From Candidatus Brocadia sp. (lineage in GTDB: Bacteria; Planctomycetota; Brocadiia; Brocadiales; Brocadiaceae), in assembly GCA_011525665.1 (NCBI GenBank), contig WYAU01000007.1, forward strand, positions 1 to 64,000: a stretch of 64,000 bases of DNA, read 5' to 3'. A model generated the notes under the pieces. The model searched no databases, was not told the origin of the DNA, and saw only the letters and a program-made list of their open reading frames with translations. Shown in pieces: positions 1-64,000 of this stretch. Positions within the stretch are counted from its first letter, which is position 1; each line of letters starts with the position of its first letter. A program made the translations under genes and the position numbers.

Positions 1-1
1 A

Positions 2-126
2 GTGCCGCAGGGCGGTATCATATCGCCGTTGCTGTCGAACCTTTACCTCAACGAAGTGGATGAGATGATGGAGCGGGCAGGAGAAGTAACCCGCCGCAAC
101 GGATACTACAATCTTGAATTTATCCG
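2..126 (+). pseudogene. Group II intron reverse transcriptase fragment
   Basis: Frame 2 opens at the window edge with PQGGIISPLLSNLYLNEVD, the RT motif-4 region of group II intron-encoded reverse transcriptase/maturases. The catalytic YADD box expected some 20 residues later is absent: similarity stops around NGYYNLEFIR and the frame ends at base 169. This is therefore a 3'-truncated relic whose 5' part lies outside the window. It abuts the remains of a secreted-protein gene, so an intron insertion followed by deletion may have destroyed that gene's 5' end. The family call is firm from the motif; the history is inferred. Confidence 0.75.
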
Positions 127-521
127 GTCTACGACCAGATGGACAAACGGGGAAAACTGCGGGAAGTGATGGCAAAGATATTGCTAAACAGGCAAACGGG
201 AGTACAGCAATAACCCTACTTTACTTCGAAGCGAAGGCAGATACCAGTGGTAATGTTGTCCTGACGTGGGAAACGGCCACCAAGATCGATAACGCTGGTT
301 TCAATATCTACCGCGCCAGGAGGAGCGAGGACGGTACTTACAAAAAGATCAACGATACCCTCATCCCTGCCCAGGGCAATGCCACTTCCGGGGCTAGTTA
401 CAGCTATGTAGACACACCGCCAGCAAAAGGCACGTATTATTACAAGCTTGAGGACATAGACTACAACGGCGTAAGCACGATGCACGGTCCCGGAAAAGGT
501 GAGGGTGAAGTCGGGGAATAA
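114..521 (+). pseudogene. Orphan C-terminal Fn3-like module of a secreted protein
   Basis: From about base 198 this frame encodes the same ~95-residue module that ends four proteins on the other strand: an AITLxYFxAK opening, VxLTWETATKIDNAGFNIYRA, INDTLIPAQGNATSGASYSY, and LEDIDYNGVSTMHGP at the end. No signal peptide or N-terminal domain precedes it, and the first ~28 residues read through the junction with the reverse-transcriptase relic. I read it as the 3' remnant of a larger gene, perhaps untranslated. It is still followed by a 40-residue peptide gene in the same spacing seen at the intact copies, which suggests that module and peptide were duplicated or moved together. Confidence 0.7.
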
Positions 522-715
522 TGCGACACGTAGGGGCGTTAGGTGAGTGATTGAGAGAAGGCGGGTGTCAGGGGTCTGGGGTCAGGGATCAGTGGTCGGA
601 TAAAAAGGCGTTCAGCGATCGGCTTTCAGCAGTCAGGCAAAGGGCTGAAGGCTGACCGCTGACGGCGAATGCTTGGATTGATATCGAAAATTTTTATAGA
701 GAAAGGAGGCAGACA
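522..715 (+). other. Non-coding spacer with short TCAGC/GTCAG repeats
   Basis: No plausible gene. The spacer is rich in related short words (GTCAGGG, ATCAGTGG, TCAGCAGTCAGG, GCTGACCGCTGAC) that can pair with one another. Similar words lie in the spacers before the other two peptide genes (about 11840-11890 and 14500-14560). They look like degenerate dispersed-repeat DNA. Confidence 0.45.
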
Positions 716-838
716 ATGGAAGGTGAAAAATCATCCGCCTACGAAGCGCCAGAAGTGATTACCTACACCGACGAAGAGATATTTGAGAAGCTGGGTCCTG
801 CACACACCGGTTCTCTCAGAGCGGACAGTACCTTCTAA
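716..838 (+). CDS. 40-residue YxxP peptide, copy 1 (putative RiPP-like precursor)
   Basis: A 40-codon gene with a strong AAAGGAGG ribosome-binding site 7 bases before ATG. The product starts MEGEKSSAYEAPEVI, continues TYTDEEIFEKLGPAHTGSL and ends RADSTF. Two further copies (11629-11751 and 14328-14450) are near-identical from Tyr9 to Leu34 and differ mainly in residues 3-8 and the last six. There is no signal peptide, membrane segment or cysteine. The YxxPxV motif resembles the leader motif bound by PqqD-like recognition elements in lasso-peptide precursors (YxxPxL; established for that family), and a PqqD-like gene lies in the same locus. Precursor or tag function is inferred. The gene faces the minus-strand nucleotidyltransferase gene, and the 186 bases between them hold nothing recognisable. 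Confidence 0.75.
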   Translation: MEGEKSSAYEAPEVITYTDEEIFEKLGPAHTGSLRADSTF

Positions 839-1024
839 GGAGAATCACGGTGAAGGGGTGTTGCTGGTGTGCTCTTGCCATCATCAACACCCCTCTCAAA
901 GGCCATCCCCGATTTTCGGAATATCTTCCCCCGCACGTATTCCCCCCTTCGTCCTCCTTCTGTATTCATCTTGCGACTACACAACATCTCAGGCCAAGTT
1001 GTCAAAAATGATAGGGCATCCCTG

Positions 1025-2071
1025 TTAACTCCACGGTTTGGTTTTCCAAATATGCTTCATCTTTCGCCATACCTGATACCATCGATAGGTTGCGTACGGG
1101 AGAATCAAAGCCCACTGGGCTTTCCGCATTAACTTATTTCTCTTGTTTTTTTTAAAATAGGGAAATGAAGAAGACAAGGTTATGCCCCGGCTTACCCGGT
1201 TTATTAAATAACGCATTAGTGCCGCCCGTGCTTTACTGTCCGCTAATTTCTCAAGCGCTCCTTCCGGCAGGTTGCATCCCACGGTCATTTTAGTGATCAG
1301 AATTGCAGCGTAAATAATATTGTTACAGTCATACTCCCTGGCGTTCCTTGTGAGTTCTTCCCATTTCAAGTCATTATATTTATTGATAATTTCTGCAATA
1401 TCACAGAGCGCTTTCAGCCGAAAAAACCTCTTCCTGCAACTGTTGATGCATACCGACAGAAGCATATCTTCCGGCGACATCACAAACACGTCGCATCCCC
1501 TCCATCTGATTCTGGTCGCATTGTCCCAAATTCTGTGAAAGTTTATCGGCAAAACTCCATCCATATCGACATCATGGTGGCTAAAGTATTCGCACTCAAT
1601 ACTGAGATTATGGAGCAACGAGGCGATTTCTTTTTTGTCTTCTTTCGCCATGTCCCTTCTTCTTCGCCTTACAATTAAATCAACGTCGCTGGAAGTCATA
1701 TACCAGGGCTGATCGTATACGAGAATATCCAGAGCAGCCCCTTTTATAAGCATGACATCGATGGACTTCCTTTTAAAGAAAGATAACACTTCCACGATTT
1801 TTTCTGCGCGCCGATCCTTCCGCACAATATTGGTTGCAACACACAGTTTAAATTTCTCTATAATATCGTGAGGAATCCCAAGATTCGCATGAGCGCTACA
1901 CTTCATCAAATTAGAATAGGTCAGTGAGGCAACTCCGTGCAGCATCGCTGCCGAATAAACGATATCCCAGCAAACCTTTTCGTTATTGCCTATATCGATC
2001 ACGGTTTCCCGATGTGCAGAGAGAAAGTTTTGCCGGGCACAGGCAAAGAGAAGTTTATCTTCCGGTCTCAT
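1025..2071 (-). CDS. Nucleotidyltransferase-family protein (PF14907/NTP_transf_5 type)
   Basis: The 348-residue product carries the signature of this uncharacterised nucleotidyltransferase family: LIKGAALDILVYDQPWYM at about residues 108-125, followed by SDVDLIV (128-134), whose two Asp would bind metal. The C-terminal third is helical and basic. Members commonly sit beside PqqD-like and HprK-like genes in RiPP and exosortase-type loci; the substrate is unknown. Here it is the last gene of a minus-strand run HprK-like, C25 peptidase, S26 peptidase, NTase, starting 40 bases after the S26 stop. The ATG has GAGG only 4 bases upstream, so the start is approximate. It could modify a peptide or a carrier, but nothing in the sequence shows which. 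Confidence 0.8.
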   Translation of the reverse strand: MRPEDKLLFACARQNFLSAHRETVIDIGNNEKVCWDIVYSAAMLHGVASLTYSNLMKCSAHANLGIPHDIIEKFKLCVATNIVRKDRRAEKIVEVLSFFKRKSIDVMLIKGAALDILVYDQPWYMTSSDVDLIVRRRRRDMAKEDKKEIASLLHNLSIECEYFSHHDVDMDGVLPINFHRIWDNATRIRWRGCDVFVMSPEDMLLSVCINSCRKRFFRLKALCDIAEIINKYNDLKWEELTRNAREYDCNNIIYAAILITKMTVGCNLPEGALEKLADSKARAALMRYLINRVSRGITLSSSFPYFKKNKRNKLMRKAQWALILPYATYRWYQVWRKMKHIWKTKPWS

Positions 2072-2110
2072 GGCCTCATTCTGTTCATGTATTTCCGCAG
2101 CAAAAATAAA

Positions 2111-2707
2111 TTATTCTCTCCAACGGCAGAGAGATGCAAAGACAACTCTGCGAACAAGCAGTGAAAAAAAACGCATGCCCCGTCGCAAAAAAACGGCAAA
2201 TTGACCCGGCCTGCGCTCCAAGGGTTTATGATTGAAGATCCGACCGCAACTGCGCAATTTTGCCGAAGCCACTGTACTAACGGCAATGAGCCATCCCCCC
2301 ATTTGCAACGTGACGGTCTCAAGAGATATTCGCCTGCCTCCTCTCTCGATGCCGATTACACGTCCGATGACCTCCTTACCGTCAACGGGAGGATCGAATT
2401 GGAGGGCATTATCCCCTTTGGTAATGAATGTGGCTCCATCCTTGCTTTTGTAAATACCGAGCACCCGATGAGCAAAAAGCTTGTTCTTGTCCCGGAAAAC
2501 GACTACATCGCCGCGTCTTATACCAGAGGTGCAGTGTGTTACCACTACATGATCGCCATCCCGGATAAGGGGAAGCATACTTCGTCCGGTAATGGGGATA
2601 AGGCGCTGTTTTCCCGTCTCGCCCCATATGCCCAGCACCGCTTCTATGATGGGCTCCTGCACGGGCTTCCTCTCGGCATTCGTATCTTCCCAAGGCATTT
2701 TTGACAT
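2111..2707 (-). CDS. S26 signal peptidase, ER/SipW (Ser-His) type
   Basis: Signal-peptidase core in order: ITGRSMLPLIRDGDHV with nucleophile Ser43, LFAHRVLG with His80, and TKGDNALQFDP with Asp99. A His in place of the bacterial Lys general base is the ER/archaeal/SipW arrangement. The 198-residue form assumes ATG at 2707; an upstream ATG at 2794 would add 29 basic residues, and neither start has a clear ribosome-binding site. There is no convincing N-terminal membrane anchor; a moderately hydrophobic stretch lies near residues 136-150. Position between the C25 peptidase and the NTase suggests it processes a secreted product of this locus rather than serving as the housekeeping leader peptidase. 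Confidence 0.8.
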   Translation of the reverse strand: MSKMPWEDTNAERKPVQEPIIEAVLGIWGETGKQRLIPITGRSMLPLIRDGDHVVVTHCTSGIRRGDVVVFRDKNKLFAHRVLGIYKSKDGATFITKGDNALQFDPPVDGKEVIGRVIGIERGGRRISLETVTLQMGGWLIAVSTVASAKLRSCGRIFNHKPLERRPGQFAVFLRRGMRFFSLLVRRVVFASLCRWRE

Positions 2708-2824
2708 TTTTAACAAGAATTTAATGAAATGTGTCACATTAACTTTGCAATTTACATTTTTACTTTCCCTTTTACACGTCTGCTTCCGGCTCATTCCGAT
2801 TGGACGGAGGGACCGGTTTAACCC

Positions 2825-5800
2825 TTATTTCGTCTCTATGGTAAAAGGAGAATCCGATCTGTCCTTGCCTCCTTTTTTCCCGGACTCATCAAATCCTGTC
2901 ACCTCTATGAGACACTTTGTCCTGGTGTTTTTCGTGTTCGGTACGTCCCAATCGTAACTTGTATCTGTTACATTCTTTGCTATCTTTTTCCATGAACGCC
3001 CCTTGTTTAGGGAGTACCTGAGTTTGAATGTTACCATAGATTCCGGCGCTGTCCACTGCACGGTAAAAGTCGACCCGGCTGCTATGACTTCTCCTCCATT
3101 AGGAGCAAGCACTGACAAGGGAGATCCGGAATCGGCGGAGACACCTAATTCCGTCACGGGGTCGCCAAAGAGCACAAAGGTTTCAACCAACTCACCCCAA
3201 AAACTGTTTTGACTGTATGTAGCGATCTTGGCATCTGTTGTGGAGGCGCCCAGGCCGTACTGTTTATCCTGAAAAAGCGACTTGTAGAATTCACTCATCA
3301 GTATCTGATGGCCGGAGGTATAACTCAAGGCAGTGGGCGCCCAGACTGCTACCGCCCCTTTATCCTGAAGCCGCTGAAACTCTTCGGCAACAGAAACCTG
3401 TGGTTTTGTCCCCGTAAAGAAACCATTCAGGCAATCTGCTACGGTCACTACAGGAAACTTGTCGGTATTGTTTAACGATTTAATATCAGAAAGCCCCAGG
3501 ATTGAATCACCGCCATTCCACAGCCCCCACCTTTCCACGGACCCATGCCCGGTGTAGTTGACCAGAAGGCTTCCCTCATTGATATGCTTTATGATGTCTT
3601 TTGTGGGATCTCCCGATGTATATTTGCTTACGTAAACCTTGTTGGCCGTGTAGTCTTCAGGCAAAAGGCCGACAAGCTGCTCCGACATTTCTTCAAATGA
3701 AGAATCGTCATCATCTGCCACAAAGAGTGCATTTTTATTCCAGGAGTTTTTAGGCGGGTTTAGCTGATAGGAGATGATCTTGTCTACAATGTCATCCGCC
3801 TGTGACTTGCTGTCTGTGCTGAGCCGGCCGATAAACATATCAGGCAGGATGTCATCGCCGCTCAAGAGGACAAACCAGTTGTCCGATGGCGTCTCTCCCA
3901 ATATGTCCGTTTCAATGAGCTGGGAGGGCACGTAGTTCACGGTGCCGGTGTTAAGATTGTCCTTGTAGTCCTGGCAAGCGTCTCCAATCAGCAAAACGTA
4001 CGTTGGCGCCGGAGCCGTCCAATTGTTGTAAGCATATAACAGAAAATCCCGTATGGCCTGCGGATGAAATATGCCGAAGGTAAACTCGTCGTAAATATCA
4101 TCAATCTTGGCCGTAGCAACCCTCAAACCCGAATCGCTCCGATGCTTGGCGAGCTTTTGAGCGGCAGTATAAAAATCCTCATGGGTAATGATGATACAGT
4201 CGGCCGCATTGCCGGTGGATTTCCAGGATGATGGTTGATCGACCTCAATGCCGGCGGGTGATTTACCCTGTGCCATTGTCTGCGCCAGGTATCGTGTTCC
4301 CGCCTGAGCGGTATCCTCAAATTGCAGCGTGTAGGCGCCCTCTTTGGCTAAAATATTTGTATTGATGACGAGACCTACGTTGGCAGGATCCGTCACGTCG
4401 AAAACCTCTATGTCGTCACTGCTAAAGCCGGCGACTTCAAATTGAAAAGCGCCGCCTGTTGGCGCGCTGAAGAGTAGTTCGTTATTCTCCGCCACATAGG
4501 TATCAAAATAGTCAATCTCTATCCAGTTTACAAAAACCTGATCCACCTTTGCCCCGGTATCCCCAACAGACTCCACGCGAACGATATTGACCCCTTCGTT
4601 CAGATAGGAATGGGGCACAGACACTTCATGATCGAAGATATTCATGCCGTCCCACAATTGATCATCTATCACAACGCTGTTAAGATAGATCTTTGTATGA
4701 TGATCAGGATTAGTCTGGGCATCGGTGCGTCCCTTCAATCTGACGCGCACCGTTGCTGTGCCGGCCGAAGACGAAATGTTTGTGAGGGCGAGGGAATAGT
4801 CTTCTGACGCAGGGGCGCTGAGCTTGTCTCCCCAAAACCAGTGGTCCTGCCCACTGCCGTTGGGAATGGTTTGCCAGTAATAGGTGTCTTCCTCTGCATG
4901 CAGTGTGGCAGGAAATTGGGTGGGCACAGCGGCGTTACTCGAGATGGCGCCATCGAGCATTTTCATTCGTTGGCCATTGCCTTCATCCATCGTTAGCCAG
5001 TATATATTTTTCGTTGTATACGTATCGTTTGTGGCGGTACCATAAAAGAGGATATAATCTGTGGTATTGAATACGCCATCGTCCTCCCCGTGGACATAGA
5101 TGGGGATCCCGGCGCCCCGATTGCTGAGCTTAATCGCGCGGGGGTCTGTTGTGTTTAGATGGAATCCTGCATCAGCGAGATCATTGTATGTGAGTTTATA
5201 TATGCCGTCTTCCGTTACGCCGATCTTGAGGTTAGGAGTACTGCTGGTTGTAACGATATCTTTGGTCCTGATATCGTTGTGGGGCGGTACTTCCCTTCTA
5301 CCGGAAGGCCTCCCTAACGCATCATAGTTCAAAATCCTGCTTCTCAGCAGGTTCTCGTATGCAGGGCTGACGCCCGGCATCCGGGTAACGGCCCGTGACG
5401 GAAGATCACTCCAGGTGATTTTGGCAAGGATACGCCGGTAAAGACGCACTTCACCCGTAACAGGGTTATATTGCACCGGATAGAATTGTACCTGAGCTAC
5501 AGGCTGATCACGCATATATCCCGTGTAACCTATCTCAGCAGATGAACCGGGGTAAAAGGCGTTTGTGGCATAGATCTTATCATTAAGTCCAAAGGTTTGT
5601 TTGATGCCGTGCATGTTAGCCCAATTGTCTCCCGCCACTTTTAAGGCCGGCGCCGGATAGAGACGGTATCCGTTCATCGTTTCATAGCTGGCATCCAGGA
5701 CTTGCACGGAAACCCCTTCCGGGGAAGGCAGGCCTATCATCGCGCCACGCAGGGGAATTTGGGGTTCACCGGGCCTGGCGCTTTGCTCCATTTCGGGTAT

Positions 5801-6007
5801 GATTATTCTGTGATATACCTGTCCTTCATGTTCTATCGTTTCGGTCTGAAAGTCGCCGACCTTCAATTCAAGGACGACAGCCTGCCCGTCAGAACCAACT
5901 ACTTTCAGGTGATTTTCTGACGGCGACCCCGCCAGGAGAGGCGGGGAACCGTTTCCCAAAATCAGCAGGAAAACGAGAAGCATGTTTTTCTTAAGAATCT
6001 CAGCCAT
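2825..6007 (-). CDS. Secreted gingipain-like C25 cysteine peptidase
   Basis: A 1060-residue exported protein. The signal peptide is about residues 1-26 (KKNMLLVFLLILG core). A gingipain-type propeptide region follows (about 30-220, LPSPEGVSVQVLDASY), then a beta-rich region and the C25 catalytic domain (about 590-950) with LVNYTGHGS (His821) and VVTVADCLNGFF (Cys859), matching the family's His/Cys dyad. The last ~95 residues form an Ig-like domain (PNGGEVIAAGSTFTVQW) and not a type IX secretion C-terminal domain. ATG at 6007 has GAGGAGG 9 bases upstream; a TTG at 6016 lies too close to it. Its neighbours (HprK-like, S26 peptidase, NTase) make it a candidate processing enzyme for the surface proteins or peptides of this locus; that role is inferred. 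Confidence 0.88.
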   Translation of the reverse strand: MAEILKKNMLLVFLLILGNGSPPLLAGSPSENHLKVVGSDGQAVVLELKVGDFQTETIEHEGQVYHRIIIPEMEQSARPGEPQIPLRGAMIGLPSPEGVSVQVLDASYETMNGYRLYPAPALKVAGDNWANMHGIKQTFGLNDKIYATNAFYPGSSAEIGYTGYMRDQPVAQVQFYPVQYNPVTGEVRLYRRILAKITWSDLPSRAVTRMPGVSPAYENLLRSRILNYDALGRPSGRREVPPHNDIRTKDIVTTSSTPNLKIGVTEDGIYKLTYNDLADAGFHLNTTDPRAIKLSNRGAGIPIYVHGEDDGVFNTTDYILFYGTATNDTYTTKNIYWLTMDEGNGQRMKMLDGAISSNAAVPTQFPATLHAEEDTYYWQTIPNGSGQDHWFWGDKLSAPASEDYSLALTNISSSAGTATVRVRLKGRTDAQTNPDHHTKIYLNSVVIDDQLWDGMNIFDHEVSVPHSYLNEGVNIVRVESVGDTGAKVDQVFVNWIEIDYFDTYVAENNELLFSAPTGGAFQFEVAGFSSDDIEVFDVTDPANVGLVINTNILAKEGAYTLQFEDTAQAGTRYLAQTMAQGKSPAGIEVDQPSSWKSTGNAADCIIITHEDFYTAAQKLAKHRSDSGLRVATAKIDDIYDEFTFGIFHPQAIRDFLLYAYNNWTAPAPTYVLLIGDACQDYKDNLNTGTVNYVPSQLIETDILGETPSDNWFVLLSGDDILPDMFIGRLSTDSKSQADDIVDKIISYQLNPPKNSWNKNALFVADDDDSSFEEMSEQLVGLLPEDYTANKVYVSKYTSGDPTKDIIKHINEGSLLVNYTGHGSVERWGLWNGGDSILGLSDIKSLNNTDKFPVVTVADCLNGFFTGTKPQVSVAEEFQRLQDKGAVAVWAPTALSYTSGHQILMSEFYKSLFQDKQYGLGASTTDAKIATYSQNSFWGELVETFVLFGDPVTELGVSADSGSPLSVLAPNGGEVIAAGSTFTVQWTAPESMVTFKLRYSLNKGRSWKKIAKNVTDTSYDWDVPNTKNTRTKCLIEVTGFDESGKKGGKDRSDSPFTIETK

Positions 6008-6148
6008 AACAAACAACCTCCTCTCTCGGGTTTAATTTCATCACGAAATGCAAACGGAAAATTGCAAAATTGAGGAACTCATAGCAGTCTGTTTTTTTGA
6101 AAAAAATCCTTCACCGGCGCTTGAGAACGCGCATTTTTCACCAATTCC

Positions 6149-7315
6149 TTATACACTAACCAGATTACATACCAAATCGGCCATTTCATGCAGGGGGCCA
6201 ACGGAGAGCCGATGGCAGTCTGCCTGGCCCATAATGGCGGATAACTCCATAACCAGCCGTGCAGAACTGCCGCCAAACTCATCATGCAGGAGTTCAGACA
6301 TATATCCGCCCTGAAACCTGCTCAGCAGATCCATGACGGCCTGGCTCTTTGGAATCGGTTTGAGTCTGGCGGGTCTTTCAAACGTAGGACGCGCCCTTGC
6401 GCCTTTGATGACGTCCAGCACTAATATCCGGCGCTCCCTGCACAATGCCTCTATCCGGGAAAGCACGAAACTCGGACGTACCGCGCGAAACCTGAGCGTC
6501 GGAAAACCGCAATCTGTCTCCACCCGGAGCCCGGTTACGCCCTCATTTTGACCAGCGGCGGCGAGGAGTGCGTCGTCCAGACGATCGACCATAACGCATA
6601 ACTCCTGCCCTGCATTGTCCTGTAACTCACCCTGCGCCTCTGCAGGATCTTGCAAGATAATAATGTGACGAATAGGCGCTGCCTCTCCCAGGCTGCCAGG
6701 TTTTATCTCCTCGATATCCAAAAGCAGCTTATCCATCCATGCCGAGGCTCTGCTGACCAGAGCCGGGAAGCCGGCGATTTCTAAGGTACCTCCGCGGATC
6801 CAGAGGCACCGGGGAAACGGATGCACACGATGATCATCCCGTCCCAGCGCCGCCATTTCATCCGAAAGGAACTTGAATCCCCGCCGTATAAGTTCTAAAA
6901 CAAGGGTCGTCTTGCCATGTCTGGTATCAGCGGTAATAATTATACCCCGATCTTTGCAAGAAACAACGCCGGCGTGAATCAACACGTGGGAGCGTACCTT
7001 CGTTGTTATGGTACTCAGGATGCTTTCATAGGCGTACCCTTCCAAAAACTCCTGATTGCTTACAGGCCAAACTTCCCCATTTAAAATAATAACCGGCTTA
7101 CCCTGGTGTTTATCAGAATTTGCTATCAATGTGAACTCGACTTGTGATCGCGCTGTTGACGGCGGTTTATCATTTTGGAATCGATGGTACATCCGGGCAA
7201 AAAGAGTGATAAAATTGACGGAATCCGATTTAATAATCGTATCCAGATCAAAAAAGCGCAGATTCAGTTGACGGGTAATCGAATCTTTTTCTTTGAACAT
7301 GGGATCCATAGGCAT
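6149..7315 (-). CDS. HPr-kinase-like protein (HprK-related kinase family)
   Basis: The 388-residue protein has the HprK-type P-loop: HAGVVSCKDRGIIITAD precedes TRHGKTT (residues 131-137), then FLSDEMAALG (149-158). His115 and the SDE acidic patch occur as in HPr-kinase relatives. It lacks the N-terminal domain of true HPr kinase and is not beside HPr or PTS genes. Relatives are found with PqqD-like proteins and nucleotidyltransferases, and one branch phosphorylates a lasso peptide (paeninodin-type kinases; established). Here it is the first gene of the run into C25, S26 and NTase, with a strong terminator hairpin 70 bases upstream, so it probably has its own promoter. No ribosome-binding site is clear; ATG codons at residues 1, 3 and 6 are all possible starts. 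Confidence 0.82.
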   Translation of the reverse strand: MPMDPMFKEKDSITRQLNLRFFDLDTIIKSDSVNFITLFARMYHRFQNDKPPSTARSQVEFTLIANSDKHQGKPVIILNGEVWPVSNQEFLEGYAYESILSTITTKVRSHVLIHAGVVSCKDRGIIITADTRHGKTTLVLELIRRGFKFLSDEMAALGRDDHRVHPFPRCLWIRGGTLEIAGFPALVSRASAWMDKLLLDIEEIKPGSLGEAAPIRHIIILQDPAEAQGELQDNAGQELCVMVDRLDDALLAAAGQNEGVTGLRVETDCGFPTLRFRAVRPSFVLSRIEALCRERRILVLDVIKGARARPTFERPARLKPIPKSQAVMDLLSRFQGGYMSELLHDEFGGSSARLVMELSAIMGQADCHRLSVGPLHEMADLVCNLVSV

Positions 7316-7383
7316 GCGCCGTCTTTCAATCCGAATTCCATCTTTTTATCATAAAAAAACTTTTCAGTTCTTCAGCCGTCGAA

Positions 7384-7407
7384 GAAAAAAACCGGCACAC
7401 GGTTTTT
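7384..7407 (-). terminator. Rho-independent terminator upstream of the HprK-like gene
   Basis: On the minus strand AAAAACCG, a 5-base loop and CGGTTTTT run into a T-rich tract. It lies downstream of the 7608 propeller gene and separates that unit from the HprK-like operon. Confidence 0.65.
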
Positions 7408-7471
7408 GGGCAGAGCAAATGAAACATATTTTTTTAAAAATACACGTTATATAAATAATTGTACCAAAGAA

Positions 7472-7506
7472 ATGAAAGATAGGCAACGAAGTTGTCTATC
7501 TTTCAT
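7472..7506. repeat. 16-bp near-perfect hairpin
   Basis: ATGAAAGATAGGCAAC and its reverse complement are separated by only 3 bases, with a single G-T wobble. It lies between two other hairpins in the 290-base gap after the propeller gene. It may act as a transcript end or an mRNA-stabilising element. Confidence 0.6.
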
Positions 7507-7541
7507 GGTTACGCCTATTTCACAACCATATAAAATTGTGA

Positions 7542-7577
7542 GGGGGCGCCAGGCGGCAAAACCGCCCTGACGCCCCC
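7542..7577 (-). terminator. GC-rich terminator-like hairpin after the propeller gene
   Basis: Two blocks, GGGGGCG and CAGGCGG, pair with CCGCCCTG and CGCCCCC around a CAAAA loop. It starts 30 bases after the stop of the 7608 gene on the minus strand. No T tract follows directly, so it may block 3' decay as much as terminate. Confidence 0.55.
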
Positions 7578-7607
7578 CGCTGCGCGTTCTTGTGATGGCC
7601 GTTCCGT

Positions 7608-9485
7608 TTACTTACTATTATTGACAGGACCATGGAAGGTGCTCTGGCCGTTATAATCTATGTCCTCCAACGTGAAGTAAAACGTACCCTCGCCAGGGTT
7701 GTCCACAAATTTGTATCTGGCTCCGGAGACCGCATTCCCCCCGGCAGCAATGAGTGCATCATTGATCCTGGTATAATGCCCGTCCATCCTTTCTGCACGA
7801 TACAGATTGAAACCGGCGTTGTCTACTTCCGATGACGTTTCCCACGTAAGGATAACTTTACCGCGAGAACCTGTCCTGGCTTTGAAGGACTTGAGTCCGA
7901 TAGCGGTGGATTCCTTCTTTGTCTTCACGGTAAGATCGTAGAGAATTGGCGAAGTCACTCCTGATAGAATCTGCAATACTGTCTCAATTTGTAAGTATTG
8001 ACCGTCAGGTGTAGCAGTTAAAGGTACCCCATTGTCAGCCGTCTCCCAATCAGACCAAAGAGATTGATCTTTTGAGCATCTCACTTTAACAATAACCGAT
8101 GTGCCTGCAGGCTCATCAGATGTCCAGGAAATTGCGCCCCACGGTGTATCGGTGGCGCCACTGTCATAAACAACCGTCCAATTGCCTATTTTTGTGGTTA
8201 CCGACCTCGATACAATCCCGGTCATGTCGCTATAGGAGTAATGTCCTGCGCTCCCGACCAGTGCCTTTGACAAGTCAATTGTATTTGTATTCGGGTCTAT
8301 TCTTTTAATAAATTCATCGCCATTATTACAGACCCAAACTTTACCAGCCGTATCCACAGCTACGCCGGTGGGTACCGATCCGGCGGCAATACTTGCTTTG
8401 AAATTCCCGTCATTATCATAACGGAGCACTGTCCCATACGCAGAATTGGCTATCCAGAGGTCATTATCGTTTGTTAAGGCAACCCCCCGGGCCCCGTAGG
8501 TTTCAGATTTATACTGGGTCCACTCCTTTATACCTGTCAGAATATTGACCCTGGAAACACGACTCTCCGTCCACCCTGAAATAAAGAGACGATCGAGATA
8601 ATCCACCCCTACTCCGTAAACAAAGTGACCGATATTTATTGTGCTTATCGTAGGCGGGTCTGTTGAAGGATCAAGCTTTAAAATGTGGTTTTTGTCATGA
8701 CCAGAAGACCAGAGAACGCCATTTTTATCAATAACAGTTCCATAAGCAGAATGGCGCCATGGAGACACATCTACGGCTTTAAGAATTGCCCCACTTTCTC
8801 CATCGATATAATAATATTTCTGTGAACTATAGGTACCAGCCCAGAGATTATTATGCGCATCGATGGCAAATCCCCTCGGAGCCGTACCCCAGTAGTTGGT
8901 GTCATAGGGACCGGGATACTGACCTGGGGCAAAAGTGCCTTCCAGTCCGGGTATGAGTACAACTTCATAAAGGACACACTCGTCTTGACCCCACGGCAGA
9001 ATTTCCCCCCCTGTAATATTTCCGTCTCCATTTGTGTCCAGGGAAGTCTGAATGATACCATCTCCATTTCTATCTATCCACTGACCCGCTTCGTAGAGCC
9101 CCACTTTTACTACTGTTCCCGCCTGTCTGTTACCGACCCAGCAATTGCCCTTAAGATCTACTGTGGTTCTTGAAGGGCTGCAATTTGAAAAAGGCGCAAT
9201 CCGGTAGCGCCCTAATTCATTTCCCGTCTCAGTATCGACTTTAGAAATTGTCCCTTCATTGTTTGGCACCCAAATAAAAGGAAATGTTGCCGCTGTTTTA
9301 GAGAGTTGTAATTGATCATGCACCGTTTCATGCTCTACCCCAACAAGCGTTCCTTCATTGAACTCGGCGTCTGTGGTGTAAGTCTTCTGACTTGCTGCAG
9401 CGCGCCCGGAAAATGTCATTATCATTAAAGCGGCAACAGCTATTGAGCAAAAATCCAATTTCCCCCCTTTTCTTTTGATTTTCAC
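7608..9485 (-). CDS. Secreted NHL/Vgb-type beta-propeller with C-terminal Fn3-like module
   Basis: GTG at 9485 follows GGAGGAACAA and gives a signal peptide (basic start, then FCSIAVAALMIMTFSG, cut near AAAS). The body (about residues 50-420) consists of propeller repeats such as GFAIDAHNNLWAGTY, GVAVDTAGKVWVCNNGDEF and DNDLWIANSAYGTVLRYD, typical of NHL or virginiamycin-B-lyase-like propellers. An EF-hand-like insert (DRNGDGII, DTNGDGNITGGE) probably binds calcium. A beta-sandwich segment follows, and the last ~97 residues are the shared module (AIGLKSFKARTGSRGKVIL to LEDIDYNGQSTFHGP). It is likely a surface or matrix protein without an obvious catalytic site. Unlike its paralogues it has no 40-residue peptide gene and no riboswitch nearby. 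Confidence 0.85.
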   Translation of the reverse strand: MKIKRKGGKLDFCSIAVAALMIMTFSGRAAASQKTYTTDAEFNEGTLVGVEHETVHDQLQLSKTAATFPFIWVPNNEGTISKVDTETGNELGRYRIAPFSNCSPSRTTVDLKGNCWVGNRQAGTVVKVGLYEAGQWIDRNGDGIIQTSLDTNGDGNITGGEILPWGQDECVLYEVVLIPGLEGTFAPGQYPGPYDTNYWGTAPRGFAIDAHNNLWAGTYSSQKYYYIDGESGAILKAVDVSPWRHSAYGTVIDKNGVLWSSGHDKNHILKLDPSTDPPTISTINIGHFVYGVGVDYLDRLFISGWTESRVSRVNILTGIKEWTQYKSETYGARGVALTNDNDLWIANSAYGTVLRYDNDGNFKASIAAGSVPTGVAVDTAGKVWVCNNGDEFIKRIDPNTNTIDLSKALVGSAGHYSYSDMTGIVSRSVTTKIGNWTVVYDSGATDTPWGAISWTSDEPAGTSVIVKVRCSKDQSLWSDWETADNGVPLTATPDGQYLQIETVLQILSGVTSPILYDLTVKTKKESTAIGLKSFKARTGSRGKVILTWETSSEVDNAGFNLYRAERMDGHYTRINDALIAAGGNAVSGARYKFVDNPGEGTFYFTLEDIDYNGQSTFHGPVNNSK

Positions 9486-9564
9486 TTGTTCCTCCTCCCT
9501 TTCCCTTTTACTTTTTAAAATTGTGTACAAAATATAAAACATGTAACCGTTATATTTAAATTAT

Positions 9565-9595
9565 CCCTTCCCTGGTGTGACGCATCAGGGGAGGG
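9565..9595 (-). terminator. Terminator-like hairpin after the FG-GAP gene
   Basis: CCCTTCCCTG pairs with CAGGGGAGGG across an 11-base loop, between the FG-GAP gene and the next propeller gene. On the minus strand it is followed by an AT-rich stretch, not a clean T run. Confidence 0.5.
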
Positions 9596-9715
9596 GTATA
9601 AATTTTACTAAACCTCTCTGCAAGGTTTGAGCTTCAGTAATTTGATGCCGGGTCAGATCTTGGGAGAAATAGCATTCCCCCATGCGAAACAACCAATCCC
9701 TCCCTCCACGTGACG

Positions 9716-11338
9716 CTATTTTACTCCCATTCCGAAGGAATCACTCAACTCGCACCAGTCTTTTATATTAGAGCTGTTCTGGTGCCAAAACTGGTTATCC
9801 GCCTCGTAAAGACCACCATCGGAACCGTACAAGACGTTCACTGCACCCGCGCCTGGAATGGCGGAAGTGTTGACTCCAATCTTCTCGCCCGGCACTCCCA
9901 CGACCAGGTCGTCGAATGCATCGCCATCATAATTGCCCACGGCCAGGGAACGCCCAAAGCCGTCTCCCGTTTCGGAAGTGTCAAAGATACCCGTGCTGTT
10001 TTGATGCAAGAACTGGTCGCCTACATCTGAAAGGCCGCAAGAGGTGCCGAACAGTACACATACAGCGCCAGCGTCACCAATGCTTCCGATGTTCTCCCCT
10101 GGCACTCCCACGGCCAGGTCATCGATGTTGTTGCCATCAAAGTCACCGACGGCCAGGGCGTCTCCAAACAAGTCTCCTATCTCGGATGTGTCCAGGATAC
10201 CGGCGCTATCTTGATGCCAAATCGAATCAGCGATGGCGGTGGCGGAAAGACCTGAAAATGAGCCGTATATGATGTTCACTGCGCCGGCGGTGGCAATGGA
10301 TCCGATGGCCTCCTGTGGCACCCCCACGGCCAGGTCGTCGTAGCCGTCGTTGTTAAAGTCACCCGCAGCCAGCGCGCGTCCGAAGTGGTCCTCTGCCTCG
10401 GCTGCACCCTCGATATCAGTGCTATCCTGGTGCCAAAACTGGTTCCCTGTATCGGAAATTCCTATCCCAGAACCATACAGGATGTTCACCGCACCTGCAT
10501 CGACGATAGTCCCGATGTCCTCACGGAACACTCCCACGGCCAGGTCATCGAAGCCGTTGTTATCAAAGTCACCTACGGTCAGGGTATACCCGAACGAATC
10601 GCCTGCCTCGGATGTGTCGATGATACTCCCACTATCCTGAAACCATATCGAATCAGGTGTGACTGTGGCGGACAGACCTGAAAGTGAGCCGTATATGATG
10701 TTCACTGCACCGGCGTTGGCAATGGATCCGATGGCCTCTCCCGGAGCCCCCACGGCCAGATCGTCGTAGCCGTCGTTGTTAAAGTCACCCGCAGCCAGCG
10801 CAAACCCGAAGTGGTCCTCTGCCTCGGCTGCGCCCTCGATACCCGGGCTATCCTGATGCCAAAACTGGTTTCCTACGGAAGAAAGCCCGCTTGCCGAACC
10901 GTATATGACGTTCACTGCACCGGCGTTGGCAATGGATCCGATGTCCTCCTCGTCGATCCCCACGGCCAGGTCGTCATAGCCGTCGTTATTAAAGTCACCC
11001 GCAGCCAGCGCACGCCCGAAGCGATCGTTTGCCTCTGATGTGTCAAAAATATCCGTGCTGTTCTGATGCCAAATCTGGTTATTCGCGGAGACGAGACCAA
11101 CGGTCGACGAGCCGTAGATAACATGCACCAAACCAACGTTAGCGGTGGCAGTGGATGTCCCTAAGTCCTCAAAGGGAACTCCCACAACCATGTCATCTTT
11201 GCCGTCACCGTTAAAGTCCGCATATACGGTTGCAGGTGCGGCCCCTGCATCGAAGGTCATCCCAAGCTGCCCCAACACCGTCACCATGATGCTCAGCATT
11301 ATGGGAACAGCCGTAAAATTTTTTGCCCTAATTTTCAT
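9716..11338 (-). CDS. Secreted seven-bladed FG-GAP (integrin-alpha-like) propeller
   Basis: A 540-residue exported protein; ATG follows AAGGAGG, and the signal peptide is about residues 1-33. Seven calcium-loop repeats are visible, from ADFNGDGKDDMVVG through four near-identical DFNNDGYDDLAVG-type loops to NYDGDAFDDLVVG, each followed by VNVIYGS and a FWHQDS strand with DTSEAGDxFG. The chain starts inside a repeat and ends with HQNSSNIKDWCELSDSFG, so first and last halves would close one blade (velcro closure). The end is therefore probably natural, not a truncation. It lacks the shared Fn3-like module. Ligand unknown; a calcium-dependent surface role is typical of the family. It has an unusual structured leader (11411-11513). 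Confidence 0.9.
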   Translation of the reverse strand: MKIRAKNFTAVPIMLSIMVTVLGQLGMTFDAGAAPATVYADFNGDGKDDMVVGVPFEDLGTSTATANVGLVHVIYGSSTVGLVSANNQIWHQNSTDIFDTSEANDRFGRALAAGDFNNDGYDDLAVGIDEEDIGSIANAGAVNVIYGSASGLSSVGNQFWHQDSPGIEGAAEAEDHFGFALAAGDFNNDGYDDLAVGAPGEAIGSIANAGAVNIIYGSLSGLSATVTPDSIWFQDSGSIIDTSEAGDSFGYTLTVGDFDNNGFDDLAVGVFREDIGTIVDAGAVNILYGSGIGISDTGNQFWHQDSTDIEGAAEAEDHFGRALAAGDFNNDGYDDLAVGVPQEAIGSIATAGAVNIIYGSFSGLSATAIADSIWHQDSAGILDTSEIGDLFGDALAVGDFDGNNIDDLAVGVPGENIGSIGDAGAVCVLFGTSCGLSDVGDQFLHQNSTGIFDTSETGDGFGRSLAVGNYDGDAFDDLVVGVPGEKIGVNTSAIPGAGAVNVLYGSDGGLYEADNQFWHQNSSNIKDWCELSDSFGMGVK

Positions 11339-11364
11339 TCTGCTATCCTCCTTTTCTCGTTCAG

Positions 11365-11410
11365 AAAAAAACAGATAATTTTATTTATTCTTGCCATTTA
11401 CGCCTTATCT
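11365..11410 (-). terminator. Possible leader terminator before the FG-GAP gene
   Basis: AGATAA and TTATCT flank a 26-base loop and are followed by seven T on the minus strand, directly after the structured leader at 11411-11513 and 27 bases before the start codon. The stem is short, so it would be weak alone. Its position resembles a riboswitch expression platform. Confidence 0.35.
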
Positions 11411-11513
11411 AAGGTGCCGAATGGCAATACGATGGTCCGCTCAGGTGGGGAGAAGTTTGCAATGTCTGTATCGCTTTTGTATCAAAAACCACGCGCTTTC
11501 CCATCGGCACCTT
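11411..11513 (-). ncRNA. Structured 5' leader of the FG-GAP gene, class unknown
   Basis: In the minus-strand transcript AAGGTGCCGATGG at the 5' end pairs with CCATTCGGCACCTT at the 3' end (13 bp, one bulge), closing about 76 bases with internal pairing potential (GTGG with CCAC; TTTT with AAAA around GATAC). It does not show the GGCAAACC/CGCAAAG signature of the GEMM elements in this locus, and I do not recognise another class. A weak T-tailed stem follows. This is a candidate cis-regulatory RNA only. Confidence 0.4.
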
Positions 11514-11595
11514 CCCTTGTCTTCCCTCTGATGAATTTTCCTTCCACCAGACCAGGGGAGGGCGTCTGTACGGTATAAAACCGTTCCACAGAACA

Positions 11596-11608
11596 CCCCC
11601 CCCCCCCC
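11596..11608. repeat. C13 homopolymer
   Basis: Thirteen consecutive C (G13 on the transcribed minus strand) lie between the copy-2 peptide gene and the FG-GAP leader. Such tracts are slippage-prone. It is outside any coding frame, so any effect would be on a promoter or RNA; it could also be a site of sequencing error. Confidence 0.8.
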
Positions 11609-11628
11609 GACAATCACGCTATAATCTC

Positions 11629-11751
11629 TTAAAATGTGTTGTCGGCCTTAAGAGAACCTGTGTGTGCAGGCCCCAGCCTCTCAAATATCTCCTCATCTGT
11701 GTAAGTAATCACTTCTGGCGCCTCATACACGGGCAATTTCGCGTCTTCCAT
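11629..11751 (-). CDS. 40-residue YxxP peptide, copy 2 (putative RiPP-like precursor)
   Basis: ATG at 11751 is preceded by AAAGGAGTTATACA. The product begins MEDAKLPVYEAPEVI, continues TYTDEEIFERLGPAHTGSL and ends KADNTF. A longer open frame upstream to 11913 exists, but it crosses the repeat-rich spacer and has no matching start signals, and the other copies begin at the equivalent Met. The gene lies 181 bases after the stop of the Ig/MopE-motif protein on the same strand and may share its sigma54/riboswitch-controlled transcript. The last six residues are the most variable part, which could be a core region or simply an unconstrained tail. Confidence 0.75.
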   Translation of the reverse strand: MEDAKLPVYEAPEVITYTDEEIFERLGPAHTGSLKADNTF

Positions 11752-11932
11752 TGTATAACTCCTTTCTTTCATAAGTATAAAAAGTTCGTTGCTTATCAAA
11801 GCAATACATGACAAACCCTCTTTGTAAACCATTCGGCCTTCACCGGTCAGTATCAGCCTCTCATTAACCGCTGACAGCCGATCACTTTCTGCCTGTGTTT
11901 CTTTGATTATCAAGATTCCCCCAATTTTTAAC

Positions 11933-13573
11933 TTATTTCCGTATCTGCCTTTTTAACTTCTTTATTCTAACATCATCCGACCTTACCCTCACCTTTTCAG
12001 GACCATGCATGGTGCTAACACCGGTCTCGTCCACGTCTTCCAGCTTGTAATAGAAAGTACCTTTGCCCGGTGTATCCTCATAGCTGTAGCTAGCACCAGA
12101 TACGGCATTCCCCTGAGCAGGGATGAGCGTATCATTAATCTTTATATAAGAGCCGTTGTTGAGTCTTGCCCGATAAAGATTGAAACCGGCATTGTTGACC
12201 TCCGTAGCCGTCTCCCAGGTGAGGGTAACGCCACCCTTATCATTTGCCCCGCCAGTAAAAGAAATCAGGCTAATGGCGGTAGTTTTGCAGCCGGGATCGT
12301 CAGTGCAATCCGGATCGTCACAGTCTACAAGCCCGTCACCGTCATCATCTATTCCGTTCGTGCATTCCTCCAGAAACACCTGTGCAGTGATTGAGCAAAG
12401 CGACTGCTGACCGCTGTTATCTGTGGCACTAAAGGTCATAACGTATACACCCGCTTCCCCGGCGGTAGGCGTCCAGGAGAAGACGCTGGCGACAGGATTG
12501 CCGCTGGTTGGCAAAGAAGGCGTCATCGTAGCGCTTGGCGGCAGACCGCCCACATTCAGCTCAACGGTGTCGCCCGTATCAGTATCCGATGCCTGGACGG
12601 TAAAGGTCATTGTGCTTCCTATGTTGCCCGTAAGGGTTGTTCCGCATGCAGGTGTCGGCGGATGGTCAAATTCCGGAACTGCGCCAACCATAGGGACAAG
12701 TTGAATGAGGAAGTCTACCGCGCTCTTTCCCTTTACATTGCCCAGGTCATCGAGTTCTTCAATTGTGACCTGTGTAGAATAGAGGGTATTATGGCCGGCT
12801 AAGGCTAATGTTGCACCTGTTGTATCCCAGCTATAGGTACCCGTGCTACTTATACTAGCGCTATCGGAAGTTGACGCCGGCTGTATGAAACCTGAACCTG
12901 CCTCAGACGATGTAGAGAGACGAAAGTTAAGTGTATCTCCATCCGTATCGGCCCCGGGGACGATGAAGGTGCATAGGCCGTTCTGCGGACACAACACAAT
13001 AGGCGGCAGGGCGCTCACCGGTGAGCTATTTCCCGTGCCAACATGAACAACCGTCTCCACTCGATAGCTCCTATCAGGATTGTTGATATGTTCATTCACA
13101 CCGGAAAAACGGGAGATACGGCAACAACTGCCAACAAAGGCAGTGTAATTTCCCGCTGCGGCGTACGTATGGCTGATCGTGGTCTTGGAGGAACTGCCGG
13201 GCTGCAATGCCCGCGCAAATAGCCAGTTGTTGGCAGGGTCAATGGATGTCACTTTAAACTGCAAAGTACCCGTGGACATCCCATCACCGAAATTGAGCCC
13301 TGTAGCGCCAACAGTCTCTGTAATAATGTCCCCAACGGCTGGCCTACCATCTCCTGCGCTACCAAGATATCCATCCCTCCTGAATGCCCCATCCAGGGTA
13401 AACTCTATCTCGTTTGTACCGGCACCTGGCTTCCACGAGACATGCCCATACCTGAAGTGGCTTGCGTAGGCAGACTGTTCACTGAAACACAAAAAATTCA
13501 GCTTTAAAACCACGAGCGTTAAGATGAAGATGCCCATCTTAACGACCGATCTTGTCAGCAATTCACCTTTCAT
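11933..13573 (-). CDS. Secreted Ig/cadherin-like protein with MopE motif and C-terminal Fn3-like module
   Basis: ATG at 13573 lies 10 bases after GAGGAGG and gives a 546-residue exported protein (signal peptide about 1-36, ending near SAYA). Domains: an N-terminal beta region with a Cys pair (SCCRIS), an Ig/cadherin-like segment (PIVLCPQNGLCTF, GTYSWDTTGATL), a second Ig-like repeat (TFTVQASDTDTGDTVELN), the Asp-rich MopE putative metal-binding motif (CTNGIDDDGDGLVDCDDPDC), and the shared module (AISLISFTGGAND to VDETGVSTMHGPEK). A basic tail rich in Lys/Arg ends the chain. Expression is probably under a sigma54 promoter (14006-14021) and a c-di-GMP riboswitch (13831-13968). It is likely an adhesive or matrix protein; no enzyme motif is seen. 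Confidence 0.85.
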   Translation of the reverse strand: MKGELLTRSVVKMGIFILTLVVLKLNFLCFSEQSAYASHFRYGHVSWKPGAGTNEIEFTLDGAFRRDGYLGSAGDGRPAVGDIITETVGATGLNFGDGMSTGTLQFKVTSIDPANNWLFARALQPGSSSKTTISHTYAAAGNYTAFVGSCCRISRFSGVNEHINNPDRSYRVETVVHVGTGNSSPVSALPPIVLCPQNGLCTFIVPGADTDGDTLNFRLSTSSEAGSGFIQPASTSDSASISSTGTYSWDTTGATLALAGHNTLYSTQVTIEELDDLGNVKGKSAVDFLIQLVPMVGAVPEFDHPPTPACGTTLTGNIGSTMTFTVQASDTDTGDTVELNVGGLPPSATMTPSLPTSGNPVASVFSWTPTAGEAGVYVMTFSATDNSGQQSLCSITAQVFLEECTNGIDDDGDGLVDCDDPDCTDDPGCKTTAISLISFTGGANDKGGVTLTWETATEVNNAGFNLYRARLNNGSYIKINDTLIPAQGNAVSGASYSYEDTPGKGTFYYKLEDVDETGVSTMHGPEKVRVRSDDVRIKKLKRQIRK

Positions 13574-13830
13574 AAATATCAATCCTCCTCTCAATATTAC
13601 GCTAATTCCCCTTCTAACTATAGGGTAAAATACTCAATGCCATTACGTTTTCAACCCTGCAGGATCCTCCATGCCAGCAGGTTAAAAAATGCCAGAAATT
13701 CCCGGTAAGAAACAGAACGGCAGAGCAGAAATGTTTATTCCTCATCCCTCGCCCCTTTCACCGAAACAAGTAATCTCCCGGTCCTTTATTTAGCTTTGCT
13801 CAGAATGCTTTCTGTTAAATCACTAAAAAC

Positions 13831-13968
13831 AAAAAAGCCTTACCGCAAAGATGTTTTTTTAAACATCTTCGGCAGTAAGGCTGTCTTTTCATAATAGAGC
13901 CGTTTAAACGGCTTAGCAAGACCCTTTACTTTGCGCCCCCTGATTGCTCAGGGTTTACCTTTGTCGTG
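13831..13968 (-). ncRNA. c-di-GMP-I (GEMM) riboswitch A with terminator
   Basis: Minus-strand order: ACAAAGGTAAACC, then stem CTGA-GCAA-TCAG with a GNRA tetraloop, GGGGCGCAAAGTAAAGGG, a variable hairpin (GCCGTTTAAACGGC), AAGACAGCC and TACTGCCGAAG. These are the conserved GEMM-I blocks in order. The last blocks overlap one arm of a long hairpin (GCCTTACTGCCGAAGATG with CATCTTTGCGGTAAGGC) followed by TTTTTT, so ligand binding and termination are mutually exclusive as in known GEMM switches. It lies in the leader of the Ig/MopE-motif gene, 258 bases before its ATG. The ON/OFF direction cannot be read with certainty; overlap of aptamer and terminator suggests that ligand favours read-through. Confidence 0.9.
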
Positions 13969-14005
13969 ATGTGTTTTATTGTTTAAACTCGATCGCTAGA
14001 TTTTG

Positions 14006-14021
14006 AGCAATACAGATGCCA
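14006..14021 (-). promoter_or_regulatory. Sigma54 (-24/-12) promoter
   Basis: The minus strand reads TGGCATCTGTATTGCT: GG and GC at the invariant 10-base separation, five of six matches in the -24 block and a full TTGCT -12 block. The predicted transcript start is near 13994, just upstream of riboswitch A, and palindromic enhancer-like sites lie about 125-185 bases further upstream. Confidence 0.75.
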
Positions 14022-14142
14022 GGATGCCGATAAACAAAAAGAAAGGGGAATGGTTTTGCTGCAAATCCTTGTCTATCCTGAGATTATAATCAGTAAATAT
14101 AAGGATAAATGACAACGGATGTATTCAAACTAAAGAGGTAAA

Positions 14143-14193
14143 AAGCGTGTCATGGCACACAAGTGTGACGGCACACAAGTGTGACATGGCGCG
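14143..14193. promoter_or_regulatory. Array of three palindromic operators (GTGnCATGnCAC type)
   Basis: Three head-to-tail units: AAGCGTGTCATGGCACAC, AAGTGTGACGGCACAC and AAGTGTGACATGGCGCG. Each is a near-palindrome centred on CATG, with the centre shortened in unit 2. Position upstream of a sigma54 promoter fits an upstream activating sequence for an NtrC-family activator. The same core recurs at 58881-58919. Confidence 0.65.
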
Positions 14194-14279
14194 TTTTATC
14201 ATAAAAAAGATTAGAATGTCGGCGGGGGATAATACAAAGGAATGTTTATGGGCGGGTATTGTCATGGCTTAAGGAGACA

Positions 14280-14302
14280 GCCGTGCGGTAAAACCGCACG
14301 GC
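14280..14302 (-). terminator. Hairpin after the copy-3 peptide gene
   Basis: GCCGTGCGGT and ACCGCACGGC form a perfect 10-bp stem with a 3-base loop, 25 bases beyond the peptide stop on the minus strand. No T tract follows; it may protect the 3' end of the message or terminate inefficiently. Confidence 0.5.
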
Positions 14303-14327
14303 CACTCCCTTTCAATACAAAGACCTT

Positions 14328-14450
14328 TTAAAATACACTATTGCCCCTCAGGGAACCTGTGTGTGCAGGTCCCAGCTTTTCAAATATCTCTTCGTCAGTG
14401 TACGTAATCACTTCCGGCGTCTCATACTCTGGCAATTTTCTGTCTTCCAT
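14328..14450 (-). CDS. 40-residue YxxP peptide, copy 3 (putative RiPP-like precursor)
   Basis: ATG at 14450 follows AAAGGAGACACACA. The product begins MEDRKLPEYETPEVI, continues TYTDEEIFEKLGPAHTGSL and ends RGNSVF. It starts 138 bases after the stop of the propeller/Big_1 protein on the same strand and is closed by the hairpin at 14280-14302. Three separate copies keeping the 26 residues from Tyr9 to Leu34 almost unchanged, with only Ala/Thr and Lys/Arg swaps, argue for a real, selected product and against chance open frames. Confidence 0.75.
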   Translation of the reverse strand: MEDRKLPEYETPEVITYTDEEIFEKLGPAHTGSLRGNSVF

Positions 14451-14588
14451 TGTGTGTCTCCTTTCCCGATAAAAAAATTTACCTTTTATCCATTCAGTAT
14501 TCACCAGTCAGCTTAAGCCACCAGTTAACCGCTGTGAGCGGACTGTTCACCCTTTTTGTTTTTGCTACACGTTCCTTAAAAAACGCGC

Positions 14589-16211
14589 CTAATCCTCTCG
14601 TCCATTATTAATCGGCGATGCAGGAGTAACAGCGCTCGTTTCGGCCTCTTGCCTTGATGTCCGTTTAATCTTTAGATTCACGCCGTTATTAATAGGGCCA
14701 TGGAAGGTGCTCTGCCCGTTGTAGTCTATATCCTCCAGTGTATAGTAGAACGTTCCGTTACCGGGATTGTCCACAAATTTGTATCTCGCCCCGGAGACCG
14801 AGGTGCCTTTTGCATCGATGAGCGTGTTGTTGATTTTGACGTATTCCCCTTTCGCGCTCCCGGCACGGTAAAGGTTGAATCCGGCATTGTCCACTTCTGT
14901 CACCGTCTCCCACGTCAGAATAACCTTGCCATGTGAACCTGTCCGGGCCTTGAAGGATTTAAGTTCGATGGCGGTGGCCTCTTCCCACGTCTTCGCAACC
15001 TGATTTGATTTTATGGTTTCACCGTCGTCATTCACAAAGCTTGCCTCGATAACGTCGGTGCCGGTTGTACTCCCTGTGCCCGTGTAGGTGAAAGTTGCTT
15101 GTCCACTTGCATCCGTTGTATCGTTACCAGTCACTCCAGCATGCGGACCGGAGACAACGGTAAAGGTCACAACAACGCCCGCAAGGGGATTACCATCGCC
15201 ATCCTGCACCCTTGCGGTAACGGTATGATCTGTGCCTAAAGGATTGGTGTCAGAGAGGGGGGTCAATTGAATACTTTCCCCTTTTGCCACGGTGATCTCA
15301 CCGGCAACGCAAATGCCGAAGAGGGTGCTGCCTCCCGTTCCGGTGTTGATTGGCCCAACCTCGATTGCGCCTGTTGCAATATTAAACCTATAAAAATTAC
15401 TGCTACAGAAATCGCCGCTCCAGAACGATGTGCCATTGGGATCCAGATTTAAGGCAAACCAACAGTTCTCTCCGGGAGCATCGTATGTTTGTATCACATT
15501 TCCCGCTCCATCTAATCGTCTAATATCTCCTGTGACCGCGACAAGAAGCCCCCCGCTTCCATCGCCTGGCGGGAGCAGTCGAAGGGCAAAACACGGCGAT
15601 GCCCCAACATCAGCAAAATCGGCAAGTTGCATCTTGCTGGCCACATCGTAGCGTTTCACGCGCCTCCCCTCTGACGTGTAGAACATCGTCTGCTGATCGG
15701 AAGATAGGTCTATCCAGTCTGACCCCCGGCTTTCAGTCGCAACATCAAAAGTATCTAACAAATTCCCTGCTGCGTCATATTTATGGATATCTCTGTTGCC
15801 ATCGGCATTTCCCACGTAAAAATTTCCGGCCGCATCAAATAAAATAGATTCACTATGACCTCCCGGTGAAGTGGCATTCGTGTCAATGGTTTGAAGGATA
15901 GTGTGGGGATGCGCAACGTCGTGCACCACTACCTTCGTATTGGAAAAATTCGTTGTATAGAGTTTGTCAAGTGCATTGTTGAAGGCACACCCCGTTGTAA
16001 AGCCAGTCAGTCCGTCGGTAATCGTCTCCTTAAAAACCCCGTTGTTGTCATAGACCTTGTACGACCCGCTGCTAACACCGACAAATACGTCTCCTATCTG
16101 CCAGTCAGCAGCCTTAATGGGCGCCGGCGAACCGGCCATAAATATCAAAAGTCCCATCAAGGACGGCAACAGCCCTGCCATCCCCATCGCTCTCCATTTA
16201 ACCCTTTTCAT
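14589..16211 (-). CDS. Secreted propeller protein with Big_1 Ig domain and C-terminal Fn3-like module
   Basis: ATG follows AAGGAGGTTAAAA; the signal peptide spans about 1-35 (GLLPSLMGLLIFMAGS, ending PIKAAD). Residues about 36-300 form a propeller of SMP-30/NHL type (ESILFDAAGNFYVGNADGN, FWSGDFCSSNFYRFN). A bacterial Ig-like Big_1 domain follows (about 310-405; DGDGNPLAGVVVTFTVVSG, TDASGQATFTYTG), then the shared module (AIELKSFKARTGSHGKVIL to LEDIDYNGQSTFHGP) and a 35-residue charged tail. Big_1 domains are common in adhesins and surface proteins. The long leader (16212-16500) has hairpins but no GEMM signature. The copy-3 peptide gene is next downstream. Confidence 0.85.
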   Translation of the reverse strand: MKRVKWRAMGMAGLLPSLMGLLIFMAGSPAPIKAADWQIGDVFVGVSSGSYKVYDNNGVFKETITDGLTGFTTGCAFNNALDKLYTTNFSNTKVVVHDVAHPHTILQTIDTNATSPGGHSESILFDAAGNFYVGNADGNRDIHKYDAAGNLLDTFDVATESRGSDWIDLSSDQQTMFYTSEGRRVKRYDVASKMQLADFADVGASPCFALRLLPPGDGSGGLLVAVTGDIRRLDGAGNVIQTYDAPGENCWFALNLDPNGTSFWSGDFCSSNFYRFNIATGAIEVGPINTGTGGSTLFGICVAGEITVAKGESIQLTPLSDTNPLGTDHTVTARVQDGDGNPLAGVVVTFTVVSGPHAGVTGNDTTDASGQATFTYTGTGSTTGTDVIEASFVNDDGETIKSNQVAKTWEEATAIELKSFKARTGSHGKVILTWETVTEVDNAGFNLYRAGSAKGEYVKINNTLIDAKGTSVSGARYKFVDNPGNGTFYYTLEDIDYNGQSTFHGPINNGVNLKIKRTSRQEAETSAVTPASPINNGRED

Positions 16212-16561
16212 TTTTAACCTCCTTGTTTGGTAAAAACGTATTGATCTCCCCGTCCTTTTTCATCTAAATAAATTGCGAAAATTAGGCAAAGACACGGGCA
16301 TTGTTCTCTTTTTCCGTTTATAAGTTATCACCTCCTTTTTCACCTGCGATGAACACAGGTTGAATATTCCCGCTACTCCGCGTACATAAGGCGGGGACTC
16401 CTGCCCTTCCTGTCAGGCTTGTTTCATGTCCTTTGCCGTATACACACCGTCACAATAGTCCTTAAAAACCAAAAAGCCTTCTCTGTGTTGAATCCGCCAT
16501 GTCCCCCCCTGGCGGATGCGTAAGGGGGGGGAACAGTGACTTGCAACAATCCCTGCAGTTT
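16212..16561 (-). other. Long leader/intergenic region with several hairpins
   Basis: No gene. On the minus strand, a stem TCCCCCCC/GGGGGGGA (16502-16531) could end the upstream gene. Further on, CCCGC/GCGGG and ACCTG/CAGGT hairpins and a second Shine-Dalgarno-like AAGGAGGTGATAAC lie before the true ribosome-binding site at about 16220. None of the GEMM blocks is present. Confidence 0.4.
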
Positions 16562-16630
16562 TCATAACCCTTGTGAATCCACGCAGGCATAGGCAGACAT
16601 GATGAGTCCCAGCACCTCAAATCGCTCACC
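16562..16630 (-). pseudogene. Possible remnant of a fourth YxxP-type peptide gene
   Basis: Minus-strand frame: ERFEVLGLIMSAYACVDSQ, then GL and stop. EIFE(K)LG of the 40-residue peptides aligns with ERFEVLG here, but the N-terminal YxxP half is missing, an in-frame stop lies just upstream and there is no ribosome-binding site. It sits where a peptide gene would be expected, 43 bases after a gene ending in the shared module. Weak evidence; the match could be chance. Confidence 0.3.
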
Positions 16631-16672
16631 TTAATGCCTATACCCTCCCGATCCCGCTATTCGGCCTCTGGC

Positions 16673-17962
16673 TTACTTACGTTTCTGTCTCTTTGAATCC
16701 CTTCTTGTGGCATTATCTGACCGTACCCTCACCTTTTCCATCCCATGCATGGTGCTTACCCCATTGTAGTCTATGTCTTCCAGTTTATAATAGTAAGTGC
16801 CTTTGCGCGGTGTGTCCAGATAGCTGTAGGCGGCTCCGGATACGGCATTGCCCTTGGCAGGGATCAAGGTGTCATTGATCTTCTTGTATTCGCCATGCTC
16901 TGTCCTGGCGCGATAAAGGTTAAAGCCGGCGTTGTCGACCTCCGTAACTGTTTCCCATGCCAGGGTAACGCTTCCATTTTTGCCCACTTTGGCGGTGAAG
17001 TAAGCCAGGGTAATGGCAGTTGGTGTGCCCGTTGGCGAAGGTGTCGGCGTTGGTTGTGGTGTCGGGGTTATACAGGGTGTGCAATCCCCGGAAGAAATAC
17101 CTCTGTTGTTTTGATAATTTTCGAGCTCCTGGCACAGGTTCTTCACCTGTGCCGTCACAGTGCCGCCTATTGCCACCGTGTCAATGCAGTCGCAAATCTC
17201 GGCAAGGGTCTGTTTCTTTACGCCGACACCGTTCAGGTTTCCCAGCGGGAGGCCATTGATTTTCTCCTGCACCTGGCAATCGTCCGTGTCAATAATGAAC
17301 GATGGATTCCGTGGATTCTGCGGATCATCGAGTGTACCAAAGGCCTCTATGCGTTCGGAAAGCTGCGGTTCTCCCGCATTGGCTTTCATACCCGCGTCCC
17401 CGTGGCAAGCGTTACATCCCTTCGTACCGCGGGAGGTGGTGGTGCCAACGCTGATTACATTTTCAATGTTAGTATTTGTGCCTGGAGGTACCGGGACATC
17501 GGCCATTACCATCACCGTCCCGCTGCCAGTTTCTCCCACTACAACGCCGATTTCGACCCGATTACTGCCAATTACACCACCGGCCCCTGCGCTCCCTATG
17601 CCACACAACAGATATGATAGCTCCATTTGGGGAGGTCCGGGGCATTTCAGAATCACCCGCGGGAGTTGACAAGTGCCGGTGCCGTTGGCACCTCCAAAAA
17701 AGCAAGCCGCCTGTGCACTATCTTCGCTCATTGTGAGTGTTACCGTACAGCAATCCTCCAGACACTCTACGGTATCGGAAATATCAATTGCCCCCTTTGT
17801 TTTAATTTTGTCGTTTACGCAATCGATAAACTTCCCGATTGCCGCCACGCCTTTGTCTATGTCTTCCTGAGTCAGGGAGGCAGCGATTAAACTGGCTTTC
17901 AACGCCATCGATACGCCAACAACAGCAATGACAATCACGAGAATTCTGCTTTTTTTTCCCAT
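16673..17962 (-). CDS. Secreted Cys-rich protein with one CxxCH haem motif and C-terminal Fn3-like module
   Basis: ATG follows AAAGGAGGGGAAA; the signal peptide is about 1-29 (ILVIVIAVVGVSMALKASL, ending IAAS). The Cys-rich N-terminal half includes GCNACHGDAG (residues 182-191), a canonical haem-c attachment site CNACH, with Met192 nearby as a possible axial ligand. About 14 other Cys could form disulfides. A Pro/Thr linker of TPTPxP type (about 297-317) leads to the shared module (AITLAYFTAKVGKNGSVTL to LEDIDYNGVSTMHGM) and a Lys/Arg-rich tail ending RRDSKRQKRK. It may be a surface cytochrome or a redox-active matrix protein; no known cytochrome family is recognised. Riboswitch B precedes it, and the PqqD-like gene is next upstream. 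Confidence 0.82.
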   Translation of the reverse strand: MGKKSRILVIVIAVVGVSMALKASLIAASLTQEDIDKGVAAIGKFIDCVNDKIKTKGAIDISDTVECLEDCCTVTLTMSEDSAQAACFFGGANGTGTCQLPRVILKCPGPPQMELSYLLCGIGSAGAGGVIGSNRVEIGVVVGETGSGTVMVMADVPVPPGTNTNIENVISVGTTTSRGTKGCNACHGDAGMKANAGEPQLSERIEAFGTLDDPQNPRNPSFIIDTDDCQVQEKINGLPLGNLNGVGVKKQTLAEICDCIDTVAIGGTVTAQVKNLCQELENYQNNRGISSGDCTPCITPTPQPTPTPSPTGTPTAITLAYFTAKVGKNGSVTLAWETVTEVDNAGFNLYRARTEHGEYKKINDTLIPAKGNAVSGAAYSYLDTPRKGTYYYKLEDIDYNGVSTMHGMEKVRVRSDNATRRDSKRQKRK

Positions 17963-18065
17963 TTTCCCCTCCTTTCAGTCCAGTTAAGAAACACTACCCA
18001 TTTCTACCGCAAAATTTTTAACAGAGCGCTGCGTCCTTGTAGTCAGTTACCATTGCCTGATACAA

Positions 18066-18202
18066 CAAAAAAAGCCTTACTGCAAAGATATTCATACATA
18101 AACATCTTCGGCAGTAAGGCCATCTTTAACAATCTTAACTTCCTTGTTAAGATCCTTTACTTTGCGTCCCACGATCGCTCGTGGTTTGCCTTTATCGCGA
18201 TG
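18066..18202 (-). ncRNA. c-di-GMP-I (GEMM) riboswitch B with terminator
   Basis: Minus strand: GATAAAGGCAAACC, stem ACGA-GCGA-TCGT with a GNRA loop, GGGACGCAAAGTAAAGGATC, a variable hairpin (TCTTAAC/GTTAAGA), GATGGCC and TACTGCCGAAG. The 3' part forms a hairpin GCCTTACTGC/GCAGTAAGGC with AAGAT/ATCTT extension and a TTTTTTT tail. GGCAAACC and GACGCAAAG match the GEMM-I consensus exactly. It ends about 105 bases before the ATG of the haem-motif protein gene. Confidence 0.92.
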
Positions 18203-18370
18203 CGCTCTCTTATTTACAGGTAATGGTTATATTTCAATTCGAACGTTACCCCAAAGCCGGTTCACTGTTTTACTAAAAATATGTGCGTAAAAAAATATCA
18301 TGGCAAGGGGGAGGGCGGAGAAGCACGTTCTTAATATTTTAACAGCCTTTTGACAATTACAGCCTCTCCC

Positions 18371-18646
18371 TCAGGATGTCTTTTCCAGCACCCCTTTGCT
18401 TGCGAAGACCTCCAACGTTTTTTGAATATCCGCTGACACATCATGTTTGCTAACCACAGAAAATTTCGATCTGATCTCCTGCTCCATATCTTCTGCAGTA
18501 TGAACACCGTCGCACAGTTCCCAGATGAGTTTTGCAGTGGGATTGAGGACGTGGATTGCCTTTCCCCCGGCATTGTACAGCAAGGTCTCACGTCCGATGT
18601 CTTGCACAATAATCCCTTGTTTGCGGACGGGTTTCATTGTATTCAT
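18371..18646 (-). CDS. PqqD-like peptide-chaperone family protein
   Basis: A 91-residue protein with the PqqD/RRE layout: an N-terminal beta hairpin (RKQGIIVQDIGRETLLYN), AIHVLNPTAKLIWELCDG with the conserved LNxTAxxIWELCDG helix start, then a helical part (TAEDMEQEI, ADIQKTLEVFASKGVLE). PqqD-like domains bind leader peptides of RiPP precursors (established). The only peptide genes in sight carrying a plausible recognition motif are the three 40-residue YxxP genes in this locus. It has its own sigma70 promoter (18945-18973) and riboswitch C, so c-di-GMP probably controls it. No clear ribosome-binding site; start at residue 1 or Met4. Confidence 0.85.
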   Translation of the reverse strand: MNTMKPVRKQGIIVQDIGRETLLYNAGGKAIHVLNPTAKLIWELCDGVHTAEDMEQEIRSKFSVVSKHDVSADIQKTLEVFASKGVLEKTS

Positions 18647-18732
18647 AAATTATTTTTGAAATTTTACTTTAACCCTTGATATTCATGCAAGTTAAGGATT
18701 ATATGCTTATACAGTTTCCTGAAAAAGGCCAA

Positions 18733-18888
18733 ATAAAAAAGCCTTACTGCAAAAATGCTTATCAAAACATCTTCGGCAGTAAGGCTGTCTTTTCATAAAA
18801 CCGTTTAAGCCGTTTAAACTGTTTAAACGGCTTAGCAAGACCCTTTACTTTGCGCCCCCCGATTCCTCGAGGTTTGCCCTTGTCGTAT
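18733..18888 (-). ncRNA. c-di-GMP-I (GEMM) riboswitch C with terminator
   Basis: Minus strand: GACAAGGGCAAACC, stem TCGA-GGAA-TCGG with a GNRA loop, GGGCGCAAAGTAAAGGGTC, an extended variable arm built from CCGTTTAAAC repeats, AAGACAGCC and TACTGCCGAAG, then the anti-arm TTGCAGTAAGGC followed by TTTTTT. The element begins about 50 bases after the predicted transcript start and ends about 87 bases before the PqqD-like ORF. Elements A and C share long identical stretches, so they are recent duplicates of one another. Confidence 0.92.
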
Positions 18889-18944
18889 GTTTCTTCATGA
18901 CAAATAAACGTGTTTTTTATAAAATTTCTTGCCTTTTGGCCTAT

Positions 18945-18973
18945 AAAATAACACAACTGTCGTTATGAGTCAA
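18945..18973 (-). promoter_or_regulatory. Sigma70 promoter for riboswitch C and the PqqD-like gene
   Basis: The minus strand reads TTGACT, 17 bases, TATTTT. Transcription would start near 18938, giving a leader that begins just before the GEMM element. It lies only 10 bases after the stop of the upstream response-regulator gene. Confidence 0.65.
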
Positions 18974-18982
18974 GAATAAAAT

Positions 18983-20380
18983 CTAAAAAATATCCCTCGA
19001 TTTGATGTTGTATCTTTTCAGCATGCGCTGCAGATACTGGCGTTCGATTTCACTCTCCCGGGCAGCGTTTGTTACGTTTCCATTCGTTTTATTCAATACA
19101 TTCATTATATACTTTCTGTTAAATGCATCGAGCGCCTTCCGGCGCGCCATTTTATATGGTTGGGCAAGCAATTCGTCCTCTGTAGCGGTAACATCCCCTG
19201 TTTTTTTAACGAGGGGGAGGACAACATTTAACGATATCACATCTTCCTTTGTAAGGGTAACGGCCCTTTCTATAACGTTTTCCAGTTCACGAACGTTGCC
19301 AGGCCAGTGATAATGATAACATTCCGTCTCCACTTCGGGAGATATCCCTTTGACCTGCTTATTTTCCTTTTTGTTATACTTTTCGATAAAGTGTTTTACC
19401 AGCAGGGGGATATCCTCCTTCCTTTCCCGCAAGGGCGGCATCCTGATGTTGATTACATTTAAACGATAATACAAATCTTCCCGAAATTCCTTTTCCTGGA
19501 CGCGTTGTAGCAAATCCTGGTTTGTTGCCGCAATAATCCGCACGTCCACTTTCTTGGGAATGGTATCACCCAGCGTTAAAAACTCTCCCTCCTGCAAAAC
19601 CCGCAATATCTTTGCCTGCACCGATTTTGGAATGTCGCCAATTTCATCCATAAAAAGGGTGCCGCCGTCCGCCTCTTCAAAGAGCCCTTTTTTGTCTTTG
19701 ATAGCGCCGGTAAAGGCGCCCTTCACGTGTCCGAACAATTCGCTTTCCAGGAGATTTTCCGATAATGTGGCGCAATTGATTACCACAAATTTCTCATCTT
19801 TCCGATTTCCGGTAAAATGGATTGCCCTTGCAACCAGTTCCTTTCCCGTGCCGCTCTCTCCGGTAATCAATACGGTGGCAGAGCTGAAGGCAACCCGTGA
19901 AATCATGTCCAGCACCTTCTGTATTTCCCGGGAACTGCCCACGATCCTTTTTAGCCCATAAACCTTTTCCAGTTCGGAATGAAGATATTTATTTTCTTCG
20001 ATAATCTTCTGCTGCGCGATCATGCGGTCGATATTGAGGATGATCTCGTCAATATTGAATGGCTTTGTGATGTAATTAAATGCGCCCCGGCGCATCGCCT
20101 CAACGGCCGTCTCTATCCCGCCATAGGCAGTCATTATCAATACGGAAGAGTTATACATCCCCTTGATTCTCTGAAGCAATTCCAATCCGTCAATGCCGCC
20201 CGGGAGTTTCATATCTATGATGACAAGGGGGAATTCCTGTTTCTTCAGTTCCTCAAGTGCCTCTTCTCCGGATGCCGCCGTCCTGACAGAAAAGCCACGC
20301 TCTGTCAATACGTTGTTCAGCACCTTGCGGTAACCGACCTCGTCATCCACGACCAATATTTTTATGCTGTTTATTTTCAC
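18983..20380 (-). CDS. NtrC-family sigma54 response regulator 1
   Basis: 465 residues. Receiver domain 1-120 with DD12-13, phosphoacceptor Asp56 and Lys106 (TKPF). AAA+ domain about 145-380 with Walker A GESGTGKE, the sigma54-contact loop GAFTGA and Walker B GGTLFMDEIGD. C-terminal Fis-type helix-turn-helix (NVTNAARESEIERQYLQRML). The partner kinase gene lies 30 bases upstream on the same strand, so this is a two-component pair. Possible targets include the sigma54 promoter at 14006-14021 with its operator array, but no sequence link proves it. Confidence 0.93.
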   Translation of the reverse strand: MKINSIKILVVDDEVGYRKVLNNVLTERGFSVRTAASGEEALEELKKQEFPLVIIDMKLPGGIDGLELLQRIKGMYNSSVLIMTAYGGIETAVEAMRRGAFNYITKPFNIDEIILNIDRMIAQQKIIEENKYLHSELEKVYGLKRIVGSSREIQKVLDMISRVAFSSATVLITGESGTGKELVARAIHFTGNRKDEKFVVINCATLSENLLESELFGHVKGAFTGAIKDKKGLFEEADGGTLFMDEIGDIPKSVQAKILRVLQEGEFLTLGDTIPKKVDVRIIAATNQDLLQRVQEKEFREDLYYRLNVINIRMPPLRERKEDIPLLVKHFIEKYNKKENKQVKGISPEVETECYHYHWPGNVRELENVIERAVTLTKEDVISLNVVLPLVKKTGDVTATEDELLAQPYKMARRKALDAFNRKYIMNVLNKTNGNVTNAARESEIERQYLQRMLKRYNIKSRDIF

Positions 20381-20410
20381 TGAAAATTACCCGACCGGGA
20401 CAAGCAGGAT

Positions 20411-22897
20411 TTACAGTTTCACCACACACGTCTCGTGCTCTTTTTTTGCCTTTAAGGGCAGAAATATTTTGAATCTTGTGCCCTTCCCCACCTCGCTGTC
20501 GACCTCAATGCTGCCATCATGCATCTTTACAATTCCGTAACTGATACTCAAGCCCAATCCCGTTCCCTTTCCATCTTTCCTGGTGGTAAAAAACGGATCA
20601 AATATTTTCCCCAGATCATTTTTGCTAATACCCACCCCCGTATCCTGTATAAAGATCTCCACGGATCCTTTATCCGCGTGAAAACAGGAACCGACCGTCA
20701 ACATTCCTTTTCTGTGTATTCCCATACGTTCCGTATTTTCTGTTGCCTCTTTCATTGCAAAGACGGCATTATTGGCAATATTGATAATAACCTGTTCCAT
20801 TTGACGCGCATCCATCAAAATATCCGGGATATGAGGGTCGAGCATGCGAACCACCTCTATCTTTTCTTTCCGGTATTGTTTCTCCACCATATTGAGCACG
20901 TTGTCTATCAGCGTGTTTACATTGGACAGACCCATTTCCGGTTCTTTTTGCCGCGAAAAATCCAACAAATCGCTAATCAAATCCTTGCACCGCACGGACT
21001 CTTTCACTGAACCTTCCAGGTATTCGTATAAATACGTCCTGTTCTTGCTTATGACGGTGTATATTTGGGCCAATTCCCGGCAGTACCTGTTTAAGTCATC
21101 GGCGATGCCGGAAAGCTCCTCTTTCCATGTATCCTTTTCCCATCCGGCGTTTTCCGGGTGGTCCAAACGATCAATAATTTCATTCAGCCGCTGTGTGTTT
21201 TCAGAAATCGGAATCGAGCTGATAAGCTTTAAGGCATTGGTAACCCTTTCAAAAAGCTTGAGACTTTCAGTGCTGTAAAGATAAATGACCCCGATGGGGT
21301 TATTGATTTCATGCGCAATTCCGGCCACCAGCTGACCGATTGACGCCAGCCTGTCCGATTGCACGAGCCTTTGTTCAAGCCTTCTTAACTCCGTCACATC
21401 ATTGGCTACCCCTAATATACTCATCACGTGTCCTTCCTTGTTTTTGACCTGGGAGGTGCTGAGCAGCACATTTCGGATGTTGCTCTGTTTGTCCAATACT
21501 TCGATCTCAAATATCCTGCGGAAGCCATTGTGAATAATCTGATTTACGTTCTCCTGCCGCTTATCGAACAAGATGGAAATCAGGGGCTGTCCGATCAGTT
21601 CCTCTTCGTGATAACCCCATTCTTTGATCTTGGGATTGATAAAGGTAAAGTTTCCCTGAACATCCAGCAAGAAAATGAGCTCGTTTGCGTACTTCAGGAT
21701 GTTCTCCAAATATTCCTTTCTTTCTTCAAGGTCGGCCTTCAGCTTCAGGAGTTTTTCCCGGGCATCCTTAATATCGTCGGTCATGTGGTTAAACGAATTC
21801 GTCAGTTCACCCAATTCGTCTTTTAAAGTGCTTTCGACCCGGAAGTTCAGGTCGCCTTCCGCAACCCTTTTCATACCTTTGACAAGCTTTACAATCGGAA
21901 TAATAATTCCCCGGGAGACAAAAAAGGAAATGAATATTACGCCAATAATACATATACCCACCACGGTACCAGCACGGTATTTGAATCGGGAAATCGGCGA
22001 ATATGCCTCCGATTCATCCGTCTCCACGAGAAGCACCCATTTCATCTTCTTTATATAGCGTGTTGCACCGATAACATTTTTCCCCATATAATTTTTATAT
22101 ACCCCTACAATTTCTTTTCCTGAGTGGAGCACTGCATTTACCGGTTCTGTGTTGACCAATTGCCTTAAAATAGCCTCTTCCTTAAATCGTGAACCGGTAA
22201 TCATCATGCGGTTTTTGTTTACAATATACGCCTCGCTTGTCTTGCCCCTCCGGAGGAACATGCCCGTATCTTCTTTTACTCCGGCCTTTTTCCCCGTTGT
22301 AATCTCATTTAACTTGTTCGCATTGTACCGGATTACCAGCACGCCAAGGAACTTCCCGCTCCGCTTTTTCAGAATCGGCGCCGCAAATGCCATCGAATAC
22401 TCCCCGGTGTTTTCATCCCTGTAGACATCCTTGACGTAAGGGCCTTCCTTGCCGCGGGTAAAATAATCTGCGCCGAATTCAATCTTGCCGATATTATCCT
22501 CGTTACTTGATGCCACGATAATCCCTGCCGGGTTCAAGACAAAGGTTTCATAAAAATCCTTGTTCAGGTTCGTTTTGTATATCATGTAATCAGTGAATTT
22601 TCTGACGATATGCGTATTCTTTGGATTGTGGTTCAATATCTCCAAATGTCTCCGGATAAATTCATCGGATGCAAAAAACTGTGATGAATATTCACCCGCA
22701 TTAAGAATGGTCAGGATATGATTTTTAATTCCATCGGCAAGGAATGCCTCTTCATTGAGGAGTTCGTTTTTGATGGTTTCCTGTGCGTACCGATAGGTAA
22801 GAATGGCAACGGTAATGATGGGTAAAATGGATAACAAGAGAAACCAGCACAGGAGTTTTCTTCCGATGCCGCTAAAAAGATTTACACCTTTTATCAT
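20411..22897 (-). CDS. Membrane sensor histidine kinase 1 (Cache-HAMP-PAS)
   Basis: 828 residues: TM1 about 13-34, a large periplasmic Cache-type sensor (about 40-300), TM2 about 309-329, HAMP (330-382), a coiled coil, PAS (395-505), HisKA with IAHEINNP (His529) and HATPase_c with N box IANNAVFAM, G1 DTGVGIS and G2 GKGTGLGLSIS. Odd feature: about 110 residues of helical, charged sequence are inserted between the His529 helix and the second dimerisation helix (SDLLDFSRQKEPE). Transcribed with response regulator 1. The signal is unknown; Cache domains usually bind small molecules outside the cell. Confidence 0.93.
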   Translation of the reverse strand: MIKGVNLFSGIGRKLLCWFLLLSILPIITVAILTYRYAQETIKNELLNEEAFLADGIKNHILTILNAGEYSSQFFASDEFIRRHLEILNHNPKNTHIVRKFTDYMIYKTNLNKDFYETFVLNPAGIIVASSNEDNIGKIEFGADYFTRGKEGPYVKDVYRDENTGEYSMAFAAPILKKRSGKFLGVLVIRYNANKLNEITTGKKAGVKEDTGMFLRRGKTSEAYIVNKNRMMITGSRFKEEAILRQLVNTEPVNAVLHSGKEIVGVYKNYMGKNVIGATRYIKKMKWVLLVETDESEAYSPISRFKYRAGTVVGICIIGVIFISFFVSRGIIIPIVKLVKGMKRVAEGDLNFRVESTLKDELGELTNSFNHMTDDIKDAREKLLKLKADLEERKEYLENILKYANELIFLLDVQGNFTFINPKIKEWGYHEEELIGQPLISILFDKRQENVNQIIHNGFRRIFEIEVLDKQSNIRNVLLSTSQVKNKEGHVMSILGVANDVTELRRLEQRLVQSDRLASIGQLVAGIAHEINNPIGVIYLYSTESLKLFERVTNALKLISSIPISENTQRLNEIIDRLDHPENAGWEKDTWKEELSGIADDLNRYCRELAQIYTVISKNRTYLYEYLEGSVKESVRCKDLISDLLDFSRQKEPEMGLSNVNTLIDNVLNMVEKQYRKEKIEVVRMLDPHIPDILMDARQMEQVIINIANNAVFAMKEATENTERMGIHRKGMLTVGSCFHADKGSVEIFIQDTGVGISKNDLGKIFDPFFTTRKDGKGTGLGLSISYGIVKMHDGSIEVDSEVGKGTRFKIFLPLKAKKEHETCVVKL

Positions 22898-23004
22898 AAT
22901 TTTACCATAATTTCCACCCTTGCGTGCCGATGGTAATTTTACACTACCGCATAAGCAACATCAAGCCGTAAATAGACGTGCAACATCGGCAATGTAGACT
23001 TTTA

Positions 23005-24702
23005 TTATTTAAAAGAACTTTTCAAATCCTCCAAAGTACTTTTGATTTCCTCCGCGTCAGGGGCGTTGGGATTGAGCTTCAGGTAGATCTGGTAATCCTT
23101 TCGTGCGTCTTCGTTTTTCCCCAGTTTTTTAAAGGTGTTTCCCCGATGCAGGTAGGCAAAGGGATTATACGGGAAGAGGTCAAGGGATGTGTTAAAATCA
23201 GCAAGGGCATCTTCAGGCATTTCCAGCTGGTTTTTGATTTGGCCCCGTTCGAAATACACACCGGCCAGCCGGGGACTCAACTCTATCACCCTATCATAAT
23301 CCTTCAGAGACATTTCAATGTTTCCATTCCCGCGGTATGCCTTGGCGCGAATATAATAGGCGAAGGAATTGTTCGGAGTGAATTTTATGAAGGTCGTTAT
23401 GTCTTCAATGGCTTCATCATAACGCTGGGCGTCAGCATGAAGGATTCCCCTTTTCATGTAAATTTCTGCATTGCCGGGGTCAAGTTCCAGCGCCCTGTTA
23501 AAGTCTTCCAGGGCTTTTTCCGGTTCACCTGATTCGGCGTAAGCCAAACCGCGTTGTGCATATGCAGCTGCAAATTTGGGATTCAGAGAAATGGCATTGC
23601 TCATGTCTTCGATAGCGAGGTCTGCCCTTCCTACCATTTTAAAGGCAATGCCCCTGTTATAATATGACAAGGCCGAAGTGGGGTCTAAAGACAGCGCCTT
23701 GCTATAATCCATAATGGCCTTATCAATAACTTCTATGGAAGCGTAAAGAGAGCCACGGTTGTAATAGGCTGGGGCATAATCCGGGTTCAGTGCAATGGCT
23801 ATAGTGTAATCTTTTATCGCCAGATCGATATCATTCATTTTTTCGTAAAGCACACCCCGGTTACAATAGGCTACAGCGTCGTTTCCGTGTAGCTGGATCG
23901 CGTGGTTAATGTCTTTCAGCGCGGCATTTATATTGCCTTTCTCTTTTTGTATTATCGAACGGTTCAGATAAATATTGGCAATAACTTCGTTTGTCGTGAG
24001 GTTTTTGAGGTAATAGCCGTTCCTGATGCTTGTTTGGGAAATACGCTTTCCGGGCATATGCACATAATAACTGTCGGGTGTAGCCATGCCTTCATAACCT
24101 GTTTCAATGTTCTTGCGAAAATCTCCGTCGTCATAACGGACAAAGATATGCTCCGGCACGCTCACCCCATAAACAGGCAACTGTAGCCCTTCCGCGATAC
24201 TGAGATAGAGGATGGACAGCCCTATGCAGTTGCCGGTCTTTGTGTCCAATACCTTATTTAAGGATATATAGTCAAGTTCACCTGTTTGTACATATTTAAA
24301 CTGGAGTTCGTTGAAGAGCACACTGTTGATGGTTTTGATAATCTGTTCCGGTTCTGTTTCGTCCCTGAGGCTTGTCTTAATATTTTTGACAATGGTATCG
24401 AGCTTTTTGAGATACAGTTCTACGTCTATTTCAGGGTACGATTCCTGCGCAATTTGAAGTGCGGTTCTGGCCAGCCCTGTTTCCTGTGTATTAATTTCCC
24501 AGACCAGATTTGGCCTGAAATCTTCTGCCAATAGATCGAACGAGGCATACTTCAAACCAATGAAAGAATATTTGAAACCGCAGATTACACAGATTGCACA
24601 GAAAAAAAATACAAAAACAGATCTCATAGATTTTTTATTTATCTGTGTAATCTGTGGTCGTTTTCTCATTTTGTTAGTATGCATGCTTGTTGATAAATCC
24701 AT
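23005..24702 (-). CDS. Transglutaminase-like (SirB1-type) and TPR repeat protein
   Basis: The N-terminal half has a SirB1/transglutaminase-like domain (about residues 75-215): KTGNCIGLSILYLSIAEGL with the Cys, VPEHIFVRY with the His, and a following Asp-rich stretch. The C-terminal half is about nine TPR repeats (AYCNRGVLYEKMNDIDLAIKDY, AYYNRGSLYASIEVIDKAI). The start is uncertain: the first ~45 codons run through a dispersed inverted repeat (24578-24657) and overlap the previous gene, so a TTG at 24555 may be the true start. Probably a protein-interaction scaffold; the triad could be catalytic. It follows the exopolysaccharide genes on the same strand. Confidence 0.82.
   Translation of the reverse strand: MDLSTSMHTNKMRKRPQITQINKKSMRSVFVFFFCAICVICGFKYSFIGLKYASFDLLAEDFRPNLVWEINTQETGLARTALQIAQESYPEIDVELYLKKLDTIVKNIKTSLRDETEPEQIIKTINSVLFNELQFKYVQTGELDYISLNKVLDTKTGNCIGLSILYLSIAEGLQLPVYGVSVPEHIFVRYDDGDFRKNIETGYEGMATPDSYYVHMPGKRISQTSIRNGYYLKNLTTNEVIANIYLNRSIIQKEKGNINAALKDINHAIQLHGNDAVAYCNRGVLYEKMNDIDLAIKDYTIAIALNPDYAPAYYNRGSLYASIEVIDKAIMDYSKALSLDPTSALSYYNRGIAFKMVGRADLAIEDMSNAISLNPKFAAAYAQRGLAYAESGEPEKALEDFNRALELDPGNAEIYMKRGILHADAQRYDEAIEDITTFIKFTPNNSFAYYIRAKAYRGNGNIEMSLKDYDRVIELSPRLAGVYFERGQIKNQLEMPEDALADFNTSLDLFPYNPFAYLHRGNTFKKLGKNEDARKDYQIYLKLNPNAPDAEEIKSTLEDLKSSFK
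24578..24657. repeat. Inverted repeat CCRCAGATTACACAGAT
   Basis: Two 17-base arms, one mismatch apart, point towards each other over 46 bases. This sequence type is a common dispersed intergenic palindrome in bacteria. Here it is read through by the 5' part of the TPR frame, giving an improbable N-terminus (FVFFFCAICVICGF). Confidence 0.7.
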
Positions 24703-26077
24703 TCCACATCGTAAGCCAGATTATCTTCAGATCAAAGTTTAACGACCAGTTTTCAATGTAATACAGATCATATTCAATTCGTTTTTCCAGGGACGTGTTC
24801 CCGCGCCACCCGCAAACCTGTGCCCATCCGGTGATTCCCGCCTTCATTTTGTGCCTTAACATGTATTTTGGTATGGTGTTCCTGAAGTTTTCTATAAAGA
24901 TGGGTCTTTCAGGACGCGGTCCGACAATACTCATGTTTCCCCGTAATACATTAAAAAACTGGGGGAGTTCATCCAGACTCATCCTTCTCAACAATTTGCC
25001 TATCCCGGTGCATCGGGGGTCGTCCCTCTTCGTCCAGACAGGGCCTGTTACCTGTTCCGCATCGATGAACATCGTCCGGAATTTGAGGATATTAAATATC
25101 TTACCGTCCATTCCCATCCTTTCCTGCTTAAAGAGCACGGGGCCTTCGGAAGTTAGTTTAATCAATAGTCCGATAATGATCATAAGAGGGGCCGTAAAGA
25201 CGAGTACAAGAGAGGCGAAAACAATGTCCAGAACCCTTTTTACAATGATATTCCAGCCATAAAGAGGCGTATCGCGAAGGCTGATGAGCGGCATACCTTC
25301 GAACTCGCTGACGCTGCCCCGCAGGGTAATGAACTCAAAGAGATCCGGTAAGACCATGATACTTACCATTTCGTCGCCGATCCAACTTAAAACCTCCTTC
25401 AATTGATTATGCGCATCAAAGGGCAAGGCGATAAAGACAATATCGATGCCCAGTGTGGTAATGAATTCACGGGCATCCTGATACCTCCCCCGGACCTTTA
25501 TCCCCTGTATGGTATTTCCAACCTCGTTCGCGTTACTGGCCAGAAAACCGGATATCTGAACTCCAAGTTCGGGATGTTTCTGCAGTTTTTTTACAAGGTC
25601 TTGTCCCAGTTTTTCCGTGCCAAGGATAAGGGCGTATCTCTGGTTGTATCCCTTCTGTCGCAGGAAACGCAGAAATTCCCGAAACAGGATGCGGGTCAGG
25701 CTGAGAGCGGCAATGTTTATGAGCCAGAAATACAGGAACGTCAGCCGGGAAAATTCATATTGCCGGAACAGGAAAGTCAGTGCGATCAGGATCAGTGTGG
25801 CAAATGTAGATGCCTTGCCGATATCGATGATTTCAGAAAGCCGGCTTGAAACCCTGCGGGGACGGTATAATCCAAATACCTTAAAAACCATACCCCATAA
25901 AGGGATCATGAAAACGAGGAGGACCAGGTAGATTCTAAACGGGGGAATTCCTTTATAAACGGGTATAATGCCGGAATAAAATCTCAGGTAGTAAGAGGAT
26001 ATCCACGTGATGGACAGGGTGAACCAGTCCGTGAGGAGCAGCAACGATTCGAAAAACTTGCTGTGCTTCTTTAGCAT
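24674..26077 (-). CDS. Polyprenyl-phosphate sugar-1-phosphate transferase (WbaP/CpsE type)
   Basis: 467 residues: four or five N-terminal membrane helices (about 10-125), a Rossmann-like central part (YALILGTEKLGQDLVKKLQ), another helix (IVFASLVLVFTAPLMIIIG) and the bacterial sugar-transferase catalytic domain (LFKQERMGMDGKIFNILKFR, SLDELPQFFNVLRGNMS, GPRPERP). It starts exopolysaccharide repeat-unit assembly by loading a hexose-1-phosphate onto undecaprenyl phosphate (family knowledge). Its start overlaps the end of the glycosyltransferase gene by 7 bases, so the two are co-transcribed. It probably makes matrix polysaccharide. Confidence 0.92.
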   Translation of the reverse strand: MLKKHSKFFESLLLLTDWFTLSITWISSYYLRFYSGIIPVYKGIPPFRIYLVLLVFMIPLWGMVFKVFGLYRPRRVSSRLSEIIDIGKASTFATLILIALTFLFRQYEFSRLTFLYFWLINIAALSLTRILFREFLRFLRQKGYNQRYALILGTEKLGQDLVKKLQKHPELGVQISGFLASNANEVGNTIQGIKVRGRYQDAREFITTLGIDIVFIALPFDAHNQLKEVLSWIGDEMVSIMVLPDLFEFITLRGSVSEFEGMPLISLRDTPLYGWNIIVKRVLDIVFASLVLVFTAPLMIIIGLLIKLTSEGPVLFKQERMGMDGKIFNILKFRTMFIDAEQVTGPVWTKRDDPRCTGIGKLLRRMSLDELPQFFNVLRGNMSIVGPRPERPIFIENFRNTIPKYMLRHKMKAGITGWAQVCGWRGNTSLEKRIEYDLYYIENWSLNFDLKIIWLTMWNGFINKHAY

Positions 26078-27219
26078 AACAGTTTTTTACTATACTGTTT
26101 AAACTTTTCTTTAAATACGGAGCGATCAAAATTTTCTGCGTGTTTTCTGATCGATAACGCATCGAACAGGTTTTTATGACCTTCAAAAAATCTTACCGCT
26201 TCCATCAAAGAATCCGCCGTTTGTTTTGTAAAAAATACCCCGGTAGGCATTTTGGGTTCTGTGCGTGTCCCTTCTGCCGCACGATTGTCGTGAGGATAGA
26301 TACCCTGGACAGTTTCCAGCGCCCCGCCTGCGGCAAAGGCAATTACCGGTTTTCCGCACGCCTGGGCTTCTAAAGGCACAATTCCGAAGTCTTCTTCACC
26401 CGGAAAGATCAATGCCTTGCATCCCCGGTAATATTCCTTTAAAGATTCGCCGGATTGCCATCCTATGCATTTTACATGTCTCTTTGTCAACTTCCTGATG
26501 TGCCCTTCTTCCTGTCCGCCTCCGATAATGACGAGAGGTAAGCCCATTCGTTCAAATGCGTCTATAGCGATATCAATCCTTTTATAGGGGGCAAAGGCCG
26601 ATACAATCAGATAGTAGTCTCCTTCTTTGCGTTCCTCCGGAAGCGTATAAAGCGAACAATCCACAGGGGGGTGAATGACCTCTGCCGATCTTTTATAATA
26701 TTTTTTTATCCGGTTTGCAACATGATAGGAATTTGCCACGAAGTAATCCACCCGGTTACTGGAGGCAACATCCCACATCCTCAGGTAATGGGCAATGGCA
26801 GGCATCAAAAACCGGGAAACCGCCCCCTTTTTGTCGTTGCCGAAATAAGTGTAATAGTGGTCCCATACATAACGCATCGGGGTATGACAGTAACACACAT
26901 GGATTGCAGAGGGGGAGGTCAGCACCCCTTTGGCCACGCAATGGCTGCTGGACAGAACCATATCATAGGCCCTCATATCAAATCCTTCTATTGCTAAAGG
27001 AAAGAACAGCAGGAAAGAGCGGTAGCATTTTTTAACCAGGGGTATTCTCTGAAGAAAGGAGGTTTGTATATTTCTCTCTTCTATTGTCTTTGAAACCGAG
27101 CCGCGCAGATGGAGTAATGTGAAGATATCTGCCTCCGGAAAGAGTTCGCAGAAGACCTCCAAAACCTTCTCTCCTCCCCGCATTCCGGTAAGCCAGTCAT
27201 GAACTATTGCCACCCGCAC
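26071..27219 (-). CDS. Glycosyltransferase family 4 (GT-B fold)
   Basis: 382 residues starting MRVAIVHDWLTGMRGGEKVLEVF, the typical N-terminal Gly-rich loop of GT4 enzymes. The C-terminal nucleotide-sugar domain contains YYLIVSAFAPYKRIDIAIDAF, LKEYYRGCKALIFPGEEDFG and IVPLEAQACGKPVIAFAAGG, with the EX7E motif (the first Glu in FPGEEDFG, the second in PLEA). Cytoplasmic. It transfers a sugar onto a lipid-linked precursor; donor unknown. First gene of the minus-strand exopolysaccharide pair, divergent from the sugar-transferase gene at 27615. Confidence 0.9.
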   Translation of the reverse strand: MRVAIVHDWLTGMRGGEKVLEVFCELFPEADIFTLLHLRGSVSKTIEERNIQTSFLQRIPLVKKCYRSFLLFFPLAIEGFDMRAYDMVLSSSHCVAKGVLTSPSAIHVCYCHTPMRYVWDHYYTYFGNDKKGAVSRFLMPAIAHYLRMWDVASSNRVDYFVANSYHVANRIKKYYKRSAEVIHPPVDCSLYTLPEERKEGDYYLIVSAFAPYKRIDIAIDAFERMGLPLVIIGGGQEEGHIRKLTKRHVKCIGWQSGESLKEYYRGCKALIFPGEEDFGIVPLEAQACGKPVIAFAAGGALETVQGIYPHDNRAAEGTRTEPKMPTGVFFTKQTADSLMEAVRFFEGHKNLFDALSIRKHAENFDRSVFKEKFKQYSKKLLC

Positions 27220-27409
27220 GTGTGTTCTCTTATCAGGTTCATTAAAAATTGAGCATTAAAATACCATGATACCCAAAATTTGCAGAAATGACAATTTAAA
27301 ATCACAGAGAAAAAATCGGCGGGAAGATTTTTATAAATAACTATGGTTTCCGGTGTTGTGCATTTGATGTGGGCAGACAAGAAGGATGGCCGGCAAAAAT
27401 ATATTTTTT

Positions 27410-27437
27410 TTGAAAAAAACCTGCCGATTATTATAAT
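27410..27437 (+). promoter_or_regulatory. Sigma70 promoter upstream of the small sugar transferase
   Basis: TTGAAA, 16 bases, TATAAT (perfect -10). The start would be near 27444, giving a 170-base leader to the ATG at 27615. The rest of the 395-base divergent gap is AT-rich and holds nothing else recognisable. Confidence 0.55.
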
Positions 27438-27614
27438 GGTGAAGCTTAAAGATGCATGTGGAAATACCATACACTCGGAAAGCAGCTTCGGAAATAGTGA
27501 TAATTGCACTGTATTACGATATATCTCAAATAAGGAAACTTCACAAGATAATATCTGGCTTGTAAAAGCTATTTGCATAGTATGAATCCAAGGACTTCAC
27601 GAGAAGACTGTTTG

Positions 27615-28190
27615 ATGAGAATATTAGATGTTGTATGCAGCTTTTTTTTACTTATTTTTCTTCTCCCCTTATTTTTTATTATTGCCATTTTGATAAAAAT
27701 GGATAGCAGAGGACCTGTTTTCTTCCTGCAAAAGCGGTGTGGCAAGCGCGGGAAGACCTTTGATATGTACAAATTTAGAACAATGGTTAAAGACGCAGAG
27801 TCGTTGAAAAAAAAGCTTAAGAATGAAATGGAGGGTCCCATGTTTAAAATGAGAAACGACCCGAGGATTACAGAAATAGGAAGGATACTCCGAAAGTATA
27901 GCCTTGACGAATTGCCCCAGTTGATAAATGTTTTCACAGGGCAGATGAGCCTTGTGGGTCCACGACCCCTGGCAGATGAAGAGATGACGGGAGATGACGC
28001 CTGGAGAGAAATCAGGCTTTCGGTTAAGCCGGGCATGACCGGTCTCTGGCAGATAATGGGAAGAGAGAGTGGTAAATTCAGTGATTGGGTAAGTTATGAT
28101 ACTGCCTACGTGCGGCAAAAATCATTTTTCTTGAATATAAAAATCCTTTTTTTCACCTTATTTACCGTCTTTAGCAAAGTCGGGACATAA
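27615..28190 (+). CDS. Sugar transferase, catalytic-domain-only form
   Basis: 191 residues from ATG 27615 (MRILDVVCSFFLLIF), which matches the usual family start and has GAGAAG 8 bases upstream; earlier starts would add up to 14 residues. One membrane hairpin (5-30), then VFFLQKRCGKRGKTFDMYKF, YSLDELPQLINVFTGQMS, LVGPRPLADEE and KPGMTGLWQIMGRESGKFSD. This is the compact polyprenyl-phosphate phosphoglycosyltransferase, a homologue of the C-terminal domain of the protein at 24674-26077. Two initiating enzymes side by side suggest two polysaccharides or alternative first sugars. Confidence 0.9.
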   Translation: MRILDVVCSFFLLIFLLPLFFIIAILIKMDSRGPVFFLQKRCGKRGKTFDMYKFRTMVKDAESLKKKLKNEMEGPMFKMRNDPRITEIGRILRKYSLDELPQLINVFTGQMSLVGPRPLADEEMTGDDAWREIRLSVKPGMTGLWQIMGRESGKFSDWVSYDTAYVRQKSFFLNIKILFFTLFTVFSKVGT

Positions 28191-28246
28191 CAACAATGAT
28201 CCATGATGCAGGGTTACGGCCACGAGTTTGGCATATTCCTTGTGAT

Positions 28247-28957
28247 TCAGCCCTTCTTTAACAGAGAAACGAATTTTTCTTTCCAATCCTTATAATCAGC
28301 CACATAATTCCACCCACACACCTTGCTCAATTTTCTGCCGTGCAGTATCCTGTCGATTTTGGTTGCACATTCCCTGGTTTCTTTCTGCGGGCCGAAGGGA
28401 TTGAATTGCATGTCATTCCCCCTGAGGAACACATAGTCACAGATGAGAAGGATATCCTCAAAGAGATAAAGGGTAAAGCCCGGTGTGTGTCCACCGATAT
28501 GAAATGCCTCGATGCCCAGTTCGGTGAAATTTTCCGTAAAGGTCACATCGAAGGTGAAGGCAAGGCAGATGTTGTGTGCGGAGTCTAACTTGTGTATCCG
28601 CACCGGGGCGTTGAATAAGTTACGGTACTGATTGCTCGCACCGAGGAAGTGATGATGGGTAAACGTGATGGCGTCTGCCTGTTTAAGGCTCGTATCGAAA
28701 CAGGAAGGGCAATCCACCCAGAACGCCTTCCCGCCGGTTTCAATACGGTAAGCGGCATGTTCAAAACCAAGAGGGGGGACTGAGTTTAAGCGCGTGACCT
28801 TTTCGTTTACCGGGGCGCCCATGACTTTGTACCGTGCAGAGCATTCCGCCGATGGAATAAATTCTTCCTTTGGTGCCCCGCAGAACGGGCAAAAGTCAGG
28901 ATAGCAGCCCACCATATTAAACCCGCACACGGTGCAGACATATTGTTCCTTTTGCAT
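28247..28957 (-). CDS. Rubredoxin-like zinc/iron ribbon fused to a metallo-beta-lactamase-fold domain
   Basis: ATG at 28957 follows GGAGAAAAGT, giving 236 residues. The first 35 carry a rubredoxin/rubrerythrin-type knuckle pair, CTVCGFN and CPFCGAPKEEF. The rest is MBL-fold: FWVDCPSCF, FTHHHFLGASNQYRN, and GGHTPGFTLYLFEDILLICDYVFLRG. The usual HxHxDH is replaced by HHHFLGA, so one metal site must differ or be lost. Fusion of an iron site with an MBL domain recalls flavodiiron/rubredoxin systems, but there is no flavodoxin domain. It could be a redox-linked hydrolase; substrate unknown. Confidence 0.8.
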   Translation of the reverse strand: MQKEQYVCTVCGFNMVGCYPDFCPFCGAPKEEFIPSAECSARYKVMGAPVNEKVTRLNSVPPLGFEHAAYRIETGGKAFWVDCPSCFDTSLKQADAITFTHHHFLGASNQYRNLFNAPVRIHKLDSAHNICLAFTFDVTFTENFTELGIEAFHIGGHTPGFTLYLFEDILLICDYVFLRGNDMQFNPFGPQKETRECATKIDRILHGRKLSKVCGWNYVADYKDWKEKFVSLLKKG

Positions 28958-29058
28958 ACTTTTCTCCTTATCCCCTTTATCCCCGGCGCGGCTATGCCGC
29001 AACCAAAAAGATGCAGCAGGCGGGGGGGGGTATTTTCGTGCCAATACTGCACAGTGAG

Positions 29059-29487
29059 TTATTCTCCCGAATCATTACGGATCATCACGTAATGGTCGAT
29101 ATCGGCTTCTTTAAACAACTCCCCAACGATCTCAAACCCGTGTTTTCGATAAAAGTTGGCTAGGTATACCTGGGCATGCACCTTGAACTTCTTAAAGCCA
29201 TGTTCTTTTGCAACTGATATCATAAACCTGGTCAATTTGTGGCCCAGATTCTTTCCACGGTATGATTTCCGAATCGCTATGCGTTCCAGTTTTGCATACT
29301 CGCCCTGTACCCGTATACGGCCTGATGCAAATGGTTCTCCGTTTTCTTCTCCCAGAATATGTGTTGCAGAGTAGTCATACGCGTCGCGTTCTATCGTATA
29401 TGAAACTCCCTGTTCTTCCACAAATACGATACCACGTACGATAAACACCTTGATCAGATCATCGAGATGTGTTACCACTCTAAACAT
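29059..29487 (-). CDS. GNAT-family N-acetyltransferase
   Basis: 142 residues with the GNAT core: ATHILGEENGEPFASGRIRV, KLERIAIRKSYRGKNLGHKL (the RxxGxG/A acetyl-CoA loop appears as SYRGKNLGHKL) and KFKVHAQVYLANFYRKHGFEIVG. It resembles the ElaA-like/YjcF subgroup. Cytoplasmic. Acceptor unknown. It stands alone between the MBL-fold gene (100 bases downstream) and pirin. Confidence 0.88.
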   Translation of the reverse strand: MFRVVTHLDDLIKVFIVRGIVFVEEQGVSYTIERDAYDYSATHILGEENGEPFASGRIRVQGEYAKLERIAIRKSYRGKNLGHKLTRFMISVAKEHGFKKFKVHAQVYLANFYRKHGFEIVGELFKEADIDHYVMIRNDSGE

Positions 29488-29673
29488 TTTGCATGCAATC
29501 TGGTATAAATACTCTGTGAAAGGTAGAAGTCAGAAATTAGAAGAAGCGATATATTGTTTTATATGTTTCACGTCTCGCTCCGATGGGGTTGTGGTTTTGT
29601 GTATGATTTCTTTCTCTGGTAATATTTTGCCCCTAACGGGACGTGACACTCATAGAGCGGCGGAGCAAAGCCA

Positions 29674-30399
29674 TCATTTCATCTCAATCAGATGTACATC
29701 CACAAGGAGGATTTCTGCATCGGTTTCTGCCTTTACATGAAGCCTTGTTTCTTCAACAACCTTTGCAGCACCCAGGGCAGAAACACGGTGATTATTTACC
29801 TGAACAGGTCCTCCCTCAAGCACAGAGAGATATACTCCTCTCCACTCTTTGATCTGGTGATCAAGTGTCAGCCCCGCCTGAAGAAAAGAAGAATATACCT
29901 CTGCATTGGCGTGTATAGAAAGTGCACCCTTATGTTCATTGGAAACAAGGGGAAGGAATCGGTTTGTCCGTTCTGCACGTTCCACCTGCTTTTGTTCCAC
30001 TAAGGGTTCCAAACCGCGTTCAGAGGGGAAGAACCACATCTGGATAAACCGCATGGGTTCATCCCGCCGATTGTTAATTTCAGAGTGGTACATACCTTTA
30101 CCGACCGTTGTGTGCTGTACCCAGCCTTTTTTTAAGACGCCTCCCTCTCCATCCTCGTCAGCATGGCGGAATTCCCCACCAGCACAATAGGTCACCACCT
30201 CGATCTCCCGATGGTAATGCAATGGCCACACGGCGCCCGGAGAAAGGGTATCGTCATTAAATACCCGTAAAATCCCGAATTGCATATAATCAGGGTCATT
30301 GTATTCGTCAAAAGAGAAGTGCCAGCGTCCGTGAAATGTACCTCCCTGAATATAGCCTTCTGCCTGATAGATATCTTCTGGTTTTCTGATTGTTATCAT
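29674..30399 (-). CDS. Pirin-family bicupin protein
   Basis: 241 residues. The N-terminal cupin has metal ligands in PLHYHREIEVVTY and MYHSEINNR (the two HxH and HxE pairs of pirins); the C-terminal cupin is degenerate (LSVLEGGPVQVNNHRVSALG). Some bacterial relatives have quercetin dioxygenase activity and others are regulators; the sequence does not decide between these. Its length is about normal for bacterial pirins (230-290). Confidence 0.92.
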   Translation of the reverse strand: MITIRKPEDIYQAEGYIQGGTFHGRWHFSFDEYNDPDYMQFGILRVFNDDTLSPGAVWPLHYHREIEVVTYCAGGEFRHADEDGEGGVLKKGWVQHTTVGKGMYHSEINNRRDEPMRFIQMWFFPSERGLEPLVEQKQVERAERTNRFLPLVSNEHKGALSIHANAEVYSSFLQAGLTLDHQIKEWRGVYLSVLEGGPVQVNNHRVSALGAAKVVEETRLHVKAETDAEILLVDVHLIEMK

Positions 30400-30551
30400 A
30401 GTCGTTTATCTCTTTTTGCTTAAAGATACCACGAAATACCCTTGTTTACAAAGTGAAAAAGCTATTGAATCGAAGAGTACCGTTTCATAATAAAAATAAA
30501 CTTTGTAATGCTAAAAGTGCATCGGATTTTTTTCCTGATACAGGGGTTTAT

Positions 30552-31184
30552 TTAAATATTTTTGGAAAATACCAGAAAATGCTGCCGTGGCAGAAAGTCG
30601 AATTCGTGCTGGAGGTGATAGCCGGCCGACTCCATCTCCTTCTTTATCACTGCGCTTGCCGTAAAGTGAGGAAAAATCTTCTGGAACCATCCTTTGCCAC
30701 TGAAGTCGATGATTGCAACGCGACCACCGGGCCGTAAGTATTTGCGAATGTTGCTAAAATATGCCACCCGGTCTTTGATGTGGTGATACGTATTACAAGT
30801 AAAGATTAAATCTACCCCATCTTTTGGAATAAGAGGGTCATGATGCTGAGCAAGAACGACCTCGATATTCTGGCAGCCCCTTTTTCCGGCTTGTTTCTCC
30901 AAATATTTATTCATCTCCTGGTCAACATCCACGGCATATACCTTGCCCGCTGGACCAACTGCATCCGCGAAGCGGAAGGTAAAATAGCCACTACCGGAAC
31001 CCAGGTCGGCGATGTGCTGTCCGGGCTGTATCTCCAGCACTTGGATTACCTGTTCCGGATGCTGCCACTTATCCCGCCAGAACCCCTCATATGCAAAACG
31101 CTTAACGCTCGTACAGCAAACGCCACAGGTCACGAGGAGAAGGAAAGCGATGGATAACAGTAAGTGCCCATTTCCGCAGGGCAT
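30552..31184 (-). CDS. Membrane-anchored or exported class I SAM methyltransferase
   Basis: ATG 31184 has GGAAGGG 9 bases upstream and gives 210 residues. A hydrophobic N-terminus (HLLLSIAFLLLVTCGVCC) looks like a signal or anchor, possibly an imperfect lipobox. Then PGQHIADLGSGSGYFTFRFA (motif I), GKVYAVDVDQEMNKYLEK (motif II), DLIFTCNTYHHI and GGRVAIIDFSGKGWF. Exported SAM methyltransferases of this kind recur in planctomycetes and deltaproteobacteria; substrate unknown. The combination of anchor and SAM fold is odd because SAM is cytosolic. Confidence 0.82.
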   Translation of the reverse strand: MPCGNGHLLLSIAFLLLVTCGVCCTSVKRFAYEGFWRDKWQHPEQVIQVLEIQPGQHIADLGSGSGYFTFRFADAVGPAGKVYAVDVDQEMNKYLEKQAGKRGCQNIEVVLAQHHDPLIPKDGVDLIFTCNTYHHIKDRVAYFSNIRKYLRPGGRVAIIDFSGKGWFQKIFPHFTASAVIKKEMESAGYHLQHEFDFLPRQHFLVFSKNI

Positions 31185-31674
31185 AGATTGCATCCCTTCC
31201 TTCTTTGTTTTGGTTGTTATATCGCGACCTGTCATTGTTCTGAAAGTATAAATTCATCTCCTTGCACAAGGTTTACTGAATTCCCACTTGCGCAGGGATG
31301 ACAAATAAACCAAATAAAACCCTTCTGTGCAAAGGGTCGTGTGTAACGTTGGGTAGAGCATGTTCACAACCCAATTATAGCGTTTACGGAAAGGGTGGGT
31401 TTCGTTCCTCAACCCACCCTTACAAAACTGCCCAGGAGGGATCTTGTTTCCATCGGTGATTTTATGGCATCAATAGCCATCTCTTGTGAGCCACGTGGTA
31501 TTTTATGCTGGATTAGCGGTAATTGGGGAACAATTTTCCTTGCCCAGAATTTGATGGAAAGGAAGTTTTAAGCGGGATATTCTGAGTAACATTCCCTTTA
31601 TCCAATATTTTCACGCTGAAATAATTTTCAGAAAAATAGAGAAAATATTTTGTATATTCCTACACTTTCTTACT
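31185..31674. other. Intergenic region with a perfect hairpin
   Basis: No gene is seen. AAGGGTGGGTT and AACCCACCCTT (31391-31421) form an 11-bp hairpin of a kind found as dispersed repeats. The remainder is AT-rich and shows no frame or start signals. Confidence 0.5.
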
Positions 31675-31917
31675 TTTACAGAAAACGGTATTATCAACAC
31701 ATCGATATTTCCAAACAGAAAACCGGCAAAGGTTTTTCTGGACATACGGGACAAGGTAATCCATGGCGGTGAATTGGGCCTAATGGGACTCGCCTTTCAT
31801 CCTGACTGCGAGAAAAACGGTTTCTTTTCCATCAATTACACAACTCCCAATCCCCTCCGCTCCATTCTTGTCAGGTACGGTTGTAAAGTTGTATTAAAAT
31901 ACGTCCCAGTACGATGA
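31675..31917 (+). pseudogene. Fragment of a PQQ-type glucose/sorbosone dehydrogenase
   Basis: One frame reads TENGIINTS, then KVFLDIRDKVIHGGELGLMG, LAFHPDCEKNGFFSINYT and a short unrelated tail to a stop. VFLDIRDxVxxGGExGLxGLAFHP is the N-terminal signature of secreted PQQ-dependent sugar dehydrogenases (GSDH/sorbosone family). The signal peptide, upstream blade and about 300 downstream residues are missing, so this is a decayed remnant. Its 3' end touches the 3' end of hflC. Confidence 0.72.
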
Positions 31918-31926
31918 ATATCATCT

Positions 31927-32886
31927 TCAGTCCGGTATGGCCTTGTTTTCCTTTTGAAAACTTTTTAAATACCTGAAGTAGTCTCCGTCCGTTGTCAGAA
32001 TGAACTGCGTCTGTTTATTAAAGGTCGATTCATAGGTTTCCAGGGTTTTTGTAAAGGAATAAAATTCGGGCGCTTTTTCGTATGCCTCGGCATATATCTT
32101 TACGGCCTCGGCGTCGGCCTGTCCCTTGATTTCTTCCGCGGTCCGATACCCTTCCGATTCAATGCGTTCCAGTTCCCTTTTCATGGAACCCAGGATTTCA
32201 GCCTCTTCTTTCCGGCCCTCAGACTCATACTTGTTGGCAATACGGATACGTTCAGAGCGCATGCGATCGTATATCTTTGGAATGACGGCCTCTACATAAT
32301 TAATATATTTTATTCTGACGTCCACCAATTCGATCCCGTAACGACCTTCCAGTGCACGTGCAGCCATTTTTCGTATTTCTTCAACGATCTTATCACGTCC
32401 CATGGTAATTAATACCTTTTTGATATCCTCAGCGTCTTCCAGTTCTTTTGTCGTATATTCCAGCTTGCGGTTGGTATTTCTCAGTACTTCTTTTAATGTA
32501 TAGGCACTGACCACGTTTTTGACTGCCGATTCAATTACCTCATCAAGCACACCCTGACCGCGGGCCTCCGTTCCCAGTGATGTATAGAATTTAAGGGTGT
32601 CTATGATCTTCCATCGCGCCCATGTGCCTACTCCGATATTTTCCTTGTCTCTTGTCAGAATATCGCTCGGTTCCCCACTCCACTCCAGCAACCGCTTATC
32701 AAAATATCTGACCTCCTGGATAAACGGTGTCTTTATATAAAGTCCGGGTTCTGTCATGGTTCGAACAGGTTTTCCAAATTGTGTGATAACGGCCTGCAAC
32801 CGTACGTCCACGACATATAATGATGCCTTTAAACAAATCAACACAGCAGCTACGGCAATGATTATTATAATAATCGTCTTCTTCAT
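31927..32886 (-). CDS. hflC: HflC, SPFH/band-7 protease modulator
   Basis: 319 residues: TM anchor about 3-25, SPFH domain (VDVRLQAVITQFGKPVRTM, GLYIKTPFIQEVRYFDKRLL), coiled coil rich in Glu/Lys (AEILGSMKRELERIESEG) and GQADAEAVKIYAEAY typical of HflC. It forms the HflKC cage around the FtsH protease in the inner membrane (established). Its ATG overlaps the hflK stop in ATGA, so translation is coupled. Confidence 0.93.
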   Translation of the reverse strand: MKKTIIIIIIAVAAVLICLKASLYVVDVRLQAVITQFGKPVRTMTEPGLYIKTPFIQEVRYFDKRLLEWSGEPSDILTRDKENIGVGTWARWKIIDTLKFYTSLGTEARGQGVLDEVIESAVKNVVSAYTLKEVLRNTNRKLEYTTKELEDAEDIKKVLITMGRDKIVEEIRKMAARALEGRYGIELVDVRIKYINYVEAVIPKIYDRMRSERIRIANKYESEGRKEEAEILGSMKRELERIESEGYRTAEEIKGQADAEAVKIYAEAYEKAPEFYSFTKTLETYESTFNKQTQFILTTDGDYFRYLKSFQKENKAIPD

Positions 32887-33875
32887 TTCTTCACCCCTTC
32901 CGCATTGATCTCAAACATAGGCAGGAGACCCTTTATATCCTTGTCAATGATGTATAGCTTTTCACAATTCGGGATAACCTTTGACATGGTTTCCAGATAT
33001 AGCCTGCGTCTCGTCACGTCTTCGGCCTTTTTGTATTCTTCATAGACAGCCTGAAATGCCTTGACGTCGCCGGTTGCTTCGTTTACCCTCCTGATGCGGT
33101 ATCCTTCTGCTTCTTTGATAACCTGCTGTTTTTTCCCTTCGGCAGCGGGCAGTATCTTATTCCTTTGCCCTTCTGCTTCATTAATAATTCTGTCCCTTAC
33201 TTGAATCGCCTGATTCACGGCATTAAAGGCGTCTTTTACGGGTTCTGGAGGATTAACCCCCTTGAGCAGTACCGTCTGGATGTCAATCCCGCATTTATAA
33301 CTGTCCAAGATCCTCTGAATATCTTCTTTGGACTTTTGCTCGATCTCCGTCCTGCCAACGGTCAAGACCTCATCGATAGAGCGATCCCCGACCAGTGTGC
33401 GCATGGTGGCCTGTGAAACATCTCGAATGGTTTCTCTGACGTTTCTTACATTGAAAAAATACTCTTCTAATGCCTTTATTTTGTACCGAATGACCCAGTG
33501 CACCTCGGCGCTGTTAATGTCAGCGGTAAGCATCAATTTTTCTTCTCTTACATCATCAATCATACTGGAATAGCCACGAAGTTCCGTTCTGAAGCCAAAC
33601 TCTTCATTATAGATACGTTTGACTTCCCCTTTGAGCACCCTATCAATGCCATAGGGAACTTTGGTATGGAGTCCGGGACCTACCGTCTCTTTATAGCTGC
33701 CGAATCTCAGGATAACTGCCTCTTCATTGGCCTTTACGGTATAGAAAGCCGTATATCCTGTAATAATAACGAAGATAATAATCAATATTGGCGGTATAAA
33801 TTTTTTTACCGACCCCCATGGAATATCCTCGAAACGTACATCTTGTGGCCTTTTGTACTGTCCGTAATCTGGCAT
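32883..33875 (-). CDS. hflK: HflK, SPFH/band-7 protease modulator
   Basis: ATG 33875 has AGGAGG 7 bases upstream (MPDYGQYKRPQ), giving 330 residues; a longer open frame upstream lacks signals. TM about 24-46 (FIPPILIIIFVIITGYTAF), SPFH domain (EEAVILRFGSYKETVGPGLH), then a coiled coil with NEAEGQRNKILPAAEGKKQQ typical of HflK. Partner of HflC in regulation of FtsH. The gap upstream holds a small GGGTT/AACCC hairpin near 33917. Confidence 0.92.
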   Translation of the reverse strand: MPDYGQYKRPQDVRFEDIPWGSVKKFIPPILIIIFVIITGYTAFYTVKANEEAVILRFGSYKETVGPGLHTKVPYGIDRVLKGEVKRIYNEEFGFRTELRGYSSMIDDVREEKLMLTADINSAEVHWVIRYKIKALEEYFFNVRNVRETIRDVSQATMRTLVGDRSIDEVLTVGRTEIEQKSKEDIQRILDSYKCGIDIQTVLLKGVNPPEPVKDAFNAVNQAIQVRDRIINEAEGQRNKILPAAEGKKQQVIKEAEGYRIRRVNEATGDVKAFQAVYEEYKKAEDVTRRRLYLETMSKVIPNCEKLYIIDKDIKGLLPMFEINAEGVKK

Positions 33876-34000
33876 ATCGGTCCTCCTATGCAATTTAATG
33901 AGTAATGAGTAAGATGGGTTAAGCGAAGCGAACCCATCAACACCCTTTATGTTGGGTGCATTGTACTTCACCAAACCTTCATAAAAAACGCGAATTGGAA

Positions 34001-35008
34001 TTATATGATCTTTGTTATCTCGTCTACCGTGAATGTCGGCATTTTTATGAGCTTATCTTTTTTAAAAAGTTTTAGTCCCTCACTTTTTTTGGTAAGTTTT
34101 CCTATCGGAGTACATACTATACCATTCTTTGCGAGGATGGCAATAACTTCTTTTGTGTCTTTCGGGTCAAGTGCAATTAACAAAGCCCCCGATGCGATGA
34201 GACCGAGCGGCTGGATATTGAATAGTTTGCAAATGTGCTCTGTTTCTTCATAGTATGGAATCTTTTCTGCATCAATAACAGCTCCCGTTCCCGATGCCTG
34301 TGCAAGTTCTCTTATGCCGGTAGCCACTCCGCCTTCCGTCGGGTCGTGCATGGCGTGGATTCTGGCTGCTTTATTGGCAAACAAGGCGTCCGCGACGACA
34401 CTTAACCCCGGCTGGTCTATAAATGCCTCTGTCTTTTTAAGGAATCGGTTGCCCAATTTCTTCCGGATTACCGCCGCCTTTTCCCGTGCGATAATGGCCG
34501 TTCCTTCTATGGCAATACCCTTTGTGAGTAAAAGGTCATCACCTGGTTTTGCGTTTGCGTTTATCACCAACTTATCCTTTTCAACCTCGCCCAGCATATG
34601 GCCAATGACAATGGGTCGATCGACTTTATATGAAATTTCGGTATGGCCGCCGCACAGGGTGATATTGAGTTTTTGAATTGATTGAATAATGTCTTTAAAA
34701 ATTTGTGTTATCAGTTTCGCATGCGTCTTTCCTTCAGGCAGCAATACTGTTGCCAGGAACCACTTCGGGGTTGCCCCCATTGTGGCAATGTCATTGGCAT
34801 TCACGTTGACGGCATACCAGCCGATGCGGTGTGTAGTAAAGGTAATGGGGTCGGTCTTGGCTACGAGGTACTTTTTCCCAAAGTCGATGACGGCTGCATC
34901 CTCACCAATCCGTGGACCTACGATAACTCTCGGATCGTTAATGGGACTTGATTTCAGGAGTTTTTCCAGCAGCCGATAATCAAGCTTTCCGACGGGAAAA
35001 TATTTCAT
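34001..35008 (-). CDS. PurM/HypE-superfamily (AIR synthase-related) protein
   Basis: 335 residues: GPRIGEDAAVIDFGKKYLVAK, NVNANDIATMGATPKWFLATV, CGGHTEISYKVDRPIVIGHM, PGDDLLLTKGIAIEGTAIIA and MHDPTEGGVATGIRELAQ. These are the ATP-binding and phosphate-loop motifs of the PurM superfamily in the HypE/ThiL-like branch. It lacks the HypE C-terminal Cys (the chain ends KMPTFTVDEITKII), so it is not a canonical hydrogenase-cyanide maturase, and there are no hyp genes nearby. Function unknown beyond a likely ATP-dependent reaction. Confidence 0.85.
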   Translation of the reverse strand: MKYFPVGKLDYRLLEKLLKSSPINDPRVIVGPRIGEDAAVIDFGKKYLVAKTDPITFTTHRIGWYAVNVNANDIATMGATPKWFLATVLLPEGKTHAKLITQIFKDIIQSIQKLNITLCGGHTEISYKVDRPIVIGHMLGEVEKDKLVINANAKPGDDLLLTKGIAIEGTAIIAREKAAVIRKKLGNRFLKKTEAFIDQPGLSVVADALFANKAARIHAMHDPTEGGVATGIRELAQASGTGAVIDAEKIPYYEETEHICKLFNIQPLGLIASGALLIALDPKDTKEVIAILAKNGIVCTPIGKLTKKSEGLKLFKKDKLIKMPTFTVDEITKII

Positions 35009-35036
35009 GCCAGTTCTGAATAATTTTCTTTGCTTG

Positions 35037-35057
35037 TTCCCAAACTTCGTTTGGGAA
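35037..35057. repeat. TTCCCAAAC/GTTTGGGAA hairpin
   Basis: A perfect 9-bp inverted repeat with a TTC loop, just upstream of the PurM-like gene start. It is of a type seen as dispersed intergenic repeats; a local regulatory role is not evident. Confidence 0.5.
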
Positions 35058-35190
35058 TACTATGTCCTGCGAAACGCTGTTTCTCAGGAATTTATTAGAG
35101 AATAATTGTAATTCGTAAATCGTAAATTTTCCAAATTTATAAGGTACTGGGTCCATGTAACAAGTGGAAGGAATCTATGAACTCCCGTGT

Positions 35191-35877
35191 TCAAAGTATA
35201 TCCCGTATGTCCTTCAACCCAACCTGTTCCCGGCTCATAAAGGGCTCCCCATAATCAGCCCTGATCAGATTTCCATAATAGTGATTCTTTGCCGTGAGCG
35301 CGCTGCTGATATATTTCCAGCGTGTGTCATCATAGGCAAACTGGGATTGATAGACCTTTGCAATCTGGAGTTTCTTTTCAAATTCCTTGCTGATATCAAG
35401 GATGAATGAGGGTGTGACGTGAACACGGAAATGTGAACAGAGGTAGTAAAAGATGTGCGAAGGATAGCAGGGGTCTCCGGGGATATCCGATTTTGTCAGC
35501 TTTGCGTAGAAGCGGGCCGCCTCGCCAATCTGGGTGGTCTGGACGTGATCAGGGTGTGCATCGATCCAGTATGGGAGAAAAATTACCTGAGGGCGTATCT
35601 TTCGAATCACGGCAGCGGCCTTTTTGCGGGCTTCTATCCCGTCCATGAGATAACGATTGGGAAGGTCAAGTACCGTCCTGCTCTTTACACCGAGCAATGC
35701 AGTTGATTGCTCCCATTCTTTCTGTCTGATTTCGGGACTGCCATGGGGGGTGGGTTCCCCGTTAGTCAGGTCGAGGATGTGGACATCGTATCCCAGCGAT
35801 ACTAATTTCAGAATACTTCCCCCCATACCGCCTTCCACGTCATCAGGATGGGGTCCGATTGCAAGGAGAGTGGTCAT
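35191..35877 (-). CDS. PIG-L/LmbE-family deacetylase, BshB1-like
   Basis: 228 residues from ATG 35877 (MTTLLAIGPHPDDVEGGMGG). Zinc ligands are in GPHPDDVE and DAHPDH; YWIDAHPDHVQTTQIGEAAR is close to the bacillithiol deacetylase BshB1 pattern. These enzymes remove an N-acetyl group from GlcNAc conjugates (family knowledge). An earlier ATG adds 27 residues without family similarity. No bshA or bshC in the window, so a role in bacillithiol is only suggested. Confidence 0.85.
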   Translation of the reverse strand: MTTLLAIGPHPDDVEGGMGGSILKLVSLGYDVHILDLTNGEPTPHGSPEIRQKEWEQSTALLGVKSRTVLDLPNRYLMDGIEARKKAAAVIRKIRPQVIFLPYWIDAHPDHVQTTQIGEAARFYAKLTKSDIPGDPCYPSHIFYYLCSHFRVHVTPSFILDISKEFEKKLQIAKVYQSQFAYDDTRWKYISSALTAKNHYYGNLIRADYGEPFMSREQVGLKDIRDIL

Positions 35878-36097
35878 ATGAAGTACTTTAAGAGTTGATT
35901 CATCATTGATAATAGGGAAGCATACTATCAAAAACTGAGAAGTTGTTATTGTACTCAATGACTATAAAAATGCAAGGGAAAGGTAATATTGAACGTGGCA
36001 ATGTCAAAGTCTGGCAAAAAATGGGTATCTCTTGCTTCCGTGTGTTTTCAATATATTCAAGGCAATAATATATATAGCGCATTATTGCAATTTAGCA

Positions 36098-37216
36098 CTA
36101 GTTTCCGAAATGAGAAACACCCTTAATCACCGTTGGAGCTTGAATAATGGTCATACCCTCCAATCGGCTTTTATTTTTCTCCCTGTCATCAACAACATCA
36201 CGGATCCTGATTTCCTGCACTTGATCAGGAAATCTCTTCTTTATCTCACGATAAACCTCAGGATCTTTTTCTCCGGAGTCTCCCACCAAAATAAACTTCC
36301 TCTCCGGGAATCCCTGCATGATTTCACTTATCTGCGCCACTTTTTGCTCAAAAGTGGCGTTCTTATTCGTAACCACTTCTTGAAGATCTTTCCAAGTGTT
36401 TGGGCTCATAAGATTCTTTCTGACGTTCTTCATGTGGAAAGTACCTTCGGGGAATCCCCCTTTTTCGCTGAAGAGAAATTGGGAAAGCGGTCCGTACAAT
36501 TGCCAGGGGCTTCCTGAAACGTAATGAAAAGAAGCACCGTTCCATCCCTGATACATCTTGGCCATTTCAGGCGCGGCCATAAAGTCACGGAAAAATGTAT
36601 TTCTAACCACAACTTTCAAGCCCGCGGGAATTTCGGTTATCTTAACGGTATCGTCAATGTCAGAAATCACTGATAGTCCGGTGGATTCAACCAGACGGAC
36701 CCGGCCTGCGCCGGAATGCCCATTTTTCGTAGCGCGATAGGTTAGCCAGCCGTTCTGTGAACCTTGCCGTTTCAACAGGTCTTTTGCTTTCGTTACCGGG
36801 ATTTTAAGCACGCCCTCTATGAGGCCATTCAGGTCTGTTTTTGGGAAGTTTTCGTGGCTGTCCTGTACACGGTATTCCTGATTCTCCGGGTCATTGTCAA
36901 ACTGAAAGGTAACTACCTCGCCGGATTCACTATCCGCTACGAAATCCTGAATACGTAACCGGAAGTTATCGATTTCCCCTGGATCAAGATTACCCATACT
37001 TGCTGCTGTTTTTGCCAGCAATTTTTCAGCAGGGCAACGACGTTCATGAGCCCAGACACGCATCGGGATCACCCAGTCATCCCCTTTTTTGTACCCGTAA
37101 GTGGGGTAAAAAGTCACTTGCTCTCCATCCAAAACCGCTGTCGCGTATGTGCTGTTAAAAACATGAGAGTAATTGACAAGTAAACAGATGAACAGAAAAG
37201 TTAGTGTAGATTTCAT
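36098..37216 (-). CDS. Exported App1-like phosphatidate phosphatase
   Basis: 372 residues. ATG follows GGAGGAGGCTTGCT; signal peptide about 1-26 (LTFLFICLLVNYSHVF, ending TYATA). An N-terminal beta region (WVIPMRVWAHERRCPAEKL) precedes the App1 HAD-like catalytic domain: SVISDIDDTVKITEI (DxDxT nucleophile), FHYVSGSPWQLYGPL and FILVGDSGEKDPEVY. App1 in yeast dephosphorylates phosphatidate (established); bacterial homologues are little studied. Its start codon overlaps the stop of a 72-residue ORF by ATGA, so the two are coupled. Confidence 0.88.
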   Translation of the reverse strand: MKSTLTFLFICLLVNYSHVFNSTYATAVLDGEQVTFYPTYGYKKGDDWVIPMRVWAHERRCPAEKLLAKTAASMGNLDPGEIDNFRLRIQDFVADSESGEVVTFQFDNDPENQEYRVQDSHENFPKTDLNGLIEGVLKIPVTKAKDLLKRQGSQNGWLTYRATKNGHSGAGRVRLVESTGLSVISDIDDTVKITEIPAGLKVVVRNTFFRDFMAAPEMAKMYQGWNGASFHYVSGSPWQLYGPLSQFLFSEKGGFPEGTFHMKNVRKNLMSPNTWKDLQEVVTNKNATFEQKVAQISEIMQGFPERKFILVGDSGEKDPEVYREIKKRFPDQVQEIRIRDVVDDREKNKSRLEGMTIIQAPTVIKGVSHFGN

Positions 37217-37431
37217 AGCAAGCCTCCTCCGACCCTTACATGGAATAATTCTGGTGAAAAGAAACTGTTTTTTACCGTGGTGAAGTCTTCACCGGACAGT
37301 ATACTGCCTAAAGTTTCCTGGAGTGATTGGATGGAATGTTCATCCTGAGGGGAGGTTATTTCGAAATGGCCTGTCACCCCAGCCAGCAAATCAAACAATT
37401 CTTGCTGAGACATAGGATTTGTGATGCTCAT
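37213..37431 (-). CDS. 72-residue hypothetical protein coupled to the App1-like gene
   Basis: ATG follows AAAGGAG by 10 bases, and the stop overlaps the App1-like start codon, both signs of a real gene. The sequence is acidic to neutral (MSITNPMSQQELFDLLAGV) and ends LFHVRVGGGLL. No family is recognised. The short Gly-rich tail resembles the end of some small carrier or precursor proteins, but there is no further support for that. Confidence 0.65.
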   Translation of the reverse strand: MSITNPMSQQELFDLLAGVTGHFEITSPQDEHSIQSLQETLGSILSGEDFTTVKNSFFSPELFHVRVGGGLL

Positions 37432-37641
37432 GAGGTTTGTGCTCCTTTTTAGCGATGTCGTATAGACTTCGAGCCCCTCTCAACAACAACATAGCAAAAA
37501 TCTATCGCTTGTCAAATAATTATCGATCTTTTGCGACTTCCTGAGTTATGAAAGATTCAATTTGACAATTAATACCCACCCGCCTATATTTAAACCAATA
37601 GTTCTATTTTATAAGAGTACGAAACTGATACAAATTTTCAA

Positions 37642-39738
37642 ATGCTGGTTACTGAATCTATACCGAAGACAACCTCACAATCCGCATTAAATCAATCAGT
37701 CCAATACCTGAAAGGTGTCGGACCGAAACGGAGTGAAATCTTTGGGAGGCTGGGAATACATACAATCCGTGACATGCTCTTTTATTTCCCACGGGATTAC
37801 AAAGACCGCACCCGGATACAAAAGATTTCTGAAGCCAGAATAGGCGCAGAGATTACACTTCACGGCAAGGTGCTTGGCGTTCAAACGAGAATGGCTCGAA
37901 GCCGAAAGAACATCCTGGAGGTTTTTGTCGGTGATGAAACGGGTGCGATTGCGGCAACCTGGTTCAATCAACCCTTTCTCATGAAGAAGTTTCATGTGGG
38001 AGATACTGTTTTTTTGCAAGGTAAGGTGGGGGCGTATAAATATCTGCAGTTATTAAATCCGGAATACGAAATCATTCGGGGCAACGATGGTGATATAAAG
38101 GAAGGAAGTATTATTCCTGTCTACCCACTCACCGGGCAGATGAGCCAGGCCTACTTTCGGAAGATCATGAAAGATGCAGTGCATCTTTTTGCCGGGAACG
38201 TTGATGAAATACTCCCCAAAGAGATTATAAAGAAAAACCAGTTAATCTTCATACATAGTGTCATAAAAAATATCCATTTCCCGGAGACGTTTGAAAATTT
38301 GAAAAATGCAAGGTTCAGACTTGTTTACGACGAATTGTTTACCCTTGAATTGGCCATGGCGCTGAGGAGACGTGGCATTAAAGAGGAAACGGGAATCTCG
38401 TTCAGGATAGGAGCCAATGTTGACTCGCACATACGAAACCTTATCCCTTTTGCTCTGACGAATGCGCAGGAGCGGGTAATCACTGAAATCACGGAGGACA
38501 TGCGGAGTGGTAAACCCATGAACCGATTGCTCCAGGGTGATGTTGGTTCCGGTAAGACGGCTATTGCGATTTATGCCATCCTTGCCACCATTGCTAATGG
38601 TTACCAAGCCGCCTTCATGGCGCCCACTGAAATACTGGCCAAACAACATTTTCAAACCCTCCAAAAATATCTTCAACACTCACACGTCAGGATATCCTTG
38701 CTGTCAGGGGATACAAATTCCAGGCAGAGAAAGGATAACATTGAACAAATAAAAACCGGGCAGGTCGATCTGGTTATTGGAACACACGCCCTTATTGAAG
38801 AAACCGTCAAGTTCAATCAGTTAGGCCTCGTGGTAATAGACGAACAGCACAAATTTGGCGTAGTACAGCGCCTGAAATTGAAAAAGAAAGGGCCTTGTCC
38901 CGATGTGCTTATCATGACGGCAACCCCTATTCCCCGCACACTTTCTCTTACCTTATTTGGCGACCTGGATGTTTCGATATTGGATGAAATGCCACCCGGT
39001 CGTACCCCCGTGAAGACCATTTGGGTAACGAAAGACAAAGAAAAAGGCGCCTATGACTTTATCAAGGGTGAAATTGCAAAGGGCAGGCAGGTTTTTATCG
39101 TCTATCCCCTGGTTGAAGAATCGGAGAACTTCGACCTGAAATCGGCCGTTACCGAAGCAAGGAAGTTGCAGCAGGAAGTATTCCCAACCCGCAGGATAGG
39201 CTTGCTCCACGGCCAAATGAAGCCCGCGGAAAAGGACAAGGTTATGATGGATTTCAAGGAAAAGCGGTATGACATCCTGGTTTCTACCGTGATCATAGAG
39301 GTGGGGATTGATATCCCCAATGCCACCGTAATGGTTATCGTACATGCAGAACGGTTTGGGCTTTCCCAACTCCATCAACTGCGTGGACGTATCGGCAGGG
39401 GAAGCGAACAGTCGTATTGCCTGCTTTTTGGGAATCCCAACAACTATGTATCAAGCGAACGGCTCAAGATCATGACCAGGACCAACGACGGATTTAAGGT
39501 GGCAGAGATGGACTTCAGATTACGGGGACCGGGTGAATTTTTTGGTACGCGGCAACATGGCTTACCAGGGCTTAAGATAAGCGATCTCATGAAGGATTTT
39601 CCCATACTCAAAAAAGCCCGCAACGACGCCTTTGAACTCGTCACTCAAGACCCGCAACTCACCATGGTTACGCATCACAAGATTCGACAAAGGGTTTTGG
39701 AGACTTTTAAGGACCGGTTAGAACTCATGAATATTTGA
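37642..39738 (+). CDS. recG: ATP-dependent DNA helicase RecG
   Basis: 698 residues: N-terminal wedge/OB domain (QYLKGVGPKRSEIFGRLGIH, FNQPFLMKKFHVGDTVFLQG), helicase motif I LLQGDVGSGKTAIA, motif II VVIDEQHKFGVVQR, motif III MTATPIPRTLSLT, and motifs V-VI IEVGIDIPNATVMV and QLHQLRGRIGRGSEQSYC, ending with the RecG C-terminal domain. It unwinds branched DNA and reverses forks. Typical length and a family-like start. Stands alone on the plus strand. Confidence 0.97.
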   Translation: MLVTESIPKTTSQSALNQSVQYLKGVGPKRSEIFGRLGIHTIRDMLFYFPRDYKDRTRIQKISEARIGAEITLHGKVLGVQTRMARSRKNILEVFVGDETGAIAATWFNQPFLMKKFHVGDTVFLQGKVGAYKYLQLLNPEYEIIRGNDGDIKEGSIIPVYPLTGQMSQAYFRKIMKDAVHLFAGNVDEILPKEIIKKNQLIFIHSVIKNIHFPETFENLKNARFRLVYDELFTLELAMALRRRGIKEETGISFRIGANVDSHIRNLIPFALTNAQERVITEITEDMRSGKPMNRLLQGDVGSGKTAIAIYAILATIANGYQAAFMAPTEILAKQHFQTLQKYLQHSHVRISLLSGDTNSRQRKDNIEQIKTGQVDLVIGTHALIEETVKFNQLGLVVIDEQHKFGVVQRLKLKKKGPCPDVLIMTATPIPRTLSLTLFGDLDVSILDEMPPGRTPVKTIWVTKDKEKGAYDFIKGEIAKGRQVFIVYPLVEESENFDLKSAVTEARKLQQEVFPTRRIGLLHGQMKPAEKDKVMMDFKEKRYDILVSTVIIEVGIDIPNATVMVIVHAERFGLSQLHQLRGRIGRGSEQSYCLLFGNPNNYVSSERLKIMTRTNDGFKVAEMDFRLRGPGEFFGTRQHGLPGLKISDLMKDFPILKKARNDAFELVTQDPQLTMVTHHKIRQRVLETFKDRLELMNI

Positions 39739-39834
39739 ATTTGAAGAGACGATTGCTTAATATGTGAGACAACCTTTACACTTCCTCTGTTGCAGCATCG
39801 CTGAATAGTTACAAGTAATATTTTTATTGGATAC

Positions 39835-42129
39835 TCACTTGCTTGCTTTATCAGCAGAAAGATCGGCGTTGAATAGTGAAACAAAGGCGTCCTCACATCT
39901 ATAGTATGACGTGTCGTAAGCGCCGGGCATCACAGGAAAGTCAGGCGACAGGGTTTCTCCGGTCACATAGGCGTTTCCCTTACTATCAAGGGCAATTGAA
40001 TTGCCGAGATCGGAACGAGACCCTCCATGATACGTGGATGCAAGCAAGTTCGTCAGCATACCGTTGAATTTCGACACAAATGCGTCGCTATTACCGTTAG
40101 CCGAGGTATCATAAGCGCCGGGCGTTGTGGGAAAGTCTGTTGAGTTGGTGGAGCCGGTCACAAAGACGTTTCCTCCGGCGTCGATGGTAATTGATTTGCC
40201 ATAATCATTAGAATGCCCGCCCAAAAGCGTGGATGCAGACAGAGCCGTCAGCCCGCTGTCGAATTTTGATACAAAGGCGTCTTTAGAGCCGCGATTGTAA
40301 GACGTATCATAAGCGTCAGGCGTCGTGGGAAAGTTTGGTGACACGGTTTCTCCGGTGACATAGACGTTTCCTGCGGTATCGACAGCAATTGATTTTCCGA
40401 AATCATTTGAGTATCCACCCAGGAATGTGGATGCCAGCAGGTCCGTCAGCCCGCTGTTGAACTTTGATACAAAGACGTCATCATTACCGCCGTTGTGAAC
40501 CGTATTGTAAACGCCGGTTGTTGCGGGAAAGTCTTTTGACCAGGTGTTGCCGGTTACCAGGATATTTTCCGCGCCATCGACGGTAATGGATATGCCATAA
40601 TCACCGGAGCTACCACCCAGGAATGTGGATGCCAGCAGGGTTGTCAGGTCATTGTTAAACCTCGATACAAAGGCGTCATAGTAACCATCGTTGTAAGACG
40701 TATCATAAGCGCCAGGTGTCGTGGGAAAGTTTGTTGAATAAGTAGCGCCAGTCACAGAGATGTTTCCCGCGGCATCGATAGCGATTGAATAGCCATACTC
40801 ATCGGAATCTTTACCCAGGAATGTGGATGCCAGCAGTTTCGTCAACCCGCTGTTGAACTTTGATACAAAGGCATCCCAACGCCCGTTGTAGGCCGCATCA
40901 TACACGCCTCGCGTCGTGGGAAAGTCCCTTGAATAGGTAGCGCCAGACACAAACACATTTCCTTCAGCATCAACTGCAATGGAATAACAACGATCATGGT
41001 TGAGTGCTCCGCCCAGAAATGTTGATGCCAGTAAATTCGTCAGTCCGCTATTGAACTTCAACACATAGACGTCGGTATTACCGTTGCGCGATGTATCATA
41101 AGCGCCGGCTGTTGCGGGAAAGTCAGAGGACAAAGTTTCTCCGGCCATATATATATTTCCCTCTGCATCAACTACGATTGATTTGCCATAATCCTCATAA
41201 GCCCCACCCAGGTATGTGGAAGCCAGAAGGGGGTCGATAATGAGGTCTTTTGTTTTGTCGTACTGCGCAACCTTAAAACCATACAAGGGTGAGGGGTGAC
41301 GAGCGTCAGGTGACGGCGTTTTAGATTTTGGATTTCGGAGTGCAGATTTCGGATTTGTTTTACGCTTTGCATTCCGCGCTTCACTATCCGCAAGCCGGTA
41401 TCCACATTCAACATATACCCTCGTACCGTCTATCTCCTGATATGCAACCGGTTTGGTGAATTTTACAGCGCCTAGTTCAGTTTCTGCCACAAGCTCGCCT
41501 GCCTCGTTTACTGTCAATTCCTTCGCGCCCTCCACTCGTACTTTTATCGTCTCATGATTTCCACCGGGCTTTACCGTAAAGAGTTTTTCCACGTTGTTTC
41601 CGTATGCCTTCAGGCGTAAGCCTATTTTCCTGTAAACTTCTCCCATATCAACAATTTTATATGTTGATATGTTGCTCTTCCAGAGCGATGGATCATTTCC
41701 GTAAAAACAACTCACGGTGGATATGGACTGCGCCCTACCCATGATTTCTCCCATCTTGCCGCCCACCAGTATTTCTTTCAAGGCAACACCCGTGATTTTA
41801 GATTTTGGATACTCAGACACGGGCGAGGACGTATTTTGAATTTTGGAAGCTGGCAGCGAATAAACAATCTCCCCGTCCTTTGTTACAAACACTGTTCCCC
41901 CCAAAGTCTTCGCATAAAAACGTACTCTTTCATCGACCTGCCCCTTGTTGACGATGAAGGGCGTCTGAAGTTTTTGTATCTCCCTGGGCGACTCTTCCCT
42001 TGTTGGTTTATCTGTGTTGCCTTGTTTTGCAAAAAGAGGAGTCGTCGTCAAAAGGGAGAAAGTAAAGACCGCCGTACACCAAAGAACGTCATACCTATTC
42101 GATACACGACTACGAGACAAGTTTCTCAT
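39835..42129 (-). CDS. Secreted SBBP-repeat protein (DUF7948 plus beta-propeller)
   Basis: 764 residues. Signal peptide about 15-35 (AVFTFSLLTTTPLFA). An N-terminal domain (about 50-310) with TPFIVNKGQVDERVRFYAKT and FYGNDPSLWKSNISTY is typical of the DUF7948 module that precedes SBBP repeats. Then eight repeats of about 55 residues, LLASTFLGGxSxDYGxSIAV, DAAGNVYVTGxT and FPTTPGAYDTSYN, predicted to form a propeller. It stops after the last SVxLFNADLS without an anchor or sorting domain. Surface or extracellular; no catalytic motif. The upstream 330 bases hold nothing recognisable. Confidence 0.9.
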   Translation of the reverse strand: MRNLSRSRVSNRYDVLWCTAVFTFSLLTTTPLFAKQGNTDKPTREESPREIQKLQTPFIVNKGQVDERVRFYAKTLGGTVFVTKDGEIVYSLPASKIQNTSSPVSEYPKSKITGVALKEILVGGKMGEIMGRAQSISTVSCFYGNDPSLWKSNISTYKIVDMGEVYRKIGLRLKAYGNNVEKLFTVKPGGNHETIKVRVEGAKELTVNEAGELVAETELGAVKFTKPVAYQEIDGTRVYVECGYRLADSEARNAKRKTNPKSALRNPKSKTPSPDARHPSPLYGFKVAQYDKTKDLIIDPLLASTYLGGAYEDYGKSIVVDAEGNIYMAGETLSSDFPATAGAYDTSRNGNTDVYVLKFNSGLTNLLASTFLGGALNHDRCYSIAVDAEGNVFVSGATYSRDFPTTRGVYDAAYNGRWDAFVSKFNSGLTKLLASTFLGKDSDEYGYSIAIDAAGNISVTGATYSTNFPTTPGAYDTSYNDGYYDAFVSRFNNDLTTLLASTFLGGSSGDYGISITVDGAENILVTGNTWSKDFPATTGVYNTVHNGGNDDVFVSKFNSGLTDLLASTFLGGYSNDFGKSIAVDTAGNVYVTGETVSPNFPTTPDAYDTSYNRGSKDAFVSKFDSGLTALSASTLLGGHSNDYGKSITIDAGGNVFVTGSTNSTDFPTTPGAYDTSANGNSDAFVSKFNGMLTNLLASTYHGGSRSDLGNSIALDSKGNAYVTGETLSPDFPVMPGAYDTSYYRCEDAFVSLFNADLSADKASK

Positions 42130-42462
42130 CGCCTTGCTACCTTCTTTCTGAGATTATTAAAAAAACAAAAGATACCGGTCTGAGCACAGCCACTGCCAGA
42201 CTCCCGCCATAGTTTTTTCCCGTAAACAGGGAATTATAGGCATAGGTGTTACGTTAAGGAACAAAAAAACTATAAAAAATAATCATACACCGATTTGCAA
42301 TTATTACCAAGACAAAAAAGAATGCAGAACAAACCCATTAACACCCTTTTCCCATTATTCTCATTGACAGATAAACCATAATAGAGATAATCTCGTTGTA
42401 TACAGACACTTTCAAAAAATACTTTAAACCGGTTCTTTTTTTATTGCCTGGGGGATTCATGA
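42130..42462. other. Divergent intergenic region, no gene seen
   Basis: Lies between the SBBP-repeat gene (minus) and sensor kinase 2 (plus). AT-rich around 42250-42420. No GEMM blocks, no convincing -24/-12 element and no small gene with a ribosome-binding site. Confidence 0.4.
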
Positions 42463-43944
42463 TTGTGGCGTTCATTTAAGCTTTCTTTAAACTCGAAACT
42501 CATCCTGATGATGCTTTTCTTAATCGTTACTCTCCTTCCTATCCTGGTGTTCGTTTATCGCCAGTCGGAGCAGGCGCTGTCACTGGAGGTTAAGACACAT
42601 GCGAATGAGCTTTTAAAGGCCATACAGATGACCATTGAAGAGGCCACCGGCACCGACGAGATTATAGACATGTCGCACATTAATGCATATCTGAGATCTC
42701 TGAATATGAAAGGAATTAATGAAGTGTCGATTGTAAACAACGCCAATAAAGTAGTAGCAAGCACCAATCAGTCACATGTCGGGAGTGTGCTGACCGGGGA
42801 AGAAAAGAGGGCTGCGACTGGGTCTGAATCGGAAAACGGAGGGGCTTCTCTTAAGAAAGAGAAGGTGATCGGTATCCTTTCGGAAGACGAGAAGGGGGCA
42901 TATAACTTTATATTCCCTGTTGTGGCTCGCGACATACGCTTCGGATATATATTGCTCAATATAAACAGTGAGGTGTTTTCGGGCTTTCTCAGGGTGCGTG
43001 CCATCAAGCGGCTTGAGGCGGTTCTTTTGGTGTTTTTTATCGGCATAATTATTGCGTGTTTTTTATCCAGACACTATACCCGCCCGATCAAGATGCTGGC
43101 TCAATCGGCCATGATGGTAGCCTCTGGAAATTTCGATCAGAAGGTTGAAGGGAAGGGAGGGGACGAGATGGGACAGCTTTTTGAGAGTTTTAATTTCATG
43201 GTCGAAAGATTGAGGGAAAGCCGTAACTACGAGAAAAGGCTCAGGGAGGCCGAACATCTTGCAGGACTGGGGCAGCTTTCAAGGAATATTGCCCATGAGA
43301 TACGGAACCCGCTGAATTTTATGAACCTCAGCATTGCCCACATAGATGAAAAGTATAGGCCTGAGGATCCGGGCAGACAGGAGCGCTTTGATGCCCTCGT
43401 AGGGGGCATCAAACTCGAGATCCAGCGTCTCAATAAACTCGTAAGCGATTACCTTGACTACAGCAAACCGATCAGGCTTAACCTCCAAAAGGTGGAGATT
43501 GAACGGCTTGTGGATGAAATAATCGACCTTATCAGGGCAAGGGCAGAGAAGGAGGGTATTTCCATAGTAAAAGAATACCATACGGGAAATGAACTCGAGA
43601 TGGACAAGGATCTTATCAAATCCTGCATATTAAATATCGTTTCCAATGCATTTCAGGCGATGTCAACATCCGGGAAGAAGAAGGTCTTGTCACTAAAGAC
43701 CGAAACAGCCGGAGATAGACTGATTCTGTCCATTGCAGACTCAGGAGGGGGTGTGCCTGCCGCAAATCTGCCAAAAATATTCGACCCCTTCTTTTCAACA
43801 AAACCGGACGGACTCGGCCTCGGATTGTCAATAACCAAAAGGATAACAGAGGAGCATGGCGGAGATATAGAATTCAGGAGTACGGAAGGGGAGGGCAGCG
43901 AAGTACGCCTTTTGCTGCCCATGGCTCAAAAGGGGACTGAATGA
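42463..43944 (+). CDS. Membrane sensor histidine kinase 2
   Basis: 493 residues from a TTG start that directly follows an in-frame stop and has GGGGG 8 bases upstream; later ATGs would cut TM1. TM1 about 13-32, a compact periplasmic sensor (about 33-180), TM2 about 187-207, HAMP (208-260), HisKA with NIAHEIRNPLNF (His278), HATPase_c with N box ILNIVSNAFQAM, DSGGGVPAANLPKIFDPFFS and DGLGLGLSIT. No PAS domain. The response regulator starts 1 base after its stop. Arg is mostly AGG here and in the next gene, unlike most neighbours, which may hint at transfer. Confidence 0.93.
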   Translation: MWRSFKLSLNSKLILMMLFLIVTLLPILVFVYRQSEQALSLEVKTHANELLKAIQMTIEEATGTDEIIDMSHINAYLRSLNMKGINEVSIVNNANKVVASTNQSHVGSVLTGEEKRAATGSESENGGASLKKEKVIGILSEDEKGAYNFIFPVVARDIRFGYILLNINSEVFSGFLRVRAIKRLEAVLLVFFIGIIIACFLSRHYTRPIKMLAQSAMMVASGNFDQKVEGKGGDEMGQLFESFNFMVERLRESRNYEKRLREAEHLAGLGQLSRNIAHEIRNPLNFMNLSIAHIDEKYRPEDPGRQERFDALVGGIKLEIQRLNKLVSDYLDYSKPIRLNLQKVEIERLVDEIIDLIRARAEKEGISIVKEYHTGNELEMDKDLIKSCILNIVSNAFQAMSTSGKKKVLSLKTETAGDRLILSIADSGGGVPAANLPKIFDPFFSTKPDGLGLGLSITKRITEEHGGDIEFRSTEGEGSEVRLLLPMAQKGTE

Positions 43945-43945
43945 T

Positions 43946-45340
43946 ATGGCTACCATAGTGGTAATTGATGATGAGTCCCGCCAGCAGTTTGTCCTGAAAA
44001 CGATCCTTGAGGACAAGTGTTACGAGGTGCATACTGCATCCTCTGCGGAGGATGGTCTGAGGCTGATAAAAGCCCTTTCCCCGGAAGTCGTTATCACCGA
44101 CATCAATATGGGCGGAATGAGCGGGGTGCAGTTACTGGATGCCATCCCTGAAGATACCGTGAAGCCTGCCTTCATAATCATGACTGCGTATGGTACCATA
44201 TCCTCCGCAGTTGAGGCTATGAGGAAAGGGGCCTTCGACTACCTCACAAAGCCCCTGGATAAAGATGTACTGCTACTTACTATCCAGAAGGCCACCGAGA
44301 GGATGCAGCTTTTCAAGGAGAATATCAGGCTACAGAATGCCCTGCACGAAAAGTTCAGGATCGAGGGTATCGTAGGGGAATCCAAAAAAATGCAGGAGGC
44401 CCTTAACATTGCAAGAAAGGTTTCTCCTACAGCGACAACCCTGGTTATTTACGGCGAGAGCGGTACAGGGAAAGAACTTTTTGCAAAGGCCATACATTAT
44501 AATAGTCCACGAAAAACAGGCCCTTTTATCGCTATCAACTGCGCCGCTATTCCTGAAAACATCATTGAAAGCGAACTATTCGGGTATGAGCCCGGGGCTT
44601 TTACCGGGGCATCCAGGCGGACGGTAGGACTTATTGAAACCGCCAATAAAGGGACCTTATTCCTTGACGAGATCGGTGACCTGCCGATGATCACCCAGAC
44701 CAAGCTCCTGAGGGTATTGCAGGACAAGGAGATACGGAGGCTCGGAGGAAAAGAGAACATCAAGGTCGATGTAAGGATAATCTCCGCCACTCATAGAAAC
44801 CTTGAAGAAGAGGTTCAGGCGCGGAGGTTCAGGGACGACCTTTATTACAGGCTTAAGGTGGCAACGATTGAGCTTCCGTCTTTACGGGAGAGAAGAGAAG
44901 ACATCCCTGCTCTCGTTAGTTTCTTTATTGACCGGTACAACAAGGAATTCGGAAAAAAGATCAAAGGTGTGAGCCCGGAGGCCATGAAAGCCCTGACCGG
45001 TTTTCATTGGCCCGGGAATATAAGGCACCTTGCCGCAGTCATTGAAATGGCCGTATTGCTGGCAGATACCGATCTGATTGATATAAACGATATAGAGCGG
45101 GAGATCAAACTCCCATTGCATAAAAAGGTGCTTGATATGGATATCCCTGAAGAAGGGATAAATTTTGAAGAGCTGGAAAAAAAGCTTCTCAGAAAGGCTA
45201 TGCTAAAAGCGGATAACGTGGCAACAAAGGCGGCTAAGCTGCTTGGAATGAGCTATAAGACATTTCTTTACCGGCTTGAGAAATTCGGCCTTCACCCTGA
45301 ATGCTCAAATAGGGAATCCCCTTCCCTAAATGAGGAATAA
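43946..45340 (+). CDS. NtrC-family sigma54 response regulator 2
   Basis: 464 residues: receiver with DD8-9, Asp52 and Lys103 (TKPL); AAA+ with GESGTGKE, ESELFGYEPGAFTGASR and GTLFLDEIGDLP; C-terminal Fis helix-turn-helix (NVATKAAKLLGMSYKTFLYRL). Coupled to sensor kinase 2. Its likely target is the adjacent sigma54 promoter at 45422-45437 for the radical SAM gene, since activators are often next to their targets. Confidence 0.94.
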   Translation: MATIVVIDDESRQQFVLKTILEDKCYEVHTASSAEDGLRLIKALSPEVVITDINMGGMSGVQLLDAIPEDTVKPAFIIMTAYGTISSAVEAMRKGAFDYLTKPLDKDVLLLTIQKATERMQLFKENIRLQNALHEKFRIEGIVGESKKMQEALNIARKVSPTATTLVIYGESGTGKELFAKAIHYNSPRKTGPFIAINCAAIPENIIESELFGYEPGAFTGASRRTVGLIETANKGTLFLDEIGDLPMITQTKLLRVLQDKEIRRLGGKENIKVDVRIISATHRNLEEEVQARRFRDDLYYRLKVATIELPSLRERREDIPALVSFFIDRYNKEFGKKIKGVSPEAMKALTGFHWPGNIRHLAAVIEMAVLLADTDLIDINDIEREIKLPLHKKVLDMDIPEEGINFEELEKKLLRKAMLKADNVATKAAKLLGMSYKTFLYRLEKFGLHPECSNRESPSLNEE

Positions 45341-45421
45341 AAAACCCGGCAAATTTCTCCCCTAAGACGCACTTTCCAATAAACAAGGGTAAGATACGTC
45401 AATTAAATCTCTGAAATCTCC

Positions 45422-45437
45422 TGGCACAACTGTTGCG
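45422..45437 (+). promoter_or_regulatory. Consensus sigma54 promoter for the radical SAM gene
   Basis: TGGCACAACTGTTGCG matches TGGCAC-N5-TTGC perfectly with correct GG/GC spacing. The predicted start is near 45449. This places the upstream ATG at 45433 before transcription begins and supports translation from 45487. Confidence 0.88.
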
Positions 45438-45486
45438 ATGTACTGGCAAAAGCAAATTCCGTGAAAAATGTGCATCGTGGCAGTTG

Positions 45487-46944
45487 ATGAAGATTACCCT
45501 TATTAATACAGCGTGGAGATTTTCTTGTGATGGTTCCCATCTTATCTCAGCACTCCTGAAGCAAGCTGGTCATACGGTAAAAAATGTGTTGCTGGCAAGG
45601 CAGCCAAACATTCCCTATAGACAGGATGAGATCGATCAGTTGCACGAAATCGTGAAAGGAACTGATCTGGTTATGATCGCTGTCTATAGCAGTTTCGCAA
45701 ACCGGGCAATACAAGTTACGGAATTTGTCCGTAAAAAATACCCTGGAATGAAGGTAATCTGGGGTGGTCCTCACTGCATTTCAGCGCCGGAACTCAGCCT
45801 TCGTTATGCCGATGGTGTCTGTTTTGCCGAAGGCGATAAGGCAATCGTTGATCTTGTAAACAAGATGGAGGCAGACAGCGACTATTTAAACACACCAAAC
45901 ATGGCCTTCAATGTGGGTGGCTCTTTCAAAACAAACGATGTTTTGCCACCATTTTCTGATTTGGATGGCCTTCCCTACTATGACTATGACATAAACGACC
46001 GATATTTGCTTGATGAGAGACTGCTGCCGGTGACGAAGGAAATGGTTAAGGATCATTACGTGTTTTACCCGTTTGGTTCTCCCACCTTTACGTTAATAAC
46101 TTCACGGAGATGTCCTTATCAGTGTACTTACTGTAATAATATTCGGTATATTGCCATGCATGGTCATACCCCTATACGATTTCAAAGTGTCAACCGTTTT
46201 ATTGATGAACTGGAATATGCGATACGGTATTTTGGTTTTTTTCAGTTTGTAGCCTTTGGAGACGATGACTTTCTTCTTCGGGATAGAAAACAGTTAGAGG
46301 ATTTTGCAGGGCACTATAGAAAAAGAGTAGGACTCCCTTTTGCTATCTGCGTAAGCGCAAATACCTTTCGCAGGGAAAAAATGGAAATACTCCTGGATGC
46401 CGGCGTGAAACTCGTTCAGCTAGGCGTACAGTCTGGAAGCCAGCGCGTCATCGATGAGGTATTTGACCGCAAAATCAATGTAACAAAGACGAGGGAGATT
46501 GTCCGGCAGATCAGCCCTTATTATAAAACGCACGGGCTCAATCTCATCCTTGATTTTATTATTGATAATCCATACGAAACCCGGCATGATATCATTCAGA
46601 CCTATCAATACCTTGTTAACCTGCCACCCCACGTAAGAGCCAATATATTTTGCCTGGCTTTTTTCCCCGGTACACCAATCTATAACAAGGCCCTTAAGGA
46701 TGGCATTATAGAACCATACGGCGATGATTTCTTAAAATTTTTTTCCAATACCAACAAAATCACGTTCCAGGAGAATTATGAAACTTTCCTGGTTTTGTTG
46801 TATCAGTCCTTGCTTCGTCATCCGATACGGCGGAGATTCATTCCACAGTTTATTCTGCGTGTACTGGGAAGCGGTCTGGTAAGAGGTATTGCATCAATCC
46901 TTCCGTTCTCATTCTATGCAGTTCTGGTTAAAAACATCCAATAA
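45487..46944 (+). CDS. B12-binding radical SAM enzyme
   Basis: 485 residues. The N-terminal cobalamin-binding-like Rossmann domain (about 1-130; MKITLINTAW, VIWGGPHCISAPELSLRYAD) lacks the canonical DxHxxG. The radical SAM core has RRCPYQCTYCNN with Cys209, Cys213 and Cys216 for the 4Fe-4S cluster, then FVAFGDDDFLLR, LVQLGVQSGSQRVIDEV and LDFIIDNPYETRHDI. The C-terminal ~70 residues contain a hydrophobic helix (VLGSGLVRGIASILPFSFYA) that could touch membrane. This layout is common among lipid, bacteriochlorophyll and hopanoid-type modifying enzymes and some RiPP maturases; the substrate is undetermined. Under sigma54 control with two-component system 2. Confidence 0.9.
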   Translation: MKITLINTAWRFSCDGSHLISALLKQAGHTVKNVLLARQPNIPYRQDEIDQLHEIVKGTDLVMIAVYSSFANRAIQVTEFVRKKYPGMKVIWGGPHCISAPELSLRYADGVCFAEGDKAIVDLVNKMEADSDYLNTPNMAFNVGGSFKTNDVLPPFSDLDGLPYYDYDINDRYLLDERLLPVTKEMVKDHYVFYPFGSPTFTLITSRRCPYQCTYCNNIRYIAMHGHTPIRFQSVNRFIDELEYAIRYFGFFQFVAFGDDDFLLRDRKQLEDFAGHYRKRVGLPFAICVSANTFRREKMEILLDAGVKLVQLGVQSGSQRVIDEVFDRKINVTKTREIVRQISPYYKTHGLNLILDFIIDNPYETRHDIIQTYQYLVNLPPHVRANIFCLAFFPGTPIYNKALKDGIIEPYGDDFLKFFSNTNKITFQENYETFLVLLYQSLLRHPIRRRFIPQFILRVLGSGLVRGIASILPFSFYAVLVKNIQ

Positions 46945-47155
46945 CTCCTTGCCTGCTGCATGAAAAACTAAAATATAGTGAGCTTTGCTTCGCCCCTACA
47001 CGACTCAATGCCATTGATACTGCCTTTCAATGTAAAGGTTTTGCGTAAATGAAAGCGTATAAAAAATCTTTGCAAAAAAGAGACAATGTATTATAATTCT
47101 GAGAAATCGTATTTTATAACAATAACCACTTTTTTTGAAAAGAAGGAGGTATTGT

Positions 47156-47251
47156 ATGTGTACGACATGTGCGAAGCATAACCCCGGTGGAAAAAAGAAG
47201 ATGGATGAGACAGAGAAGAAAAAGGCGGGAGAAAAGGGAAAAAAGAAATAA
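47156..47251 (+). CDS. 31-residue CxxC lysine-rich microprotein
   Basis: A perfect AAGGAGGT lies 5 bases before ATG. The product starts MCTTCAKHNPGGKKK and is otherwise Lys/Glu-rich (about half Lys), ending GEKGKKK. The CTTC pair could bind metal or form a disulfide. A strong terminator follows 17 bases after the stop, so it is a compact single-gene unit. No family is recognised; nucleic-acid or polyphosphate binding is conceivable from its charge. Confidence 0.65.
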   Translation: MCTTCAKHNPGGKKKMDETEKKKAGEKGKKK

Positions 47252-47267
47252 AAAGAATCGTAAAATG

Positions 47268-47307
47268 AAAATCCCCTCCGTTTGTTGAAGCTAACGGAGG
47301 GGATTTT
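47268..47307. terminator. Bidirectional Rho-independent terminator
   Basis: AAAATCCCCTCCGTT and AACGGAGGGGATTTT form a 15-bp stem with A and T tails on both sides. It ends the CxxC microprotein gene on the plus strand and rnpB on the minus strand, whose 3' end lies 8 bases away. Confidence 0.88.
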
Positions 47308-47314
47308 CGTTTAA

Positions 47315-47711
47315 GCAGACAATAAGCCGAGTCCTGTCGTGGACGGTCATTTATCTAGCCTCGCCGTTGCCGGCGAGATCAAACGGCTTACCCGGAGGTT
47401 CTTTCGAAGCGGACCACTTCATCCCTCCCTATTTAGCCTTTCTCCCAGTGGGGTTTGCCATGCCTCCGATGTCGCCACCGGAGCGGTGGGCTCTTACATT
47501 AAGTCGTTGAGTGCCCTGTGCGTTTCACAGGGAAGCGACCCCGCCATTTCACCCTTATCCCGCCAAAAGACGGGACGGTATATTTTCTGTTGCACTTTCC
47601 TTCCCGTCACCGGGACTCCGCGTTACGGAGCACTGTGTCCTGTGGAGCTCGGACTTTCCTCCCGTTCCTTCTCTGTTTGGATGAGTTGGAACCGGCGACC
47701 GCCTTGTCTGC
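47315..47711 (-). ncRNA. rnpB: RNase P RNA (class A)
   Basis: The minus strand begins GCAGACAAGGCGGTCGCCGG, has GAGGAAAGTCCGAGCTCC (CR-I/P4 strand), GAAAGTGCAACAGAAA, GGTAAGCC-type blocks, and ends TAGATAAATGACCG, then ACAGGACTCGGCTTATTG (CR-V with P4 partner). GCAGACAA and TTGTCTGC close helix P1. About 397 bases, the normal size. It is the catalytic RNA that matures tRNA 5' ends. Placed after the zinc-ribbon/rpoD/dnaG genes on the same strand. Confidence 0.95.
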
Positions 47712-47853
47712 TTTAACGTACAGAAAATTCACAATTTTTGGAGAGACAACTTCTATTGGCGACGAGGCTATACACGCCGTTGTGCATAGCCGGTTCGCCG
47801 TCAGGAGACGGTTCTCCCGATGATGCATTTAACCTTCAGTCAAGCCGGGGAAT

Positions 47854-48588
47854 CTACTTCACGTCTTCTTCCACATCTTCATTGCCACTCTCCAGATATA
47901 AAATCCGCCCGCAGCTATTGCAAAAGGTGAGATCTTTGCCCGACATAAGCTGATTCAGTATCTGTGCCGTTACGGACATAAAGCATCCCTGGCACACCTT
48001 GTTTACAACATTCACTACGGCTACCGCATCTTTGTGGCTTACTAAGCGATTATACTGTTGTAAGGTGTCGCTGTCCAGCATGGACGCATATTTATCCCGT
48101 TTTTTCTTCAGTTCGTTGATTTCTGTCTCCAATGTTTTCATGTCTGTTTCTACCTGCCTCTGGAGTTCCTTTAGTTGAGTCTCTTCATGTTCAATTTCTT
48201 TTTCGAATGATTTGTATCTCTGTTGTATCTCTTCGTACTGTGACATCATGCCCAGAATGGCATCCTCCAGAACGGACTTGTCTGCTTCCTTCCCGCCAAT
48301 TTCCGTTTTTATTGCGTTGTATTCTTTGTTTGTCTTGACTTGGTTCATCTGAAGCCGCAATTTATTAATCTCTGCTTCTCTGCTTTTCAAGTCAAGCTCC
48401 TTGCTGCCGACGTTTTTCTGGACGGACTTTATCTCCTCTCCCAGCTTGGACAATTCTGCCTTCTTTTGTTGTATGTGATGCTGTTTCTTTTGAACGTCAT
48501 ATCCCCTGTAGAGCTTATCCCCTACCAGTCTTTTTACCTGTGTATCTATGGATTGCAACCTCCGTAGCACCTCTATCCGTTCATTCAT
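47854..48588 (-). CDS. Coiled-coil protein with C4 zinc ribbon (DUF164/zf-RING_7 family)
   Basis: ATG 48588 (MNERIEVLRRLQSIDTQVKR) has GAGG 7 bases upstream; 244 residues. About 190 residues of coiled coil (LGEEIKSVQKNVGSKELDLK, YEEIQQRYKSFEKEIEHEE) end in the ribbon VNKVCQGCFMSV and LTFCNSCGRILY (CxxC pairs). This family is widespread, often next to rnpB or dnaG/rpoD, and poorly characterised; nucleic-acid contact is suspected. A longer frame overlapping rpoD lacks support. Confidence 0.88.
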   Translation of the reverse strand: MNERIEVLRRLQSIDTQVKRLVGDKLYRGYDVQKKQHHIQQKKAELSKLGEEIKSVQKNVGSKELDLKSREAEINKLRLQMNQVKTNKEYNAIKTEIGGKEADKSVLEDAILGMMSQYEEIQQRYKSFEKEIEHEETQLKELQRQVETDMKTLETEINELKKKRDKYASMLDSDTLQQYNRLVSHKDAVAVVNVVNKVCQGCFMSVTAQILNQLMSGKDLTFCNSCGRILYLESGNEDVEEDVK

Positions 48589-48646
48589 AGCGTCCTCTTG
48601 ACTGATAATTTTATGCACCTCAGACGAGACAAACCTCCGGCAACCA

Positions 48647-50299
48647 TCAATCCGCACCAATTCCATCCAGGAATCCTTCCAGTTTGCGGCTTCTGATCGG
48701 GTGCTGCAATTTTCTCACTGCCTTTGCCTCTATCTGCCTTACCCTTTCCCTCGTGACCTTAAATATCTTACCAACCTCTTCGAGCGTATAGGTATAGCCG
48801 TCGCCGATGCCGTAGCGAAGCTTGATGATTTCCCTTTCGCGGTATGTTAACGTTTCCAATACACTCTCGATTTTATCTTTCAGCATCTCCTGTGTTGCTG
48901 CGGACACCGGAGATTCCGCCTTTTCGTCCTCAATAAAATCGCCGAATGAACTGTCTTCGCTTTCACCAACCGGCCTATCCAACGAGATTTGATGCCGGGA
49001 TATCTTGAGTACCCGCCGCGCCTCCGACACGGTAATCTTTACTTCTTTGGCAATTTCTTCTATGGTTGGTTCCCGGCCCTTTTCCTGCAGGAGTTTCTTT
49101 GAAACGTTCCTGATCTTGCTCATGGTCTCGATCATGTGGACGGGGATGCGGATCGTTCTTGCCTGATCCGCAATCGAACGGGTGATTGCCTGACGTATCC
49201 ACCACGTGGCATAAGTGCTGAATTTATATCCCCGGCGGTATTCGTATTTATCCACTGCCCGCATAAGGCCCGTGTTCCCTTCCTGAATCAGGTCAAGGAA
49301 ACTTAATCCGCGATTTCGATATTTTTTTGCTATGCTCACGACCAACCGCAGATTGGCCCCGGATAGTTTTCTCTTTGCAGCCTCATGTTCCCTGTAAATA
49401 TTTTCGACGGATTCCACTCGCTGCCTTAAACTCCGGGAAGATTCTAGCGCCAACTCTTCCAGTTTTGCAAACTGAGACTCCAATTCTTTATAATAACCAT
49501 TGGATTTTGAACGTTGTTTGCACTCTGTCATTTGTTTGTCTAAAGTTTCCATTTCAAGAACGGTTTCCTGGAGTTTTTTCATCATGGGCTGTATCCGTTT
49601 CGTGCGAATATTGATTTCTTCGAGGAGATCTATGCCCTTTCGCCTTCTGTTTCTGATTGCCCGAAGAAGTTTTATTCTCTCTCTCTCGGAGGTCTGCTTC
49701 CGTTTGGCGCGCTGATAATCTTCCTTGTTTTTCTGAAGCAGGGATTTGAGGATTTTGGCGCTCCGGGGAAATTGTTCCAGAATCTCGTCCTTGCAGTTGT
49801 CAACCATCGCATTTACCTTCAGCGTCCGGTCAAACGAGAGTTCTCCGTTGTTAACGTCCTCTAATATCCGCAAACAGGTCGCAAGGGAGAGGTCGGAATG
49901 CAGCACCTTCTTTAAAAATCTCTTCCTTGTAATTTCTATTTTTTTAGCCAGCATGATCTCTTCGTCCCGTGTGAGTAAGGGAATTTCTCCCATTTGTGTG
50001 AGATACATGCGGACAGGGTCGTCTATCTTTTCCGTGATAGTAGGAACTTCCCCAAACTCCAGGTCGACTTCCGGATAGGTTTCTCCCTCTTCTGCCTCGA
50101 CAACATCACGATTTTCAATCTCTGTTTCATCAATCAAATCGACTCCCAATTCGTCCAGCATCATTAAAATATCATCAATCTTTTCGGGGGAAATATCCGC
50201 ATCGTCGGGCAACATATCATTCAGTTCTTCATAGGTTAAATAGCCCTTTTCTTTGCCCTTTTGCACAAGCTGCTTGATTTTTTGGTTTAAACTTTCCAT
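48647..50299 (-). CDS. rpoD: Primary sigma factor RpoD (sigma70)
   Basis: 550 residues: region 1.1 ([20 protein letters not shown]), region 1.2 ([20 protein letters not shown]), a charged non-conserved region, region 2 ([40 protein letters not shown]), region 3 ([20 protein letters not shown]) and region 4 ([38 protein letters not shown]). Follows dnaG as in the macromolecular-synthesis operon. Confidence 0.97.
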
Positions 50300-50432
50300 C
50301 TAAAGATAGACCTCCTCAACAATGCCATTTAGATAATACGGAGATAATCAATATTGTCTTTTTTCCCAACCTGTTTTACGCCTGACAGCGGCACCTGTCA
50401 TGCCGCTTCATGAGAAATTTTCGAGACGGATA

Positions 50433-52226
50433 TCAGACCTTATTTTTCAGGACGTGGATGTTTTTGCTTTTTTTGTGAAATTCATCCAACAGGACAATGA
50501 TGTCTTCCTCATTGCTGCCGACCTTAAGGGTCTTTAGCGTTTTTTCCTTTGTGTGGCGTCTTTCTCTCTTGCTATTTCGTCTTTGAAAAAAGTGAATACA
50601 TGCTTCCAGCCTCTCATCCTGATTTGTAATATTTTGAAACTCCTGAGTAGTGATAATATCCATCAGCATTTTATTGAGTTGCATGTCATCCAACAGATGG
50701 AGCACATCTCCTTCCGTAACCGTATTGTGTTTACGGTATAATTCGATTATTTTTTCGGCAATCTTTAAAAGGGCCGTATTGCTGAATTCTTCCAGGCCTA
50801 TCTCCTCCACGACTCTCGGTATAAGTTCATTGCAAGATAACATCAGGTACAAAAGTTCCCGCTCTGCCATGAAAGAGGCGTCTAGCCGGCGCCTGACATC
50901 TTGTTTGTTCTGTACAAGCGGTGATTGCCGACTGAATTTTTTCAGATGAGTCCGCAATGCTGGCTCATCGATGGACAGTTCCTCGGCAATCCTTTTGATA
51001 AGTAAATTGCGTTTAATAATGTCGGGCATTTTCATCGCTGTGGAAAGGACGTCATGAATGATATTCGCCTTTCCATGAATAGTCGACATATCCCATTTGG
51101 TACCAGCCGTTTCGATCTTAAAGCTAAAAAAATCCCGTGCGTTATTAACATGAATCAAAAATTTCTCCGGTCCCTCTTCCACGAGGAAATCACACGGATC
51201 ATAATCTTTTGGAAGCCGGGCTATCTTTACGTCAAATTCTTCTTCAATAAAAATATCCAGGCTCCTATCGGAAGATTTCCAGCCTGCGATATCCGAATCC
51301 AGCAGTAATGTCACCTGGGTGCAATATTGCCTTAAGAGCCTCAAATGTTGTTTAGAGATTGCTGTCCCCATCACGGCAACAGACCACTCGATACCGTGCT
51401 GGTGCGCCATAATTACATCGGTGTAACCTTCCATGAGGATAACTTTCTGATTTTTCACAATTGAATTTTTCGCCTGGTCGATTCCATAAAGGACATTGCT
51501 TTTATTGAAAAGAAGAGTTTCTGGCGAGTTCAGGTATTTTGGGAGAGAATCATCCAGCACCCTTCCACCAAAACCAATGGCTTGTTTCCGTGCATCATAT
51601 ATCGGGAACATCAACCGGTTGCGAAAACGATCATAATAACCGAATCCATCTTTTTTCGATATAGACAAACCGGCTTTTTCCAATAGATTTTCCGGAATAT
51701 TTCGTTCTTTGCATACCCGTATCAATGTATTCCAGCTGTCAGGGGCGTAACCGAGGCGAAAGTTTTTAACAGATCGGTCATTTATCCGCCTTTTCTGCAA
51801 ATAATCTCTTGCAGGCCTCCCCTGTTCGGTGTCGAGCAAAATTTTGTGATAAAATTTTGCGGCAAAATCATTTATCATTATCAAACGGGTCTTTTCTGAA
51901 AGAGAAAGGGCTGCCTTATGATTGTTTAAATGAGAAAAATCAATATGTGACCTGGAAGCGACCAGCTTTACTGCCTCTAAAAAATCCACCCCCTCCTGTT
52001 TCATGATGAAGTTAAATACGGTTCCACCTTCGCCACATCCAAAGCATTTGAAGAGTTTTTTTTCCGGATTTACCGTAAATGAAGGTGTTTTTTCTGAATG
52101 AAAAGGGCACAGTCCTATAAAATTTTTACCGCTTTGTTTAAGGTGGACATATTCTGATATGATGGGAATGATATCGGCGGTATGCTGTATTTCTGCAACT
52201 TTTTCTTGTGGGATAAAATTTGCCAT
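50433..52226 (-). CDS. dnaG: DNA primase DnaG
   Basis: 597 residues: N-terminal CHC2 zinc finger (LCPFHSEKTPSFTVNPEKKL, FKCFGCGEGG), catalytic core (IGFGGRVLDDSLPKYLNSPE), TOPRIM domain (VILMEGYTDVIMAHQHG, LLLDSDIAGWKSSDR) and a helicase-binding C-terminus. Synthesises RNA primers at replication forks. Its start is at a usual family position (MANFIPQEKVAEIQHTADI). 133 bases upstream of rpoD. Confidence 0.97.
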   Translation of the reverse strand: MANFIPQEKVAEIQHTADIIPIISEYVHLKQSGKNFIGLCPFHSEKTPSFTVNPEKKLFKCFGCGEGGTVFNFIMKQEGVDFLEAVKLVASRSHIDFSHLNNHKAALSLSEKTRLIMINDFAAKFYHKILLDTEQGRPARDYLQKRRINDRSVKNFRLGYAPDSWNTLIRVCKERNIPENLLEKAGLSISKKDGFGYYDRFRNRLMFPIYDARKQAIGFGGRVLDDSLPKYLNSPETLLFNKSNVLYGIDQAKNSIVKNQKVILMEGYTDVIMAHQHGIEWSVAVMGTAISKQHLRLLRQYCTQVTLLLDSDIAGWKSSDRSLDIFIEEEFDVKIARLPKDYDPCDFLVEEGPEKFLIHVNNARDFFSFKIETAGTKWDMSTIHGKANIIHDVLSTAMKMPDIIKRNLLIKRIAEELSIDEPALRTHLKKFSRQSPLVQNKQDVRRRLDASFMAERELLYLMLSCNELIPRVVEEIGLEEFSNTALLKIAEKIIELYRKHNTVTEGDVLHLLDDMQLNKMLMDIITTQEFQNITNQDERLEACIHFFQRRNSKRERRHTKEKTLKTLKVGSNEEDIIVLLDEFHKKSKNIHVLKNKV

Positions 52227-52370
52227 TAATTGGAAGAGGTGAATTGTTTGGTATAATAAATAACCCTAAAATTATATCATCAAATCAAATAATGTCAATA
52301 AACCGGGAAATAATTATTATGCATCTCTCAAATACAAGAATTGGAATATGTTGTGATATAAAAAGCGTAA

Positions 52371-53147
52371 CTATTCACAAGGTCTTATGGTAATACCTTT
52401 TTTTGACAAATACTCCTTTACCTCTTTTACAGAGAGGGTTCTGTAATGAAAAATAGAGGCAGCCAGCGCTGCATCCACCTTTCCCCAGGCAAAGACTTCA
52501 TAAAAATGTTCTAATTTGCCTGCCCCTCCGGATGCGATAAGGGGAATATCCACAGCGTCTGATATGGTTCTGTTTAATTCGATATCAAACCCGTCCCTTG
52601 TCCCGTCACAGTCCATGCTGGTAAGCAATATCTCTCCCGCGCCCTTATTTTCTACGGCCTTTGCCCACTCAACGGCATCTAACCCGGTAGGAGTCCGGCC
52701 GCCGTTTATATAAACTTCCCAGTGTGGTGTGTTCGAAGCGCCCTTTGTTCTTTTTGCATCGATTGCGACCACGATACATTGACTCCCAAATCGCCTGGAT
52801 GCCTTTGTAACAAACTCCGGGTCTTTAACTGCTGCGGTGTTGATTGAAACCTTATCGGCCCCGGCAGTGAGCAATCGGCGGATGTCATCAATAGTACGAA
52901 TGCCTCCCCCCACAGTTAACGGCATAAATACTTGTTCGGCGGTTTTTTGTACGACGTCGAGAATGATGTTTCTATTTTCGTGGGAGGCAGTTATGTCCAG
53001 AAAGGTTAATTCATCGGCTCCCTCCCTGTCATACAATGCAGCTATTTCGACCGGGTCTCCCGCGTCTTTCAGATTTAAAAAATTTGTTCCTTTAACGACA
53101 CGTCCGTCCTTGACGTCGAGACAAGGTATAATTCTTTTTGCAAGCAT
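52371..53147 (-). CDS. hisF: Imidazole glycerol phosphate synthase subunit HisF
   Basis: 258 residues of a (beta/alpha)8 barrel: [19 protein letters not shown] with catalytic Asp11, [37 protein letters not shown] with the second catalytic Asp, [15 protein letters not shown] and [17 protein letters not shown]. It makes IGP and AICAR in histidine synthesis with HisH, which is not in the window. Lies 75 bases after thiG on the same strand, an unusual pairing of histidine and thiamine genes. Confidence 0.97.
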
Positions 53148-53222
53148 GGTAAACGTAAAAAGAAAAGCATAAGCATGTTTTCACTCATTGTGATAAAAAC
53201 TTACAGGGGGGGAAAATTGCAG

Positions 53223-54011
53223 TTAAAAGTCCTTTTCCGGACTGCTGGCTTTTGCGTATAATCTCCTGGGTATACGTCCGGAAAAGAATGCAAGTCGTCC
53301 GGATTCACATGCCAGTTTCATTGCCCGTGCCATTTTGACAGGGTTTTTTGCAAGGGCAATTCCCGTGTTCAACAATACGCCATCACAACCAAGTTCCATG
53401 GCTATGGCAACATCGGATGCCGTACCGACACCGGCATCTACAAGGATGGGAACCCGGGCTGATTCGAGGATGATCCGTATGTTGTTTTTATTCAATATGC
53501 CCTGGCCAGACCCGATCGGAGCCCCTGCCGGCATAACGCTGGTAGCGCCTGCATCTTCTAATTTTCTTGCAATAATGGGGTCGTCAGAGGTATAGACGAG
53601 CACGGTAAAACCTTCTTTTACCAAAACCTGTGTTGCTTTGAGGGTTTCTACCGGGTCAGGCAAGAGTGTCTTCTCATCTCCCAGTACCTCCAGCTTGATC
53701 ATATCCGAGATGCCTGCTTCCCGTGCTAGACGCGCTACCCTGATAGCTTCGTCGGCAGAATAACAACCCGCAGTATTGGGTAAAATCGTGTATTTCTTCG
53801 TATCGATATAATCCAGCAGGGAGGTTGTCTCATTGGTCTTTACCCTTCGGACGGCAACGGTAACAACCTCTGCGCCGCTGGCCTCCAGGGCCTCCTCCAT
53901 TACCTCCATCGAGGGGTATTTGCCGGTGCCAACAAAAAGCCGGGAAGTAAATTCATATTTCCCGATCTTTAGTTTTTTGTCTTCCGCTTTTTCCTCTGCC
54001 TTATCCGCCAC
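53223..54011 (-). CDS. thiG: Thiazole synthase ThiG
   Basis: About 262 residues: [60 protein letters not shown] with the Schiff-base Lys region, [13 protein letters not shown] and [20 protein letters not shown]. It builds the thiazole phosphate of thiamine from DXP, dehydroglycine and ThiS-thiocarboxylate. The start is uncertain: GTG 54011 or TTG 54017, both inside the thiS 3' end, so translation is coupled. A Lys/Glu-rich N-terminal extension of about 12 residues precedes the family start. Confidence 0.95.
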
Positions 54012-54201
54012 CAACAAAAGTTACTACCTCCAAAATATCATCATCCTTTAGTATCTGTGTAGGAAGTTCTTTTTTTGGAATGATTTGCAAATTCAATTCA
54101 ACTGCAACACGATTTTTATCGATCTTGTATAAATCCAGCAATCCTTCTATGGTCATCCCTTCCGGGCATTCCTTTACTTCGCCATTGAAAGTTACTTTCA
54201 T
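54001..54201 (-). CDS. thiS: Sulfur carrier protein ThiS
   Basis: 66 residues from ATG 54201 ([20 protein letters not shown]); a TTG at 54210 would add three residues and overlap the previous stop. Ubiquitin-like fold ending [14 protein letters not shown], with the C-terminal Gly-Gly that is adenylated and thiocarboxylated. It donates sulfur to ThiG, whose frame overlaps its end. No thiF or thiH is visible in the window. Confidence 0.93.
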
Positions 54202-54206
54202 TTGTT

Positions 54207-56585
54207 TCAACTTGCCACTGCCTCAGGTTTTTTTGTCCTTACGTAGGCATCGATTGCCTTTGCCGCCTTTTTCCCGGCACCCATGGCCAGGATTACCGTT
54301 GCTGCGCCCGTTACAATATCGCCACCTGCAAAAACTCCTTCTTTGCTTGTCTTACACGTCTCCAAATCCGCTACAATATTGCCCCATTTATTTACCTGTA
54401 TATCGGCTGTCGTGGATTGAACTAATGGATTTGGACCATTGCCGATGGACATTATTATACACTCGACATCTATCACAAATTCCGACCCTTTCACAGGGAT
54501 GGGACGTCTTCTTCCTGATTCATCAGGTTCTCCCAGTTCCATCCGCACGCACTCTAAACCTTTGACCCAGCCTTTTTCATCACCCAGGATCCGTATAGGA
54601 TTCGTTAAGAACCTGAATTGCAGGCCTTCTTCCTCTCCATGGTGGATTTCATCAATCCTCGCGGGCATTTCTTCCCGTGAACGCCGGTAAACGACGTATA
54701 CGTTTTCAGCGCCCAGCCGTAAGGCGGTTCTGGCAGCGTCCATCGCCACATTTCCGGCGCCAATCACCCCCACGTTCTTCCGCATTGCAATGGGCGTCGC
54801 ATAGGTTGGGTTATAAGCCCTCATGAGATTAACCCGGGTAAGGTACTCATTCGCGGAATATACGCCGTTGAGGTTCTCCCCCGGAATTCCCATGAACATG
54901 GGTAAACCGGCGCCTGTGCCAACAAAGACCGCGTCGAAACCGTTCTGTAGCAATTCATCTACCGTTTGCGCCTTTCCAATGACGACATTGAGTTCAAGTT
55001 TAACCCCCAATTTACAGAGGTATTCAACCTCAGAGTCTACAATAGCTTTCGGCAACCGAAACTCCGGAATTCCGTAGACCAGCACTCCGCCGGCCTTATG
55101 AAGCGCCTCAAATATCGTTACATCGTGTCCCATCTTGATTAATTCGCCCGCACAGGCGAGTCCGGCTGGCCCGGCACCCACAATTGCCACTTTGTAACCC
55201 GTTTTTTCCGGAATGGCCGGTATATCCAGCGCGCCATGATTCCGTTCATAATCGGCAACGAAACGTTCAAGATTTCCAATTGCCACAGGTTTAAATTTTT
55301 TCCCTACAATACAGACCTTCTCACACTGGTCTTCCTGCGGACACACCCGCCCGCAAACAGCCGGCAGGGCATTTGTTTCCTTTATCTTGCGCGCCGCTGC
55401 AAGGAAGTCTCCTTCTGCAATTAATTTGATAAATCCGGGGATATCAATGCTAACAGGGCATCCATCACAGCAAAGCGGCTTCTTGCATTGCAGACACCGT
55501 AGTGCCTCCTGCCGCGCCATTTCCGGCGTGTATCCATACGGTACTTCTTCAAAATTCTTTATCCTGTTTTTCGGGTCTTGTTCCGGCATCTTTTGCCGGG
55601 GAATGGCGCCCATTTTCTTTGCGCCCGGCTTTCCCCCGTCTGGCGCAACGCCGGAAAGCCCCTCGGCCAATTGATCAATAACGGCATGCCCTTCAGATGC
55701 ATGCATGGAGACTGCTGGTTTATGTGCCGCGCCTGCACGGTCTTCGGGCGGTTTCCAGCACGAACTGTCTTTGCTTACACTGGTTAAGCGCGGTTCTTTG
55801 CCGGCATATGTTTTCAAACGCTGCGTTAAATTTTCATAATCTACCAGGTGTCCGTCAAACTCCGGTCCGTCCACACAAACAAATTTGGGTTTATTATCAA
55901 TCAAAACCCTGCAACAACCGCACATACCGGTCCCGTCTACCATAATCGGGTTAAGGCTCACGATTGTTTTGATATTGTACGGTTTGGTAAGTTTGCTGAC
56001 GGCAGCCATCAATGGCACCGGACCTACCGCAAACACGACGTCAATTTTCTTTCCCGTGTTAATCAATTCCTGAAGTATCTGGGTGGGAAATCCTTTCGTG
56101 CCCTTTGAACCATCATCAGTGGCAACCATGAACTCGTTGCTGCATGCCTGCATCTCTTTTTCGCAAATCAACAGGTCCTTATTCCTTGCGCTAATGATCG
56201 ATATTACATTGTTACCGGCGGAATGAAGAGCCTGGGCGATCGGCATTACCAGCGCAATGCCCAGACCGCCGCCAATACAAACGGCCGTCCCGTAATTTTC
56301 AATGTGCGTCGGATGTCCTAATGGCCCGACGACGTCTAAAATGTAATCACCGGCATTTAAACCGGATAATTGACGCGTTGTATCCCCCACGACCTGGAAT
56401 ATGATGGTTATGGTGCCCCGTACCGGGTCAGATCCTGCTATAGTCAAAGGTATTCTTTCGCCGGCCTCGTCAATACGAAGCATAACGAATTGCCCTGGTT
56501 TTCTTTTGCTGGAAATCCTGGGAGCGTCTATCTTCATTAAAAAAGTAGATTCCGCAATCTTTGTCTTTTCAATAATCTTAAACAT
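54207..56585 (-). CDS. Fused NfnA-NfnB/GltD-like FNR and FAD oxidoreductase
   Basis: 792 residues. Residues 1-270 form an FNR-like domain as in NfnA/SudB: FAD motif ERIPLTIAGSDP, NAD motif AVCIGGGLGIALVMP and a 2Fe-2S site (DGTGMCGCCRVLIDNKPKFV). After a ~70-residue linker comes an NfnB/GltD part: two 4Fe-4S clusters (LRCLQCKKPLCCDGCPVSID; CGRVCPQEDQCEKVC), then two dinucleotide folds (YKVAIVGAGPAGLACAGELI; VGVIGAGNVAMDAARTALRL). It could act as an electron-bifurcating transhydrogenase or a sulfide/glutamate-synthase-like reductase. In most organisms NfnA and NfnB are separate chains. Its stop lies just before thiS. Confidence 0.9.
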   Translation of the reverse strand: MFKIIEKTKIAESTFLMKIDAPRISSKRKPGQFVMLRIDEAGERIPLTIAGSDPVRGTITIIFQVVGDTTRQLSGLNAGDYILDVVGPLGHPTHIENYGTAVCIGGGLGIALVMPIAQALHSAGNNVISIISARNKDLLICEKEMQACSNEFMVATDDGSKGTKGFPTQILQELINTGKKIDVVFAVGPVPLMAAVSKLTKPYNIKTIVSLNPIMVDGTGMCGCCRVLIDNKPKFVCVDGPEFDGHLVDYENLTQRLKTYAGKEPRLTSVSKDSSCWKPPEDRAGAAHKPAVSMHASEGHAVIDQLAEGLSGVAPDGGKPGAKKMGAIPRQKMPEQDPKNRIKNFEEVPYGYTPEMARQEALRCLQCKKPLCCDGCPVSIDIPGFIKLIAEGDFLAAARKIKETNALPAVCGRVCPQEDQCEKVCIVGKKFKPVAIGNLERFVADYERNHGALDIPAIPEKTGYKVAIVGAGPAGLACAGELIKMGHDVTIFEALHKAGGVLVYGIPEFRLPKAIVDSEVEYLCKLGVKLELNVVIGKAQTVDELLQNGFDAVFVGTGAGLPMFMGIPGENLNGVYSANEYLTRVNLMRAYNPTYATPIAMRKNVGVIGAGNVAMDAARTALRLGAENVYVVYRRSREEMPARIDEIHHGEEEGLQFRFLTNPIRILGDEKGWVKGLECVRMELGEPDESGRRRPIPVKGSEFVIDVECIIMSIGNGPNPLVQSTTADIQVNKWGNIVADLETCKTSKEGVFAGGDIVTGAATVILAMGAGKKAAKAIDAYVRTKKPEAVAS

Positions 56586-56895
56586 ATCCCCCCCACTCGT
56601 GTATATTCGTGTATATTATTTAATGATGAATAATGAGAATCTTTATACGAAAATTCAGGAAAAATATATTAAAATTTCATGTTAACGTATAGAGAGATGA
56701 AATGCAAGGGAAAAGAAGGTTTGACAAAGGTTGCTGCACTGCATATAATTCCTTCCCTCCGGGTTTGCATCTGATTACTATCCCGGCGGGACTCTTCGTA
56801 GCAAACCACAACGCCCTTTCTTTCGTAGATCTGATTGTAAATTTATTATATTTGATGGGAGATAGGGGAAAAACTTACTCATGACAGGTTAAGGA
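56586..56895. other. Divergent intergenic region, no gene seen
   Basis: A 310-base gap between the NfnAB-like and DHH genes, AT-rich near both starts. No conserved RNA blocks, inverted repeats or small gene with a clear ribosome-binding site were found. Confidence 0.4.
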
Positions 56896-56904
56896 GTGTG
56901 TTCT

Positions 56905-57918
56905 GTGAAAGACAACACCGGCATAAAGGCTTGCGTGGAAAATATCTATGACGTTATAAAACGTTACCATCGTTTTTTCATTACTACCCATGTACGGGCA
57001 GATGGGGACGGCATTGGGTCTGAAATTGCCCTCTTCCGTGCGCTTGCCGGCATGGAGAAATCGGTATTTATTGTCAATGACTCCGTAGTTCCCCAGATTT
57101 ATAAATTCATCACGCCCGCCACGGGGCTGTATGTTTATCCCGACCTTCCGAAAGATTCACCCGAGGTTGTTTTTGCCCTTGATAGTCCGACCATGGAACG
57201 CCTCGGAAAAATACAAGAATGCATTCCTAATGATGCGATAATCATAAATATTGACCATCATATCTCTAACGAGTATTTCGGCACAATAAACTGGGTGGCG
57301 GAGAATGTGTGTGCTACCGGGGAAATTATCCTCATCCTCCTTAAAAAAATGAATATTGATATTACCCCTGATATTGCTACCGCATTATATGTGTCGATTG
57401 TAACGGATACCGGGCGGTTCACCCACAGCAATACTACGCCCGACGCCCTCAGGGCTGCCGCATTCCTCATCGAACGCGGGGCAAGGCATGGAGAGATTTC
57501 CAAAAACGTTTACAATACAAACCCCTTTAATTTGATCCAGTTGCATGCCCGGGTGCTCAACACGGTCAAGCTTCATGCCGGGGATCGAATCGCTACGGTC
57601 TGGCTTACCAAAGAGATGCTGGAAAAGGCGCATGTCAATGCTATCGATACGCAGGAATTTGCCGATATTCCCGTGTCGATTGATGGGGTGACTGTCGGTG
57701 TGTTGCTCCGGGAGATGACAAAACCCAACTGGGTGAAAGTAAGTCTCAGGAGTAGAAATGGATTTAATGTAAATGACATAGCGAAAAAGTTTGGAGGCGG
57801 TGGTCATAAATATGCTGCCGGTTGTGAGATACAAGGCAGCATAGAAGAGGTACAACAACTCATTCTTGAAGAACTGGAGAAGGCCTTGATGCAAAAAAGT
57901 ACTAGTGCTTCAGATTGA
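56905..57918 (+). CDS. DHH-family phosphoesterase (NrnA-like)
   Basis: 337 residues from GTG 56905, which has AAGGAG 8 bases upstream (a GTG three codons earlier lies inside the ribosome-binding site). Motifs: FITTHVRADGDGIGSEIALF (motif I), VFALDSPTMERLG (II), IINIDHHISNEYFG (III, DHH) and DTGRFTHSNT (IV), then DHHA1 with NDIAKKFGGGGHKYAAGC. NrnA-type enzymes degrade oligoribonucleotides and pAp (family knowledge); some relatives hydrolyse pGpG or c-di-AMP. Confidence 0.92.
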   Translation: MKDNTGIKACVENIYDVIKRYHRFFITTHVRADGDGIGSEIALFRALAGMEKSVFIVNDSVVPQIYKFITPATGLYVYPDLPKDSPEVVFALDSPTMERLGKIQECIPNDAIIINIDHHISNEYFGTINWVAENVCATGEIILILLKKMNIDITPDIATALYVSIVTDTGRFTHSNTTPDALRAAAFLIERGARHGEISKNVYNTNPFNLIQLHARVLNTVKLHAGDRIATVWLTKEMLEKAHVNAIDTQEFADIPVSIDGVTVGVLLREMTKPNWVKVSLRSRNGFNVNDIAKKFGGGGHKYAAGCEIQGSIEEVQQLILEELEKALMQKSTSASD

Positions 57919-57992
57919 TGGAAAAAGAAATTGTTATGTATTTCTTAAATAATTCGGTGTATTTCCTTGAAAATCTGCAATGAACGATTACT

Positions 57993-58856
57993 ATGTCCAC
58001 AGATGAAATAAAAAAAGAGTTGGCATCCATAATTCATGCCGTTAGAACCAGGATTGAGATGGAAAAGGGGTTTGGAATAGATACCTTTACGTTTTCCAGG
58101 CCAAACAAGACAAGTGTCCCGCACTTACCCAATCCTCCCCCTGAAATGCTGCCCATGAAAACCCCCGACATCGGCGGACAAATTCGCATACCGGAGATAG
58201 GGGCAAACGGCTGTTCGCCTAATGTTAATGTTTCAGTAAAGCCATTAGGTGATAAAACCGCCATGAATGAGAGAGAAAGAAGGATTCAGCTTTTGGAAAA
58301 ACTAAAACAAGAGATGCTGGCCTGCCATAAATGTCCATTAGGTAAGACACGTGCCAACCTTGTTTTCGGCGTGGGGAATCCCATGGCAAACCTTATGTTT
58401 GTGGGCGAGGCACCGGGACGTGACGAAGACCTTCAGGGCGAACCCTTCGTCGGTCGCGCAGGCCAATTGCTCACCAAGATCATCGAGGCTATTGGTCTGA
58501 AGCGCAGCGATGTGTACATTGCCAACGTCCTGAAGTGTCGTCCACCGGGAAACCGCAATCCCCTGCCAGAAGAAATTGTCCTCTGTATACCCTATCTCCT
58601 GAAACAGATCGGGATCATTCAGCCAAAGGTCTTATGTGCCCTGGGTACCTTTGCCGCCCAGACCCTGCTGAATACGAAAGCGCCCGTAGGCACTTTAAGG
58701 GGAAGATTCCACGATTATAAAGGAATACCTATGATGGTTACCTTCCATCCCGCCTATCTCCTGAGAAACCCCAATGATAAGGCGAAGGTATGGGAGGATA
58801 TGAAGAAGGTGCGGGATCTTTTGGGTGAATTATCCGGAAAAGATACAAAAGCTTAG
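57993..58856 (+). CDS. Family 4 uracil-DNA glycosylase (4Fe-4S)
   Basis: 287 residues: about 100 poorly conserved N-terminal residues (Pro-rich around 45-60), then the UDG4 core: ACHKCPLGKTRANLVFGVGN, LMFVGEAPGRDEDLQGEPFV, GRAGQLLTK, IANVLKCRPPGNRNPLPEE and VTFHPAYLLRNP. Cys in CHKC and LKC plus a downstream Cys bind the cluster; GEAPGxxED is the catalytic motif. Removes uracil from DNA. Starts 74 bases after the DHH gene and probably belongs to the same operon. Confidence 0.94.
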   Translation: MSTDEIKKELASIIHAVRTRIEMEKGFGIDTFTFSRPNKTSVPHLPNPPPEMLPMKTPDIGGQIRIPEIGANGCSPNVNVSVKPLGDKTAMNERERRIQLLEKLKQEMLACHKCPLGKTRANLVFGVGNPMANLMFVGEAPGRDEDLQGEPFVGRAGQLLTKIIEAIGLKRSDVYIANVLKCRPPGNRNPLPEEIVLCIPYLLKQIGIIQPKVLCALGTFAAQTLLNTKAPVGTLRGRFHDYKGIPMMVTFHPAYLLRNPNDKAKVWEDMKKVRDLLGELSGKDTKA

Positions 58857-58880
58857 ACAACACAATATCATCTGACATAA

Positions 58881-58919
58881 AAGTGTGACATGTCGCACTT
58901 GTGTGTCATGACACACTTT
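58881..58919. promoter_or_regulatory. Two tandem palindromes of the GTGnCATGnCAC type
   Basis: AAGTGTGACATGTCGCACTT and GTGTGTCATGACACAC (a perfect palindrome) share the CATG-centred core with the array at 14143-14193. They lie in the convergent gap after the UDG gene. A sigma54-like TGGCACACATTTTGAT (59027-59042, intact -24, imperfect -12) follows about 110 bases downstream on the plus strand, which would read antisense into the next gene. The hairpin could alternatively end UDG transcription. Confidence 0.5.
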
Positions 58920-59133
58920 CCCCCATTCCATTGAGTGGTCATTCCAGTTTGTTTGCTTCTCATAATAATTAATGAGCAAAACGACTTCTGACAAAAATCA
59001 TACAGAAGGCCTTTTGTTCTTGATTATGGCACACATTTTGATAAAAACATTTCAGGCGATTTTCAAAATAGAGATGCCTCACTTCGTTTTGTATGTTCAA
59101 ACAAGTATGATGATTCGCAGTAGATAAGAAAAA

Positions 59134-60303
59134 TTATTTTTCGAACATTGGTACTGACTGTGTCTGTGTAGCGCCGCCTATGGCGTACAGGTGGCTGTCA
59201 TTTGATCCGATGTAAATAGTGCCATCGGGTCCTATGGCCGGAGAGGATTCAATGGCACCTTTCGTTTGAAAGGACCATTTGAGGGTACCGTCTGCATGAA
59301 TGGCGTAAAGCTTCCCGTCACTTGAGCCGATATAGACTGTTCTTTCTGCATCGATGGCAGGTGAGGATTCCACCCAGTTGTTGGTCTTGAAACTCCACGT
59401 GAGTTTACATTCCGGAAGGACGGCGTATACAAAGCCATTATATGAGCCAAAGACAATGGTTCCATCCTTTGTAATAGCGGGGGTGCAATGGACGGCCTTG
59501 CCGGTATTAACATACCATTTGACATTGCCATCGGGTTTAACGGCGACCAATCTGCCGCTGTCTGTACCCACATACACAGTCCCATCCGAACCTATCGACG
59601 GGGAAGAATAAGAATCATAGACACCCGTCCCGACGCGTTTCATCCATTTTTCATCCCCATCCGGAGTGAGTGCGTGGAGTGCACCGCTAACTTCGAAAAG
59701 ATAGATAGTGCCGTCTGTCCAGACTGCCGGAGATGCAATTATGTTGCTGTTTGCGGTATATTTCCATTTGAGTTTGCCTTCAGTCGTAAGGGCATAAAGA
59801 TTGTTGTCGTCTGAACCAAAAAAAATGCTGTTGGCAGTAACAGCCGCAGACGAGAGGATGATGCCGCCGACCTGATATGACCATTTCAGTTTTCCATCGG
59901 GGGTAATCGCATACATCTTTTTATCCCGGGAGCCGATATAAATTGTTCCGTCGTTTCCAATGGCAGGTGAGGCGGTTATTTCACTTCCCGCCTGAAACGC
60001 CCATTTTGAAGTGCCGTCCGGATTAAGGGCGTAAAGCCTACCATCTATGGAACCGAAGTAGATCGTGCCATCAGATGCAACGGAAGGAGAGGATGTAATG
60101 CGGGTATCTATTTTATACAGCCATTTCAATGTATTGGTCTGTGCCCCTTTATAAGGGCTTTGGCCTGTGTGCCGGAGATCGGCCCGAAACATCTGCCAGG
60201 GAATTTTTGTGGTTTCCTGACCCTCTATGGATTTGAATTGAGCAAGCGCAAAAAGTATAATAAAAATGAAGAGAGTCAAATATGTGCTGGTTTTTCTTTG
60301 CAT
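59134..60303 (-). CDS. Exported PQQ-like beta-propeller protein
   Basis: 389 residues. Signal peptide about 1-28 (YLTLFIFIILFALAQF). Eight repeats of the form SSPAIGxDGTIYIGSxDGKL and YAxxPDGTLKWSF, the outer-membrane BamB/PQQ-enzyme-like blade signature, fill the chain. No PQQ-binding or catalytic residues of quinoprotein dehydrogenases are evident, so it is probably structural or binding. Convergent with the UDG gene, 282 bases from sensor kinase 3; that spacer shows nothing recognisable. Confidence 0.9.
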   Translation of the reverse strand: MQRKTSTYLTLFIFIILFALAQFKSIEGQETTKIPWQMFRADLRHTGQSPYKGAQTNTLKWLYKIDTRITSSPSVASDGTIYFGSIDGRLYALNPDGTSKWAFQAGSEITASPAIGNDGTIYIGSRDKKMYAITPDGKLKWSYQVGGIILSSAAVTANSIFFGSDDNNLYALTTEGKLKWKYTANSNIIASPAVWTDGTIYLFEVSGALHALTPDGDEKWMKRVGTGVYDSYSSPSIGSDGTVYVGTDSGRLVAVKPDGNVKWYVNTGKAVHCTPAITKDGTIVFGSYNGFVYAVLPECKLTWSFKTNNWVESSPAIDAERTVYIGSSDGKLYAIHADGTLKWSFQTKGAIESSPAIGPDGTIYIGSNDSHLYAIGGATQTQSVPMFEK

Positions 60304-60585
60304 GATTTTTCTCCATAAGTTGCATCGGTTGACGTAGCGCGGTATACTTGCGCGAAATTGCCAAGCTTGATTTTACTCAATCCCTTTTGCAAAAGGTGTA
60401 CGATAACAAACTGGCAAGGGATGGCAAAAAACTTACAAAAAAGAAGGTTTCAAAGAATATGGGTCACTATGGTAAAATAAATGGTGGAATAAGTCAACAA
60501 AAGAACGTTTTGTGGCGTGACTTATTTATGACATGTTTATGAATCAGATAAGCGGCTGGTAAATTTTTGGGTTTTATTTCAAACG

Positions 60586-62910
60586 ATGATGAAAAACAGA
60601 GGATGGGTGAAAGGTGTTGTAGGGTTTTTTAAGAGTATCAAGGTCAAGCTCATCTGCTATCTCATTCTTATGACGACCCTTCCTATCCTCATTGTCAGTA
60701 GTACGGCGTATAACCGCGGAAAGAGGGCATTAAACGAAAAGGTGGTTGAAAAGCTGACCTCTATTGCAGATTTAAAAAAGGCGCAACTCAGCAACTGGTT
60801 ACAGGAAAGAATGGTTGATATTGGAGTGCTTTCGACTAACAAGTCTTTAGAGGTATCGTTTTCCAACTTGCTCTACCTGAGAAAGGCGTTTCATACGATT
60901 GACAGGATGAAAGAATCGGAAATCGGTGAGGTTTATTATAAAAGACTTTCCGAATATTTAGGTAAGCTTAATGAAAAATTTATCTATTGTGATGAAATAG
61001 CCATTCTGGATGTGGAGAACGGCGAGATTGTGATCTCTACGACGGAAGCAAACATTGGATTGATTGATGGGGATTACCTTTATTATCTCGACGTACTGGT
61101 AAATAACGGAATGCCTGTGAAAGATGTGCATTATTCAGGATATACCGGGAGGACAGGAATAACCCTCTTCGGTATCATGAAGAGAACAGACCCGATTACC
61201 ATGGAGGAGACGGACGTTGTCAATGGCATTGTACTTATTCGTGTAAATACAAATGACGCTATAGGTTCATTGCTGCAGGACTGGCCTGGGAGCGGAGAAA
61301 CGGGGGAGACCCTGCTGGTGCGTCGCCAGGGGGATAGATTGCTCTTTCTCAATAATACGCGACATCTCAGAGATGCAGCATTGAAGATAAATATTCCCGT
61401 GAAATCACTGGTGCCAGAATCTTTTATGGTGTCCGATAAGGAGGAAGGAATAAGAAAGGCGTTGGATTACAGAGGTGTCGGGGTCCTTTTGGCTTTTCGC
61501 TACATACCGCAGTTGAAATGGGGACTGATTGTGAAACAGGATACGTCCGAGGCCTTTCAGCCTATTATGGAATTGAAAGATCAGGTAATTACCCTGGCGA
61601 TTGTAAGTGTAGTGATTATTGTTGTTATCGTTTTTATTTTGGCACACGGTATCACGCAACCTATCCTCCAGTTGGTTCAGGGAGCACATGCGATCGGAAA
61701 GGGGAACCTCGGACATCGTATTCCTATTGACTCGGAGGACGAAGTAGGTGTTCTGGCCTCGGAGTTTAATAAAATGGCTGAAAAACTGGAGGGGTCTTAT
61801 GCAGGGCTTGAACAAAAGATTCGTGAGCGAACTGCGCAACTGAGAGAATCAGAAGAAAAATACCGGGAATCTATCAATCTGGCGAACGATGCAATTTTTA
61901 CCCTGGATGCCGATTCGGCGCAGATTATTGATTCAAATAAAAAGGCCGAGGAGCTGTCGGGGTGTGGAAAAGATGAATTACGTCAAAAAAAGATATGGGA
62001 AATAGTTCCTGAATATGATCGGGAAAAAACAAGACAACTGTGGATAGGGATAAATAAAACGGGATCGGGTATGCTGGATAATATTGACTATCAGCATGCT
62101 GATGGGAGACTTACCCCCACCAGCATCAGCGCTAACGTTATTGAATATAGCAAGAGGAAGACGATTCAATGGATTTGCCGTGATATTACCGAACGAAAAA
62201 GGATGGAATTGCAATTGATTCAGGCTGAGCGTTTAGCCGCAGTAGGGGAATTAGCCGCGGGGGTTGCCCATGAGGTAAATAACCCGTTGGGGGGGTTGCA
62301 GAATTTTGTTAAAATGATGAAGAAAGAGCCCGGGAATATATCGCAAAACCTGGAGTTTCTTGATTTGATGTCCGAGGGACTGAAACGAATCGAGGTTATT
62401 GTTAAACAATTGATGGCGTTTTCCCGGCCGTATTCTACGCACATGTCTCACCACAGTTTAAATGAGATTGTAGAAAATTCCCTGCGATTTGTTGACCACA
62501 GAATAAAAGAGCTTGGTATACGTCTGAAAAAGAATTTGTCTCCTGATTTGCCTGAAATCTACGGAGATGCAGACAATATTTCGCAGGTTATCATTAATAT
62601 TATTGTAAATGCCCTGGATAGCATGCGGGACGGTGGCGGCTTGATAATTACGACCGGTTATTGTGATTTTCAGCCATCGAGCATACAGGTCGCTATTTCC
62701 GATACGGGAACGGGGATCCCGGAACAAATTCTCACTAAAATATTTAATCCGTTTTTTACAACAAAGGAAATGGGAAGTGGACTGGGACTTGCAATCAGCA
62801 AAAGGATAGTTGATGACCATAAAGGAAACATTGTGGTTAAGAGCAGGCCGGGGGAAGGGGCAACATTTTATGTTTGCTTGCCGGTGAGAAAAGTAACGGT
62901 ATTGACATAA
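60586..62910 (+). CDS. Membrane sensor histidine kinase 3 (Cache-HAMP-PAS)
   Basis: 774 residues: TM1 about 20-38, periplasmic double-Cache-type sensor (about 40-330; EIAILDVENGEIVISTTEAN, FRYIPQLKWGLIVKQDTSEA), TM2 about 340-360, HAMP (361-413), PAS (about 427-540), HisKA with GVAHEVNNPLGG (His562) and HATPase_c with IIVNALDSM, DTGTGIPEQILTKIFNPFF and GSGLGLAIS. Same layout as kinase 1 but without its long HisKA insertion. The cognate regulator follows 24 bases downstream. Confidence 0.93.
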   Translation: MMKNRGWVKGVVGFFKSIKVKLICYLILMTTLPILIVSSTAYNRGKRALNEKVVEKLTSIADLKKAQLSNWLQERMVDIGVLSTNKSLEVSFSNLLYLRKAFHTIDRMKESEIGEVYYKRLSEYLGKLNEKFIYCDEIAILDVENGEIVISTTEANIGLIDGDYLYYLDVLVNNGMPVKDVHYSGYTGRTGITLFGIMKRTDPITMEETDVVNGIVLIRVNTNDAIGSLLQDWPGSGETGETLLVRRQGDRLLFLNNTRHLRDAALKINIPVKSLVPESFMVSDKEEGIRKALDYRGVGVLLAFRYIPQLKWGLIVKQDTSEAFQPIMELKDQVITLAIVSVVIIVVIVFILAHGITQPILQLVQGAHAIGKGNLGHRIPIDSEDEVGVLASEFNKMAEKLEGSYAGLEQKIRERTAQLRESEEKYRESINLANDAIFTLDADSAQIIDSNKKAEELSGCGKDELRQKKIWEIVPEYDREKTRQLWIGINKTGSGMLDNIDYQHADGRLTPTSISANVIEYSKRKTIQWICRDITERKRMELQLIQAERLAAVGELAAGVAHEVNNPLGGLQNFVKMMKKEPGNISQNLEFLDLMSEGLKRIEVIVKQLMAFSRPYSTHMSHHSLNEIVENSLRFVDHRIKELGIRLKKNLSPDLPEIYGDADNISQVIINIIVNALDSMRDGGGLIITTGYCDFQPSSIQVAISDTGTGIPEQILTKIFNPFFTTKEMGSGLGLAISKRIVDDHKGNIVVKSRPGEGATFYVCLPVRKVTVLT

Positions 62911-62934
62911 TTGGGAGTGTTTTGGGAGTAATAT

Positions 62935-64000
62935 ATGGGGAGTAATGTGCTGATCGTGGATGATGAAAAACTCATGAGGATATCCCTGGAAAGCCAGTTA
63001 AAGAAGGAGGGATATCACGTGAAATCGGTGGATAATGCCTTCGATGGACTCAAGATGGTTAAATCTGCTGAGTATGATGTGGTGGTAACGGATTTGCGAT
63101 TATCGGGCATGAATGGAATGGATTTTCTGAAAGAGATAAAAAAATATAGCCAGGAAATAATCGTCGTCATCATGACAGCTTACGGGACTCTCGAAAGCGC
63201 CGTATTGGCAATCAAAGAGGGGGCATATGATTATATAGCAAAGCCATTCTCCACCGATGAATTGATTATCAAACTTCAAAGAGCCCTCCATTATAAAAAT
63301 ACGACCGCCGAAGTAAATCGTCTGAGAGGTGAAATCCAGGCCGAATTTGAATTCTGCAACATTGTTGGAAACAGCGATGCTATGAAGAAAGTGCTTGAGA
63401 CTGTCAAAAACGTTTCGGGAAGAGATACGACCGTTCTTATACGGGGAGAAAGTGGGACCGGGAAGGAAAAAATAGCGGGCGCCATTCATTATCACAGTAG
63501 CAGAAAAACAGGTCCGTTTATCAGGGTAAGTTGCGCTGCATTAAACAGAGAAATTCTGGAAAGCGAACTCTTTGGCCATGAGAAGGGGGCTTTTACGGGT
63601 GCGATTAAGACAAGGCGCGGAAGATTTGAGTTGGCAAGCGGAGGCTCGATTTTTTTAGATGATGTGGACGACATACCGCTGGATATGCAGGTAAAACTCT
63701 TGCGGGTGCTTCAGGAAAGGACATTTGAACGGGTCGGAGGTGAAGAGACACTTTCTGCTGACGTAAGAATTATTTGTGCAACGAAAAAGGACCTTTTGGA
63801 GCGAGTAAAAGAGGGGTACTTTAGAGAAGACCTGTTCTACAGATTGAATGTAGTGCCAATTAGTATACCGCCATTACGGGAACGAAAGGGGGATATTCCA
63901 CTCTTAATCAATTATTTTCTAAAGCAGTTTGTATCCCAGTATGAGGATGCCTTGCCGGATGTTTCGCAAGAGGCAATGGATGTGTTGGTGGCTTATGATT
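62935..64000 (+). CDS. NtrC-family sigma54 response regulator 3 (partial, cut by window end)
   Basis: 355 codons are visible and open at the edge. Receiver with DD9-10, Asp53 (VVTDLRLSGMNGMDFL) and Lys103 region (AKPFST); AAA+ domain with GESGTGKEKIAGAIHYHSS, ESELFGHEKGAFTGAIK and GGSIFLDDVDDIP (Walker B DD instead of the usual DE). ATG 62935 has GGGAG 6 bases upstream. The DNA-binding domain lies outside the window. Partner of sensor kinase 3; target unknown. Confidence 0.92.
   Translation, partial: MGSNVLIVDDEKLMRISLESQLKKEGYHVKSVDNAFDGLKMVKSAEYDVVVTDLRLSGMNGMDFLKEIKKYSQEIIVVIMTAYGTLESAVLAIKEGAYDYIAKPFSTDELIIKLQRALHYKNTTAEVNRLRGEIQAEFEFCNIVGNSDAMKKVLETVKNVSGRDTTVLIRGESGTGKEKIAGAIHYHSSRKTGPFIRVSCAALNREILESELFGHEKGAFTGAIKTRRGRFELASGGSIFLDDVDDIPLDMQVKLLRVLQERTFERVGGEETLSADVRIICATKKDLLERVKEGYFREDLFYRLNVVPISIPPLRERKGDIPLLINYFLKQFVSQYEDALPDVSQEAMDVLVAYD

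Follow-up and report, generated by a model that had tools for sequence, protein, structure and literature searches.

Predicted c-di-GMP-I riboswitches in the leaders of a PqqD-like gene and secreted-protein genes of Candidatus Brocadia

Genes of the PqqD-like locus

The window analysed here, a stretch of 64,000 nucleotides from a Candidatus Brocadia genome, harbors a group of minus-strand genes encoding a PqqD-like peptide chaperone and several secreted proteins. The PqqD-like protein (18371 to 18646, 91 aa) matches PF05402 with an E-value of 2.9e-11 (43.9 bits, cut-off 23.4) and represents the stand-alone RRE protein looked for in RiPP loci; its closest NCBIfam relative is TIGR04248 (ScmD), with a score below the cut-off. 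The neighboring gene product, a secreted protein of 429 aa (16673 to 17962) with one CxxCH motif and an ortholog in L207 (5736 to 7016), has no match in Pfam, apart from which it carries the Fn3-like C-terminal domain (CTD) common to the secreted proteins described here. This domain is also found in a 540-aa secreted protein with a Big_1 domain (PF02369; 14589 to 16211), in a 553-aa secreted protein with SIBA-E_N and Ig-like domains (11933 to 13594) and in a 644-aa beta-propeller-like secreted protein (7608 to 9542). The 553 residues are counted from a TTG at 13594, while an ATG at 13573 with a good SD sequence is the likelier start. Further minus-strand genes encode an HPr-kinase-like protein (6149 to 7315; TIGR04352, HprK_rel_A, E 3.9e-14, below cut-off) with an ortholog in L208, a C25 (gingipain/PorU-like) peptidase (2825 to 6016; PF01364, E 1.9e-92; NF033707, E 2.5e-93, below cut-off), an S24/S26 signal-peptidase-like protein (2111 to 2794) and an NTP_transf_5 nucleotidyltransferase (1025 to 2071; PF14907, E 1.5e-29).

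Genes for three short peptides of 40 aa are linked to the CTD genes. Two are encoded on the minus strand, MEDRKLPEYETPEVITYTDEEIFEKLGPAHTGSLRGNSVF (14328 to 14450) and MEDAKLPVYEAPEVITYTDEEIFERLGPAHTGSLKADNTF (11629 to 11751), and the third on the plus strand (716 to 838) just after a plus-strand CTD gene (90 to 521). All three contain YExPEVITYTDEEIFEKLGPAHTG, hereafter LGPA peptides, and none has a family match in Pfam or NCBIfam. Candidate modifying genes nearby are those of the HprK-like and NTP_transf_5 proteins in the window, and a SPASM radical SAM gene adjoins the G021 locus; none of the window's cluster genes that were scanned encodes a radical SAM maturase. With its PqqD-like chaperone, LGPA peptides encoded behind genes of Fn3-like-tailed secreted proteins, HprK-like kinase and C25 peptidase, the locus is RiPP-like. 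We infer the chemistry and function of the peptides as well as co-transcription at the locus.

Three riboswitch elements and their copies in the genus

Scanning the whole window with cmscan gave exactly three matches to the clan, all on the minus strand: E3 (18771 to 18887) in the leader of the PqqD-like gene, E2 (18106 to 18199) in that of the 429-aa protein and E1 (13867 to 13968) in that of the 553-aa protein, the three genes which the initial annotation had placed behind the elements. The best-ranked Rfam family at each site is RF03167 (c-di-GMP-I-GGC, cut-off 59 bits), with 66.2 bits for E2 (E 2e-13), 66.1 bits for E1 (E 2.1e-13) and 60.5 bits for E3 (E 8.4e-12). RF01051 (c-di-GMP-I, cut-off 35 bits) reaches 65.4, 59.8 and 59.5 bits at E2, E1 and E3, so that the difference in favor of RF03167 is slight at E2 and E3 and amounts to 6 bits at E1. 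The initial annotation had read three GEMM-I elements with different GNRA loops and expected high bit scores from an Infernal search with the Rfam models; these were obtained (60 to 66 bits for RF03167, 60 to 65 for RF01051), and the loops are GGAA in E3, GCGA in E2 and GCAA in E1. A permissive scan (E up to 1) of positions 9500 to 20500, which includes the region before the 540-aa gene, revealed no fourth element; that gene is without a switch of its own. The exopolysaccharide genes next door, previously taken to fit a common biofilm theme, are real in so far as sugar-transferase and glycosyltransferase genes are located at 24.7 to 28.2 kb. However, they carry no switch, and a two-component pair and a TPR gene stand between them and E3, so that they fit the theme by proximity only.

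The source genome (3.63 Mb) contains 35 copies of the element, and 22 to 52 copies per genome are found in congeners. At this density 0.049 copies would be expected in 5 kb, compared to the three observed here (P ~2e-5 per interval, ~0.013 across all intervals). The gene order PqqD, switch, secreted protein recurs in other Brocadia genomes. In L207, the order is switch, PqqD, switch, peptide, 429-aa protein, 540-aa protein, peptide, switch and CTD protein; in L208, it is switch, PqqD, switch, CTD protein, peptide, HprK and C25; and in L077 switch, peptide and PqqD. Orthologs of the PqqD-like gene outside the genus (Jettenia-like and other genera) showed no switch at the thresholds used.

Such numbers might also result from a spreading cassette, a repeat or mobile element whose copies persist through duplication and mostly have no regulatory effect. 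The 3' half and the terminator indeed hardly vary among more than 100 copies, and palindromic sequences occur in the loops. The P1b stems, in contrast, vary with compensatory changes (292 of 300 cells paired across 50 unique hairpins, against 256.7 +/- 3.0 after shuffling), and 49 of the 50 hairpins keep a GNRA tetraloop. Since, in addition, the copies precede same-strand genes with targets unrelated to one another and the switch at the PqqD locus is kept across species, we consider the cassette unlikely. The copies are best explained as a riboswitch form, here termed type A, which was amplified in Candidatus Brocadia and its relatives.

Ligand and direction of switching

E1 to E3 are very probably c-di-GMP-I (GEMM-I) riboswitches of this lineage-specific type A which act as transcriptional ON switches, the ligand and the direction being deduced as follows. 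The residues contacting c-di-GMP are G20, A47 and C92 (PMC4744006, PMC9049102), and all three are present in each window element. Among 135 lineage matches, which include one probable chance match, G20 and A47 were found in 134 each and C92 in 133; A47 is kept in every genome copy that could be read. The interhelical pair C44-G83 is represented by C44 in 132 matches, with G83 read by eye only.

The RF03167 label would suggest a different ligand, as this variant has been proposed to bind one other than c-di-GMP and is the top family, above its cut-off, at all three sites. GGC in the family name presumably denotes residues 20, 47 and 92. In the alignments, however, the RF03167 consensus reads GACGCGAA where the Brocadia elements read GACGCAAA or GGCGCAAA, i.e. 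the defining G at the intercalating position 47 is replaced by A in all three elements. The label was for this reason not taken at face value, and with RF01051 scores far above 35 bits, true c-di-GMP-I-GGC riboswitches with altered ligand appear quite improbable. As A47 together with G20 and C92 is the ordinary c-di-GMP signature, c-di-GMP is favored despite the family name and is the ligand predicted from sequence for E1 to E3. The class label and the single second messenger of the initial annotation agree with the RF01051 scores and with A47; they do not agree with the top-ranked Rfam family, a variant of altered specificity.

Overlapping T-tailed terminators, as described earlier for all three elements, were recovered in whole-element folds. 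They extend from 18735 to 18785 (E3, stem 18741 to 18785), from 18067 to 18120 (E2, stem 18074 to 18120) and from 13831 to 13881 (E1, stem 13837 to 13881), each stem being followed by a U-run and taking up the 3' strand of the aptamer; in E3, the 5' arm overlaps the aptamer at 18771 to 18785. The minimum free energies are -53.0 (E2), -52.0 (E1) and -57.4 (E3), with a z of about -6.5 compared to mononucleotide shuffles. In 111 of the 135 lineage matches, 8 or more out of 10 terminator pairs are present together with a T-run, and approximately 19 aptamer nucleotides are captured in copies with the full stem folded. The terminator arms show only two double changes and a shuffled pair count nearly equal to the real one, a variation too small for a covariation test. 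Promoter assignments are weak.

Without ligand, the aptamer 3' strand GCCUUACUGCC would pair with the downstream GGCAGUAAGGC to form the U-tailed terminator, whereas with c-di-GMP bound the GCCUUACUGCC strand would be kept in the aptamer, no terminator would form and RNA polymerase would read through. E3 and E2 lie one after the other on either side of the PqqD-like gene, which means that a transcript starting before E3 must pass both. Switches of ON and OFF sign exist in the c-di-GMP-I class, and the same elements might turn their genes OFF. We regard this as very improbable: in nearly all copies, the 5' arm of the terminator is at the same time a piece of the aptamer, which makes ligand and terminator mutually exclusive, and the ligand should therefore turn the genes ON, the direction predicted for each element. 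Sensing of cGAMP, as by the GEMM-Ib riboswitches of Geobacter with their identical scaffold and cytochromes among the targets, is extremely unlikely, since 134 of 135 matches have at position 20 the G that selects c-di-GMP over cGAMP and an A-to-G exchange there turns the cGAMP specificity of a Geobacter switch into c-di-GMP (PMC6456294).

The regulon and related systems

One switch directly precedes a PAS-GGDEF gene, and other targets of the copies include a contractile injection operon as well as genes for cytochromes and surface proteins; 20 GGDEF and 9 EAL domains are encoded in the source genome. With about 35 near-uniform copies the set is unusually large and could bring much of the cell surface under a single signal. 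High c-di-GMP would lead to more PqqD-like chaperone, Fn3-tailed secreted proteins, companion LGPA peptides and the products of about thirty other targets. Granules and biofilms are the form in which anammox bacteria work; the basis of their decision to aggregate is poorly known. In anammox granular sludge, c-di-GMP levels correlate with matrix (review PMC11224092). A tentative reading, which we hold to be possible but doubtful, is that c-di-GMP in Brocadia switches ON, via serial antitermination, a new system in which the PqqD-like chaperone and the HprK-like kinase process the LGPA peptides whose genes directly follow those of Fn3-tailed secreted proteins, as a branch of a regulon of 35 to 52 switches setting the cell-surface state, including the contractile injection system, during granulation.

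The riboswitch class is already known; new are the size of the regulon and the locus it controls. A literature search judged by title and abstract revealed no relevant paper on c-di-GMP riboswitches in anammox bacteria. Beyond the initial annotation, the analysis adds the 35 genome-wide copies, the predicted ON direction and the pairing of short peptides with the secreted proteins. The 35 to 52 near-uniform riboswitches per genome point to candidate genes under direct c-di-GMP control in organisms that are difficult to modify genetically, the pairs of short-peptide and secreted-protein genes are material for RiPP research, and the name of an Rfam variant can be wrong for ordinary c-di-GMP-I switches.

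In its PqqD-like chaperone, HprK-like kinase and NTP_transf_5 protein near a short peptide gene, the locus resembles HPr-rel-A, SynChlorMet (Scm) and lasso-peptide tailoring sets, from which it differs in that all scores are under the cut-offs of those families and the peptides match neither Pfam nor NCBIfam; a lasso cyclase was not seen in the window. The riboswitches share with RF01051 the fold, G20/A47/C92, the interhelical C44, the GNRA loop and scores of 59.5 to 65.4 bits, but have a lineage-specific P2 (GUAAAGG / CCUUAC) and the near-invariant terminator. With RF03167 they have the top Rfam score (60.5 to 66.2 bits) and the 3' UGCCGAAG end in common, while position 47 is G in that consensus and A in Brocadia. 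Many copies, cytochrome and surface targets, tandem pairs and a ligand-stabilized antitermination, the latter predicted here, are also features of the Geobacter GEMM-Ib (cGAMP) regulon, which has A instead of G at position 20 and differs in clade and targets. Brocadia genomes carry more copies than G. sulfurreducens, for which 17 GEMM-I elements have been reported (PMC6456294).

Three c-di-GMP-I-type elements and their class

A search of the window (64 kb) against all Rfam families (cmscan) returned three minus-strand matches to the c-di-GMP-I clan: E3 at 18771-18887 (tetraloop GGAA), E2 at 18106-18199 (GCGA) and E1 at 13867-13968 (GCAA). The coordinates of the initial annotation correspond to these aptamers plus their respective terminators, and its three different GNRA loops were recovered. 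The covariance-model search proposed there scored all three elements above the cut-off of 35 for RF01051 (c-di-GMP-I; 59.5-65.4 bits). No further c-di-GMP-I element was detected in 9500-20500 with a permissive scan. The Rfam search also placed a bacterial class A RNase P RNA at 47308-47714 (minus strand, 283 bits).

The top family for E1 to E3 is RF03167 (c-di-GMP-I-GGC; 60.5-66.2 bits vs. a cut-off of 59), a variant reportedly described by Weinberg et al. in PNAS in 2017 as one that might sense a different signalling molecule. In the cmscan alignments, the GGC consensus GACGCGAA is opposed to GACGCAAA in E2 and GGCGCAAA in E1 and E3, and the variant has G where Vc2 has A47. The residues G20, A47 and C92 (Vc2 numbering), which contact c-di-GMP (PMC4744006, PMC9049102), are present in E1, E2 and E3. 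Among 135 matches from the own and related genomes, one of which, from the window, is probably a chance pattern match, G20 and A47 are kept in 134 each, C92 in 133 and the interhelical-pair residue C44 in 132. Since the contact residues are kept and position 20 distinguishes c-di-GMP from cGAMP switches (PMC6456294), E1 to E3 are assigned, on sequence grounds, to the c-di-GMP-I riboswitches, and the GGC label is attributed to a near-tie of two related models. Rfam puts RF03167 on these elements although the variant's G47 is absent from them; under that label, an automatic annotation of the lineage would report an orphan class.

Terminators and predicted switch direction

In folds of the whole elements, the terminator takes up the 3' part of the aptamer (minimum free energies of -57.4 for E3, -53.0 for E2 and -52.0 for E1; z-scores of -6.3 to -6.7 relative to mononucleotide-shuffled sequences). 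In 111 of the 135 matches, at least 8 of 10 positions pair with GCCUUACUGC in a stem, and a T-run comes after it, usually starting 30-37 nt past the aptamer 3' block. Nearly all of the own genome's 35 copies have a terminator; the automatic fold halted at an earlier T-run in several of them, including E3, for which the full fold contains the complete terminator. The aptamer's own 3' strand serves as terminator 5' arm, so that binding of the ligand and termination would be mutually exclusive and the riboswitches, judged from this anatomy, would act as ON switches. E3 lies upstream of the PqqD-like gene and E2 directly behind it, so a transcript begun upstream of E3 would have to pass both. The promoter-like sites that precede E3 are weak (e.g. 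18973-18945), and its leader is possibly reached by read-through from the upstream response-regulator gene.

The P1b hairpin shows 292 of 300 paired cells in 50 unique sequences (256.7 +/- 3.0 with shuffled 3' strands); 49 of the 50 loops are GNRA. P2 and the terminator, in contrast, are near-invariant, and the terminator arms therefore yield no useful covariation. This near-invariance could stem from one strand serving three roles (aptamer P2, terminator and interhelical contact) or from recent duplication. The distal P2 loop looks as if it tolerates repeat insertions; GTTTAAAC palindromes occur there at 13888-13920, 18790-18835 and in many further copies, GGGGCGTATTGCAATACGCCCC or (ACA)GGGAAGTA hairpins in others.

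The predicted regulon in genome and lineage

The own genome (3.63 Mb, completeness 99.9%) harbors 35 switch copies. In genomes of the same genus, Candidatus Brocadia, the count is 22-52; it is 1-28 in the family's other genera and at most 5 in genomes outside the order (phylum sample). When 85,000 genomes were scanned for an exact pattern of the 5' block of type A, the form amplified in Candidatus Brocadia and relatives, the 80 of 102 stretches listed all came from Brocadia, Jettenia and Scalindua- or Planctomycetota/Planctomycetes-labelled records.

Among the products of genes behind the copies are a PAS-GGDEF protein, a sigma-54 regulator, cytochromes (NapC/NirT, P460, c') and type IV pilin-like, matrixin, amidase, beta-helix, RCC1, Kelch, NHL and Big_5 proteins. 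The genome encodes 20 GGDEF and 9 EAL domains. The PAS-GGDEF gene lies immediately behind its switch (L071 4162-5374, G000:C60), which would be a c-di-GMP feedback loop. Another switch precedes an extracellular contractile injection operon (L205 1184-19001, G000:C15:16183-34000) with sheath, gp19 tube, T4 baseplate, Pvc16, AAA, eCIS_core and Baseplate_J genes. Two tandem switch pairs (L065, G000:C17; 8996-9308 and 10675-11055) lie ahead of a gene for a Big_5/BNR protein and one for a small secreted protein whose neighbour is PEP-CTERM-like.

The PqqD-like locus and its recurrence

The gene behind E3 encodes the PqqD-like protein, those behind E2 and E1 proteins of 429 and 553 aa, secreted as judged by eye from their hydrophobic N-termini. 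Both share with three other window genes a C-terminal domain (CTD) of about 100 residues, confidently predicted (AlphaFold2, pLDDT 90.9), which resembles Fn3 domains. Just behind CTD genes, three near-identical 40-aa peptides close to MEDxKLPxYExPEVITYTDEEIFEKLGPAHTGSL are encoded (716-838, 11629-11751 and 14328-14450); by coordinates, this pairing recurs repeatedly in other Brocadia genomes. A fragment similar by eye to a group II intron reverse transcriptase (2-169, plus strand) adjoins a truncated CTD gene.

In comparison genome G017 (L207), the order is switch, PqqD, switch, peptide, 426-aa ortholog, 537-aa ortholog, peptide, switch, CTD protein, and in G014 (L208) switch, PqqD, switch, CTD protein, peptide, HprK, C25. 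PqqD, switch and CTD protein follow each other in G021 (L209) and G019 (L095 and L158, treated as one locus), and switch, peptide and PqqD in G023 (L077). A SPASM radical SAM gene (L209 723-2174, minus strand; best model PapB, under cut-off) adjoins the G021 locus. For PqqD orthologs beyond the genus, no switch was found at the thresholds used.

The three-switch observation is well-founded and the riboswitch class is already known; new to specialists would be how large and uniform the regulon is in an anammox genus, and that a RiPP-like locus for surface proteins probably belongs to it. Further along this locus, HprK-like, C25, S26-like and NTP_transf_5 genes are found. Because its scores do not reach the curated cut-offs set for named systems and the window showed no cyclase, it is RiPP-like rather than a named RiPP. 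Lasso-peptide clusters (PMC8498205) are a known setting for PqqD-like, HprK-like and nucleotidyltransferase proteins, three kinds that the window locus also has.
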